In this document: piece by piece, positions 1 through 64,000 of the stretch | Layout of the letters: each line of letters begins with the position of its first letter | Numbering within the stretch: the stretch's first letter is position 1 | Source of the DNA: Bolinopsis microptera | Lineage: Eukaryota; Ctenophora; Tentaculata; Lobata; Bolinopsidae | Reading direction: 5' to 3' | Assembly (NCBI RefSeq): GCF_026151205.1 | Contig: NC_087073.1 | Span: forward strand, 16,201,837-16,265,836 | DNA: 64,000 nucleotides | Position numbers and translations under genes: made by a program | Notes under the pieces: model-generated | What the model was told of the DNA's origin: nothing | What the model saw: only the letters and a program-made list of their open reading frames with translations | Databases searched by the model: none

Positions 1-120
1 TGAGTTAGACAGCAGAGTGGTGGGTTATTATTCAGGAACAAGTATTTTTTGGTTAACTTAACTATAAAGCTTATGCTTATAAGTGTTCATATCCTGTTCA
101 AAAGATAGGATATGTGATTA

Positions 121-1347
<1,227 letters not shown>

Positions 1348-1435
1348 GATTATTATAGTCAAGAGTTGGCTTCGGAGTAACGATACGAGACTAACAAAAT
1401 TTCAGCAGAATGAATGTGAAGCGATAATCGGACAA

Positions 1436-1441
1436 TTTATA
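1436..1441 (-). promoter_or_regulatory. TATA box of the alpha-tubulin gene
   Basis: TATAAA on the minus strand, about 90 bp upstream of the ATG at 1347. A start site about 30 bp downstream would give a 5' leader of about 60 nt, normal for a tubulin gene. Position-based inference. Confidence 0.55.
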
Positions 1442-2335
1442 TGCAATGATCGTTGACAAATTGTCTTTATTGTTCCCGGGGTAACGTGCACTTGTACAGC
1501 TAAAGTTTGTTTTTGCTTGCTGTTACCAAGCTGATTCATTCTCAGCATGCATTCGTAGACTTCAAGTAATGTCAACAAATGTAGCAGTCATGCATCACAA
1601 TCCCGCCCCAATACGAGTATTGAGTCTGTGCTTGACTGATCAAGCGATTTGCGAGTTAAAACATTTTGATGGGAAGCATGTGATTGCAACTGCACGAGAC
1701 AATCTATCAGTTAGCTTTTGGAAAAGATATCGTAAAGCTTCGACTTTGAGGCTGTAAACTTAGGTTATAGTCAATTGTATATCAAAGTACTTAAAGTAAG
1801 TATATTCCCTAGCTATACAATTTTGTGGCGTACAATTTTTCTTTTAAAATAATCAAAATTGGTATCAAAATCATTAGGCTGATGATTCTAGGCAATAATT
1901 GCTTGAAATGAGAATTTTGTATGGTCATCCCCGTCTCATCGCTTACTAGTTAATTGTTCTGAGATTACATACATTAACAAGTAGTCTAGTCTCATGTGAG
2001 CTATAGATATATATAATCCAGCATAAGAACCTCTACGCTTACAGGTGTACTAATCTTTACTTTAATTCTGTAAAGTGATTGTTGCTAACTTTCACAGTAC
2101 ACTAGGGGTGGTGTTATATTTCAAAGCTTATCCGACAGTGAACAGACAACTGACTGCTGATTCTCTTACCACTTTTCTGACAGGTTTTTATCAAAGAAAC
2201 AGTACCAGGTGCAGTTTACAGAACCCTTTACGCTTTGATCTCATTTGTTGTCCACAACACTTTTCATTTTTGTCTATTAACAGTGTTTGAAGTAAGATTC
2301 AAAGACTTCAATCTCACTTCACATTCAGCTGACAG
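1442..2335. promoter_or_regulatory. intergenic space between two divergent genes
   Basis: This stretch separates alpha-tubulin (minus) from the Cys-rich secreted protein gene (plus), so it probably holds the promoters of both. TATATATAA at 2008-2016 is a possible TATA box for the right-hand gene; it would imply a leader of about 300 nt, possibly with an intron. No convincing coding sequence or repeat was seen. Confidence 0.35.
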
Positions 2336-3085
2336 ATGATGTTCAGGATTAATCTTGTTGTCGTATCTGCTCTACTGATGAGTTTAGCAGTATCTGATAC
2401 ATGTGGCCAGGACCGAGTAGTGCTGGGGGACTGGTTCGTGGCCCATGGGTCCCCTGACCTTCTTGAAGAACCCATCCCAACCCTTGTGGGCTACGTTAGC
2501 ACTAACCCATACGATGATCCTACCAACCCACCTCCCTCTACAGATGTGTACTGTGCCATGCAGTGGTCCAACACCACTGACCCTGATACCGGTCTCCGGA
2601 GATACAGACTGAAGAACTTTAACTCTGAAGGGGAGGCGGGTGCTGCCAACTTCTCCATCACACACAAGGGACACTGTGCGAGCTGCTCCACTCTACAGGA
2701 CCTGGGGGTGTACATTAGGCAGAACTTAACGGATTCTACCAGGACATGTGGCAAGGAAGGTGTCATCTCGTCCGAGTGGCAACATGAGTGTCTGCAGAAA
2801 ATTGGTTTCTCCGAGCAGTGTATCACAATATGGGAATACAATATTCTGAACACAAGAGACCAGTGCTTTTGGACCTGTATGTGGAGTGATATCAGGAACG
2901 AGCCCTTTAACAAACCAGACGGGAGTTTGAACGATTGTTTACAATGTGATGAAGATAAATCGGGTCCTAACTTCAAGTACTTTTCAGGGAGAACAAGAAG
3001 GAACTCCGGAATTCCAAGCTCCATTAAGCGGCCAGGTTCTCAACAATATAACATGGAACATTGCTATTGGTATGGTGATCTTTAA
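2336..3085 (+). CDS. secreted Cys-rich protein of unknown function
   Basis: A single open exon encodes 249 aa. The start is the first ATG of an ATG-ATG pair and is followed by a clear signal peptide (hydrophobic run LVVVSALLMSLAVS, cleavage near residue 20-24). The mature part has many cysteines in a conserved-looking layout, including HCASCSTLQDL and a C-x8-C spacing around GFSEQC, plus N-glycosylation sequons (NTT, NFS, NLT). No membrane segment follows the signal peptide, so it is likely secreted or lumenal. I do not recognise a named domain; the CxxCSTLQDL pattern looks familial but I cannot assign a function. An AATAAA lies at 3257-3262. It is head to head with alpha-tubulin. The GC content and codon use resemble the tubulin exons, supporting a real host gene rather than transposon debris. 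Confidence 0.8.
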   Translation: MMFRINLVVVSALLMSLAVSDTCGQDRVVLGDWFVAHGSPDLLEEPIPTLVGYVSTNPYDDPTNPPPSTDVYCAMQWSNTTDPDTGLRRYRLKNFNSEGEAGAANFSITHKGHCASCSTLQDLGVYIRQNLTDSTRTCGKEGVISSEWQHECLQKIGFSEQCITIWEYNILNTRDQCFWTCMWSDIRNEPFNKPDGSLNDCLQCDEDKSGPNFKYFSGRTRRNSGIPSSIKRPGSQQYNMEHCYWYGDL

Positions 3086-3256
3086 ATTTAAGATATTTTG
3101 ATTATTAAAATTCGCAAATATTTAATCTAATTCAAAATGAATAATCTGAGTTTAATTTGTTCTGTAATCTGTTATTGTGATTCTAGATGGGACTAGAGTT
3201 CGGGCGCTTGTAACATGGTTTCAATTAGTGATGGTATTAACTAGTGATAATGCAAT

Positions 3257-3262
3257 AATAAA
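3257..3262 (+). other. possible polyadenylation signal (AATAAA)
   Basis: First canonical AATAAA after the stop codon at 3085, about 170 nt downstream. Plausible 3' end of the Cys-rich protein gene; AT-rich context makes chance occurrence possible. Confidence 0.35.
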
Positions 3263-3513
3263 GCTAACGCAATACTCACAACTTAGCTTCCTGGTTTTAC
3301 TCGCTCATAACCAAAGGGAAAATTACTTAAGTTACGTACTTTTAAAATATCTGTTAAAAGTACGTTATACTTTTAAATATCTTAACACTTTTCACATTTA
3401 ACATATTTAACTGCTTCTGAACGATCGTACAAATTGTAAAATTATAACTCAAAAATCTATTAAGAGCTAACAAATACACGGCCCAACACTATGTCATCAA
3501 ATCCCCTCACAAT

Positions 3514-5888
<2,375 letters not shown>

Positions 5889-6654
5889 CAGGGTGGGCCA
5901 AAAGTCAGTGTGCAAACGTTGGCCTTAATAGCTCAGTCACTGAGTGCCCAATTGAAATACTTCCTTCTGGTATGACTTAGTACCACCACTGGTTCGAGGA
6001 ATTTGTCAACTCGAAAAATATTCGCGTTCATTTTTTTCAAATGGAGGTTCATTTTCACATTTTTTTGATAGTTTGGATAATTGGATCAAGCTAAATGTTA
6101 TTGAATTGTGTTTGGCCATTCGAATTACGGTTGCCCTGAAAGAATGAGAGTTCTAGCTTCTCAGATGACCGAGATATGAAGCATAACAAGCTTGTTCATT
6201 ACGTGTGATCAGGTGATTGGTTTACCTAATCACGTGATAAGGTGACCCCGTTAACTACCCCGTTAAACATTATGGGAATTGTTAAGGGTGCCCAATTAAG
6301 GTGTCGTGTCACGGTGTCACATAATCACCCAGTCAATTTGTTAACGAGATACACAAAATGCTTGTTAACTTCGTCATTTCTAATCCGTTTTGCCTCATTT
6401 TTCCAGATCATATGCAACATTTGATAATCTACCGTCTCTAAAAAAATTAGGCGTTCAGGATTTTCAGAGAAAACGATATAGGTGTTTTAATATTGAATGG
6501 GCGTGGTCTAAAATATTCGAATTTTCAAATTTTGACGACGGAATCCTCGAACCAGTAAGTACAGTATGCCATCTGCAAAGCAACAGCTCTCAAATATAAA
6601 ACTCAGCGGAGGTATAAGACCCAACGTTTGCACACTGACTTTTGGCCCACCCTG
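5889..6654. mobile_element. mariner/Tc1-like MITE, copy 1
   Basis: A 766-bp non-autonomous element. The ends are inverted repeats of about 33 bp starting CAGGGTGGGCCAAAAGTCAG, and the element is flanked by TA on both sides (5887-5888, 6655-6656), the usual target duplication of the Tc1/mariner superfamily. No transposase frame is present. A second copy in opposite orientation lies at 28759-29513. Confidence 0.85.
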
Positions 6655-6656
6655 TA

Positions 6657-6985
6657 TTACTAACAACTAAGAGTCAGAGCATGTTCACTCTGTGCAGTAA
6701 CGTGTAATATCTGGATAGGAATATTATTTAAGAGTTGCATTGTTGTAAATGTAACTGAAATTACCATCTGGTCGGCCCATGGACCATGGTGATGTCAAAT
6801 GAATTAGTTAATTGCAAGAGTCACATCATTAGAGAAATGAGCTGTTGCGGATCCTTTAACATCAATTTAACCAGTCCAGTCATGTAATTTAACTTTAAGC
6901 ACAGGCCAACTCATAAATAATGTTCCTATCCAGATATTACACGGTACTATAATAACACATGCTATCTTACTCTTAGTAACAAAGT
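6657..6985. mobile_element. foldback MITE
   Basis: Inverted arms: GTGTAATATCTGGATAGGAA around 6702-6721 pairs with its reverse complement near 6924-6943, and weaker pairing (ACTAAGAGT) extends outward to about 6660 and 6980. The interior is non-coding. It abuts the mariner-like MITE at 6654. The exact ends and target duplication are not resolved. Confidence 0.55.
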
Positions 6986-8126
6986 GATGATGTTTAGTAT
7001 TCAGAATTTTTGATGATTCCGTAAATACTTAAAAGCTTAAATACGACCAAAGGAAACTATTCTCTTTTAAGTTTAAAATAACTGTTAAAAAGAGCAGTTT
7101 CCCTTGCAGTCGTATTTACGTGATCATCACAAATTTTGAACACTAACAGCATTACATGCTGTAACCTTGGAATATAATATTGGAGGTTTATATATATTGT
7201 GTATTTAGTATTGATCGCTTTTGTTTTCTTGTGTTTTGTGAACGAAATGGCTTTCGTTTCATTTTGCGAGTAATTAATATAAATAATGGTGCTTAGGAAG
7301 CTTGTTAGCATGTACAATTTGGCTCACACTCTTCGACTGTTCATAATGTTTCACGATAAAAAACATTACATGTCCGATGTCGTAATAAACGTTCTACTTC
7401 TAATCTTACTTTTCAGTAATATGATAAAGTACATCCGAATTATACTTGAACACCTCATGATGTAATCATGATCTTTGTTTCCCTAATAGATGGTGGAAAT
7501 AGAACGGAATGAAACAAACAATACCCATTTTATTGGTTATGTGGGCACTGGGCACTAGGAAATTCATCGTTATAATGTTATAAAGAGTGTTATTATTAAT
7601 ATAAGATATTTGGTGCAATTTATAGTTTGTACGTGATATCAGCATCGTTGTGTTTGAGCCATGAACCGCGACACACTTGCTCGCTTGTAGTTGCAGTTGT
7701 TTTCTGATTTGGGTTGGTCTTCTGATAAACACTCCAAAATAATACGGTATAATACAAATACACCCGCTTTTCTATATATTTTCATACAAGTACGGGTTTT
7801 ACTAATTAATTTTGTACTAACTAATCGTCAGCGTGCTATCAGTATCACGTGACATGGGATTTTACGATTTTGCAGTCGAATGAAACGGTCTTACTGAACC
7901 CTAACCCAATGGGCAAGGACAAAAGAAAATCGCGGGGATATCGCGGGGAAATCGCGGGGAAAATCTCGAAAATTGCGGCAAAAGATAATTATATTTTTGC
8001 AAAGACATTGCACACGCATTTATTGAGAATATTAGTATAGATTATATCCAGGTTATAGAATATAGATGCGAATCGATAAAACGGAGTACGACGGAGACTT
8101 GAAGTCATTTATAATTCTCGATCAGC
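6986..8126. other. AT-rich intergenic DNA, no gene seen
   Basis: Only short frames without recognisable similarity. A small G-rich direct repeat (ATCGCGGGG-like units) occurs near 7928-7965. Confidence 0.5.
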
Positions 8127-8211
8127 TTGGGGGCCATCTACTTAGGACGTCCGCCAAAATCGCAGATTTTCAGACCACCCCCTCCCCCTGTCCTAAGTAG
8201 GTGGCCCCTTG
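8127..8211. repeat. short inverted repeat
   Basis: GGGGGCCATCTACTTAGGAC-like left arm and CTAAGTAGGTGGCCCC right arm bracket about 40 bp, giving an 85-bp foldback unit. It may be a very small MITE; no target duplication was established. Confidence 0.45.
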
Positions 8212-8779
8212 CCTTAAGGAATCTCTAATACAAAGCCGAACCGCATGGGGTACGTATAAAATGTGGCAGTATCCAGATAGCCCGACGGACAGCTGTCCAC
8301 AAACATTTTATGGACAGTTGTGAGTTGTCCACAAACATTTTATGAAATCATGTGACCGCATAACAGTACACAGACAGTAGAGTGTAGACACTGGATCAAG
8401 CAGGGTTCACATCTTCGCAAGCACGGTTGGTTCACACTTCACATCATCGCAGCTTGAGTCCACTTGTCGAGAGGCTGAGGAGAAATATGTTTGCAGATAG
8501 GGTCGCAGGGTAAAGTTATAGGGCTGAGTTCGTTCGTTTCGTTTTCTCTGAGACCAGTTGTGTCGGGCGTCCAATCGACGGACTCAGGGGGCTGGGGGAG
8601 TTGGGGGTGGCCCCCCTTCCCCCTCCCCCAACAGCCAACGGCTATATTCGCCGATGACTGCATACAATACCACAGCAGAAAGTTAATTAATTAATTAAAT
8701 TGTTCTAACGTATAAGGTAGGATTTCAAATATTACATCGAAGCTAGAACTTACCGTGCATATACTAGCACACACCCACA

Positions 8780-9465
8780 GTGAGTCTCCCCAAAGCAGCA
8801 GCAAAAGATGCTCTCGAAACTACTCACCTAAAAATTCTTAAATGGATATTGGGTGTCCACAAAAAGGCAAATAACAACTTCTGTTACGGCGACACAGGAA
8901 GAACCCCCTGGACAGTGACCGTCCTCCCTCAATGTATTGCCTACTTCTATAGAGCATCACAAGCGGTAGTATGTAACGTGAACACACTTCTGCACCATAC
9001 ATTTCAGGAGCAGAAACAACTGAACCTTACCTGGTATGACACTTGGTCCACTATATCATCAAGATAAGCACCTCCGCTAAACCAAACTTACACCCCGCTC
9101 TTGTATTGCAGCACGTGAGCACATGCACGAAACCTTTGTGAACCACTGGAAAAAGGATCTTCACAACCAGCCGAAGATGTCATTCTACACCGCGGTCAAA
9201 TCTGAGTTTGGTGAAGAACAGTACTTACAGATTCCGTGCAGGCTTAAGAGAGCTAACATTGCTAAACTTCGCTCTAGCAGTCATGATCTGAGGGTAGAGA
9301 AAGGTCGATATACTAGTGATCGATACAACACAGCATTGAAAACGTGTCGTTTTTGCTGCTCTCCTGACACAGACGTCATTCGCTTTTTCGAAGAGCTACC
9401 TTTCTTTGAAACACCTATCCTAAAAACTGAGGACCATGTCATAACCGAATGCCCTGGGTATAGGA
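8780..9465 (+). pseudogene. LINE reverse transcriptase C-terminal fragment
   Basis: Two adjoining frames (about 8780-9067 and 9123-9465) read like the C-terminal region of a LINE ORF2 downstream of the reverse transcriptase domain. The first has a KWILGVHKKAN...GRTPW stretch. The second has a region ending in a Cys-rich knuckle, CRFC, with EDHVITECPGY. A stop and frame change separate them. Just after the CPGY codons the frame is cut by a MULE insertion and resumes at about 12097. 5'-truncated and dead. The clade cannot be fixed by eye. Confidence 0.65.
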
Positions 9466-10107
9466 CGCAGCGGCGGAAGTCACTGCGGCGGTGTACAGTC
9501 CGGCGGAGGACGGTACAGCGGAGGTCGGTACGGCGGTAGTTTCCAAAAAGGTTGGACGGTACGGCGGATCACATGACACCCACTTTACTTTGGACAGTAC
9601 GGCGGTACTACTACTACTAGAAACTGTACCTATAAGATAGACCTAGCACTGCTAATATAACAAAATCGATTAGCTTTGAAAAGTTTTATTTTCCTCTTTG
9701 TTACTTCGAAATTAACTTTAATTAAAATTAAATTGGATAAAGTTTAACATATACATTGTGATTGCTAAGAACAGTTCTTGTTCCACTTTCTGGTTCGTAT
9801 CAGATCTCGTCCGGTCTGCACAACGGTGGTTAAGCGAGTGCATGATGAGCTTGTTACGGTGAGATCTCATATCACTGCGCCGAGATGCAATGGGTAATAA
9901 CAAGGGCATGAGAACACGTCACGAGGGATCGCATCCAGGAATCTGATCAACCGTAGCCAAGAAGAGAGGTTGCTCAGTGAAACGTAGATAATGATAGAGG
10001 CAAACAGTATATAAAGCGGATCAAAGTTGAGGAGATTATCTCATTAGCACTACCATATCCACTCTCCAGTACTGCAACACTACAACTTGAGTACAACAGC
10101 TACAACG

Positions 10108-10744
10108 ATGTTCGATGAAGATACGGTGAAGGTGGTCAGAGGGAGAACTGCTAAGAGTCAGAACCTTCTACACCGTGGTTTCCGCTACTACAAAGATGGA
10201 AAGCCGACTCTGGATGGACGACAGGCTTGGAGGTGCGTGAAGTAGAACGACAGATGCAAGGGACGACTCCCGGATCTGGATACGCAGACTGATGATCCTC
10301 GCCTACAAGTACATTCCTACAGCGGACGTCCCGGACGCCTTCTTCAGTATCCTGGACCAGATGCCACCGACCTTGGACATCGACGACCTCCTCGCCTACT
10401 TCCAGACGACATGGATCCAGGGACTTACCACCACCTCTGGTACTGGACGAGCCAAGTTCCCTCCACTCTCCTCCACGAACAACTTCGTGGAGTCCTGGAA
10501 CAAGAAGTTCTCCACTATCCTTGGACACTCCTACCCCACCATCTACAACTTCATCACAGCACTTCAGATGGAGCAGAGTTCAACAGATGGGAAGCACGCA
10601 GCCTACCTGGTCGGAGAGAACCCACCGAAGAGGAAGAAAGCTCACAGCGACAAGGACAGGAGGATTCACCGCATCGTGCAGAACTACCACTCATACGAAG
10701 ATGATGTCTTGACTTACCTGGATCTGCTCAGAAGTGTTATGTGA
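10108..10744 (+). pseudogene. MULE transposase remnant (FLYWCH finger plus C-terminus)
   Basis: The frame from ATG 10108 encodes a FLYWCH-type zinc finger start (RGFRYYKDGK...WRC...RCKGRL) but has an in-frame TAG between WRCVK and NDRCKG. From 10292 a second frame encodes the far C-terminus of a MULE transposase (AYKYIPTADVPDAF...STNNFVESWNKKF). The central DDE catalytic core is missing, so this is an internal deletion derivative that cannot move itself. It sits inside the long TIRs of 9466-12096, in the expected position and orientation for a MULE gene. Confidence 0.7.
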
Positions 10745-11002
10745 ATTATTGATTGCTGTAACTTCTTGATAATGATTTGTGGGATTTAGATATTATTGCT
10801 ATTGAGTGTGTTATATTAACTTTTTGATTTTCAACAACTCAATATTCTCGATTTACATTGTTTGCAAAGCCCTGAATAAAAAAATGAACAACTAAACTAA
10901 CAAGAATTATACAAAATGATAAAGAGAAAATAAAAAATAAAACTTATAATGCGAATCTAGAACAAAACTTAGAAACAAGTTGAATGTGTAAATTCTGTCT
11001 TA

Positions 11003-11917
11003 CCTTATCGGACCTTATTTGGACGGACATTACTTGAACGCTGGAGGCCCTAGCGTCCATTTTAATGTCCGTTCAAATAAAGTCCGTTCAATTAATGTCC
11101 GTCCAAGTTAAAGTCCGTTGAAATTTTTTCAAACATTTTTCCATTTCGAACTTTTTGTCCAGAATAAGACAACTTTGAGAACTTTATTGTGCCGTAAGTC
11201 AACGACAGAAAGGTTCTCCTTGGTCTGCCGGAGGCACAGAAAACTCTACTACTACTACTACTACTACTAGTATATGATGTTTTCAAGGGTCATTTGGCGG
11301 AAAAAAGTCAACGAAATTATGGCACTCAACAACATAGTTCATGAACTAGTCCCCGCCAACATGTCAAACTTGTTCCAGCCTCTAGATATTACGGTAAATC
11401 GTGTTGCCAAGGACATTGTCCGACGTTGTTATAGTTCATATTACTCGGGGGCGGTAATGAAACAGTGCTAGGAAAGCTCCACGTGATGTTAAGGTTGACC
11501 TTAAGTTGTCTAAGATAAAACCACTTCACGCCGAATGGCTTGTAAAAGTTAACACTGAAATGCAGGACCGGGCTAGTTTGATTTTTTTAAAAAAGGTTTC
11601 CATAAAGCTAGAAATCACTGATGCTTTAAGCATGGACTATTTCATGCACGAAAACCCATTTGATGAAGATGATATGTGATATTAGACACTGATCATGTAC
11701 ACATATTTTAACATTTTTACTGCTTAATGACTGCTTTTCTTACTTACTGTATAAAAAATGGATTTAAAAATCATTTGCTGAAATTTAAAAAACATCAAAA
11801 AATATTGAAAAAAATTCGGATTTTGGATGGTTTTGAATGCCTTCGAGCGTTCATATTAATGTCCGTTCATAATTGTGTCCGTTCATGTAATGTCCGTCCA
11901 AATAAGGTCCGATAAGG
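11003..11917. mobile_element. pogo/Tc1-like DNA transposon nested in the MULE
   Basis: Inverted ends of about 38 bp start CCTTATCGGACC on the left and end GGTCCGATAAGG on the right, flanked by TA (11001-11002, 11918-11919). The interior carries an (ACT)n microsatellite at about 11248-11269 and a broken DDE_1-type transposase. It is inserted exactly at the inner edge of the right MULE TIR: MULE sequence GGTACAGTTTATAGTAG resumes at 11920. Confidence 0.8.
11274..11679 (+). pseudogene. DDE_1-type transposase C-terminal remnant
   Basis: The first frame (11274-11471) contains VPANMSNLFQPLDITVN, the sequence around the end of the DDE_1 (pogo/jerky-type) catalytic domain. The second frame (about 11488-11679) gives LKLSKIKPLHAEWL and ends in an acidic tail and TGA. 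The two are out of frame, so at least one indel separates them. No N-terminal DNA-binding domain remains. Confidence 0.65.
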
Positions 11918-12096
11918 TAGGTACAGTTTATAGTAGTACCGCCGTACTGTCCAAAGTAAAGTGGGTGTCATGTGATCCGCCGTACCGTCCAACCTTTTTG
12001 GAAACTACCGCCGTACCGACCTCCGCTGTACCGTCCTCCGCTGTACCGTCCTCCGCCGGACTGTACACCGCCGCAGTGACTTCCGCCGCAGTGACC

Positions 12097-12507
12097 GGTT
12101 CCCGATCATAATGAACTCCTGTCACACAAAAGAATTCGGGAAATACCTAACAGACTCTTCAAACCTTCGAAATCCTAAGAATAAGTCCTAATCCTCGCCT
12201 CACGTCCCCTACTCATCTCCTTCATCGTCTCATCAACTTATCGTAGTCTCTAAGTCTAACCTATCTCCTTGGACTTGCCTTTATGCACACATCCAGATTT
12301 TTTATTAGCATTTAAATTATTATATTTGATTTTATTTCCACTTCGTGATATTGTAACGCGGTTAAATTTTAAGATTTCATTTCAATACTTTTATTCGGCT
12401 TTTGTTTTATATCTGAACGTATTTACGAATTGATGTATAGCCAAAACGAGTTCGTTAGTGTTCTCCTTGGTAATTATATGTTTAATTCCTGTTTAATTCC
12501 TTTTTCA
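12097..12507 (+). other. LINE fragment tail and unassigned DNA
   Basis: From about 12097 to 12190 the LINE frame that was interrupted at 9465 resumes (FPIIMNSCHTKEFGKYL) and then stops at TAA near 12189. The remainder to 12507 is AT-rich with no feature I can name. Confidence 0.5.
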
Positions 12508-13846
12508 AAATTGTCCCACATTCAAACGACGATTTGGCGCACAAACCTTAAATTTTAACAATTAATCAATGTTCTCATGGTTCCAAATTTCATGATTCAA
12601 TGTCACATAACAGTTAACAGATTAACTTTTAACTTTAACCTTATGCCTAACACATATTCATAACATATCATTTTATTTCCTCGTATTTTCCTTCGTTCAT
12701 CTTCTCGTGCAATTCCTCAAGTGGGGTAAGTCATCGTCATGTGAATGTTTGCAGTTTTCCAGACATGCGAGGATCTGAAAAAACGTCAAAAATCACGATT
12801 TGTCGCGGAGAATGTTGGTGTTACGATTTCCATTTGTAACGGGATGTCACTCCACAACGGGATATTTGAAGTTCTCTCGTTGATTGTAAGCCGTTGAGAT
12901 TTACCTTGTCATTGTAGCTGACGTTTATTTGCCCCTCCCGTGTTTTGACGCTGCAGATTACCGAGTAACAGACATGACTATCGCTTTTACAGAATACACC
13001 CTGCAGTGAGTGGTGTTCCACTGTACCAAACAGTGTATTTAGATTTTAGATACTCAAAATCTTGAAATTGAGTAGCAAGTAGGAGAGTCCTGCATTGAGT
13101 GCATAGTGGAATAACTCTGGTGAGGAGGGCGCTTTTAAAAATCATATCACACCTTTTTTTCCGTTATATTTTGTGTAGATACATCACCACACAGCTCTCT
13201 CAAAGTTCAAACTGATAATAATATAGTTGATGTGGATTTTATCAGGAAATTGTACGCACCATCAAAGTTAAACAAACATAAAATACCCATTCACCTTGTC
13301 GCCCCCCGCAATTCAGGGTACCGCCCAACGTATGTTTACATTGCACATTGTGGTCTGCCATCGTTCGGCCTATTCGGTGAACATAAACAAATGCGGCGCA
13401 CTTTTTTCCGTGAATTAGTTATATGATCGCCACTTTCACTTCAAGTTCATGAGTCATGCTAGCAGTAGCTTAGCTCTTCCTCGACTAAGCCCTAATACTC
13501 CAAAAGCAGGGAGGCGTTGTGTGTGCACTTCGCTGCAAAGAGTTTTTTGCTGCTGAATCGGGTTTAATAGGTCATTGGTAACACAAATCACTGAGGGTCG
13601 CATGTTGTGTTTCAACCCTGTGGGAGTGGGACCACGCCCATATTTCATATTAGGCGCGTATGTGGGAGATTTGTAAGGGCTTAGAGACTTAAACTTGGGC
13701 TTGAAATGACTGCAATACACATGTTTAAATTGCAGGCACTGTGAACGTTTGAAGGCTTAAAATGCTTCCTTTTGAAATTGAAGCAAATTCAGAAAAGGGG
13801 CCGTCTTAGGGGGGCGCCAAATCGTCGTTTGAATGTGGGACAATTT
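12508..13846. mobile_element. TIR element of unknown superfamily
   Basis: A 33-bp inverted repeat, identical as far as I compared it, marks both ends: 12508-12540 (starts AAATTGTCCCACATTC, ends TTTGGCGC) and 13814-13846. The interior of about 1.27 kb has only short open frames (13232-13426 plus, 13454-13720 minus) without recognisable transposase motifs, so it is probably non-autonomous. Target duplication not clear. Confidence 0.7.
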
Positions 13847-13900
13847 CGAAAACTTAACAAAAGTATTAGCAAAACTGCGCGTTTTCTCTAGATACACACT

Positions 13901-14753
13901 TTTTTAGAGATTTTACCGGTGTATCCTCTAAAATCACCTAATTTGTTCAATTTGGGGGGGGGGGGGGGCAACCATATTAAAGTATATTAAAGTATATCCC
14001 CGGGTCAAAATCGGAAAAAATCCTACATTTTAATATACTTTAATATACCTACAATTAGAAGATTTATATTCTTCGTTAAGATTTACATGATGAACTATAT
14101 TCTTCACTCAGATTCGCAAGATAAGCCTGTTTTAGGACTAGTACATGAATTTCCATCCAGATTGGTCAAAAATTGGCTGAGCTATGAGCTTTAAAAAGTA
14201 TGCCCATATTTGGGCATACGCTTTTGCCCAAATTCGCTTTTGACCAAATTCGATAAAATTTCAATATTTTTTAATGAGACTAACTCTACTATGTGAAAGA
14301 TATAACTCAGTGTTTGTTGAATATAGTGGATACTAAGTAAAAAGACCTCCATGAACAAAATTGGGAAAATTGCACATAATATCTCGGTTCGGAATACTAG
14401 CCAAAAAAAATTAAAATTGAAATAACTCCATCAGTTTTCAATATTTTTTCAAGAACTTTTTGGAATAGATTAAGAATTGCATTTCAAGCTTATTTTGGGC
14501 AACAATTTTTGAAGTAGGCCTCCAAGGAGATAGGGATATTAAAGTCTATTGTAGGTATATTAAAGTATATTAAAGTATATCCCCGGGTCAAAATCGGGAA
14601 AAATCCTACATTTTAATATACTTTAATATGGTTGGCCCCCCCCCCCCCCCCAATTTTAGGGAGGGGCACCAAAAGGGGAGGGAGCACCAACAGGGGGGCG
14701 CTTTTTCGGTCCAGGGGGGGGGGGGGGGCCAACATGGTAATGTTACGCCACTG
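13901..14753. mobile_element. CAGTGGCGTAAC-end repeat, interrupted copy
   Basis: The left part (TTTTTAGAGATTTTACCGG onward, 13901-13953) and right part (TTTTAGGGAGGGGC onward, 14654-14753, ending in ...TTACGCCACTG) together match the uninterrupted copy at 15100-15219. The middle is replaced by a separate insertion at 13954-14650. The end, read in reverse, CAGTGGCGTAAC, is a DNA-transposon-like terminus also seen at 63881. Confidence 0.6.
13954..14650. mobile_element. insertion with poly-G/poly-C ends and AT-rich inverted repeats
   Basis: Starts with 15 G then CAACCATATTAAAGTATATT and ends with its near mirror AATATGGTTGG followed by about 15 C. CAATTT lies on both sides (13948-13953, 14651-14656), a candidate 6-bp target duplication. 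Just inside each end, a 75-bp AT-rich block containing TATCCCCGGGTCAAAATC is repeated in direct orientation (13975-14047 and about 14555-14630), like short LTRs, while its outer parts are inverted. The core of about 500 bp is non-coding. Confidence 0.6.
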
Positions 14754-15099
14754 TTTCTGCTAGTGTAAATAAATTTATAATTATGGAGCATCGCATGCCA
14801 TAAAACTTCCAAGTTTAACATGATTGCAAAATCTCTATTCAGATCCTCCTCAAAACTATTTAACTATCTCATTTCCCTCAAGTTACTTCAAACTGCTTCA
14901 ATTTCAAACTTTAAACATCTAACCATCTGCTTATAGCTACCAGTTACCACAAGCTGGGCTCTCTCCAATTATTATGACTAACCATCTCCAATATAACCTC
15001 ATACATAGCGAACTAGAGTTCCAGTCTGGAACTCTACCTCTAGTTCTATCTACATTCTGCTACCCCCAACCAAGCGCCATATCTACCCAGCTACCCAGC

Positions 15100-15219
15100 T
15101 TTTTAAGAGATTTTACCGGCGTATCCTCTAAAATCACCTAATTTGTTAAATTATAGGGAGGGGCGCCAACAGGGGGGCGCATTATCGGCGGGGTGCCAAC
15201 AGGCAACGTTACGCCACTG
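15100..15219. repeat. CAGTGGCGTAAC-end repeat, short copy
   Basis: A 120-bp unit from TTTTTAAGAGATTTTACCGG to AACGTTACGCCACTG. It contains two imperfect GGGGCGCCAACAGG-like blocks. Same family as 13901-14753 and 63881-64000. Confidence 0.6.
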
Positions 15220-16272
15220 CCACCAGCCCGTTTTAATTCTAGCTCTTTCTAACAACCTCTGAATGATACCTTCTGCTCTACCTGTAGCTGCCACCAGCAA
15301 TCTGGATTCTCGATCACATCTTGAATCAAAGATAACTTTAAAATTTCCTACGAAAGTATATTTGTACCATGTTAGCTAAGTTAGCTATAAATCAATAAGC
15401 TGGATCATCAGCGATAAAATTTCTGACGTACTCAATTCTTCCTCTATTTCATTAGTCAGTCTATTTCATTGTATGATATCTTTTCGTTCTTTTGGATCCT
15501 TTGGATCTCTTGGTGACATCCTTAAAAGTTAATTTAAGGAATTAACTTTAGTATTTAAGTCGTTCCTGGTATTGAAAAATTGAATTAAACCTTGCAAAGT
15601 GGATTTGTTAAACAGAAGCTGGAATTTCCCAGTTTTTTATTTGTTCATCTCAATTAAGCAAACTCAATACCGAAGACTAACGTCTAACGTGTGACTCTAT
15701 TAAACTTTAATCTACAAGATCAACCTACAAGATCTTGTAGATCAACACGTGATGTACAAGTGTTAAATGCACGTGAGCTGCACGTGAGCTGCACGTGAGC
15801 TGCTGATTCATATTTGAGTTGTTATCCTACTGTCCGAACGTCGCTCGGTACACACCGAGGATATCTTTACTTTTAGAAACGTGCCCTTATTTATATACAA
15901 AATTTTCCTCCGGCAAGCAATCAGCAATGATATTCCTTTGACAAGTAAAGTTGTGGAAGTTGCTTGTTTCCAAAATGCAAATTATGAAAATCATCACGAT
16001 TGTTAGCAATCAATAGGCGTTGCCATCAAACTGCCTCTAATTTTAATACTCGCAAATCTTCTTTGTTTTCAATTGCTAGATATTTACTGTAGCACGGTCA
16101 TTATAATTGTTTGTAGTGACTTTGCACTTGCAGTGTGGGACTGGTGCGTTTACATTTGTTATTTATCCCATTTAAGAAATAACTTGCTACCACGGTATAA
16201 CATTAAATAAGAACTTTACCATTTTCGATAAATCAGTTACAAATAAATCCATAAATTAGCACTTCAGACGAA
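15220..16272. other. upstream region of the carbonic anhydrase gene
   Basis: No gene seen. Contains three exact tandem copies of an 11-bp unit CACGTGAGCTG (15770-15802) about 480 bp before the carbonic anhydrase ATG; CACGTG is an E-box-type site, so a regulatory role is possible but untested. No good TATA box close to 16273. Confidence 0.4.
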
Positions 16273-19200
16273 ATGTTAAAAGCAGCGGTAACCGTGTTTC
16301 TGGTAGCTGTGGTTTACAGCAGTGGCGACGTAATAGACTACGACACACAGGGCGAATGGGGAGGAGTGTGTAACAAAGAGGAGTCCAAGAATCAGTCTCC
16401 TGTTGATGTGATATCCTCTGAAACCAGCACTGAAGTGGATGCTAAATTTGTTGAACTGAGTAAGATGCAACTTTGGATTTTCTTTTTATTATTACGTAAT
16501 TTGTTTCACATTGACGTAGTTAACTTAGGCATAATACTAATATCTATTAAGTTTAATTATTTAATTGCTTCCCCATTCCCAGGCTCTGGACAGGGTCTCG
16601 CTGCAACGAACGAAAATAACTTGAACGCCATCAAGATCAAGTTTACTGAGACAATTAAATACATGATTCCATGGATGGAAAACACTGAGGGCACGGTAAG
16701 TCAACCATTTCAATTTTAGGTGCTAATAGTATCTATTTGATCTTTGAACAAATCATAACTTATACTATGATACTTTATTATGATTCTTTTTTGGATCCTC
16801 AGCGACAAAATTTGATTACTATTTATGAGGTTTAAATTTGACCAAAACCCATAATCATGGGTAGAGTGAACCGCTGCCAGTGTCTCTCTTTTCCAAACAA
16901 AATAAAATGATATTAATTTGAGGAACCGTCTGCAAATTCAAATTGATACCGAGAATGAAATCGGTCGCTCGCTTTTCCCATTCATTCACGGCTTACGGAT
17001 TGTAATAAAGCTTATTGAATGGGAAAAGCGAGCGACCGATTTCATTCTCGGTATCAATTTGCATTTGAGACGGTTCCTCAAATTAATATCATTTTATTTT
17101 GTTTGGAAAAGAGAGACACTGGCAGCGGTTCACTCTACCCATGATTATGGGTTTTGGTCAAATATCATCTCTTTTTGATTATAATGTCAGGATTTGCTCG
17201 GAAGTCCCTTGTCTGCCCACCGAAGTACCACAACCGAAGTGGGTTTGCTCTGAGACAGGTAGTGACAGCTTCAAGACTCCAAAGGTCTGTTGCATTGATA
17301 TTTATTATTTTATGATTTCGTATATACTTTGGGAGTCCTGGAATGCAGCTAGCAGGAGTTGCATTCTGTGGGCACGGTGATAGAGCCTCCTTCTTTATAG
17401 TAAGAGGCCAGAAACCGTTGACCAGAACAGAGAGATAATGTCAGGATAATATACACAGTCGAAACTTCATTAATAAGGAGGTAATTTCAATTTTCAACGA
17501 TTTCGAAATTTTACCTTTGAAAACGTTTTCTTGTTTTAGGTATGCATATCTGTCGATAACAGACTGAATATGGCACTTTTCACTCATTCAAGTTGGCATT
17601 AAATTCATACATAATGCTATTTAAATATCGTGGGAAATCAGAATATATTCGAAATCACGAATAGGCAAAATTCTCACCTTTCGCACGTGCAAACTTTAAG
17701 CGGACGTTGCGTGCGCATACAATATTGAATCACCGTACATTTTTGCATAGTGGTATTTTATATATAGTTTGATAAGCATGCAAAGTTTCAGAAGATTTCA
17801 AAAAGAACTTGGATCACAACGGGACTCCAAAGTTGATAAAAATCGTGAAAATAACAATTTTTAGTGATTTTAGCTATTTTAAATGAATTTGGGCGTGTCC
17901 CCACGTGTGCAATTCGATTTGCAACTTTAAAACTAGCCTATAACAAAATTTAGACCTTTAGGAAACACAATTGAGCTCCACAACCCAAGGGATGGCCCAA
18001 CACCAGAGAATACTACTTCACAAATTTTGTGCTTTTATAAAATTATTCTTCAAAAAAGCACAAACTTCAATAGCGAATATCTTTATGAAGGAGCAAGGTA
18101 GGAAAACTTTCCGGTAGATTTTCAGAATGCTTGAACAATTATCTAAGGTAAAAATGTCCTCAGATTTTGAATAAAATTACTCCTTAATGCTTTAAAATCG
18201 ATTTGAAAAGTTGTTATTTTGTCAAAAATCAAGTTTTAAAAACACTTAACTTGATGACGTCATCAAGTGATGATGATGACGTTAAATTATTTTTTTAAAT
18301 AATCTAAACTAAAGCATAAACAATTATCTTTAAAACCTGTGGTTTGAAATGACTGTATCTTTTATACTTTTGAATCTACGGACACTTAAATGTAGGCTAC
18401 AATTGACTGCCAAAGCGTCTATCACAATGCTGGCAAGCATCTCGTGACAACTATTGTAGTTTTAATACTGTCATAGCAAGGACTAGGAATAGCTCAACTC
18501 TAATAAATTTTATTCGTTGTTATGACAGTAAGTAGAATAATAGGGGTGTGTATAAGAAAGAAGATGGCTCCCAGGAGGTTGAACTACCGCTTCCGGCCGG
18601 CATGCCATCCGTGACGTCATCCCACACGGCTTGAAGTGGTGTGACGTCATCTCACGTGGTGTAACGTGGTGCAATGCATCCTCAAATCCTGTCACATGAT
18701 GTGACATCATCTCACGTGGTGTGACGTGGTTCATCTCACGTGGTATGTCATCACCTCACATACTGTCACGTGATGTGATCTCATCTCACGTGGTTACTGC
18801 TCCCTTGCTTGCACCAGGGGGATAAATCATACCACGTGGTGTGACTCATCTCACGTGCTGTCTCATCACCTCACACACTGCCACATGGAGTGGTCTCATC
18901 TCACGTGGTGTAGTGTCATCTCACATCATGACTCATGGCTTGACCCAGGTCATGTGACCCACACAGTTATCCTATCATTATACCTTAACGTATACAGCCT
19001 GTCACGTGATTAGTCACATGATGCCAGACATGTCCTAATATGGAATAATTCTAGTCTTATCGTCAATGTGCCTGGATCTTGTTTCAGTGCAAACACATTC
19101 AGCTTGACACGTGATTACATCAAATATTTGAATGTGATATAAGACTGCTTTAACCCTTCAGACGTGCTGTAACCCCTATCTAGCCACATGATTGCATCAA

Positions 19201-22200
19201 TTAATAGAATGTTATATAATGCTGCTTTTACCCTTCAAATGTGTTTTAATTTTATCTAGTCACGTGATTACATCAATTATTAGAATGAGATTAAGACTGC
19301 TTTAACCCTTCAGATCTGCTTTGACTGTATCTAGTCACGTGATTACATTTGTGTAATGCAAAACGAGCAGGATTAGGTTAAAGTACCATGTCCCACCATA
19401 TGACACACCAGTGTAACATGAGTCTGCCTCTTACACCCCTCATATATATTTAAACCACGATGGAAACTGAGAAAGATGAAGCATAATCATAGAAATAGAC
19501 ACCTTTTTTCTGACAGCAGTTTGTAGTTTTCTGGGAACTCTTCTTTTAATTGCTTGAACTTTTCGATACCTGACTTTTTTAATATTTGATACCAACCTAC
19601 CAAGGGAAGTAGAAAGAAATGCAAAGCTGTCCAAGAAAATAAAGTTGTCAGTAAAAACAGCTTTGAACTTTTCAAGCGTCTCAGGGAGCACGTCCAATCT
19701 CTCGACTCGTTTTGTCAAATCTAGTAGGAAGAGGTTGAGATCATATCCTTTTAGCTTAAGCACAAATGCTGCAACCTTTATCGAAATAGTTTATGTTGCA
19801 GGAATTGCATGCTGCACCTCTAAAGTTATTCTCTTTCTTCAAGTAGTCATGATCTCGAACTGGGTAATTTTTTTCAGATTCCCAGTTCAATTTTCTGTGA
19901 CAGATTGTCGCACTCTTAAACTTCTTTTCATCCTCTGGCGTCATATTTATCGGAAGTTGGTTCTTTTCATAGCATTTCATCATCTCATCATGTATGCTAG
20001 CTAGCTGTGATATGAATTCTTCAGTCACAGGGATTAAAAGTATGATCAAATCGACTAGTAGTGTGGACATGTGTATCCAATCGAACGGGTATTCTGCTTG
20101 TACTGACTCCGCCATGGTAAATGACAAAGAATCATTTGATCACTATGGTTGGGTGGTAAACACTTTGAACAGTCATTATCATCTTTCATTGGGGATTTTG
20201 TAATAGGGAAAATCCAACGTGTAAGGAGTGTCACAAGGGATACGAACACTTTTTCAGTAACCCTTAACCATGTAGTTTCATATGTGGTTATCTTATTTTG
20301 TAATGTCACCCTCCGCCCCGGAGGGGCGGAGGGTGAGGGTGACTACTGACTTCCCCGGGGCAATTCACAAAGAATCATTTGATTAATGCTGATTGTGTGG
20401 TGGTCACTTTGAGCAAGCAATTCCATGTCTGAAAAATTGCATGTAATGTAGGAGTGTTATTCAATATATGAGGCTGACGTAGAGTGAGAGTACAGCTGTA
20501 ACAAGACCCAGATTCTGAATTTAGCAGTCTTTACCCAGATGAAGCATCATGTGACTAATCACGTGACAAGCTGTATGTATTGGGGTGAAACAACCTGTTG
20601 CAAGATGATAGTGGAATTTCAAAGTCACATTGCTTGCACCAGGGGATAAATCATACCACGTGGTGTGACTCATCTCACGTGCTGCCTCATCACCTCACAT
20701 ACTGCCACATGGAGTGCTCTCATCTCACGTGGTGTAGTGTCATCTCACATCATGACTCATGGCTTAACCCAGGTCATGTGACCCACACAGTTATTCTATC
20801 ATTATAACTTAACGTATACAGCCTGTCACGTGATTAGACACATGATGTCAGGCATGTCCTAATATGGAATAATTCTAGTCTTATCGTCAATGTTCCTGGA
20901 TCTTGTTTCAGTCCAAACACATACAGCTTGACACGTGACAGCCATTATATAGCGATAATCGCAAATAATCGCATGAAATAACATATTACATTAGTATATA
21001 ATAGATTATAATAGCATATAATAGCATATAATCCCATATAATAGTATATAATCGCATATAATCACATTCATTTATGCATATAATCACGTATATCATATCT
21101 AGTAAAATCACATTTTATTGTTTATACTCGCAAATAATCACATATAATTGCAAATAATCGCACATAATCGCATATAATCGCATGAAATAACATATAACAT
21201 TAGTATATAATAGCATATAATAGCATATAATCGCATATAATAGCATATAATCGCATATAATCACATATAATCGCATTCATTTATGTATATAATCACGTAT
21301 ATTATATCTTAAAATCACATTTTATTGTTTATACTCGCAAATAATCGCATATAATTGCAAATAATCACATATATAATAGCAGGGAGGGAATAATCCAACT
21401 TATACATACAACTTATTAAAGTTCCTTTCAAAGATTTATTTTCACACTGATTACCAAGCACCATCCTGGAGATGGAACTGTAACTCTTGAGTCTGTCGAG
21501 CACTGCACCCAACATGTAGGAATACCTCCCAGTGGGGACATCAAAGGATCACATCAGATGGTACAAGGGGATCATCGCAAATTCTATGTCAATTAGTCAG
21601 ACGGAGATCATATTCGAGATTTATCACTTTCTGAATTACCATTCATAACCAGTACTCAGCGCACCATTGATTTCTGCTTTCAAATGATAACTACTAATAC
21701 TTAATTATATGCGATTATTTGCATACATGATCAGTTATACGTGATTATATGGGATTATATGTGATTTATATACGAGAGTGAATGCAATTATCTCTGATTG
21801 TGTATAATTATATGCGATTATATGAGATTAATTGCATACATATATGAACAATTATACGTGAGTATATGGGATTATATATTATGATTTATGTATGTGAGTG
21901 AATGGGATAATCTGAGATTATGTATAATTACATGCGATTATATAGTATATATGTGATTATGTGTGATAGCAAGGTATAATACATGACAAGTTAAGCCAAC
22001 CAATAATGTCGATGCAGTTGAAGACCTCAAAGTTTTGTGAATCCATTTCTTTCCTTTGCACTGAAGGTAACATACCCAAAAAATTCAAAGCTAATGAATG
22101 TGAAAACATATACTTCTCCTTGGATTTACGAATTCCAAAACATCTCAGTAAACGACTTGATAAAAGCAATAATGGATATAAACAGGATAATAATGATTTA

Positions 22201-25200
22201 CCGAAATTTGGTTTCGTGAAGCGCTTAGAAAAGATCTTTGATAGGGATCTGATGACAAATAACCCCTGGTTCAACCCAGAAGTTGCGATAAATTATTTTG
22301 ACAAAAGGGTTAAAAAGGTTCGTTTTGTGACAACAGAAATCCAAGGTGACGTTCCACAGCTACCAAATTGCAGGAAAAATCACCTGATAGCTAAACCTGG
22401 TCAGTTACATGCCCCAAACTGTGAAAATTTCTCTCAGGAAACTGTTGAGATAATTGGTGATTATGCTTATCAAAACAGGCAATTCATCCTACAGGATCAT
22501 GAGGAGAGGGTTGCAAATTTACAAATGATGATGAGGAAAGGCCTAAAAATATAAGTTTCATGGAATTGAGATACTGGATATGATGTAAAGACTTATGCTT
22601 GGCTTTTCCTGGGGATTTCTCCATGTGGAGTGTGGCACATCACAGCAAAAGTGCATTCTTCCTAGATCAAGAGTACCAAGAGATTTGTCCATGTGAAGTG
22701 AGACACATCACAACAAAGGAGCATTCTTCCTAGATCAAGAGCATTGTGAGGAGTATGGTATGAGACGATGAGCATTCAATCACTCTTGGGAAGAAATCGT
22801 TTAGATGTTTAATTGAAGATATTTAATATTACATCTGAACTCTCACTCTACCTCAGCCTCATATATTGATTAACACTTCTTACTTTACACACAATTTTTC
22901 AGACATGGAATTACTTGTTCAAAGTGACCACCACACAATCACAATTAATTAAATGATTCTTTGTGAATTGAACACCCTCGTGGGAATTGCTCTAACATTT
23001 TTGTAAATGTATAATTTAAAAACATGTTTATTTCGAAAATTATCGATAATTTTCGAAATAAACATGTTTTTAAATTATACATTTACAAAAATGTTAGAGC
23101 AATTCCCACGAGGGTGTTCAATTCACAAAGAATCATTTAATCAATTGTGATTGTGTGGTGGTCACTTTGAACAAGTAATTCCATGTCTGAAAAATTGTGT
23201 GTAAAGTAAGAAGTGTTAATCAATATATGAGGCTGAGGTAGAGTGAGAGTTCAGATGTAATATTAAATATCTTCAATTAAACATCTAAACGATTTCTTCC
23301 CAAGAGTGATTGAATGCTCATCGTCTCATACCATACTCCTCACAATGCTCTTGATCTAGGAAGAATGCTCCTTTGTTGTGATGTGTCTCACTTCACATGG
23401 ACAAATCTCTTGGTACTCTTGATCTAGGAAGAATGCACTTTTGCTGTGATGTGCCACACTCCACATGGAGAAATCCCCAGGAAAAGCCAAGCATAAGTCT
23501 TTACATCATATCCAGTATCTCAATTCCATGAAACTTATATTTTTAGGCCTTTCCTCATCATCATTTGTAAATTTGCAACCCTCTCCTCATGATCCTGTAG
23601 GATGAATTGCCTGTTTTGATAAGCATAATCACCAATTATCTCAACAGTTTCCTGAGAGAAATTTTCACAGTTTGGGGCATGTAACTGACCAGGTTTAGCT
23701 ATCAGGTGATTTTTCCTGCAATTTGGTAGCTGTGGAACGTCACCTTGGATTTCTGTTGTCACAAAACGAACCTTTTTAACCCTTTTGTCAAAATAATTTA
23801 TCGCAACTTCTGGGTTGAACCAGGGGTTATTTGTCATCAGATCCCTATCAAAGATCTTTTCTAAGCGCTTCACGAAACCAAATTTCGGTAAATCATTATT
23901 ATCCTGTTTATATCCATTATTGCTTTTATCAAGTCGTTTACTGAGATGTTTTGGAATTCGTAAATCCAAGGAGAAGTATATGTTTTCACATTCATTAGCT
24001 TTGAATTTTTTGGGTATGTTACCTTCAGTGCAAAGGAAAGAAATGGATTCACAAAACTTTGAGGTCTTCAACTGCATCGACATTATTGGTTGGCTTAACT
24101 TGTCATGTATTATACCTTGCTATCACACATAATCACATATATACTATATAATCGCATGTAATTATACATAATCTCAGATTATCCCATTCACTCACATACA
24201 TAAATCATAATATATAATCCCATATACTCACGTATAATTGTTCATATATGTATGCAATTAATCTCATATAATCGCATATAATTATACACAATCAGAGATA
24301 ATTGCATTCACTCTCGTATATAAATCACATATAATCCCATATAATCACGTATAACTGATCATGTATGCAAATAATCGCATATAATTAAGTATTAGTAGTT
24401 ATCATTTGAAAGCAGAAATCAATGGTGCGCTGAGTACTGGTTATGAATGGTAATTCAGAAAGTGATAAATCTCGAATATGATCTCCGTCTGACTAATTGA
24501 CATAGAATTTGCGATGATCCCCTTGTACCATCTGATGTGATCCTTTGATGTCCCCACTGGGAGGTATTCCTACATGTTGGGTGCAGTGCTCGACAGACTC
24601 AAGAGTTACAGTTCCATCTCCAGGATGGTGCTTGGTAATCAGTGTGAAAATAAATCTTTGAAAGGAACTTTAATAAGTTGTATGTATAAGTTGGATTATT
24701 CCCTCCCTGCTATTATATATGTGATTATTTGCAATTATATGCGATTATTTGCGAGTATAAACAATAAAATGTGATTTTAAGATATAATATACGTGATTAT
24801 ATACATAAATGAATGCGATTATATGTGATTATATGCGATTATATGCTATTATATGCGATTATATGCTATTATATGCTATTATATACTAATGTTATATGTT
24901 ATTTCATGCGATTATATGCGATTATGTGCGATTATTTGCAATTATATGTGATTATTTGCGAGTATAAACAATAAAATGTGATTTTACTAGATATGATATA
25001 CGTGATTATATGCATAAATGAATGTGATTATATGCGATTATATACTATTATATGGGATTATATGCTATTATATGCTATTATAATCTATTATATACTAATG
25101 TAATATGTTATTTCATGCGATTATTTGCGATTATCGCTATATAATGGCTGTCACGTGTCAAGCTGTATGTGTTTGGACTGAAACAAGATCCAGGAACATT

Positions 25201-28200
25201 GACGATAAGACTAGAATTATTCCATATTAGGACATGCCTGACATCATGTGTCTAATCACGTGACAGGCTGTATACGTTAAGTTATAATGATAGAATAACT
25301 GTGTGGGTCACATGACCTGGGTTAAGCCATGAGTCATGATGTGAGATGACACTACACCACGTGAGATGAGAGCACTCCATGTGGCAGTATGTGAGGTGAT
25401 GAGGCAGCACGTGAGATGAGTCACACCACGTGGTATGATTTATCCCCTGGTGCAAGCAATGTGACTTTGAAATTCCACTATCATCTTGCAACAGGTTGTT
25501 TCACCCCAATACATACAGCTTGTCACGTGATTAGTCACATGATGCTTCATCTGGGTAAAGACTGCTAAATTCAGAATCTGGGTCTTGTTACAGCTGTACT
25601 CTCACTCTACGTCAGCCTCATATATTGAATAACACTCCTACATTACATGCAATTTTTCAGACATGGAATTGCTTGCTCAAAGTGACCACCACACAATCAG
25701 CATTAATCAAATGATTCTTTGTGAATTGCCCCGGGGAAGTCAGTAGTCACCCTCACCCTCCGCCCCTCCGGGGCGGAGGGTGACATTACAAAATAAGATA
25801 ACCACATATGAAACTACATGGTTAAGGGTTACTGAAAAAGTGTTTGTATCCCTTGTGACACTTCTTACACGTTGGATTTTCCCTATTACAAAATCCCCAA
25901 TGAAAGATGATAATGACTGTTCAAAGTGTTTACCACCCAACCATAGTGATCAAATGATTCTTTGTCATTTACCATGGCGGAGTCAGTACAAGCAGAATAC
26001 CCGTTCGATTGGATACACATGTCCACACTACTAGTCGATTTGATCATACTTTTAATCCCTGTGACTGAAGAATTCATATCACAGCTAGCTAGCATACATG
26101 ATGAGATGATGAAATGCTATGAAAAGAACCAACTTCCGATAAATATGACGCCAGAGGATGAAAAGAAGTTTAAGAGTGCGACAATCTGTCACAGAAAATT
26201 GAACTGGGAATCTGAAAAAAATTACCCAGTTCGAGATCATGACTACTTGAAGAAAGAGAATAACTTTAGAGGTGCAGCATGCAATTCCTGCAACATAAAC
26301 TATTTCGATAAAGGTTGCAGCATTTGTGCTTAAGCTAAAAGGATATGATCTCAACCTCTTCCTACTAGATTTGACAAAACGAGTCGAGAGATTGGACGTG
26401 CTCCCTGAGACGCTTGAAAAGTTCAAAGCTGTTTTTACTGACAACTTTATTTTCTTGGACAGCTTTGCATTTCTTTCTACTTCCCTTGGTAGGTTGGTAT
26501 CAAATATTAAAAAAGTCAGGTATCGAAAAGTTCAAGCAATTAAAAGAAGAGTTCCCAGAAAACTACAAACTGCTGTCAGAAAAAAGGTGTCTATTTCTAT
26601 GATTATGCTTCATCTTTCTCAGTTTCCATCGTGGTTTAAATATATATGAGGGGTGTAAGAGGCAGACTCATGTTACACTGGTGTGTCATATGGTGGGACA
26701 TGGTACTTTAACCTAATCCTGCTCGTTTTGCATTACACAAATGTAATCACGTGACTAGATACAGTCAAAGCAGATCTGAAGGGTTAAAGCAGTCTTAATC
26801 TCATTCTAATAATTGATGTAATCACGTGACTAGATAAAATTAAAACACATTTGAAGGGTAAAAGCAGCATTATATAACATTCTATTAATTGATGCAATCA
26901 TGTGGCTAGATAGGGGTTACAGCACGTCTGAAGGGTTAAAGCAGTCTTATATCACATTCAAATATTTGATGTAATCACGTGTCAAGCTGAATGTGTTTGC
27001 ACTGAAACAAGATCCAGGCACATTGACGATAAGACTAGAATTATTCCATATTAGGACATGTCTGGCATCATGTGACTAATCACGTGACAGGCTGTATACG
27101 TTAAGGTATAATGATAGGATAACTGTGTGGGTCACATGACCTGGGTCAAGCCATGAGTCATGATGTGAGATGACACTACACCACGTGAGATGAGACCACT
27201 CCATGTGGCAGTGTGTGAGGTGATGAGACAGCACGTGAGATGAGTCACACCACGTGGTATGATTTATCCCCCTGGTGCAAGCAAGGGAGCAGTAACCACG
27301 TGAGATGAGATCACATCACGTGACAGTATGTGAGGTGATGACATACCACGTGAGATGAACCACGTCACACCACGTGAGATGATGTCACATCATGTGACAG
27401 GATTTGAGGATGCATTGCACCACGTTACACCACGTGAGATGACGTCACACCACTTCAAGCCGTGTGGGATGACGTCACGGATGGCATGCCGGCCGGAAGC
27501 GGTAGTTCAACCTCCTGGGAGCCATCTTCTTGCTTATACACACCCCTATTATTCTACTACAATAATATAACTCTGAATGTTAACAAGTTTTTTAAAAGAC
27601 TGTAGAAGAAGATATCATGCCTCATTCGTTGGAGTTCTCAGACCCGTCGACACTCTACTGCACAATTTCTAAGAAGAGGGTTGACTTCCTCAAAATGGGA
27701 AACAGGAGAAAAAGCTACAGACCATCAAGGCAGAATTAAAAGAATCATTTACCTAATACTTTTTAACAGTCACAGAGTTTTATAATAAATGAAATCGGTC
27801 GATCGCTTTTCCCATTCATTCACGGCTTACGTATTGTAATATAATAAAGCTTATTGAATGGGAAAAGCGAGCGACCGATTTCATTCTCGGTATCAATTTG
27901 CATTTGCGGACGGTTCCTCAAATTAATATCATTTTCTTTTGTTTGGAAAAGAGAGACACTGGCAGCGGTTCACTCTACCCATGATTATGGGTTTTGGTCA
28001 AATATTCACAATACTATTTACCCCCTTTACTATTTACCCCCCTTTACTATTTACCCCCTTTATTATTTACCCCCTTTATTATTTACCCCCTTTATTATGT
28101 ACCCCCTTTACTTTTATACCCCCTTTACTATTATACCCCCTTTACTATTATACCCCCTTTACTATTATACCCCTTTATTTTTTTTGCCACGACAGTTTAA

Positions 28201-31177
28201 TGTCATTATATATGAATTTAATTCCAATTTGAATGAGTATTAAGTGGTATATTCAGTCAGTGATCGACCGATATGCTTACCTAAACACAAGGAAATGTTT
28301 TTAAAAGAAAAATTTCGAAATCGTTGAAACTTCCTCCTTATTAATGAAGATATCAGTTTATATTTCAAATTTATAAAGTACCCTGACATTATAATCAAAA
28401 ATTGTAATAGATTAAGAATAACTATCCGAAGGCAGCTGTACTCGGCAATAAAGATTCAATAAACTTCAGCTAATTCAATAAGTAATAAATACCACCCTTA
28501 CCCCGAAATACTAGGTATCGACCCGAACGCAACCCAAAGAGATTTTTACAGCATCTGATTGATGTAATCAATCGAAACTTATTACAATTCGTAAGCAGTG
28601 AATGTATGGGAAAAGCGAGCGAACGATTTCATTCTCGGTATCATTTTGCATTTGAGAACGGTCAATCAAATTAATATCATTTCCTTTTGTTTGGGAAAGA
28701 GAGACACTGGCAGCGGTCCACTCTACCCATGATTATGGGTTTTGGTCAAATATATATACAGGGTGGGCCAAAAGTCAGTGTGCAAACGTTGGGTCTTATA
28801 CCTCCGCCGTGTTTTCTATTTGAGGGTTGTTGCTTTGCAGATGGTTTACTGTACCTACTGGTTCGAGGATTCCGTCACCAAATTTTGAAAATTCGAATAT
28901 TTTAGACCACGCCCATTCAATATTAAAACACTTATATTGTTCTCCCCGAACATGCTAGATGTCTAATTTTTTTAGAAACGGTAGATTATTAAATGTTGCA
29001 TATGATCTGAAAACATGAGGCAAAACGGATTAGAAATGACAAAGTTATCAAGCATTTTCTGTCTCTCGTTAACAAAATTGACTGGGTGATTATGTGACAC
29101 CGTGACACGACACCTTAATTGGGCACCCTTAACAATCCCCATAATATTTAACGGGGTTACCTTATCACGTGATTAGGTAAACCAATCACCTGATCACACG
29201 TAATGAATTAACTCGTTATGCTTCATATCTCGGTCATCTGAGAAGCTACAGTTCTAATTCTTTCAGGACAAACGTAATTCGAATGGCCAAACACAATTCA
29301 ATAACGTTTAGCTTGATCCTACTATCCAAACTATCAAATAAATGCAAAAATGAACCTTCATTTGAAAAAAATGAACGCGAATATTTTTCGAGTTGACAAA
29401 TTCCTCGAACCAGTGGTGATACTAAGTCATACCAGAAAGAAATATTTAAATTGGGCACTCAGTGACTGAGCTATAAAGGCCAACGTATGGGTACTGACTT
29501 TTGGCCCACCCTGTATATATATCCATAGACACAGTGTTTCGTCCTATTAGGACTCATCAGTATGGCTCAAATCATCAAGGTTGGTTTTGCCGATGGCGGG
29601 TATCGATCCAGCTCAAGGTTGGTTTTGCCGATGGCGGGTATATATATACTTCACGACAATCTGTTGTAAAACAGGGGTTCCAGAAAACCTACTTCCCGAT
29701 ACTCCTGAAACATAAAATTTTTTACATTCGATTTGGACAAACTGCAAAGTTTCAGATCTCTAACTCAATTTTAACATGGTTTTTAAGGCACCTGAATATG
29801 GCGATTTTGGGATTTTTACCTAATTTTGTATAACATGCTGGCGCGTATTTTGCGCAAATTTCTTAAAAACCTCCACATAACTATTTCTTATTCCTGTCAT
29901 CTTTAACATTGAATTAAAATGTTTTTTACTTAAATATACCTGCTGAACTACTTTCGATGAATATTAATGCCTGGAAAACAATAAAGGGGATATAATAGTA
30001 TAGGGGGTAAATATTGTAGGTTTATAACCTACCAGGACGCGCGCCGAGTTGGACTCGTCGACGGTCCTGGAATATGGAACAGATATTTTACGAGTATCAC
30101 CCGTTAAGGGTAAATAGTATTGTGAATATAACGGCAACGGTAATGCTTGCCAGCATTGTGATAAACAATTGAACGCATATTCATGGTGGTAATAAGGGAT
30201 AGTCAATCCACTTTCAAAGGTAATGACATCCTGTTCTCTGACTGCAGGTGGCACAACTACATCTCCATTGGGGGGCTCAGGATAGTGACGGATCTGAGAA
30301 CTGGCTGGACGGGAAACAGTTCTCTGCTGAGGCGCATCTTGTTACTTCTTACGGAGACGGATCAAAATACGCTGTTATCAACCGTTTCTTCAAAGTCGTA
30401 AGTTACATGCTACCAACGTTATGCTAGCAGCTGGAAGTGGACCACAAATGCCACTTATCGTCGATTGAATATCTGCTGTTGAGTTTTAGTAGGGAGTTGA
30501 TATAAAAGATTAAATTTAGCTGTAAATTCCTTATCCTATGTTAAATAAATCTTCAGGGTGCAGAGAATGCTCAGATCGCTAAAATGATCGCTTCAGCTGA
30601 AGCAGAGGGTGAAAATAGAGACAGTAAGTTTCGCCAATCAAATTTATTATAAAATTCAATAAGTATTGTCAGAATTGGTCATCATCACTGATTTTCTGAA
30701 GACGGTCGAAGGAAATCCACTAACTTAACGTTTTTACAGTTGCGGATTTCGACTTGAGTGCCCTCTTTCCAAGTGACATCAAGGAGGTCATAACGTATGA
30801 AGGTGGATTGACTACCCCTGAGTGTGACGAAGTTGTTCACTGGATTGTCGTTCCCGAACCTCTCACAATATCAACCGCACAGGTATGACATTTGGAACAA
30901 AATATGACAAAAACAACAATTCGTCTGATTCAACATAATATAGCATTATGATTTAATACCATAGGAAAAATACGCATTATCCTTTCAGTTGGCTAAATTG
31001 AGGGTAGTTAAACTCGGTGACGGGACTGGAGACGCCAAGACTTTCAACTGGAGGAACAAACAAGATTTAAATGAACGAACCTTCAAGCACTATAAAATGA
31101 AGACCTCAGCCTCCGCCGCTACTGTTATCTCACCTCTGCTTGCTCTTCTGGCACTCATTGTTAATGTGTTATGCTAA
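16273..31177 (+). CDS. secreted, likely GPI-anchored alpha-carbonic anhydrase (split gene)
   Basis: Zinc enzyme of the alpha family, CO2 + H2O to bicarbonate. Located exons: 16273-16459, 16583-16695, 30248-30397, 30557-30623, 30740-30882, 30989-31177; every junction is GT-AG and the phases agree. Exon 1 gives a signal peptide (MLKAAVTVFLVAVVYSSG) and the family start GEWGGVC...NQSPVDV. The third exon gives QLHLHWGA (first two zinc His) and GSEN...SAEAHLV (third zinc His). Later exons give YEGGLTTPECDEVVHWIV and FNWRNKQ. The C-terminal hydrophobic tail (ATVISPLLALLALIVNVLC) fits a GPI signal. Oddities: GSEH is GSEN and HLVH is HLVT. The segment of roughly 25 residues before QLHLHWG is not found, so at least one small phase-0 exon is missing from my model inside the 13.5-kb intron 16696-30247, which is packed with mobile DNA. 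Catalytic activity is likely but not proven. Confidence 0.88.
16836..17163. mobile_element. palindromic MITE, full copy in carbonic anhydrase intron
   Basis: A 328-bp near-perfect palindrome centred near 17000. Outer arms start ATTTGACCAAAACCCATAAT and continue through TCTCTCTTTTCCAAAC and GAAATCGGTCGCTCGCTTTT; the short centre contains ATTCACGGCTTACG. The reverse arm repeats all of this. Partial copies lie at 27788-28005 and 28598-28752, all inside the same host intron. Confidence 0.8.
17164..18530. other. intron DNA, no confirmed feature
   Basis: A Cys-containing open stretch at 17192-17283 (ICSEVPCLPTEVPQPKW...) has splice-like borders but the wrong phase for the carbonic anhydrase. Part of 17440-17520 (TTCATTAATAAGGAGG) recurs inverted near 28300-28350. 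The remainder is AT-rich and unassigned. Confidence 0.4.
18805..19114. repeat. 310-bp direct repeat, outer copy (left arm)
   Basis: Runs from TTGCTTGCACCAGGGG to AGCTTGACACGTGA and matches 20630-20938 with scattered differences; mirror copies lie at 26975-27284 and 25151-25459. It is rich in CACGTG sites. The two copies bracket the polymerase remnant. Confidence 0.85.
19440..20127 (-). pseudogene. protein-primed family B DNA polymerase remnant, left arm
   Basis: Mirror copy of 25962-26649. The first frame (20127-19756, 123 aa) ends in an HNH-like zinc motif, VRDHD at residues 90-94 and FRGAACNSCN at 102-111, which precedes the exonuclease part of DNA_pol_B_2 proteins in Polintons and related elements. 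The next frame (19763-19440) carries the GYDLNLFLLDL and FIFLDSFAFLSTSLGRLV blocks of the same family. Frame changes between these parts and a stop soon after leave it without polymerase motifs, so it is non-functional. No restored product is given. Confidence 0.7.
20307..20335. repeat. GC-rich perfect hairpin
   Basis: 13-bp arms (CACCCTCCGCCCC and its complement) with a 3-base loop, in otherwise AT-rich DNA. Mirrored at 25754-25782. Could be a structural or protein-binding site of the element. Confidence 0.7.
20630..20938. repeat. 310-bp direct repeat, inner copy (left arm)
   Basis: Second copy of 18805-19114 (see there); the copies differ by scattered substitutions and a one-base length change, so the duplication predates formation of the palindrome, whose arms are far more alike. 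Confidence 0.85.
20941..21380. repeat. AATCGCATAT-type minisatellite (left arm)
   Basis: Degenerate 10-bp units (ATAATCGCAT, ATAATAGCAT, ATAATCACAT) with a higher-order duplication of about 200 bp, visible from the repeated ATTTTATTGTTTATACTCGC block. A second, shorter tract in the reverse sense lies at about 21690-21960. Mirrored at 24709-25148 and 24129-24399. Confidence 0.8.
22006..22554 (+). CDS. 182-aa hypothetical protein, left arm copy
   Basis: An intact frame of 182 aa, exactly repeated on the opposite strand at 23535-24083. Basic, with no signal peptide or membrane segment; contains a possible Cys/His pair (NCRKNH, HAPNCENF) and a charged C-terminal helix (DHEERVANLQMMMRKGLK). I do not recognise the family. 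It is flanked by minisatellite and lies toward the palindrome centre. It may be a Polinton gene or gene fragment; whether it is expressed is unknown. Confidence 0.45.
   Translation: MSMQLKTSKFCESISFLCTEGNIPKKFKANECENIYFSLDLRIPKHLSKRLDKSNNGYKQDNNDLPKFGFVKRLEKIFDRDLMTNNPWFNPEVAINYFDKRVKKVRFVTTEIQGDVPQLPNCRKNHLIAKPGQLHAPNCENFSQETVEIIGDYAYQNRQFILQDHEERVANLQMMMRKGLKI
22555..23534. repeat. centre of the 9-kb palindrome
   Basis: Symmetric non-coding DNA with the exact dyad between 23044 and 23045 (TTATC|GATAA). About 490 bp on each side of the dyad, including a repeat (GGTGGTCACTTTGAACAAG...CATGTCTGAAAAATTG) that also occurs at about 20399-20510 farther out. No spacer or loop separates the arms. 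Confidence 0.85.
23535..24083 (-). CDS. 182-aa hypothetical protein, right arm copy
   Basis: Amino-acid-identical mirror copy of 22006-22554, on the other strand. The two copies point toward each other across the centre. No known domain recognised. Confidence 0.45.
   Translation of the reverse strand: MSMQLKTSKFCESISFLCTEGNIPKKFKANECENIYFSLDLRIPKHLSKRLDKSNNGYKQDNNDLPKFGFVKRLEKIFDRDLMTNNPWFNPEVAINYFDKRVKKVRFVTTEIQGDVPQLPNCRKNHLIAKPGQLHAPNCENFSQETVEIIGDYAYQNRQFILQDHEERVANLQMMMRKGLKI
25151..25459. repeat. 310-bp direct repeat, inner copy (right arm)
   Basis: Mirror of 20630-20938. Confidence 0.85.
25962..26649 (+). pseudogene. protein-primed family B DNA polymerase remnant, right arm
   Basis: Mirror of 19440-20127, reading toward the right end of the element. 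The visible frames are 25962-26333 (HNH-like motif, residues 90-111) and 26326-26649 (exonuclease-region blocks); a third frame, 26414-26602, continues the similarity, so at least two frame changes are present. Only the part upstream of the polymerase palm is left. Beyond 26649 lies the CACGTG-rich outer repeat. DNA_pol_B_2 with this finger is typical of Polintons, related viruses and linear plasmids; the family call is firm, the exact source is not. Confidence 0.7.
26975..27284. repeat. 310-bp direct repeat, outer copy (right arm)
   Basis: Mirror of 18805-19114. Confidence 0.85.
27788..28005. mobile_element. palindromic MITE, truncated copy
   Basis: Matches the inner left arm, the centre and the whole right arm of 16836-17163, but lacks its outer left 110 bp or so. 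Starts GAAATCGGTCGATCGC, ends GGGTTTTGGTCAAATAT. A minisatellite starts just after it. The stretch 27565-27787 before it shows no feature. Confidence 0.75.
28009..28190. repeat. pyrimidine-rich minisatellite
   Basis: About a dozen units of 14-17 bp with consensus ACTATTTACCCCCTTT, drifting to ACTATTATACCCCCTTT. It produces artificial Pro/Leu/Tyr-rich frames. Its first unit (CACAATACTATTTACCC) is found inverted at about 30108-30127. Confidence 0.85.
28598..28752. mobile_element. palindromic MITE, right-half copy
   Basis: Third copy of the 16836-17163 family, containing only the right arm (GGGAAAAGCGAGCGAACG to TTTTGGTCAAATAT). The mariner-like MITE at 28759 begins a few bases later, so the two were joined by insertion at a TA within or beside its end. 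28191-28597 shows no gene. Confidence 0.7.
28759..29513. mobile_element. mariner/Tc1-like MITE, copy 2
   Basis: 755 bp, same family as 5889-6654 but in the opposite orientation: its left end continues GGGTCTTATACCTCCGCC, the complement of the right end of copy 1. CAGGGTGGGCCAAAAGTCAG termini and TA flanks. Non-coding. Lies in the carbonic anhydrase intron. Confidence 0.85.
29577..29640. repeat. short tandem duplication
   Basis: CAAGGTTGGTTTTGCCGATGGCGGGTAT occurs twice about 37 bp apart. The remainder of 29514-30247 is intron DNA with no identified exon; a block near 29985-30130 carries inverted copies of the 28009 minisatellite units. Confidence 0.6.
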
Positions 31178-31255
31178 ACTGTATGATAATTACAGAGATG
31201 ATTCTATTGATCCTATTTCTGTAAGAGGTTAACGGTTCAGTATTATGTGAATGTA

Positions 31256-31332
31256 TTACTGGGCGGCGCTCAGCCTTTCATTCCGCCTAATCTCTATGTT
31301 TATGAACTTTATAGCCTGGGGTCCCCAGGTAA
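31256..31332 (+). mobile_element. 77-bp mini-MITE, copy 1
   Basis: TTACTGGGCGGCGCTCAGCC...CCCAGGTAA. The flanks GTGAATGTA (31247-31255) and GTGGAGGTA (31333-31341) match at seven of nine bases, a decayed 9-bp target duplication. Located about 80 bp past the carbonic anhydrase stop codon, so probably in its 3' untranslated region. Confidence 0.75.
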
Positions 31333-31341
31333 GTGGAGGTA

Positions 31342-31970
31342 CTATTTTATGAAGATGCCTTTTTATGGAACCTATCATATTGATTATGAAACTTATTTAA
31401 TCGGTAGAATCATGATTATTTTAATCATGATTAAGTTTGAAGTTTGAAATATTCCAAAAATACCACTAGCTAGGTGTTTACTGTTTGATTTTGTAATATA
31501 TTGATACCCTCTATTACTTATCTGTATCAATTATCATTTATTGTGTTTCTGTATTGTAAAATAGCTATTGTTTTCTTTAAAATTAACCTAGGGACTAGGG
31601 TATGCAACGAAATGATATATCGATTAGATTCTTGGCGATAATTGGGTCAAAATCGTTATCGGTTTATCTCAATAATTTGGTACCGATAACCGATGAAATG
31701 TTTTTAAATTCCTCCAATTAAAACATAGAAATTTTAGATTTAATCCTTGATAATATATTACATATCTATAAAGCAAAAAAATTCTGTTTTTAAAATCATT
31801 GCATCTTGCCCTAAATCTGAGGGGTCCTTACTCCTTTGCTATTTGCATATTACGTAATCACTAAAAGAATGGAGGGGGCTTCTAAATGATCACGTTAATG
31901 TCATTTTATTTTAAACACCATAGCTAGGTGTAAAACTGATAACAGAGGTTAAAAATTGACCAAAAAGCGA
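31342..31970. other. space between convergent genes
   Basis: AT-rich DNA between the 3' ends of the carbonic anhydrase (plus) and the GPCR (minus). TTTATT at 31905-31910 is a minus-strand AATAAA about 60 nt past the GPCR stop, a likely polyadenylation signal. Nothing else seen. Confidence 0.5.
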
Positions 31971-33217
31971 TTACGTAATATGGCAGTCTGCAATCATCGT
32001 ATTTACAATGACATTACTATAGCTAGGCTTCCTTAAATTCGACACTCCACTGTGACTTCTTACAGCTACTGCGTTATTATAAGTAACGCTATATTTCCTC
32101 TTGTTATTTTCACTGTAAGAATTAGACTCTCTAAAAACATAGCTAGTACTATTACGTCTGTTTTGGATCACCTTGACCACGAACAGCCTGAATCTCTTAA
32201 ATCTGAACAGGTACAGCATGGGGTTCACTGTACTGTTCATCATTACGCTGATCGAAACCACAAAGCTTCGCAGATTAAAACTTGGCTTTTCAAACTCAAA
32301 TACATTGTACTTAAACCCACTGAAACGGTCCACGTGGGCCACAATAAAATAAGTAACAAACGGTAAATTAAATAAGATGTAAATGACGGTGAACAACACC
32401 ACAGTTTTAGTGACGGCCCTTTTACTGCCAGCGTCGGTGTGTTTGTGAAGTTCAATGATAGAAATGAGACAGCTGATGAGAATGGGGAATACTGGACTTG
32501 CTAACTCGATCCACATCAATGCTGAGTAGAATCTCCCGGCATGCTCGGAGTTATTTATTGCGTCCACATCCTGAATATTTAGGGTTATCATACAACTAAC
32601 AACACTGCCCCCTCATCTTGCAGTGACATTATTTCTTAGAACGACTTATATTAACTGGATTTAAATTAAACTGAGATAAAAATGATGAGGTAACTTACGT
32701 GAGTAAACCACTGACACTGAATGTGTGTGTCATAGTACTGGTACAGGGTTCCGAACCAGAAGGGAATACTACTTTGAAGGAGCTGGATGACAGCGTAACC
32801 AACCATCAGACCGACTATCATCTTCTTACTGACCGGTTTAAAGGGATACTTCAAGCTGAATGTTCTGCTGATACTGAGCACGGCTACTAGAAACACAGAC
32901 ATTCTCGCCAGTGCATTCCACAAGACACCCCAAATCTGGCAAAATGCCACCGATCCAAATGCTCCAGGAGCTCGGTTAGAGAGATATGATATAGATACGG
33001 GGAGTGATAGGACACATATCCCGATATCGGTGGTTGTAATGGCGATGTAGACCAGAGTGCTAAGATGCCGCGGTTTGCGGAGGAAGTAGTAAAGGGACCA
33101 GGAGTTCAGAGTAGTGCCCAGGAGAAAACAGAGCACGCAGATAAATCCGTAGAGCAGGTTTATCCAATCATTTCTGTACTGCTGTTTTTCAAAAACTGAC
33201 GGATCTCCAGGGGCCAT
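31971..33217 (-). CDS. class A (rhodopsin-like) G protein-coupled receptor
   Basis: Two exons, 33217-32699 (173 codons) and 32570-31971 (199 codons plus stop), joined GT-AG in phase 0; total 372 aa. Seven membrane segments are visible. TM1 has GTTLNSW (Asn 1.50). TM2 has ITTTDI (Asp 2.50). TM3 has a Cys and ends LSISRTF in place of (D/E)RY. TM4 lacks the usual Trp. TM5 has the Pro in ASPVFP. TM6 has ILFNLPF. TM7 ends NPMLY, the NPxxY motif. A Ser/Asn-rich tail follows. The usual role is to sense an extracellular ligand and signal through G proteins; the ligand cannot be told, and the altered DRY motif may affect basal activity. Cnidarian genomes have many such orphan receptors. Complete as seen; a 5' non-coding exon could lie further right. 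Confidence 0.9.
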
Positions 33218-34080
33218 AAGAGTTGAGACTTTCCTTGTAAATAGGTTTATTTATGACAAAAGAAGCTTAAACATGGATTATGGAAATTGGAAACCATAAG
33301 ATAAACTAAATGAACTTGCTAAGTGTATATTAATATTGTCTCAAAGTCGAACCAAAGTTGTATTAACGATTGTAGTAATACAAAATAGGTTGAGGTGATA
33401 AACATTTCTCAGATATTTGTGGTTTTCGCTAACTTTTATCTGATCATATGGCCGTGTATTGGTACCTTTAACCTTTTACTTTATTGATGGAAAGTGGACA
33501 CAAGCGTACAATTGCAACATAAGTCGTCACAATATCCAAAATAGGGTTTAACTTTATAGATATACGGGAAACCCCACAGCTGCACTGATAAAGCTTAATA
33601 TTTCCTAAGTAAGACTCAGAATTCAGACTAATAATTATAATTGATGTCGCTGATAATTAGTGATAATGACCGAGCAAAATAATTAAAACTAACGATTTGG
33701 ACTGAAGATCAGACACTTGAAGCCCAGATTGAATTTTAATTATACCTGTAGGACGTAGGTGGTGACTTACCCTCGACCAGTTAAAAGAATTCCCATAATA
33801 TAATTAGGAATGGTAAAAATAAACCTACCAAGTACGTGTTCTTACTGTCGGGGAAATTTCCAGTTCTTTTAGCTGCAGTCAATATTAATATAGAGCAGTC
33901 AATATGGGGCTCCAAATACTAAGAGCCAGGTGCAATGTGGAATGTAAGTATATGAGTGTCTCCACGTGTGACCAAGTGTTGATAAATGAACGCCCGAATG
34001 GATTATTAGCCTGACACAGTTAACATACAAATAGCAGCATACTGAGAGGTCTCGGGATTTGTTCTAAAGAATAGCTTCGA
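33218..34080. other. upstream region of the GPCR, no other feature
   Basis: AT-rich DNA without a recognisable gene. It should contain the GPCR promoter; no distinct TATA box stands out. Confidence 0.4.
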
Positions 34081-34097
34081 ATCAGGCAAAATCCCCC

Positions 34098-35290
34098 ATG
34101 AACTTCGTGGATAGTAAAGTGTTTCTGAGAGCAGTTAAGTGTTTGGACGAGAATAACAATGACAAGAACAGAAATAATGATATCCTGGGCAGATGGAGAG
34201 GTACAGAACGGCAGTTTAACAACTTCGTCAAGGAGCTGAACAGACTAGCTGCACCTTTCGGAATACAGTTTGCTGACGCCCAGATTGATATAACTGTGAA
34301 CTATCTTGATGTCCAACTGTACCTAGATGAAGAAGGCCAGATCCAGTACTCACTCTATAGGAAGAAGACTGACGCTAGCGACAGTATTTGAACACTACTA
34401 GCTTCCACCCTCCCCAAGTATTTGATTCGGTGGCATTCAGCCAACTGCTTAGAGTCATCAAAAGGAACTCTCAGGAACACACCAGCCTCAAAGACTTGGA
34501 AGATCTGAAAACCGACCTTTCTAGATGTGGGCACAACGCAGACAAATTGGACGAATTGGAGCCTTTAGCAGTAGAAAGAGCCTTGAGAAATGCTAGTGCA
34601 GCACACAGAATAGCCCCTAAGAAGGAAAAGAGTACAAGTTCCTTGGTGTTCACGACAAAGTACTTCAAAGAGGTGAAAAGTCTTAAATCCGTAGTACATG
34701 ACATGAAAGAGGATATAGAGAGATTGATAGGTGATGTACGAATTATCTTTGCCCTGAAGAAACACGAGGCAATTAATGACTATGTCATAAAGAATAGATC
34801 TCTTAGCCGAGGGTTTGCCCAACACCAATTTCGTACAGCATCCTCTCAATCATGTGGTGGTAAGAAATGTGGAACTTGTCCCCTATTATTTGAGAGTGGA
34901 AAGAAAGTAATGGTCAATGGAAAAGAAGTTATCCTGGACATGAGTTTGAGCTGTAGAGACAAAAATGTAATATATGTTGCCCAGTGTAGTATTTGTACAG
35001 GTAGTAATTTAGGAGAGAGCACCTAGTTTGGTCAGACAACCACTGAAGTGAGACAACGTTTTAATGGGCACAGGAGTAAATTTAAATTAGATGCTGATAA
35101 GTCTTATACTAAATCAGCTTTATCGCAGCATTGCTTTAATGAACACCCGGAATCCATGAGTCTTATTAATTTTAAAGTTGCATTTGTCAAGAAATGTCCA
35201 GCAATAGAACTTGATAGAGAAGAGCATCGATTAATTTCTATATTCAGAACTAATATTTTGGGGATTAATAGAATAAAAGTTATAAGATGA
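34098..35290 (+). pseudogene. Penelope-like retroelement, 3' part, broken
   Basis: Three frames in series. 34098-34391 is the end of a reverse transcriptase palm/thumb (RWRGTERQFNNFVKELN, VNYLDVQLYLDEEG, SLYRKKTD). 34388-35026 is the linker and the Cys-rich finger (CGGKKCGTCP) leading into a GIY-YIG nuclease (VIYVAQCSIC). 35048-35290 is the rest of the nuclease (FNGHRSKF, LDREEHRLISIF with the catalytic Glu). A frame change near 34388 and an in-frame TAG at 35024-35026, right before FGQTT, inactivate it. The 5' part, including most of the reverse transcriptase, is absent: 5'-truncated, as is common for these elements. Penelope-like elements use GIY-YIG to nick the target and the reverse transcriptase to copy their RNA. 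Confidence 0.85.
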
Positions 35291-37331
35291 TAAGTTTAGT
35301 TATTTTTGTTGTGTAATTTATTTGCCTTCCGTAATTTTTGTCAGTATTTATGTTTTATTATGATTGGTGTCCCGTTAAATTTTATTTAAATTAAAATAAA
35401 TGATTTTTTTCCATACATACAAAAATTTTTTGGGATTCTTGTTATTAAGTCTGTTTTGTTTCTACCTAAATATGAGCCTAACTTATTTCTATTCAGGAGG
35501 TTCTCTCAAGATGATTTTTAATTCGAAGATTTCAAGAGCCTAAACTGTGTATGATTCGCCTCTCCAAACAAATCAAAAGAACAGAAATAAGTCAGCTGTC
35601 CAGACTGAGAACACAGCAGCAGCAACTTGTGTACAGATAAAGGGCTTTGTGTTCACGTCTTATACAGGTAGAACAGTGTGACTTTACTTGGAATCACGAG
35701 AAATGTGGGACATCTTAAAGATAAATTGACGGTTATTCCTGATAGCGGTAGAACGGAACGAATAGGGCCATTTCGTTCATTAATCGCAAATTACAGTGTG
35801 ATCGTGCACGACGGCACCATAATTATGAACAATTACGATAATTAAGCAACTTATTATTGATAAAATAAAAGAAACAGTGCAGTGTGCCGACCCAAACAAA
35901 TGAATTATAACAAACGTGAAGTTAAGTTCAAGAGTGGATTTCATTTCTCAAACTTGTAACTTTGTAACCTTTACAATTACAAAACTGAGAGGTCACCAAA
36001 CTTGTCTGACAAGTGTAGTGGCTCCCAAAGCCACCTTCCAGCTTCATGAACGTTAGATATTGCTAACGAAAAGTGCGGCACAAGTCAATGAAATATATTC
36101 AATTCACCTCAGATCCGGTCGTGTGACCATGTAATATTATCATGAAGTAAGTCATGACGAAGTGAAAACTCGATCCTAATTGAGTTTTCGAGCGAGTTCT
36201 GGAATTAAAAAAGAATCCGGATAAGTGTGCAGCCGATAACAAGAGGGCATGTGGGAGGATTTTGATTACACATATTTGGCAAAAAGTGGAAGGGCGTTGG
36301 AAGTCATGACGTCAATTTAAGAACAATTTTAGTTCTGTTGAAATATCGCGGTAGCAGAAGTGAAAACAGGTGGCACTGCGGTATGCCAAGACTTTTTGTG
36401 CGATTTGGTTTCAGTCATTACTCCTGCATAGCGGTGGAGCAGTTTCTCACCGAAATATCTGACACGCATGACTTACCCCTGACCTGTCTCCGTCTGCCTT
36501 TACAAGTCTGTGGATGGAATGTGTGAGAGAATAAAGGAATGCTGCCCTCCAGGATCTGACTCCCTCGGTCACCAGAAGAGACAAGACGACTTGTCATAAG
36601 ACACACTAGCTGGCAAAAGATTGCGATAACTTCAGAAATAGACTATATCTCATAAAATCGTACCAAGTATCATGAGGGCTGGCAACGAATGCGTTTATGA
36701 GGCTGGGAGAAGAAAATGACTGTTAAAGTTGTCGCCACAAAGTAAGCTCAGTAAATATGCCTGGCAGCACATTAGATATTATGAAACGTGAACATGTGCT
36801 AATAGGTCTGGTAAATACACCTGGTTGATATCTTGCAGTATAAATGCTGGTCCACATTTACCGTGTCTTATCATCAGGTATATTCCTAATGTTTGATAAA
36901 TATAATGTTGTTCGGTATTATATGGACCTGCAAATGTTGACTATACATATACGTATATGTTTGACATAGTTAGCTGTAAAAGAGAAAAATGGTTGAAAAT
37001 GGTCATTCAAGCAACAGTTTGAGCCACAGTCAACAGTAAACCAGTCAAATATTTACAGAACAGATTTTGTTTCAATTTAAAATTAAATACGGTCATCACA
37101 CACAGAGTTTCATCTCAACATCTGCATAGCAAAGAGAAAGGTGTAGGCTGTCAAACCATTGTCCTCTTATTTGGCCCACCTCAAATATGGTATCGCGTGT
37201 CTCCTGAATCCATCCTCTGAGAGCAATAATTGTGGCACTTTTCTCTTCCTGTGCCAAAACACGCCATCTTCCCAGACTTCAATTATATCCATGAACCAAT
37301 GTAGGTACTACAATACTAATAAAACTGCTGG
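35291..37331. other. unassigned intergenic DNA
   Basis: AT-rich with no convincing gene; the beginning (to about 35420) is probably the 3' untranslated tail of the Penelope-like element. Short frames at 36338-36526 and 37159-37461 show no family likeness. Confidence 0.45.
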
Positions 37332-37354
37332 AATAATTTCTGCACCGGATCATA
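37332..37354. repeat. left 23-bp target-site duplication of the LINE pair
   Basis: The 23 bases starting AATAATTTCTGCACCGGAT are repeated exactly at 42846-42868. The last four (CATA) also occur at the junction between the two LINE copies (41544-41547), so they may belong to the element's 3' end or be microhomology used in priming. Confidence 0.9.
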
Positions 37355-40300
37355 GGGTAAAGATACAGTTAAACTGCGAAGGCACAACACCAAACCAACC
37401 CTACTCAATCTCCCAAAAACAACCTTCTCCTGGTCGGCTATGTCCCTCATCCTGCACTTGACCCCCGCAGAGGTCACAAGCCCATCGGAGCACAAATGAG
37501 CGAGAAACGGGGAAGCCTTAGCTACCGGGCCAAGGACTGCATCACTAGCAGCGAAATACGGATATACCCTCCCTTTTACACGCGTTCAACCGGCACCCGA
37601 ACCACACGCTGTTTCTTAGACATAACTTCCCACTTACATCAGTGTCTTCTCGCACCAACTGGCATCGGCAAGTGGCGACACTGTGTAGACTCAACCCTGA
37701 GCTTGATCAGAATCTTCAGTCACAAACCTGACACCGTTTCGGGGCTTTCATTGCGATACGGTTTTCTGTCAGGTGCCCCAGCAGTCTCTCTTGGACCACC
37801 ATCTGATCTGACAATCACCCGAGGATACCTGCTAGAGCTCGCGATTTACGACGAGTTAGCTTATGGCACCTCTGGCTGTTAGGTGAAGTCATAAAGCTCA
37901 AACAGCTCTCATCTCCCACTCTCTTTTCCTAGACAGCAGATAAATCCATCTTGAACAATGGGCTGCATCCTTCCCACAATCTCTGACCAACTTCTTGAGG
38001 GCTCTCCCAGACAGACCAATCTTCCTTGATGCACACTCCAAACTTGCTGCGACCACACCTCTAGCACCAACCTCAACAGCCAAGCTGAAACATGACCACC
38101 CATTAGCTTGTATTTCCGCTTGTAGACTGTTATACCGATCAAGCTTCAGCTCATGGGATGCAGCTATTCTCTCTTCCGACGGTACTGTAAGCTCCCACCA
38201 GATTACTCTCTTGGAAGCTTTCGAGAAAAGAACCAAATCTGGTCTTAATCTGGTCGTTGCTATATCCGACGGGAATTTCAGCTGCTTATCCAGGTCTGCT
38301 AATACTATCCAATCAGTGGCCCCACTCAGAATCCCAAACTCACTGACTTTCGACCTCTTCACCTCCTTAAACCTCCCTCCTGCTGGAACAAACTCAATGG
38401 CTTTCCGAGTGACACAAGAACTCTTCCTCTTGTTGACTCTCCGCTCACAATGGAATTTAACCTGGTCTGCTATTTGTTTAAGCACCTTATCGTGGCGCCA
38501 TCGGTATCTCCCTTGACTTAGTGCCACAGGACAACCAGCCAGGATATGCGGCACAGTTCCCAACTTGTCACCACACAGCTTGCACATCCCATCCTCATCC
38601 TCGCTCCACTTGGATGCTAAAGCTGGTGTAACAAGCGTGCCATACACAGCACTAAGCAGAAAACCGATTAATGAGTCCCCATACTTGAAGAGCGTGTGCC
38701 AGCTCATGTCAGTCCTTGTCACCAGCTCTCTCCAATTACCCCACCTGGACTGCATCTCCAACGTACCCAACTGCACCTCTCTTTCCTTCCTGATGTTCTC
38801 CTTAACCCTATCCAACACCTCCCTCTGCTGCTCCTTTTCTGACATCTTCTCCCAGGGCTTCTTCCAATCACCGAAACCAATTCCCGCTCTACTAAGAGGT
38901 TGCACCATACCTCGCACTGTCTCACACACCAAGTCTCTTTCAGCTTCGTGAAGCTGAGCATCTGCCTTCCAAACTCTCCCAGACCGCACCTGGGGTTGCA
39001 CCGCTCTGATCAAAGCATCCTGAGATGTTTGATATGACTGCAAGAGACGGCACTTTTCTACTTTCCAAGTGTCGGTTAGGCTGTCGATGGGGAGAGCAAC
39101 ACTGGATGAATGACTAAACAGGCAAGAGCTACTAAGCGTGTGTCCCACTCCTAGCCATTTTCTGAGATGACTGTTAGTTGTTTGCTCCCAGCGAGAAACA
39201 GTGCTGATCGGGATATCATAAATGGCAAGTGGCCACTTCATCTTTGGAAGGACCATATACTGATACCCCCAACATTTCTGCAGGCCGGTGAGGGAGCTAA
39301 GATCGAGTCTACTGAGGTATGTAATAAGATCCTCGTGTGTTTTCTCGATTATAGCTTTGTCCTTTCCTTCTGCCCGAATCCACCTCCCTAGAAACTTGAT
39401 TGGTTTCTCAGATACATTCGGGATCACCTCCCCGCTAAGCTGCAACCTCGCCTGACTACCTTCTGAACTCTCTACAACCCACTCCACTGTCACTCCCTTC
39501 TGGTAGACTAGTGCCCTAGATTTAGACGACTTAAGCTTGAACCTTGACCACACAACGAACTCCTGATAAACATCAAGCAGGGTTTGCATATCTACCATTT
39601 TAGCCGTGGTAAGGCAGCTATCATCCATAAACAGCTTAAGGGGTGGTATAGCTGTTCCATCCTTAATGTACTCGACACTCCTGGGTACCTTCATCTTCAA
39701 GTACTCGTCAGAAAGGTTCATGCATAGCACAAACAAGATCACCGAGATGACACAGCCCATAAATATTCCTATCTCGAACTGCTGCCACTCTGATGTCACT
39801 GTTTTAGAGGAGAATCTTCCGTAAACTTCCGAGAAGTATTTGATTACGATGTTGATAACTTTCTCGGGGATATGATAGAAGCGGAGTGCTTTCACAATAA
39901 GTAAATGTGGAACAGCCCCGTAAGCATTCGCCAAGTCTAACCAGACAACACTGAGATCCTTTTTCTTAACTCTAGCATCTTTGAGCACCTCCCACATAGC
40001 TCCAAAGTGCTCTGTACATCCGTGTACACCAGGAACTCCACCCTTCTGCACTGAGAGATCCACATACCCGTTAGCGACAACAAAGTTGGTTAATCTCTTC
40101 GCCAACACAGTGAGGTATATCTTCCCCTGAATGTTTCCTAGCGATATAGGCCGTCCTGTGCTGGGTCCAAAATCTCCATCCGCCTTAGGAATGTAGATCC
40201 CTTCAAAGTACCTACAGTTGTCTGGGTACTCCTCAGCCTTGTAGCCTCCTCTCAGCACATGCCACAAGTTCTGAGATATTCCTGGACACCTCTTGTACAC

Positions 40301-41547
40301 CGTATACGGGATGCCGTTGTTACCAGGTGAACTCTTACCTCTGGCTTTCTTAACAACCTCGTCGAACTCCTTCTTGGTTATATTCCTGATGTCAAACCCC
40401 ACAGTTGGGCTAGGAGCTGCCTCAGGTAACCCATTCAGAACGCCAAGAGGAACTGCCCGACTGGCATCACTATACGTATTAGACAGGTGGTTGTCTAACT
40501 CCTCCTTACTACACTTTAACTCTCCCACAGGGCTTGGTTCAAGAATACCTTTAATAGCCTTGAAAGGATCTCGAGTAAACCCACCTCTCTGTCTCCTCAC
40601 TTCTCTCTGCTTCTTCCTCCTTGCCTCTGCTCTTCTCAACTTACACAGCTTCTCTGCCAGGCCTCTAAGTAAAGCATTGAAACCTTCCTTTACAGACTGG
40701 GAACAAGCTTTCCTGGCTTTCCTCCTCAGCTCTCTCCTCTCAATGACCAACTTATCAATCTCCTCCTGTCTCCTGTTGGCAAACCTGAGACCTTTACCTG
40801 ACTCTGCACCATCAATCACGAGCCCAAACCATTCCACACCTTCATCATACACCGTGTCGCAATGGCTCACCATCTTCTCCTGGAATGGCTTCCCCTTCTG
40901 CTCCTGTCTTACTCTCTTACTAACACTCACATCAAACTCTACCCACCTCTCATCCTTTGCGGCCGGCCACTTCACCTTGGGCTTCTTAGGGGCAGGTGGG
41001 TCAATAGAAGAACTCTTTGAAAGAAGGGCCTGGATATCCCTGGCACTGTGGTTATCGTCCTGGCCAGGTACCTCCACCGAATTTACAGATGCAACATCTA
41101 ACGGCTGCTCCCCTTCCCAAGAGCACTTCATCCTTCCTCGATGAATGTTCCTACCCCTTTCCGTTGTAAAGCGTCGACCACACACGCAGCTAAACTCCTC
41201 TGCTACATCAGAATCAGGGGTCGAGAGCTCTCGACTGTTTGTATAAGTCCTTTTCTGATTCATGGCAGGACGTGGTGGGTGTCCACAAAGCCTTTATTTT
41301 TCACCCGGGCAACTCGTCCCTAAATAGGAACTCCCGGAACCTTAGAGAGGCAGGAGGCGCAGGACCGATGTGGACTAGGAGGTCTCCGCTCGTTAAAACC
41401 CCATCACACCTCTCTATTGCAGTAACCGCTGCAGGCACGGATCTCAACTCAACCCAGAAGCCAATTCCAAGTGTAGCATCTGTTCAAATCAGGTGGGCCT
41501 TACCCCACGGTAGCTGGCCAATCCCAGCAGTATCATAAAGTAGCATA
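37355..41547 (-). mobile_element. full-length R2/HERO-like non-LTR retrotransposon
   Basis: About 4.19 kb, transcribed leftward: 5' end near 41547, 5' untranslated part of about 280 nt, one ORF (41263-37898), 3' untranslated part of about 540 nt ending at 37355. The 3' end is joined directly to the left target duplication. The 5' end is joined directly to the 3' end of a second, truncated copy. The target is not 28S rDNA as far as the short flanks show. The intact ORF and perfect duplicated segment suggest a recent insertion. Confidence 0.92.
37898..41263 (-). CDS. LINE ORF, reverse transcriptase with restriction-like endonuclease
   Basis: An intact 1,121-aa protein for target-primed reverse transcription. 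N-terminus: one zinc finger (C26, C28, H41, C47) for DNA binding, then a basic linker. Reverse transcriptase: SPGNNGIPY (312-320), GRPISLGN (370-377), VQKGGVPGVHGC, WLDLANAYG with catalytic Asp443, and FMDD at 545-548 with Asp547/548. C-terminus: CCHC knuckle (C894, C897, H906, C911), then a PD-(D/E)xK-like nuclease with RPDLVLF (P1008, D1009) and WWELTVP (E1024). This layout fits the R2/NeSL/HERO group with one ORF and no apurinic endonuclease. FMDD instead of FADD is unusual but keeps both Asp. I assign the group from domain order; the exact clade needs a tree. Chosen start: first ATG of the frame, upstream of the finger. Confidence 0.93.
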   Translation of the reverse strand: MNQKRTYTNSRELSTPDSDVAEEFSCVCGRRFTTERGRNIHRGRMKCSWEGEQPLDVASVNSVEVPGQDDNHSARDIQALLSKSSSIDPPAPKKPKVKWPAAKDERWVEFDVSVSKRVRQEQKGKPFQEKMVSHCDTVYDEGVEWFGLVIDGAESGKGLRFANRRQEEIDKLVIERRELRRKARKACSQSVKEGFNALLRGLAEKLCKLRRAEARRKKQREVRRQRGGFTRDPFKAIKGILEPSPVGELKCSKEELDNHLSNTYSDASRAVPLGVLNGLPEAAPSPTVGFDIRNITKKEFDEVVKKARGKSSPGNNGIPYTVYKRCPGISQNLWHVLRGGYKAEEYPDNCRYFEGIYIPKADGDFGPSTGRPISLGNIQGKIYLTVLAKRLTNFVVANGYVDLSVQKGGVPGVHGCTEHFGAMWEVLKDARVKKKDLSVVWLDLANAYGAVPHLLIVKALRFYHIPEKVINIVIKYFSEVYGRFSSKTVTSEWQQFEIGIFMGCVISVILFVLCMNLSDEYLKMKVPRSVEYIKDGTAIPPLKLFMDDSCLTTAKMVDMQTLLDVYQEFVVWSRFKLKSSKSRALVYQKGVTVEWVVESSEGSQARLQLSGEVIPNVSEKPIKFLGRWIRAEGKDKAIIEKTHEDLITYLSRLDLSSLTGLQKCWGYQYMVLPKMKWPLAIYDIPISTVSRWEQTTNSHLRKWLGVGHTLSSSCLFSHSSSVALPIDSLTDTWKVEKCRLLQSYQTSQDALIRAVQPQVRSGRVWKADAQLHEAERDLVCETVRGMVQPLSRAGIGFGDWKKPWEKMSEKEQQREVLDRVKENIRKEREVQLGTLEMQSRWGNWRELVTRTDMSWHTLFKYGDSLIGFLLSAVYGTLVTPALASKWSEDEDGMCKLCGDKLGTVPHILAGCPVALSQGRYRWRHDKVLKQIADQVKFHCERRVNKRKSSCVTRKAIEFVPAGGRFKEVKRSKVSEFGILSGATDWIVLADLDKQLKFPSDIATTRLRPDLVLFSKASKRVIWWELTVPSEERIAASHELKLDRYNSLQAEIQANGWSCFSLAVEVGARGVVAASLECASRKIGLSGRALKKLVRDCGKDAAHCSRWIYLLSRKREWEMRAV

Positions 41548-42845
41548 GGGTAAAGATACAGTTAAACTGCGAAGGCACAACACCAAACCAACCCTACTCA
41601 ATCTCCCAAAAACAACCTTCTCCTGGTCGGCTATGTCCCTCATCCTGCACTTGACCCCCGCAGAGGTCACAAGCCCATCGGAGCACAAATGAGCGAGAAA
41701 CGGGGAAGCCTTAGCTACCGGGCCAAGGACTGCATCACTAGCAGCGAAATACGGATATACCCTCCCTTTTACACGCGTTCAACCGGCACCCGAACCACAC
41801 GCTGTTTCTTAGACATAACTTCCCACTTACATCAGTGTCTTCTCGCACCAACTGGCATCGGCAAGTGGCGACACTGTGTAGACTCAACCCTGAGCTTGAT
41901 CAGAATCTTCAGTCACAAACCTGACACCGTTTCGGGGCTTTCATTGCGATACGGTTTTCTGTCAGGTGCCCCAGCAGTCTCTCTTGGACCACCATCTGAT
42001 CTGACAATCACCCGAGGATACCTGCTAGAGCTCGCGATTTACGACGAGTTAGCTTATGGCACCTCTGGCTGTTAGGTGAAGTCATAAAGCTCAAACAGCT
42101 CTCATCTCCCACTCTCTTTTCCTAGACAGCAGATAAATCCATCTTGAACAATGGGCTGCATCCTTCCCACAATCTCTGACCAACTTCTTGAGGGCTCTCC
42201 CAGACAGACCAATCTTCCTTGATGCACACTCCAAACTTGCTGCGACCACACCTCTAGCACCAACCTCAACAGCCAAGCTGAAACATGACCACCCATTAGC
42301 TTGTATTTCCGCTTGTAGACTGTTATACCGATCAAGCTTCAGCTCATGGGATGCAGCTATTCTCTCTTCCGACGGTACTGTAAGCTCCCACCAGATTACT
42401 CTCTTGGAAGCTTTCGAGAAAAGAACCAAATCTGGTCTTAATCTGGTCGTTGCTATATCCGACGGGAATTTCAGCTGCTTATCCAGGTCTGCTAATACTA
42501 TCCAATCAGTGGCCCCACTCAGAATCCCAAACTCACTGACTTTCGACCTCTTCACCTCCTTAAACCTCCCTCCTGCTGGAACAAACTCAATGGCTTTCCG
42601 AGTGACACAAGAACTCTTCCTCTTGTTGACTCTCCGCTCACAATGGAATTTAACCTGGTCTGCTATTTGTTTAAGCACCTTATCGTGGCGCCATCGGTAT
42701 CTCCCTTGACTTAGTGCCACAGGACAACCAGCCAGGATATGCGGCACAGTTCCCAACTTGTCACCACACAGCTTGCACATCCCATCCTCATCCTCGCTCC
42801 ACTTGGATGCTAAAGCTGGTGTAACAAGCGTGCCATACACAGCAC
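41548..42845 (-). mobile_element. 5'-truncated second copy of the same LINE, head to tail
   Basis: 1,298 bp that repeat 37355-38652 at a constant offset of 4,193, apparently without a difference (all open frames are amino-acid identical). Its 3' end follows the 5' end of the full-length copy with only a shared CATA at the joint; its truncated 5' end meets the right target duplication at 42846. Confidence 0.92.
42091..42845 (-). pseudogene. truncated LINE ORF (C-terminal 251 codons)
   Basis: Contains the CCHC knuckle and restriction-like nuclease of the LINE protein, identical to residues from about 871 to 1121 of the full copy. It lacks finger and reverse transcriptase. The frame runs a few codons into host DNA (to 42867), giving a false start. 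Confidence 0.9.
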
Positions 42846-42868
42846 AATAATTTCTGCACCGGATCATA
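42846..42868. repeat. right 23-bp target-site duplication of the LINE pair
   Basis: Exact copy of 37332-37354. Because only these outer borders carry the duplication and the inner joint does not, the two LINE copies arrived in one integration. Confidence 0.9.
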
Positions 42869-43061
42869 AGATAAGCCTGATCACAAATGTAATAATGTAA
42901 GGTAAAGTCGAGCGCGTTTAGGATTAAAACATTGTGAACTCTACGAGCGTTGGAATCAGTCCCATGACTAATCTGATATCAGTTGTAAATTGTAATGAGA
43001 GTGAGATTTGATAATAATGTTAACGTCTCAATGACGGGACAGACATCAGTAGTCAGGTTAC

Positions 43062-43933
43062 AGCACAATATTGAACTGAGAGAGTACCAGGTAACAAAGC
43101 ACAATATTGAACTGAGAGAGTACCAGGTAACAGAGCACAATATTGAACTGAGAGAGTACCAGGTAACAGAGCACAATATTGAACTGAGAGAGTACCAGGT
43201 AACAGAGCACAATATTGAACTTAGAGAGTATCAGGTAACAAAGCACAATATTGAACTGAGAGAGGACCAGGTAACAGAGCACAACATTGAACTGAGAGTA
43301 CCAGGTAACAGAGCACAATATTGAACTTAGAGAGTACCAGGTAACAAAGCACAATATTGAACATAGAGAGTACCAGGTAACAGAGCACAATATTGAACTT
43401 AAAGAGTACCAGGTAACAGAGCACAATATTAAACTTAAAGAGTACCAGGTAACAGAGCACAATATTGAACTTAAAGAGTACCAAGTAACAGAGCACAATA
43501 TTGAACATAGAGAGGACCAAGTAACAGAGCACAATATTGAACATAGAGAGTACCAGGTAACAGAGCACAATATTAAACTTAGAGAGTACCAGGTAACAGA
43601 GCACAATATTGAACATAGAGAGTACCAGGTAACAGAGCACAATATTAAACTTAAAGAGTACCAGGTAACAGAGCACAATATTGAACATAGAGAGTACCAA
43701 GTAACAGAGCACAATATTGAACATAGAGAGTACCAGGTAACAGAGCACAATATTGAACATAGAGAGTACCAAGTAACAGAGCACAATATTAAACTTAGAG
43801 AGTACCAGGTAACCGAGCACAATATTGAACATAGAAAGTACCAAGTAACAGAGCACAATATTGAACATAGAGAGTACCAGGTAACAGAGCACAATATTGA
43901 ACATAGAGAGTACCAGGTAACAGAGCACAATAT
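43062..43933. repeat. 36-bp tandem array, about 24 units
   Basis: Unit: CACAATATTGAACATAGAG followed by AGTACCAGGTAACAGAG, with variants at a few positions (CATAG/CTTAG/CTTAA/CTGAG). One unit near 43284-43305 lacks 2 bp. Since 36 is divisible by three, open frames arise on both strands: plus, 12-residue EHNIELREYQVT repeats; minus, Cys/Leu/Tyr-rich repeats. A lone extra unit lies at about 44366-44390. I see no signal that either frame is translated. Confidence 0.9.
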
Positions 43934-44049
43934 AATCAGTTATTACACTTTTCAATATGTTTGTATTCTATATTTCTATTGCTCGCTTATCAGTTGCTTA
44001 ACACTACGTTGATAAGACTAATTGCTTGTTTTATCAGTGGCGTGTTTTT

Positions 44050-44370
44050 ATGATGTACAAATCGGAGAAATACAAGAATTACAAGCTCGATGAAGTGATA
44101 GATGATGGAGTTGAGTGAATTAGGAAAACTCTCGGGCTTGTTAAAGCAGGACATGTTAATGCTTCACAATCAGTGTGTTTTACTGGTCGTAAGGAAATCT
44201 CCAGCCATGTCATGTCTAAAAGTTTTGAGGCTGCGTTGAGAATTGTTTATGGATAATCAAAGTACATTGATCAGTTGGAGAAAGCTAATCAGAAACACCA
44301 GTCCGATGTGATTGACAGTCAGGGAACCATCGTTGATTTACAGAAAGAGCTGCTAGCTGCCAAGTAACAG
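44050..44370 (+). pseudogene. decayed LINE ORF1-like coiled-coil frame
   Basis: The plus frame from ATG 44050 reads MMYKSEKYKNYKLDEVIDD, then TGA, then a middle segment, TAA, then a coiled-coil-like stretch (QLEKANQKHQ, IVDLQKELLAAK) to a TAA inside a copy of the 36-bp unit. The style resembles ORF1 proteins of L1-like LINEs, like the remnant at 50240-51060. Two internal stops make it dead. The array at 43062-43933 may be an amplified piece of the same gene. Confidence 0.45.
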
Positions 44371-44390
44371 AGCACAATATTGAACATAGA

Positions 44391-44808
44391 AAAGACCACA
44401 ATTCCAGTCAACCGACTCCTAACTACGACATCCAGGGACACATTTACACCAGATACCTCCTCCTCACAATAACACGCGTATAATTGGTATCATCATTAGT
44501 CGTTGCAGTAGTTAAAGGGTAGCTACTTATTGTAAAGTGGTAACGGTGCCTGAGTATTTACAAAGTGCCAAATGTTGCTAATCGCCAGGGTTGTGATTAG
44601 AGGGCACACCTGGTGAACGTTTAGAGGCTGATAAGTTCCGGTTTTAAGGCTGGATAAGTGGCTGGAGGATACGTATTACGTAATTCTACGTGTTTGATAT
44701 TGCGCAATATATTGTCATGTTTTCATCCCATGATCATCTCAATTTTAGATATATTATTGCGTCCAGTAATTTTGCCCTATGGATAAAACAGATAAGAAAT
44801 AAAACAAA
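44391..44808. other. unassigned intergenic DNA
   Basis: No gene or repeat recognised between the decayed frame and the PLAT gene. Confidence 0.4.
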
Positions 44809-44814
44809 TTTATT
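44809..44814 (-). other. polyadenylation signal of the PLAT gene
   Basis: TTTATT on the plus strand, AATAAA on the minus strand, about 70 nt past the stop codon at 44883. Confidence 0.55.
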
Positions 44815-44882
44815 TTCGATGCAATAAATTTCAATTCATATTTGGATAGAATGTAAGTCCAAAATCCATGACGACAATAAAA

Positions 44883-45668
44883 TCATGAGCAGAGTTTGAG
44901 AGTGGATTTTCCCTCCCGTTGATCAGTGGACAGCCACGCTTCATTCTCGTTCCGGAAATACTTGGGGTGTCTTAGATCCTGGCTGTGTACCTCGATCATC
45001 TCGAACAACCACTTGTCATCACCATCAACCATCACCTCGATACACTTTATCTTACCCACGTCAGTCAGCCCTTGGAACACAAACATGTCTTGTCTGCCTT
45101 TCTCGAAGTTGTTCCTCGCGGGATCGAACAGGTATCCGGTCGTCGCTGAGCGGCTCTTCTTTCCTTTTCTCCCGATTATTCTCAGTCTTGGATAGATGTT
45201 GTCAGAACCACCGTGGAGGTCGGTGGAGGTTGTGGTAGTGATGTAGTAAGTCTGAGTTCCTTGCTCACACAGCTTCAGTTCAGATACTCCCTCGCTGGGC
45301 GTGCTTGACAGGAACATGCCCTGGTTGTAGAAGTAGACTTTATCCTGGGAGGCGCTGCTCGATGCCACTGCTTTGTCCATCATCCATTTGTCGGGAGTGT
45401 TTGTTGAGAGCACTATACATTGTATTTTGCCAATATTTTCCATCGAATGTGCGGTGAAGGTATCGGTGTGGCCTCTCTGGAAATCATTTCTGTGTGGGTC
45501 ATCTAGGCTTCCGAAGTTGACGACTTTTCCGTTTTTACCAACAAGCTTAGCAAATATGTTGCCGTCAGTTTCTGCATTCTGTCTCCATCCGGTTCTTATC
45601 TCCAGTTTGTACTCTATTCCAAAAGATTGGGCCACGCAAATTGCTAAAAGAGCTAACTGAAGCTTCAT
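44883..45668 (-). CDS. secreted protein with two PLAT domains
   Basis: A single-exon gene of 261 aa. The start at 45668 is chosen because it begins a signal peptide (MKLQLALLAICVAQSFG) and a TATA box lies about 80 bp upstream; the frame is open further upstream but that part is leader. Two tandem PLAT/LH2-like beta-sandwich repeats: about 19-130 (YKLEIRTGWRQNAETDGNIF, FGSLDDPHRNDFQRGHTDTF, KWMMDKAVAS) and about 140-261 (YYITTTTSTDLHGGSDNIYP, FDPARNNFEKGRQDMFVF, KWLFEMIEVH). Both keep the phenylalanine-rich FxxGxxD(T/M)F block that is typical of PLAT. No membrane anchor. PLAT domains bind lipids or proteins; in a secreted protein the partner is unknown. The end KLCS occurs after each repeat (LKLCEQ, LKLCS), suggesting an internal duplication with a shared Cys. 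Confidence 0.9.
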   Translation of the reverse strand: MKLQLALLAICVAQSFGIEYKLEIRTGWRQNAETDGNIFAKLVGKNGKVVNFGSLDDPHRNDFQRGHTDTFTAHSMENIGKIQCIVLSTNTPDKWMMDKAVASSSASQDKVYFYNQGMFLSSTPSEGVSELKLCEQGTQTYYITTTTSTDLHGGSDNIYPRLRIIGRKGKKSRSATTGYLFDPARNNFEKGRQDMFVFQGLTDVGKIKCIEVMVDGDDKWLFEMIEVHSQDLRHPKYFRNENEAWLSTDQREGKSTLKLCS

Positions 45669-45744
45669 GATAGATGAAGCAGCGCAGGTTGAGAAATAAC
45701 GAATTTGCCTCGACGAATGCAACTTAGCCAGCTTTAGAATTGAA

Positions 45745-45750
45745 TATATA
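45745..45750 (-). promoter_or_regulatory. TATA box of the PLAT gene
   Basis: TATATA on the minus strand, about 77 bp before the ATG at 45668; it predicts a start site near 45720 and a leader of about 50 nt. Confidence 0.5.
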
Positions 45751-46233
45751 GTCAGTGAAGTGAAACAATTACGACTACAAACCTGTTTATCACATGTAAC
45801 AAGTGAACTAATCACATAGAACATCATATGAATAATCAATCGAGAATTGAATATGGTAGAGAAATAATTGTTTGCATATTGAGATGCAAACTTGATCAGA
45901 AAACAAATTATAGTTCTCATGGCATTTTATTTATGTGAGTGTTGGAGTTCAACGAATTGCACACTTTAAATCGAAATCCCGTGGTTACAATTATAGAAAA
46001 GGCAAAAACCAAATTCACAATTAAGGAAAATCTATTACACATCAATACAAGGAAAGAAGGGAACACAAATTATCGGTCGTAAATTCTGGCGCATTTTGTT
46101 CACCTTGTGAAAGTAAGCTATTTTCACCCATTGCATATCCAATATCTTAGCCGATCAAAATTCGGCAAATAAAGTAGATAGTTATTCATTATTGTTCTAT
46201 ACGTAACATTGAAATAAATGCTTATAACTCTTT

Positions 46234-46933
46234 GTAGCGCGATGCACTACTGGGTCGCGCCTTACCTGAGGGCCCCAGGCTATTATGTTCATTAACATAA
46301 TGAATAAAGATTTGGCGGAATGACAGGCTGAGCGCGGCCCAGTAAGGTCGCGCCGCGCATCAAATAATTCTTCTCGCAAATAATTCTTCTTCGGTAGATC
46401 GGCGAGATGCACCACTGTGCCTCACCGAGCTGCGAAGGATTGACATCGTGAATCAAATAACTCTTTAAAAGAATATAGGGCACACATATTTTTTGATATA
46501 ATAAGAAGCTTCACTGCTTTACGCTACAAAACACATAATTATAGCTAATGATATTAACACATTTGTCCAATTGTCCATTGAAAATGATTGGTCACTTCAA
46601 ATTCTGCTTTCTCGTGGAATGAACTTCGAGTGCAAGAACAGTTTATAAGTTTCTGTATCATTGCACACATACGAGTCAAACTCTCCGGCTGATGAGCTAC
46701 CAGTTGCAGTACCACTTTTGATTCACGATGTCAATCCTTTACAGCTCAGCAATTGCTCTATCCAGATCCCTCCCGCTTGCAGTAGCTATTCTACTTGTGA
46801 AACAAGCGCGTCACGCAGTACGCGTAGACTCATGGCTAGGTGAAGCTCCAGTGGTGCATTTCGCCGATCTATCGAAGTGGTTGCGTGAAACATTATTGTC
46901 TGCGCGGCACGGCCCAGTAGTGCATCGCGCTAC
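46234..46933. mobile_element. GC-rich TIR element (GTAGCGCGATGCA ends)
   Basis: Left end GTAGCGCGATGCACTACTGGG, right end CCCAGTAGTGCATCGCGCTAC: inverted repeats of about 21 bp. The interior is non-coding and contains the 84-bp mini-MITE at 46262-46345. Related ends occur near 47010, 56610-56641 and 57218-57245, so this is a repeated family. Target duplication not clear. Confidence 0.6.
46262..46345 (-). mobile_element. 84-bp mini-MITE, copy 2
   Basis: Reverse-orientation copy of the 31256 and 57501 units, flanked by exact 9-bp duplications GGTCGCGCC (46253-46261 and 46346-46354). Removing it restores the host repeat's GTAGCGCGATGCACTACTGGG...CGCGCC end, which proves insertion. Confidence 0.88.
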
Positions 46934-48141
46934 ATAAGTCATAAGTATAACAAAGCATCGCCGGGTGATACTCTTAATTGACGATGTCAATTCATCGCAG
47001 CTCGGCGCGGCACAGTAGCGCATTTCGCCTTCACCTAACCATGTGCTTTCGCGCCACTTCGGGCGCGCTTGTTTCACAAGTCAAGAAAAGCACCTATCCA
47101 CGAACCCCGATGGGAAGGTTCGTTCGCTTCGTGCGCAGTGCTGACAACAGCGTCTATGTAGCGCAGGTAGTCTTGGCACTTCTCTCTCCAGTATGCAGTA
47201 ACCACTTTTCAGCTGTTTCTATAGTGCATAGTGACAGTGTATATAGTAGAGGCTCTTACGGGCTTTGTCTGCTAGATACACTAAAATCACCAGACCCATC
47301 TTAAAAGACGTATTTTTGACCGTAGAATCGATTAAAAGTGGTTAGAAGTGTTTAAAATGGGGGTTACCCGGTTTTATTTTGAAAAAACCTATTTTTGGCC
47401 CCAAAAATGGCCATTTTTTGAGGTTTTTTAGAAATTTCGACAGGTTAATTCAATCGAAAAGCTTAGATATTTTGGGTATTTGTACATTTTTATTTGCCGC
47501 ACTAGTTAATACCAATATAATAGGCATACACAAGAGTTTACCTGGTCAAAATTTTAAAAAACCTCCCAAAAAAAATGTTTTTTTGCGCGCTAAATTTTTT
47601 CGGCTCTTTACACACCCACAATGAAATATTTTTGCCCACAAAGTGTTTTAATACTGTTCAATAATACCTATTTGATAGTTTTTCAGCGTTAAAACAAGTT
47701 TTGAAAGCGGAAGAAAAAATTATATTTTTCGTGGTGCTGAGCACTTTGAAATTTTTTGAATAAAATCGAGCGCTACCGTAAAATTTTAGTAACCCTTCCC
47801 TGAAACTCATTTAAGTTTTTGTACCGGTAGTGTTTTGTACTTTTCTGAAGTTCATGCCTTCTCTGGCTTAATTTCATATAATATTGTTTAAAACAGCACA
47901 GTAAAGTGTTTTATAATAGTAGAGTGCCATTTCTAATACTTCAATGTTATATTGTTGAGATACCTTTACTTGGCTGATTACCTTTTGTTAATACAATTTC
48001 ACCAATTTAGTATTGCATTGCTTATATGACTATTTGGATTTATAATTTATCGATTGTGGGTATGAATTAAATTTTGGTTCACAATTAACAATAAATATCT
48101 ACTGTATGGTACCCTTACAAGATTAATTATAGATCTTTTGA
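46934..48141. other. repeat-derived, non-coding DNA
   Basis: 46950-47090 holds inverted pieces of the neighbouring GC-rich repeat: CTTGTGAAACAAGCGCG at 46793 is mirrored at about 47067-47083, and GCGGCACAGTAGCGCA occurs near 47007. The remainder is AT-rich with no gene seen. Confidence 0.45.
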
Positions 48142-48566
48142 CAGGAATGCCTGACTTAAACCCCCTCATCCATCACTCATTCCGTGTTACCTGTTGGATG
48201 TGGAGGAACCCTACCACAAACTGAAATATTGTGAAGGTACCCTTCAGTACATAAATAGAGCACTGTAAATAATATAGATTAGTTACTGCTATCTTCTCAA
48301 TGCAATTTTGAATACATGTCAGGAACACCTGACTTAAACCCCCTCATCCATCACTCATTCAGTGTTGCCTGTTGGATATGGAGGAAATCTACACCACAAA
48401 GGGGAATATTGTAAAGGCACTCTTCAGTACACATAAAATAGAGCACTGTAAATAATATAGATTAGTTGCTGCTATCTTCTTAACATGATTTTGAATTTAT
48501 AAATAGTAGTAGAGTAAATGTCAGGAATGCCTGACTTAAACCCCCTCATCCATCACTAATTTCGAA
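48142..48566. repeat. 178/202-bp tandem repeat
   Basis: Units start CAGGAATGCCTGACTTAAAC at 48142, 48320 (CAGGAACACC...) and 48522; the third is partial. Each contains CCCCCTCATCCATCACTCATT and GAGCACTGTAAATAATATAG. Non-coding. Confidence 0.85.
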
Positions 48567-48696
48567 TAAATGTATAGATGCTGCATTGAATTCATGAAGA
48601 TATCATTCGTTTTGAGCAATCATTCCCTTAGCTCCCCCATTCTTTGATTGTTTCAAAGAAGTAGTCAAACTACAATATGTATTGTTTAGTTACATC

Positions 48697-48826
48697 TTTA
48701 GGTAGGGTGCCCCGCTAAAAGAACTGGATTCTTCCAGGAAGCATCCCGTGCACAGACCTTGGTCTACATATATATTAAATTATTAACCATTCATTCTGTA
48801 TGTGCACGAAAATGTATTTCAATCAA
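48697..48826 (+). repeat. 130-bp conserved repeat, solo copy
   Basis: Starts TTTAGGTAGGGTGCCCCGCT and ends TTTCAATCAA; differs from the copy at 62847-62976, which ends the CR1/L2-like LINE, at about two positions. Probably the 3' tail of that LINE family or a SINE sharing it. Confidence 0.75.
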
Positions 48827-49433
48827 AAACATCTATTGCTTGTTATTTAAGCCATTTCATCTCTAGTAGATTCAAATCATTTCTGCAATTCTGAATTATG
48901 TTGCTGAACAAACTTGACAATCACCATTAGAAAGAAGGTGACATGTTTATGGACCCAGAACTAGCTAAGACAGCTAAGACTCTGTGTACATGCGAATCAC
49001 TTCAAGAATCTTCTTGATGAAAGAAGCTTTTGTGGTTTGTTAAAAGACTTCGATCCGCTCACAGCCATGCAGATTAAGACGAATTTAGATCGACATTATT
49101 TTGATAACAATGAAAACTCAAATGGTTTGATTTTTAGCTAAATTACCATAATTATTATAATTAATTAAATACAGGCTGACAATGTTTCATTTCACAAAAT
49201 GTATCTGAATAATGTAATTTTAACTGAATCTTAAGCTGTTCAAAAAGCTTTGTTAGATGATGTTATCGATGCTGTATAAGTTGAAACCTTTTGATGATGA
49301 GAGGTACATGAACAAACCTACACTAAACAATACTACATTCCAGCTTGAAACGAAATGAGTGGAGTTGAACGACGCCTGTTTATCGAAACTACATCAATCA
49401 ACTTTTCAACTATGCAGGTTATTAATGAAATGA
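48827..49433. other. unassigned intergenic DNA
   Basis: AT-rich with no recognisable gene. Confidence 0.4.
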
Positions 49434-49800
49434 AATGAAATACTACTACTTTGTCGGAACTAAGTCCGATCTACGCCAGATAACCCCCTCCATATATCCC
49501 TGTCCCGCATCAGAGTTCACAGTTCCTCTTTTGAGTTTGTCCCAATTTCCTTCAGTAACATAGACAAGTAGCTTTGTCTTGGTCGCCTTGCTGTGCTCTA
49601 CAATGCATAGGTTTCCATAAGACTAAATCACTGGCAAGTAGCTCAGGATGTCTGATGCAGTGTCCTGCCATTTTTAGTCTCCTGCTTCGTAACTTGTTTG
49701 ACAGCCTTGGTAGACTACCATACAAAGTTATATTGCTGACCTTGTCCTTCCATGAGATACCCAGCACCATACGTAGCATCTTTGTGTATGTCCCGTCCAA
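49434..49800 (-). pseudogene. RTE-like LINE 3' end
   Basis: The minus frame 49800-49552 (YTKMLRMVLGISWKDKVSN, RRLKMAGHCIRHPELLASDL) matches the C-terminal region of RTE-type LINE proteins. A second frame continues to the stop (VIWRRSDLVPTK), followed by an (ATTTC)3 tail at about 49425-49440. 5'-truncated with a frameshift. Such simple-repeat tails are typical of RTE-type elements. Confidence 0.7.
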
Positions 49801-49954
49801 TACAAATGAAATAAATTATTTTTATCACGCTTATATCAACAATCAAAATTAAAAACTTATGGACGTATATCACTCATTATTATGTATCACTCTCTAACAT
49901 CTTGTCCTCACTAGAAATATTACCACTTCTGATATAATAATGTTTTTTTGTGTC

Positions 49955-50245
49955 TTCTTTGGCTCAGGCATGGCTCCAGCTCAAAATCTTTGGGTGGGTG
50001 CAGCTTGGCGCATGGTGGGGGGGGGGGGGGGTGAAGCCCCCTGGAAAATTTTGGAATTTTACTCTCCTAAACATATTTTAATATCTCCAAAACAGTCTCA
50101 ATTGATTACAGAAGTCAATTGACCCTTAGTATATACAAAATTTGACAATTTTTGTGTGAACATTTTCAAATCGTTTGGGTGGGTGCAACACCCTTTGGGT
50201 GGGTGCGCACCCACCCGAACCTACACGGTGGATCCATGCCTGCTT
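49955..50245. repeat. small inverted-end repeat with TTTGGGTGGGTGC units
   Basis: The ends CTTTGGCTCAGGCATGG and CCATGCCTGCTTTGGC are imperfect inverted repeats. The interior contains four TTGGGTGGGTGC-like blocks and a G run near 50018-50031. It lies beside the LINE ORF1 remnant and may have been inserted in it. Confidence 0.45.
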
Positions 50246-51060
50246 TGGCTATCTGTTTCATTTCCAAGACCAACCGCTGATGGATAACTCGATCTTCAGG
50301 TGATCGATCTGGAGAGATGAAAACAGTCTTATGATCTTCACACAGTCTCAGCTTTTTGGCATTTACTAATATCTGATGAACGGTAAGTTAGAATTATCTA
50401 GCGAAACTTTGACTGGTCTAGTCTTGTTGGCTGATTTTCTCCCAACCCAGATAGCTTCAAAACGTGGTTTTTCTTCAATCTGCTGAAAAATCACGGTAAC
50501 TTTATTGCACAGTTCCTCTTCATCAGTCTCCTTCAAACCAAAGATGAGCACATTCCTACTGCGATCCTCTTCCGATACACCATTCTGTACAACCTTTTTT
50601 AAATTCTCTTCTGCAAGCACAGGTGCATTTTTAGTCACAGCTTGACTGTATGACTTCATCTCAGCTTGGACAGTGTCTTGAACGGCGGTCTTGACGGTGG
50701 AGTGCATGGATTCCAACTGCTTCGATTTAGTTTCCAGAAGTTCAGCCTGCAGCTTGATAACAGTACTTTACGATCGAGTAAGATCGCTCTTCAACTCCTC
50801 CATATCTTTCTTGTTATCCAGAAACGTACTTACATGATTATCGGTAGTCTGATACGCAGAATACAAATTATAAATGTTTTACTGAAACTGGCTTCACTGG
50901 CTTTTTGAACGTTTCAACTGAAAACTCAGATTTATTGTCACAGTTCGTAGCTTCCGCGAGTTCAGTGATCCAACCGTTATAGACCTCATACTCTTCAGTA
51001 ATGTAGCTAGGTAGAATAAACTGACAATCTTTGAAGAGTATCCATTTCCTCCATCGATTA
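50240..51060 (-). pseudogene. L1-like LINE ORF1 remnant
   Basis: Minus-strand frames read a coiled-coil region followed by an RRM-like segment (RSRNVLIFGLKETDEEEL, VGRKSANKTRPVKVSL), then out of frame a basic tail near 50365-50250 (AKKLRLCEDHKTVF). Stops and frame changes occur at several points (50760 region, 50366, 50868). ORF1 proteins of this type bind LINE RNA. A related decayed frame lies at 44050-44370. Confidence 0.6.
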
Positions 51061-51099
51061 CTTGTACTTGTATAAAGTAAAAACACAGTACCAGCAAAA

Positions 51100-51780
51100 T
51101 GGCAGTTGTAATGTAGCGATAAAATAGAGATATGAGCTAGATTATCAACACGTAAAAAAAACTGTAAAACTGTATCATAATATTATTATGCTTTTAACAT
51201 CATCTGTTGTGATATACATGACAAAGGGTTGGAAATGTACAGTAACCTTACTATATTGCAATTACACAATATTATGTGAACGACCCCTAACCCCTTATCT
51301 AAGGCTCTATAAGTATTGAATAATGATAACTGCAGGATTTCAAAATGTACAAGGCATCATATCAAAGATTGCATATGCCCGAAAGAAGGACAAATCCAAT
51401 TTGGCTCTCTGGATGTATGGAAAGCTCTCAACCTTCCAGAAAAGGACTGTTCAAAGGAACACTTAAATCCCTCCGACAGGTAATTATTATAAATAATAAT
51501 TTAGTCTACACTTCATTATGTCAAATCACCTACCATAATGAAGAACTAAAATTGTTGTGTTACGTAACCAAGTTACGTAACCAAGTTTAATGTGACTCAA
51601 TTTTGGTGGAACTTTAGAATTTGGACGTTATATCTATCATGTTCATCTTAAATCTCATATTATATACTCAATATTCAATTAAACAGACAAAGATAACCTC
51701 TCTAGGCCCTCTGGTGGTGACGTATAAGTGCTTTCTCAGTACTTTCTCTCGCTTTTGGACAAATCCAGTGAGTTAACTTT
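51100..51780. other. AT-rich DNA, no gene seen
   Basis: Only short frames without recognisable similarity. Confidence 0.4.
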
Positions 51781-51786
51781 TTATCA

Positions 51787-51952
51787 GTGGTCGACCGGGG
51801 CAGGATTCTGACCGGGGCCGGGGAGCCCCAATATAGCCGGGGCCGGGGCTGACCACTGAGAATTGGCCGGGGCCAGGGTTTACCCCCGGAGAATTGCCAA
51901 TCTTTGGCTGGGGGTTGTGATTTTGGCCAGGGGGCACCGGGCGACCACTGCT
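51787..51952. repeat. GGCCGGGG-type simple repeat
   Basis: Degenerate CCGGGGCC-rich units (GACCGGGGC, GCCGGGGCCGGGG) in AT-rich surroundings. Bears on the similar CCCGGT array at 53871. Confidence 0.7.
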
Positions 51953-52210
51953 TTTTATGTCACGATTTTAAAACTTTATTCATAAGTTTATGAAACATCA
52001 AAACTCTGCATGCTCTGCATTATGTAAAGTCAGTCATGCACTAGAGCACAGTTCACATATAATAACCTAATCCAGCCTAGGGGAGGGGGTTTGAAATCGC
52101 TTGTGCTAGAGTGATTTATACTCAATAGCTATGTGAAAAGTGGCTCAAGGAGGGGAGACCGACGTAAACAATTTTGAATTGGTAGAAGTTAAGTTTAGGA
52201 TTTAATAAAA

Positions 52211-53475
52211 AACTTCACCGGACCGTTCCAAGCTGCCTACAAAGCTGGCAGGAGCTGTGCCGACCTAGTTTGGGCACAGAGCATGCTCATATCTGTAGTA
52301 ATGAAGAAGGAGTTTGAATGGAACAAAGTGAGTATTGACATGTCAGCTGCCTTCAATACCATCCGCAGAGGTACAACAATCAGACTACTAGAAGCTGCAG
52401 GATGCTCCAGAGACGACCTGAGGCTTGTACAATACCTCATGGCTAACACCACTCTAGTAGTCAGAGTGTGTTCTACTGACTCAGAGATGTTCTCTTTCAA
52501 CATAGGAGCCTCCCAAGGAGACAGCGCAGCTGGTAAATTGTTTACCCTCAATCTAGCTGGAGCTGTAGTGCACATAAGAGCGGTCCTCCCCTCAACCCCC
52601 AACCCTCCGATAGCCGATAACCACATGCCTCTTGAGTCCGGCTATTCAGACGATGTAGAGGGGATTGGTGAAGATATGGAGGAGTTACAGGATATCTTTC
52701 AGATCTCCAAGAATATTCTCAGTGAATGGAGTCTCTTTGTCAATGACACAAAGACAAAGTTTACCAGAGTGTATTTAGAAGAAGTTGGTGCATGTGCCGA
52801 GTGGGATAATGAACTAAGAGGAAAAGAGGAGTGGAGAAACGAGACGCTTCTTGGTACTAAGCTTGGATCAGAGCAGGATGTTACTAATAGAATGAATAAA
52901 GCTAACACCGCCTTCTGGTCATTTGACAAGCTGTGGTGCCAGGGATCAGAGAGGAGTCAGATAACTGAGAAGAGAAAGATCAAATCTACGACTCACTAGT
53001 AGTATCAGTGCTCCTGTACAACTGCTGCTGCTGGGTCGTACCTCAGCATGTGCTAGAGTCTGTTGATGTTGTTCAGAGGAAGCACCTCAAGCGCATCCTA
53101 CACATCTATTGGCCTAGCTCAATATCTAACAAGGCCCTCTACGCTCGTACCCAGACCAGGCCCCTTTCCGAGAGAGTGGAAAAGGCACGGTGGACAATGC
53201 TAGGTCATGTTCTACGCATTGACAACGACACGCCTGCCTACCAGTCTCTGTTATTTGCTTCACTAGGATGTCAAACACTAAAGGGACGAGTGGGTAGACA
53301 CAGGACTAATTTGTATGATATTATTGTGAAAAAGGACCTATTTAAGAGACAAACTTATTTGAAAAATGAAGATGATTTTACCAACTTAGTGAACTTAGCA
53401 AGAGATAGAGTAGGATGGAGGAGTTTATTTACTTTGAGACATATTGAACGAATGAGTCTTCGTAAGCGTAAATAG
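52211..53475 (+). pseudogene. LINE reverse transcriptase fragment
   Basis: The frame from about 52211 gives FTGPFQAAYKAGRSCADLVW, then motif A (VSIDMSAAFNTI), motif B (GASQGDSAAGKLFTLNL), a YSDD catalytic box (GYSDDVEG) and the thumb region (LLGTKLGSEQDVTNRMNKAN). It stops at 52999. A shifted frame from 53008 continues to the natural C-terminus (KRILHIYWPSSISNKALY, ARWTMLGHVLR) and TAG at 53475. 5'-truncated, one frameshift. YSDD in place of FADD/YADD is a variation. The C-terminal LGHVLR region resembles RTE-type LINEs. Confidence 0.8.
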
Positions 53476-53870
53476 GCCAGCACTTTGCTGAGCCTCTTTA
53501 GGTGCTCTTTTGTTTATAGATGTTATTATATATTTAAAGAATATCATTCTTTTACCACATACATAAGACTTTGCCGTAGGGTATACAAAAATGTGACCAT
53601 TCATCAATTTTCAGAGTGCTGTATCTGTACCCGAATAGAAATAAAGGATTTTAATGACACAGTTTTCTTCCGCTCTGAAAGTGAACGAATTACAAAACAG
53701 TCTAGAGAATTCCTCGCCCTGCTGCAGAAGATCAATCCTGGGTTGTGCTCACCAAAGCAAACCTCTTTATTTGTGTATTCAGTGTCTTAACTATGTAAAA
53801 GACAACTATAACAGGGTGAGTGGTTTCCTCCTGTTTTACTAACATTTAAAAACATCAGGAGGTGACCGGG
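53476..53870. other. no gene seen
   Basis: AT-rich, probably the 3' flank of the LINE fragment. Confidence 0.4.
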
Positions 53871-54366
53871 ATTCCCGGTACCGGGATTGGCAATTTGAGC
53901 TATCCCGGTCCCGGTCCCGGTCAAATGCTGATTTATTTATTTATGATCCCGGTCCCGGTTAATTCGGGATTCTTGGTCCCGGTCCCGGTCCTGGTCCCGG
54001 TCAATCACTCAAATTTGCCGGGATCTTTTACATAATTTCATTCACTGTGATTTTAAGTTTTTCCTTTCATTCATTGTGAATTTCATCTTTAAATATCCTC
54101 TGAGCCAAATACAACAATGTTTAAAATTGCTTAACAAGTTTGAGTAATAAATTATGATCATGAATTAACCAGTAATCGACCGGAATTCCCGGTACCGGGA
54201 ATCCCGGTACCGGGATTGGCAATTTTGAGCTATCCCGGTCCCGGTAAATTGATAATCTCAATTTTGAGCTATCCCGGTCCCGGTCCCGGTCCCGGTCCCG
54301 GTCCCGGTCCCGGTCAAGTCACATTTTGTATCCCGGTCCCGGTCAGGCCTGAAATCATGTCCCGGT
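53871..54366. repeat. (CCCGGT)n satellite blocks
   Basis: Two blocks (about 53871-54010 and 54178-54366) of perfect and near-perfect CCCGGT hexamers with palindromic starts (TTCCCGGTACCGGGA), separated by AT-rich sequence. Duplicated intro ACCGGGATTGGCAATTTGAGC. Confidence 0.85.
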
Positions 54367-54539
54367 CACCTCCTGAAAAACATTATTATTCAAAGGTAAA
54401 TAGACAGCGAGTAGTAATTTTTAATCCATTTCTATCGGATTTGCAAACTTTTAAAATGATATAACACTTGTACGATCTCAAACTTATGTGATATGATACT
54501 GTTGATATAAATGTGGGAAGTAATAAAGTATTTGCAGGT

Positions 54540-55600
54540 GTACAGTGCTGTTTCTGAAATTGACGAATCCTCTTGTGATGAAGATTGAAGAAGCTATTGC
54601 CATCCAAGTGGAAAAAGTCCCGCCTTTGTCACCATCCTCGAATAGAACTAAGAAAATGAAGAGACTTTCTTCATTTAGTTCCAAATCAAGTGGACCAGAT
54701 GTTGATTTGTTTGAAATGGACTGAGACTTGTGTTTCATATGCCAGGTTGAACAGGTTTGTGTGAAACTTTTGCTCGCAAATATAATCATTATACATATTA
54801 TCTCGATTTAATTTTAAGAGTATGAGAGGTTATTCTTCTTTAACAATACGAATTTCCCTAGACGTTAGAAACGAAAAAGGATAGTCTGATTCAAGGAAAA
54901 GATAATAGTTTCTTCGTCGATTTCGCAACATACTATCTGTGGACATCTACAGAAATCGTCAGGATCTGTGCAACATCGATGTTAATCCTGATTCGCACAT
55001 GAACAAGTGCCCTGTTCTTAACCCTGAGAGTCTCGGAAAAGATCTCTATAGCAAGCTAAGTAGATATCACAAAACATGTCGTTTGAGGTACAGCAACTCG
55101 AGGGTGAAACAATTGAAGGGTAAATTATCTGAAGCTGTAAGTTTAAAACCTGTCTCTAAGGCAGGTTTTAAAATGGAAAGACACGTGTCCACGCACGACA
55201 ACACCAATGCTGCATTAATGAGTGCAGGTATTGATACGGACCTTTTAACTGGAGCAGGAGAATGTTTTACCAGAACTGTACCTCGTGTCTGACCTGAAGC
55301 TTAAGTACAATGACTATGTGACGTCTAATTTATCTGAGAACGCTGCAAACTCCAGCAATGTTTAATCTGATCACATCAGTTTTCAGAAAGACAATGTCGG
55401 TAAGACGAGTTTGTTTCGACAGCAGGATCGTATCTAATCTTGCCGCAACAATAGATGCGGATAGAGATGATAACACTTTAACAAAGACAGCACTCTTAAA
55501 GGAGATTAGAAAAGAAATCTTTCAATGTAGAAACGAATTCTATCAGAAGATTTATCTTCAAAAACATGTTCGATTTACTGATCGGACTGTAGAAATATAG
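54540..55600 (+). pseudogene. decayed zinc-binding domain gene, unassigned
   Basis: Plus-strand pieces look coding. About 54600-54750 is Ser-rich and ends DLCFICQVEQ before a GT, with a TGA just before the CxxC. An acceptor-like site near 54860 follows. 54939-55292 contains DLYSKLSRYHKTCRLRYSN, a C/H pattern that recurs in transposon-associated proteins of cnidarians. 55358-55600 is open but unrecognised. Frame changes and the stop suggest a dead gene. I cannot name the family. Confidence 0.3.
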
Positions 55601-56559
55601 TGTTTATGTGGATTAATCTGTTAAAGCAGGGCTATTGTATCATTTTAACATTAACTTTGCATAGTGATGATACGTTTATTGTGTCTCTTGTGATCATCTA
55701 TTTCTACACTGTTACGGTACCACGAGGTTTCTGGCGCAGTGACGCGCTTTCGAGCAAATATCGTGCTAGATACGTCACGCGCCGCAACCGAATCAGATTT
55801 AAGTGCACTTTTTCCATTGTAAACACTACATACGACGCGCAACACGTTCTACGAGGTCGAGATTTTCGAGGTCTCTAACACCGGAATGGAGCAATATTTA
55901 GACGATCTGACACTTTCTAGGGCTTAAGCAACCTAAGAGAAATTAGGGGAACAACTCAGAAAAAATTTTTAGTCGATATTCCGGTGTCTGTAGATGTCCG
56001 AAGTTTTGGCAGTAAAGTGCTCACAACACAGCTTCTGAAGGCTCTAGAAGGTTCCCGATACCGTCAGAGTGTTCAGTACACTCCATTCTATCATATAAGA
56101 ACCCTAAAAGAAGTCCCAGGGCTCGAGCAAAGAAGCGTGATATTTGCCCGTAAGAGCCTCTACTAATAAGGGTTAATTAGGTATAAACTACAGTACAGCT
56201 GTACTTACACCTACATTCACAAGCATGCAAGCTCACCGGGTCCAATAAGCGGGAAACGGAGGACAAGGTCTGGCGACGTCATAGTAACGTGACCTCATAT
56301 GCTCATAATCACGTGACCTCAGACCCAATCAATGATCAATAAGGTTCGGGCATGGTCAGCCCCCTGTCACCCGATCTTGAGGTGACGTACGACACCTCGT
56401 TTACGCAATCAATGTCTGAAAGGCTACACACGTCGCATATGAGGACAAAAGCGCGGATAATTTTGGCACCACTGTAGAGTGGTGCCAAAATCGTTGGGTG
56501 GGTTCATGGCTAGAGCCCTTTTACCGCCGTGAGGCGGGCGCGCGCTACTGCAAGCGAAA
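55601..56559. other. unassigned DNA
   Basis: Short frames only; 55984-56166 is open without recognisable similarity. Confidence 0.35.
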
Positions 56560-57440
56560 GGGCTCTGGATAGAGCAACATTTCGCCGTTGCGAGAAGCCT
56601 CATTGAGTACGCGGCGCGGCACAGTAACGCATCGCGCTACAATGTACAAGCGCGTCACGCAGTACGCAAAGACTCATGGCTATGTTGTGTGAAAGCTGTA
56701 AACACAAAAATATACAATTTAAAATTTGTTTCTCTAAAATTTGTTTTGTTAAAAGACTCTTCACAGTCTACAAAAACTTTGTATTTGTTGTCTATTTTGT
56801 TGCCTATGTGTCGAGCGTGCTAAATCACTCTACAGTCGATTTTCGAGATTATTCTAATAGGGCCCCCGACAGTTGAAACCAGCTTGAATCGATGTATTTT
56901 CGGCCGCTGATTCCGAATCACCCCCATGACATAGGGTTAAAATGCTCCCCTGCCGAGATATTTGCGAAAAACTGTCTTGATCACGTGATATGACCGTATA
57001 AGGAAGTTGGTCGAATTTCTCGTTAGGGTTAGGGTTTCAGCATATGCTTTTGTTAGGGATTGGGTTAGGGTTAAGGTTGGCATCATATCAGATTAGAGGG
57101 CTATGATTTCGAATATGGAATAGTCATTCAGGGCCACCAAGAGAACGTGTTTAAAAAGTCACGTGACAGTCGAGTGTAGAGTGATTAATCATCATCCCCT
57201 CTGTGTAGCCCCTAGATTGTAGCGCGATGCATTACTGGGCCGCGCCCTGCATCTTCTCGCAACCACAGCTTCGCCTTGACCATTGTTAATGATCTGGCCC
57301 GGCGCGCGCTACTTCGTAGCACTTGCCGTCGGGCCACATTTCGAGAAGAAAGCGGCGCGCGCTACTTCGAAGAAATTTAGACGAGTAACATCCGTCAAAG
57401 CTTCGCCGAGCTGGGAAGGATTGACATCGTGCAAATCAAC
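56560..57440. repeat. GC-rich GTAGCGCGATGCA-family repeat debris
   Basis: GCGGCACAGTAACGCATCGCGCTAC ends (to 56641), then AAGCGCGTCACGCAGTACGC (also at 46803). At 57218 comes GTAGCGCGATGCATTACTGGGCCGCGC in the other sense, and GAAGGATTGACATCGTG near 57414 (also near 46434). It is another copy or copies of the family at 46234-46933. Confidence 0.55.
57022..57080. repeat. short interstitial TTAGGG-like tract
   Basis: GTTAGGGTTAGGGTTT and, after a gap, TTAGGGATTGGGTTAGGGTT: about five degenerate telomere-type units. Too short to be a telomere. Confidence 0.6.
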
Positions 57441-57500
57441 CCCGTAAAGCAAATGAGCGTTGTTCACAACATCGCTTATTTCATTTTGTTCTCAAATACC

Positions 57501-57580
57501 TTACTGGGCCGCGCTCAGCCTGTCATTCCGCCAAATCTTTATTCGGTTTATGAACATAATAGCCTGGGGTCCCCAGGTAA
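57501..57580 (+). mobile_element. 80-bp mini-MITE, copy 3
   Basis: TTACTGGGCCGCGCTCAGCC...CCCAGGTAA with exact 9-bp duplications TCAAATACC on both sides (57492-57500 and 57581-57589). Same family as 31256 and 46262. Confidence 0.9.
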
Positions 57581-58230
57581 TCAAATACCTTACCACATCA
57601 CAATATTTTTTTTCCTGGCTATGAAGTCCTCTTGGATTCTTTAAAAATAAAATTTTTAGTAAAACTATATACACAATACACAGCCCGCCGCGCAGACAGC
57701 CACACATTGCTGAGAGATTCTCAGGTGCAGATGTAAGCGCCGCGCGCGCGAGGTTTGTTATCTTACAATTACATGTCACGATATATCATTAATTATCAGA
57801 GAATTTTAGAAGCAAAATAATTATTGCATATTGGGAAAATTTCGGTCGTTAACGCAGTACAGGGCGTGGACACTGCAATGCTCATAACGAAAAATTCTGT
57901 TCTTTGAACATGCCTCCAGATGTGAGTAATATAGCCGGGTTGAAGGTGGCCTTCTCCACATTCAACACTCTCTCCAAGTGCTCATCCTTCTTCATACCCA
58001 ACTAATAGATTTTGAATCTTGTAAGGGTACCCTTTACTAAAGTGCATTGCATGGATACTATACAAATTAATGAAATTTAACTGTCCTATCAAAATTAATA
58101 TAAGTTTCGGGTTGTGCATAACACGTCGAATTTTTCATATTTGGACTTGTATATTTTTCAATTCTGTGGCATGATGATGAAAATTTTAAAAGTAACTGGC
58201 TACAATGAGCATTTTATTAACAATAAATAG
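57581..58230. other. unassigned intergenic DNA
   Basis: GC-rich to about 57760 (CGCCGCGCAG-type repeat), then AT-rich. The LINE to the right probably begins somewhere after 58080, but its 5' end is not marked. Confidence 0.4.
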
Positions 58231-58938
58231 TATATAATTGATGGCAGCGCAACCTTATCTACTCTGTCTGATGTTCCCAGTCAAGCCCCTAAGACTAGAT
58301 CAATAGAACATTCTGGTAAATCTTTGTGTGTCTACATTAGCTCTAGTATGTTCTCCAAATTAGAGGGAGAAAAGCTATCGTCCAAACATCATGAGGCACA
58401 TGTATTCAGCTACCCTGGTGCCACAGCCAATGCAATCAATGAACGGTTTCAATCAGATGTAAGAAAAGACACTCTTAATACCAATAATGTGAAAAGCATT
58501 GTACTTATGTGTGGTACAAATGACGTGGACTCTATCCTGAACAGCCCTCGCAACATGAGGACTAAACTTCTGTGCCCTGATAGTTTTTCTGGTGATGCTA
58601 GAGCTCTTGACTTTACAAACAATTGTATTGAAAAACTTGTACTTTTCCTTCACAAGTGGGCACCTGGAGCTGATATTAAAATTGTTAACTTATTACCTCG
58701 GGAGAGTTTCTCCAGAAACAAGGTTATTACTGATATCAATGAGTGTATATTAAATCTGCAAAGAAAATACACCTATGTAAAACTGCTCTCAACCGAGACA
58801 AATCGTTTTTTGTTTAGTGATAAGAAAGGCTTTAGAAAATCGTCATTTTTTAGTAGTTATGGAGAGGATAATGTCCATCTCAATGATTATGGCATAGTTA
58901 AATTAGCAAGGCACTTGAAGTATCATGCACACCATTAG
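58231..58938 (+). CDS. LINE ORF1 with SGNH/GDSL-esterase domain (5' partial)
   Basis: Open from just after a TAG at 58228-58230 to TAG 58938. The domain order is that of the esterase found in ORF1 of CR1/L2 elements. Block I region is VYISSSMFSKLEG, where the usual GDS is SSS (Ser kept, Gly and Asp lost). Block III is CGTNDV. Block V is DNVHLNDYG with the Asp and His. In these LINEs the esterase is thought to aid RNA or membrane handling. No ATG before block I, so truncated or started at a non-AUG or spliced leader. Confidence 0.75.
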   Translation, partial: YIIDGSATLSTLSDVPSQAPKTRSIEHSGKSLCVYISSSMFSKLEGEKLSSKHHEAHVFSYPGATANAINERFQSDVRKDTLNTNNVKSIVLMCGTNDVDSILNSPRNMRTKLLCPDSFSGDARALDFTNNCIEKLVLFLHKWAPGADIKIVNLLPRESFSRNKVITDINECILNLQRKYTYVKLLSTETNRFLFSDKKGFRKSSFFSSYGEDNVHLNDYGIVKLARHLKYHAHH

Positions 58939-59093
58939 AATACTGCTGAATACTGACATAACACTCCTACCATCAGTTTTATTTTTACAGTACGACATCC
59001 AGACAAATACAACCTGCTTTTATTCTGTTTTTTAGTTTAAACACAACTTTACAACTTTTATTCATTCCATTGTGAATTAATAAGATTCACAAG

Positions 59094-62069
59094 ATGACAA
59101 ATTTTAATAATGCAGCTGATAGGTTTCACAACCTCTGCATTGGTCATTGTAACATTCAAGGAGGGCTTCTCAATTTAGCTAAAAGTAATGAACTTTCCCA
59201 ACTTATTAGAGATCATAAATTAGACATACTTTCCCTAAATGAGATGAATCTTAATGATACTATTGACACAGACACCATAAATATTCCTTCCTCCTTCAAC
59301 CTTATGCGATGCGACAGGCCAAACAGTTCTAGGGGTGGTTGTGGCTTAATGATAAACAAAAAACTAGCTTACACAGAATTAGTTATGGATAGTAAGCTTG
59401 ATAACATTGAAGCATTATGGGTGAAGCTTAAGAATAGCAAGATCAATGTTTGCTGCTTCTATCGCTCTGGAAATTATTGCAGTGTTGATAACTTTATTGA
59501 ATACATTCATTTTTGCATGAAAAAATTGAATGGGAAAAAGGTTATCTGGATTGGGGATTTAAACATTGACCAGAATAATATCTCATCCACCCAGTACAAA
59601 AAATTAGATATGACCTTGAGATGTTACAATCTAGTTCAAACCATTCAAGGGATAACTAGAGTTGCTAAACGTGGAGACAATTTTACCCAGACTACTATTG
59701 ATGTAATATTCACTAACTGTTATGCAGATTTTGTCCAATCTTCTGTTCTTGATGAACGTATTGGAGATCATCAAGCTATTATGTGTGAGATAGATTGTAA
59801 AGTACCTATAGCTCCTAAATTTGAGAAGGTTGAAATTAGAAATCATTGTAAACGTAATGTTAAACAATTCTTAGACTATCTAGACACCTGTTCTGATTAT
59901 AGTCCACTATTGGAAAGTACAGATGTTGAAGCTATCACAGCTGGCCTTTGTCATCATATTGAACAGGCATATGCAACCTTCTTCCCTTGCAAGACCATAG
60001 AAAGGCATGAAAAGTTCATACATAAACCTTCTACTGAACTTTTATATGCCATTAATCATACACATTTTCTTCTAAAGAAATTCCGTAAAAAGAAGGATAA
60101 GAGAGACAATGGAAATTGCAATAAATGTGGTACATGTAGCAAATGTATAAAGTGTAATGAGGCCTGGGATTGCTACAAGATTCAGAGAAATATTAGAAAT
60201 AAATTAGCTAAAACCTGCAAAAAGGCTAATGTAATCGATGATCTACAAGTTAAAAGTGCCAAGAATGATCTTAAAGGGATATGGAAAACTATCAAACTGG
60301 CATCAAATATGACCCCTGGTACAACTAATTGTCAAACTATCAATGAGAATGATCCTGAGCTATTTAACTTTCATTTTGCAAATGTTGGATCAAGATTACA
60401 AAATCAGGCCCCCAATATTGAAAGAGTTAGTTTTACTGATTTTTTACCTCCTAGAACTTCTAATATCTCATTTGATAGATTCCAAGAAATAAATGAAACT
60501 GATATCCTAATGTATGTCGAAACGCTCAAGAATGACAAGGCCTCATATGACAATGTGCCTCTATTTTTACTTAAGCAAGCTGTACCACACATAGTTGAGC
60601 CACTGACCCACATTGTCAATCTGAGCCTTAATACAGGTGTTGTACCAACCCTTTGTAAAAAAGCTAGAGTAACTCCCATCCATAAGGCAGGAATGAAAGA
60701 TGATCCTAATAATTACAGGCCAATATCCATCCTTCCACTTGTAGGAAAACTTATAGAATACTTTGTCGGCAAGCAACTCACTGATTACATGGAAGAGAAC
60801 AAACTTTTCATCCGGCATCAATATGGCTTTCGGAAAAATCACTCCACAACTTATCTGATGTACGATCTGATGGACGAAATATATATGAGTAAATCTAAGT
60901 CTTATAAACCAGGAATCATCTTTCTTGATCTTAAGAAGGCCTTTGACACAGTGAATCATGAAATATTGCTTCAAAAATTGGCATATTATGGAATTGGTGG
61001 CATTGCTTTAACCTGGTTTAAGAACTTCTTATCTTGTAGATATCAATGCACTAGGATCAATGGCAATCTAAGCTCATTTTTAGAAGTTCTGAGTGGTGTA
61101 CCACAAGGAAGCATCATTGGGCCTATATTATTTAGTATCTTCATAAATGACATCATTTATGCCTGTAACCTATCTAAGCCCTTTCTATTTGCAGATGATG
61201 GTGCACTATTCTTTGATCAAACCTGCAGAAGCACATTTATAAACATGAAAATAGAACTTATGACAATCTTTAAATGGCTCAGTGTTAATAAATTATCACT
61301 CAATGAAAAGAAGACTGAATTCCTATTGTTTGATTCTGTTGACCAACATGATGAAATAACCATTGATTGTAATGAGGTAACTTTCACAATCAAGGAGTGC
61401 AAAGAGACAAAATATCTTGGCCTCATTCTAGATAGTAAATTAAACTTCAAAAGCCATGTAGATTATATTATTAGGAAGGTCATGAAGAGAATTGGTGCCA
61501 TGTATAGAAGTAAAGCACTGCTACCCATTAAATATAGGAAAATGTTTGCCAATGCACTCATGTTGCCACAATTCGATTATTTAGACACGATCTATTGTAG
61601 AGCTGGCAAGACAAAACTTGCTGAACTTGACACTCTGTACAAAAAGGTAGCCAAAATAGCTCTCAAAGTTCCACAAACAGAGAGCAGCCTTAATGTTTAT
61701 AGAGACATGAAATGGTTACCACTCCATCTTAGACGACAACTCCATCTGTCAAATTATATGTTTAGAATCATCCATGACAATTGTCCTACAAACTTTATGA
61801 ACAAATTTAGTTACATTTCAGGAGGTAGTAGGAGCGGCGAAAGCTGCAACCTTTATGTCAGTAGATCAACATCACATAAAAACTTTCAATACTTGGGGGC
61901 AAAATGTTGGAATAATGTTCCAACAGATCTACGAAATCTGCCCGATGTTAAAAGCTTTAGTGATTCGTATAAGAAACAGCTACTATCATCTATAACAACA
62001 GACCCTAATTATACCGTCGACAATTCATATGACAAATTTTACACTGCAATCATAGTCGCCGATAACTAA
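59094..62069 (+). CDS. LINE ORF2: apurinic-type endonuclease and reverse transcriptase
   Basis: An intact 991-aa enzyme for target nicking and reverse transcription. Endonuclease (about 12-235): GHCNIQG (Asn20), LNEM (Glu50), GDLNID (Asp155, Asn157), TIDVIFTN (Asp203), GDHQAI (Asp225, His226); all catalytic positions kept. Linker: an unusual run of cysteines at 342-360 (C342, C345, C348, C351, C354, C360). Reverse transcriptase: NYRPISILP (550-558), FLDLKKAFDTV with Asp622, GVPQGSIIGPILF, LFADDGALF with Asp701/702. The thumb and C-terminal part run to the natural end without a stop. The start is the first ATG, in a good context after AAG. CR1/L2 clade by motif wording; a tree is needed for the exact family. 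The element may still be active. Confidence 0.92.
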   Translation: MTNFNNAADRFHNLCIGHCNIQGGLLNLAKSNELSQLIRDHKLDILSLNEMNLNDTIDTDTINIPSSFNLMRCDRPNSSRGGCGLMINKKLAYTELVMDSKLDNIEALWVKLKNSKINVCCFYRSGNYCSVDNFIEYIHFCMKKLNGKKVIWIGDLNIDQNNISSTQYKKLDMTLRCYNLVQTIQGITRVAKRGDNFTQTTIDVIFTNCYADFVQSSVLDERIGDHQAIMCEIDCKVPIAPKFEKVEIRNHCKRNVKQFLDYLDTCSDYSPLLESTDVEAITAGLCHHIEQAYATFFPCKTIERHEKFIHKPSTELLYAINHTHFLLKKFRKKKDKRDNGNCNKCGTCSKCIKCNEAWDCYKIQRNIRNKLAKTCKKANVIDDLQVKSAKNDLKGIWKTIKLASNMTPGTTNCQTINENDPELFNFHFANVGSRLQNQAPNIERVSFTDFLPPRTSNISFDRFQEINETDILMYVETLKNDKASYDNVPLFLLKQAVPHIVEPLTHIVNLSLNTGVVPTLCKKARVTPIHKAGMKDDPNNYRPISILPLVGKLIEYFVGKQLTDYMEENKLFIRHQYGFRKNHSTTYLMYDLMDEIYMSKSKSYKPGIIFLDLKKAFDTVNHEILLQKLAYYGIGGIALTWFKNFLSCRYQCTRINGNLSSFLEVLSGVPQGSIIGPILFSIFINDIIYACNLSKPFLFADDGALFFDQTCRSTFINMKIELMTIFKWLSVNKLSLNEKKTEFLLFDSVDQHDEITIDCNEVTFTIKECKETKYLGLILDSKLNFKSHVDYIIRKVMKRIGAMYRSKALLPIKYRKMFANALMLPQFDYLDTIYCRAGKTKLAELDTLYKKVAKIALKVPQTESSLNVYRDMKWLPLHLRRQLHLSNYMFRIIHDNCPTNFMNKFSYISGGSRSGESCNLYVSRSTSHKNFQYLGAKCWNNVPTDLRNLPDVKSFSDSYKKQLLSSITTDPNYTVDNSYDKFYTAIIVADN

Positions 62070-62846
62070 GTAACTTCTAATTCTTTTAAATCTGAGGCAT
62101 ATATAATTGATGTATCGAAAAGATATTCCCTTTTTTACCACCTTACCATTCTGATTGATTTTGCACATGACTGACATGTTTTAACTGGAGAAGGGGTTCC
62201 CACAGTGGTAGTTTTATAAACCACTTTTAATTTATTGACCTATTATACTTAGTGGTAGTTTTATAGACCACATTTAATTTATTAACTTATCATACTTAGT
62301 ATTTTTTTTTGGTGACTGTATCACCCAGTTTTAACATTTGATAATTGTACAGTTTATTGACGACACATTGACTGAATGTTATTTTATATTCTAATTTATA
62401 TTCTAGATATTTTATTTATTTTACAACAGACGACAACTTCCTGTTTTTTCTTCTATATTAGTTACTCATATCTCTTGTACAGACTTTTTTACAAGGACAT
62501 TGACAAATGATACTCACATTAGGCATTCATTATTGCATCTAAATTATTTCACTTGCATTAGGCTTAGAAATTTATTCTCTGGTCAACAGATTTCAAATGT
62601 TTAATTAATTTGTAGTATGACAGTAAGGTATATAAGAAGTTATTTAATTTTGCTTGGGCTATTATATTGACTAGGTATTGAGGTTTAATGATGATATGGA
62701 ATTTGAATTCTATATAAATTTACACTATGTGGTTGGGGCATTTTGCATAGTAAATATGGTTACTACTCATATATATCATATTATTTGATTGGTATTCGAT
62801 TTCTGATTATTTCTCTAGGAATATGATTATCATATCTCAATTTGGC
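62070..62846 (+). other. 3' untranslated region of the LINE
   Basis: AT-rich. GTGGTAGTTTTATAAACCAC occurs at about 62207 and again (GTGGTAGTTTTATAGACCAC) at about 62253, each a short imperfect hairpin; the repeat could be a signal for the element's reverse transcriptase. Confidence 0.5.
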
Positions 62847-62976
62847 TTTAGGTAGGGTGCCCCGCTAAAAGAACTGGATTCTTCCAGGAAGCATCCCGTG
62901 CACAGAGCTTGGTCTACATATATATTAAATTATTAACCATTCATTCTGTATGTGCACGAAAATTTATTTCAATCAA
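62847..62976 (+). repeat. 130-bp conserved LINE tail
   Basis: Near-identical to 48697-48826. GC-rich start (GGTAGGGTGCCCCGCT) can pair within itself, then AT-rich end. In CR1/L2-type LINEs the 3' tail is what the reverse transcriptase recognises. Confidence 0.75.
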
Positions 62977-63880
62977 TATATCGAAAACTTTAATTTCCAA
63001 TGGACTATTATAGAAACCCACCAAACAAATTTTACCCTGCCAAAAAGTTTTAAAGCATAAATACTTTAGTATAAAGTTCAAGATCTAAACAGTTACTACA
63101 CTTCATAATACTATTAAAATATTGAAAAGAATATTCAAACAATATACACATAATATAGCAATGGCCAATTGGCTGACTATAAGGTCATGGCCTGAACAAA
63201 CAATTTTTTTAAATAGTCAAGTGATGCTAAAGCAGAGCACAAATGTGTAATAAGTTAATAGATTAAAAAAACTGATTCATGTGATGCATTACGCAGAGCA
63301 CAGATAAAAATACTGATTCAATGATTAAAATTAAAGCTGTGAGTGTCAATAAATTACTGTGTCATAAAAAGGAACGATGTACACGTGATCTGAGATACCA
63401 ATATCTCAATATCAAAAGGATAGTGTCTAGAAACATTCATAGTCCATGGTGGCAGGTATCAAGTTAAACGAAGTTACACTGACTGGCAATGTATACGATT
63501 GCCGTCTCCCCCTCTCACCCCTGACCGCTATCAGGGTGCTCCTGAGGATTGAGAATCTAATCCTGGTGCGCATGTAAAATTATTTAATTAAAATATTTAA
63601 TTAAAATTCTGTGGCAAAGAAAGGGAACACATTTTCCGACCTATTATGGTAAAATCATCGCATCTCAAGCTGTGGAATAGTAAATCATTTCATTCTTACA
63701 TCAATTGAAAAAAGTGCTGTTTCTTCTTCTCAATATACCTTAACCCTCTATTTTACCTAAAACTATATCTGACACTTCCCAAAAGTCGCCTGGGTCCACT
63801 TTAGTAGACACAGTCTTCTGACTAATAGAATTCTTATTTTTTTCGGAGACCCTCATGAGTTGACCCTCACGAGGGGGATG
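62977..63880. other. AT-rich DNA, no gene seen
   Basis: No convincing frames or repeats. Confidence 0.4.
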
Positions 63881-64000
63881 CAGTGGCGTAACGTTGCCTG
63901 TTGGCGCCACCCCCGCCAAAAATGCGCCCCCCTGTTGGCGCCCCCTCCCCTTTTAATAAATAATAATAATAAATACAACATTTATAAACCGCCTTATAGC
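63881..64000. mobile_element. CAGTGGCGTAAC-end element, running off the window
   Basis: Begins CAGTGGCGTAACGTTGCC with CTGTTGGCGCC blocks, the reverse of the ends at 14753 and 15219. The element continues past 64000. Confidence 0.55.

Follow-up and report, generated by a model that had tools for sequence, protein, structure and literature searches.

A spacerless 9,028-bp palindrome in Bolinopsis microptera as a probable integrated snap-back form of a Polinton

The 64-kb window of genomic DNA analysed here, to which the positions below refer, contains an element that is a palindrome over its entire length. This raises the question of how an element that is nothing but terminal inverted repeat (TIR) was formed and how it came to lie in a chromosome. 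The 9,028-bp palindrome at 18531-27558 was confirmed in the assembly. It consists of two 4,514-bp arms without a spacer, in which position x pairs with position 46089-x, with no indels and with four mismatches (18557/27532, 20226/25863, 20244/25845 and 22947/23142). A first-pass annotation had described exact mirror arms with at least three substitutions; its coordinates were found to be correct to the base, and the arm alignment counts four substitutions. The complementarity of the arms ends exactly at the border of the element, and the flanks differ. With the axis placed in the window outside the element, no perfect spacerless palindrome with arms longer than 10 nt was obtained, which excludes a chance origin. 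The features of the element are listed in the table.

Table. Features of the palindromic element and its borders (positions in the 64-kb window)
Feature	Position	Strand	Remarks
Left target-site duplicate	18525..18530	.	ACAGTA, mutated from ACAATA
Left arm	18531..23044	+	4,514 bp
Polinton terminal segment (arm 1-928)	18531..19458	+	starts AGTAGAATAATAGGGGTGTG
Broken PolB gene fragment	19464..20029	-	residues 475-656 of the intact L028 frame; 90% at DNA level
Sub-terminal block (arm 1759-2065)	20289..20595	+	99% to C11, both ends
Second, partial terminal-segment copy	20630..20938	+	20642-20938 96% to 18818-19114
AT-rich array, ~10-bp units	20955..21373	+	also in family B elements
Open 182-codon frame	22006..22554	+	no Pfam family above cut-off
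Near-centre block (arm 4299-4440)	22829..22970	+	inverted ~90% copy of arm 1831-1971
Symmetry centre	23040..23049	.	TTATCGATAA; axis between 23044 and 23045
Right arm	23045..27558	-	reverse complement of left arm except for 4 bases
Near-centre block, mirror	23119..23260	-	arm symmetry
182-codon frame, mirror	23535..24083	-	identical; arm symmetry
AT-rich array, mirror	24716..25134	-	arm symmetry
Second partial terminal copy, mirror	25151..25459	-	arm symmetry
Sub-terminal block, mirror	25494..25800	-	arm symmetry
PolB fragment, mirror	26060..26625	+	arm symmetry
Terminal segment, mirror	26631..27558	-	arm symmetry
Right target-site duplicate	27559..27564	.	ACAATA

The palindrome is an insertion into a dispersed repeat. 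When the two flanks were joined, the resulting sequence matched this repeat continuously across the junction, and a single ACAATA was present in all nine uninterrupted paralogous sites fetched (of 18 listed). The flanking hexamers ACAGTA and ACAATA, already noted in the first-pass annotation, are thereby identified as a 6-bp duplication of ACAATA of which the left copy was mutated later, and the clean 6-bp insertion in the paralogue comparison shows that both borders are true termini of the element. Among 200,000 pairs of 6-mers drawn randomly from the window, 0.6% were alike in at least five of six positions. The proposed integration as a unit is supported. One duplication brackets the whole palindrome, and two separate Polintons inserted head to head are thereby ruled out. 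The termini, AGTAGAATAA and TTATTCTACT, are of the AG/CT type recognized before as Polinton-like, and the same ends were identified in four other elements of the genome, with the perfect duplications GACTTC, CAAGAC, TATATC and AGCTGA. The end motif among these elements is AGTAGA or AGTAGT.

Each arm starts with a terminal segment that is 96-97% identical to both ends of the family A relatives C11 and C7, so that the palindrome carries this segment twice and is a self-complementary dimer of one end, in agreement with the earlier description. The sub-terminal block is also 99% identical to C1:7846793-7850563, at one end only. Both arms contain the expected PolB remnant, of which the part equivalent to residues 475-656 is read from 20028-19500 on the minus strand and from 26061-26589 in the mirror arm; it is spread over three frames with a stop and matches an intact frame of 1,223 residues (L028) from the same genome. 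L028 and a 79% relative carry the motifs DFE, NNSIYGK and DTDS, which we take to be B-family-like; neither matched a polymerase family in Pfam or PHROGs, and a PDB sequence search with the PolB frame matched no polymerase. By these motifs, L028 is predicted to be a protein-primed family B polymerase, the identity that had been assigned to the remnants. In a scan of viral contigs with PolB, one stretch fitted a pattern and no relative was confirmed.

The longest frame in the element has 182 codons, and pieces of it were found again in C11, C12 and family B. An integrase was detected neither in the element (four of six distinct frames of at least 80 codons scanned, no family above the cut-off) nor in the relatives C7, C11 and C12 (13 of 26 frames of at least 120 codons scanned). 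Genes for an adenovirus-type protease or capsid proteins were not found in the element, which identifies it as a non-autonomous derivative. The protease is encoded by three of the four end-sharing elements: in C7:17082598 it matched PF00770 above the cut-off (E 8e-5), in C12 the match was below the cut-off (E 0.0045), and tblastn identified it at 89-90% in C11 and C12. Capsid genes were not identified in the part of the relatives' frames scanned. When a 449-residue frame of the C7:17.08M relative was compared with PDB sequences, the single match was weak and unrelated.

Very long, repeat-rich TIRs are known from Foldback-like transposons such as FB and Galileo, which, unlike the Polinton-type element described here, have other ends, another duplication length and other enzymes, and contain no PolB. 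With Polintons (Mavericks) the element shares the AG...CT-type ends, the 6-bp duplication, a putative PolB gene and, in its relatives, the adenovirus-type protease. In the available text of PMC8097293, the end motifs of vertebrate Mavericks are given as (AGT)2 and (AG)3, and intact copies have a length of 12.7-24.6 kb with TIRs of 46-1,447 bp (mean 402 +/- 276); the size of Polintons is stated in part of PMC4028283 as about 15-20 kb. In contrast, the window element has 9,028 bp and is 100% TIR. An element of this kind had been described as departing from the normal form. It is not a singular case, since multi-kb TIRs are common among the relatives measured: 14 of the 16 elements measured, which were found with the window arm or PolB as query and are a non-random sample, exceed the vertebrate maximum of 1,447 bp (PMC8097293, in part). 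These 16 exclude C12, where the TIR is interrupted by a LINE and indels, the family B elements C3a and C3b, and the other family B pairs for which inner arm limits were lacking. In two surveys, 40 of 51 and 40 of 125 candidates were scored, so that the resulting counts are to be read as "at least".

A genome search for relatives sharing the terminus had been recommended, together with the consideration that a full-length relative might already possess a TIR of about 4.5 kb from which the spacer was lost. Among the four end-sharing elements, C11 has the unpaired interior that was sought (6,137 bp), but it is surrounded by a multi-kb TIR of 4,273 bp. A TIR of nearly this length thus exists in the family, which is half of what had been named as refuting the snap-back, but the window palindrome is not simply a C11-type TIR after spacer loss, since the arm is not collinear with this TIR and the inner blocks are oppositely oriented. 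A 37-bp match near the centre to the C11 interior stops short of the axis, so that it leaves the turn-around unexplained. The 18-mer ending at the axis has no further copy in the assembly beyond its own mirror, and an unfolded parent with the block order of the arm was looked for in the assembly and not found. It is a point against snap-back that C11 bears a 4.3-kb TIR and yet is no palindrome.

A second near-perfect spacerless palindrome was identified at C7:6690411-6705670 (15.26 kb, duplication TACTTG). Across 6,606 aligned columns its arms share 99.56% identity, with 98.8% in the 2,037 columns at the centre; the palindrome turns within a C/T-rich tract, and both arms contain a stop-free PolB frame of 1,219 codons. 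Three looped relatives, each with a perfect 6-bp duplication and with loops of 259, 303 and ~3,780 bp, run inward along one parental end and then outward again from an earlier point. Two of them turn from 714 to 451 and from 465 to 161 (C7-arm coordinates, L053), and the third from the inner arm to PolB (measured on the C9:662k pieces), with junction overlaps of 2, 1 and 2 bp; these family D turn-arounds were traced on arms of other fold-backs, the C7 arm and the C9:662k pieces, and not on an unfolded parent. By their sequence, the three seem to derive from the same parental end, folded back at other points, and could equally be a C7-like palindrome from which the centre was deleted. All four elements found with the 77%-class PolB are fold-backs. 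The element C4:15528358-15535032, which aligns to itself through the centre with 98.4% identity and 34 gap columns, may be a third spacerless palindrome; its centre lies in an AT-rich array in which no exact axis was found, and it was counted only as an element whose spacer does not exceed 186 bp. In trees, the left and right arms of the same copy pair up in all 10 family B and all five family A elements compared, and in two of three family D elements, the C7 arms being the exception (2/735 differences). By raw distance, one arm each of C8 (family B) and C12 (family A) is nearer to a different copy than to its partner arm. Grouping of same-copy arms is expected when one strand templates both arms, or when the arms are mutually corrected in each cycle.

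Inverted dimers of one end are known for linear DNA with protein-primed replication, namely adenovirus and the yeast linear killer plasmids, where the palindromic derivatives are extrachromosomal; the window palindrome, in contrast, is integrated. AAV is a parvovirus, and its replication is not protein-primed. AAV snap-back (defective interfering) genomes are likewise self-complementary dimers of one end, in which an unpaired part may be present or absent (PMC8235507); they are packaged and, in the available text of that report, are not described as chromosomal insertions with 6-bp duplications.

The window element is thus probably a non-autonomous Polinton (Maverick) insertion in a symmetric snap-back form. 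A linear parental element would have been copied extrachromosomally from one end, probably by protein priming. At TTATCGATAA or close to it, and before integration, the growing strand would have switched to itself as template and been extended back to the starting end; both ends of the resulting linear palindrome would carry this terminus and consequently an origin and an integration signal. Functions encoded by other elements, including an integrase, would have acted in trans to insert it into the dispersed repeat with a 6-bp duplication, after which four substitutions between the arms and one between the duplicates would have accumulated. Since the window centre has no second copy in the assembly, the snap-back step is suggested by the relatives, in which the same fold-back architecture points to faulty end-to-end copying captured in chromosomes. 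The lack of an unfolded parent in the assembly, the arm comparisons of C7, C8 and C12, and the absence of an integrase from the frames scanned speak against this reading.

The palindrome might instead have been formed when two broken copies of one linear replicon were ligated head to head before integration. Overlaps of 1-2 bp, as present at the junctions of the looped relatives, are typical of end-joining. NHEJ was also proposed by the authors for symmetric and asymmetric AAV snap-back genomes (PMC8235507, in part). This origin is nevertheless improbable, since the two elements with no or almost no spacer would require two breaks at nearly one base, and three of the four family D elements have loops as short as 0, 259 and 303 bp, for which random joining over 7.6 kb gives a rough probability of 0.002 when uniform and independent breaks are assumed. 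To a similarly small degree it is conceivable that a normal or long-TIR Polinton was inserted first and folded later in the chromosome by breakage, hairpin formation or template switching during repair. Inverted repeats are described to drive such fold-back rearrangements (PMC7999016 and PMC3907307, in part), and C11 offers a long-TIR starting state. However, the borders show no loss, the two flanks and the two duplicates being retained, the same architecture occurs at different loci that each have an intact duplication of their own, and the window arm is not collinear with the C11 TIR.

Of greater weight, though still the less probable reading, is a palindromic lineage, in which one old snap-back gave rise to a palindromic master that is now propagated in trans; the looped relatives would be descendants lacking the centre, and the window element another copy. 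In eight of the nine other family B copies, position 271 of the C4 half is where the C4 match of at least one arm starts, and in four of these (L018, L019, L020 and L025) the opposite arm continues beyond it, a pattern resembling a common arm boundary; all family D loops are explainable as deletions over the C7 centre with overlaps of 1-2 bp. Against it, the window centre lacks a second copy in the assembly, and the turn points differ between families A and D. This reading overlaps with the preferred one, as it alters the timing of the snap-back and not its occurrence. Palindromes are difficult for library preparation and assembly, which could favour an artefact. A fold-back read, however, would duplicate one flank, whereas here the two flanks are different and, once joined, make up a single site with the 6-bp duplication; the arms differ at four sites, and similar elements occur at many loci. 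As argued earlier from the divergence of the arms, a simple assembly error is unlikely, and an artefact is given hardly any credence.

To our knowledge, it is not settled whether replication of Polintons involves free, protein-primed linear DNA or virions. A description of palindromic Polintons was not found among the matches listed in searches of an open-access library, which is weak evidence of absence, as subscription papers were mostly outside the scope. We consider the chances about even that the Polintons of this genome pass through an extrachromosomal linear stage with frequent one-end snap-back, and that the resulting symmetric and asymmetric dimers act as defective genomes, which predominate in some families after insertion in trans. 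Such replication would be expected to leave an integrated fold-back of one end, with turn points and loops readable to the base, and the chromosomes would then hold a sequence record of the replication of a protein-primed, virus-like element. If common, palindromic defective Polintons would add a new class to the long-TIR elements; they would be likely to cause chromosome fragility and might give rise to hairpin RNA directed at the element. When transcribed, the palindromes would yield long hairpin RNA against PolB.

Alignment of the two arms of the 9,028-bp palindrome revealed exact mirrors of 4,514 bp with neither spacer nor indel, as the first-pass annotation had described, and its count of at least three substitutions was confirmed by mismatches at 4 of 4,514 positions. 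Spacerless perfect palindromes with an axis elsewhere in the window have arms of at most 10 nt, and the window contains no N. The axis reads TTATCGATAA; the central 18-mer occurs nowhere else in the assembly (264.65 Mb in 232 contigs, with the window at C2:16201837-16265836), and no unfolded parent was found there. From the terminus inward, each arm consists of the end shared with the family A relatives (arm 1-928), a broken PolB fragment corresponding to residues 475-656 of an intact frame elsewhere in the genome, a sub-terminal block, a partial second terminal copy, an AT-rich array, a 182-codon frame and, by the axis, a further copy of the sub-terminal block in inverted orientation. Just before the axis, window 22997-23033 is identical over 37 bp to C11:8534319-8534355 (stretch L011) in the unpaired interior of the C11 relative. 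Here also, 51 bp between two GAATTG words are missing from the arm in comparison to the C12 relative (window 22960-22995; stretch L010, ~4950-5110), suggestive of a short-homology deletion.

Between the 6-bp flanks, ACAGTA and ACAATA, there is a single base difference. Joined with a single copy of the 6-mer (94 bp), they match a dispersed repeat, for which 20 places were listed in the assembly; the window's own flanks account for the two weakest, and the junction is spanned in all 18 others. Nine of these paralogous sites were fetched, and each contains a single ACAATA at the junction. The target was thus ACAATA, which was duplicated upon insertion, the left copy being mutated afterwards, so that the proposed Polinton-like duplication is borne out. 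It follows that the palindrome is bounded by true element ends on both sides; of the points against a fold-back error of the assembly this is the strongest, in line with the earlier view that the palindrome is not a pure artefact.

Its ends and duplication class the window element as a Polinton derivative. It is non-autonomous; genes for integrase, protease or capsid were not found in it, nor was an integrase source among the part of the frames scanned. Of the hallmarks previously assigned to it, the ends and the 6-bp duplication stand and a putative PolB fragment is present; the intact frame is presumed to be a polymerase from its B-family-like motifs and the features that accompany it, and searches of Pfam, PHROGs and PDB sequences gave no family match for a polymerase domain.

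Palindrome, related elements and other repeats of the window
Feature	Location	Duplication	TIR or arms	Loop	Remarks
Window element	window 18531-27558	ACAGTA/ACAATA	18531-23044, 23045-27558	0	
Family A	C11:8527957-8542639	CAAGAC, perfect	4,273 bp, 99.63%		
Family A	C7:17082598-17096137	TATATC, perfect	~1.14 kb		
Family A	C1:7846793-7850563	AGCTGA, perfect	914 bp		
Family A	C12:1926555-1941066	GACTTC, perfect	0.8-1.2 kb		LINE-interrupted
Family B	C4:15528358-15535032				stretch L021
Family D	C7:6690411-6705670	TACTTG		none	15,260 bp, palindromic throughout; stretches L053, L056, L057
Family D	C9:662254-674315	GACGTC	~5.9 kb	303 bp	
Family D	C9:6594451-6608817	CTTGTT	~7.05 kb	259 bp	
Family D	C13:13624197-13632401	TCTTAG	arm limit within PolB	~3.8 kb	
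Tandem array	window 42936-44061				36-bp period
Direct repeat	window 37351-37650, 41544-41843				at least 300 bp identical, 4.2 kb between
Inverted pair	window 5887-6657, 28756-29515				~0.77 kb, 91-98% by segment; flanks palindrome on both sides
Perfect inverted pair	window 16836-16931, 17068-17163				96 bp, 136 bp between; sequence again, inverted, at 27855-28003

A genome search for the 18531 terminus, as suggested by the first-pass annotation, identified four other elements (family A), each with a perfect duplication, which share the terminal 20 bases and the initial 0.7-0.9 kb with the window element. A search with the end of the family A C7 element gave ten strong ends, which belong to these four and the window element. 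An adenovirus-type protease is encoded by the C7 element (PF00770, E 8e-5), with relatives of 89-90% identity in the C11 and C12 elements; the same C7 element also matches PolB weakly (24%, E 1.4e-12). In the left TIR of the C12 element, a LINE-type retrotransposon frame with reverse transcriptase and endonuclease domains was identified (stretch L009, 2370-6670). The sub-terminal block is present at both ends of the C11 element and at one end only of the C1 element. A relative with a natural TIR of about 4.5 kb and a lost spacer had been named in advance as evidence against snap-back. Such a long TIR exists in C11; however, in C11 the inner blocks are oriented opposite to the window arm, as is one block in C12, so that the palindrome is not merely the C11 TIR with its spacer removed.

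A query with the initial 300 bp of a family B member, for which 40 of 51 candidates were scored, gave at least 17 pairs of ends separated by 5.6 to 18.4 kb, as well as some single ends. Four members were read in detail; they end in AGTAGAWGGKAA and have the duplications ACACGG, GAAGAT and GCGGGG, all perfect, and ATCATC/ATCAGC with one mismatch. Among the matches listed, family B copies share with the window arm its AT-rich array and parts of the 182-codon frame. In eight elements measured, TIRs of 2.7-3.3 kb enclose loops, the smallest at most 186 bp and the largest 3,987 bp. The self-alignment of the C4 element crosses its centre, located in the AT-rich array, at 98.4% with 34 gap columns; this is possibly a third palindrome without spacer. 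In one survey of vertebrate Mavericks, TIRs of 134 intact elements range from 46 to 1,447 bp (mean 402; PMC8097293), whereas 14 of the 16 elements measured here, a non-random sample found via the window arm or a PolB query, exceed that maximum. A literature search of partial coverage gave no description of palindromic Polintons.

The intact PolB frame matches 25 places in the assembly: five single copies at 97-100%, seven matches at 77% and one partial at 78%, forming inverted pairs in four elements, and a remainder comprising the window and C12 fragments and weaker single matches. All four elements of the 77% class (family D) have a fold-back architecture. In the family D C7 element, the arms are 99.56% identical over 6,606 aligned columns and 98.8% over the central 2,037, with the axis in a C/T-rich tract that has ~50 poorly matching bases; each arm contains a stop-free PolB frame of 1,219 codons, 1,218 residues being identical. 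Traced on this arm, C9:6594451-6608817 runs inward to 714 and outward again from 451 (2-bp overlap), and C9:662254-674315 inward to 465 and outward from 161 (1-bp overlap). On pieces of the latter, the inner arm of the C13 element passes directly into PolB (2-bp overlap). The C9 and C13 arms were fetched base by base in part and otherwise derived from collinear coordinate pairs.

A snap-back genome is built in this way, from one end copied first inward and then outward again, with the loop lying between turn and resumption. Each of the three looped elements in family D may represent a snap-back of its own; alternatively, they may have arisen from a C7-like palindrome by deletion of its centre. 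Random head-to-head joining is disfavoured as the source of the fold-backs by their small loops: a rough value of ~0.002, with break points taken as uniform and elements as independent, is obtained for three of four loops at 303 bp or less on 7.6 kb. Under snap-back, a tiny hairpin with a self-complementary loop could arise from TTATCGATAA at the window axis, so that no spacer would remain. Symmetric and asymmetric snap-back genomes of AAV have been sequenced (PMC8235507); here both forms occur as chromosomal insertions.

Once displaced, a self-complementary strand would fold into a full hairpin, so that arm mismatches could be corrected in every cycle; this would explain why arms group by copy. 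In trees, the two arms cluster by copy in 10 of 10 family B elements (1.1-kb arm segment; 0-0.94% apart) and in 5 of 5 family A elements (up to 743 bp). However, raw distances place one arm of C8 (family B) and one of C12 (family A) nearer to another copy than to its own partner, which stands against this grouping. A small tree of three family D elements shows grouping of the arms by copy in two, the C7 element being the exception.
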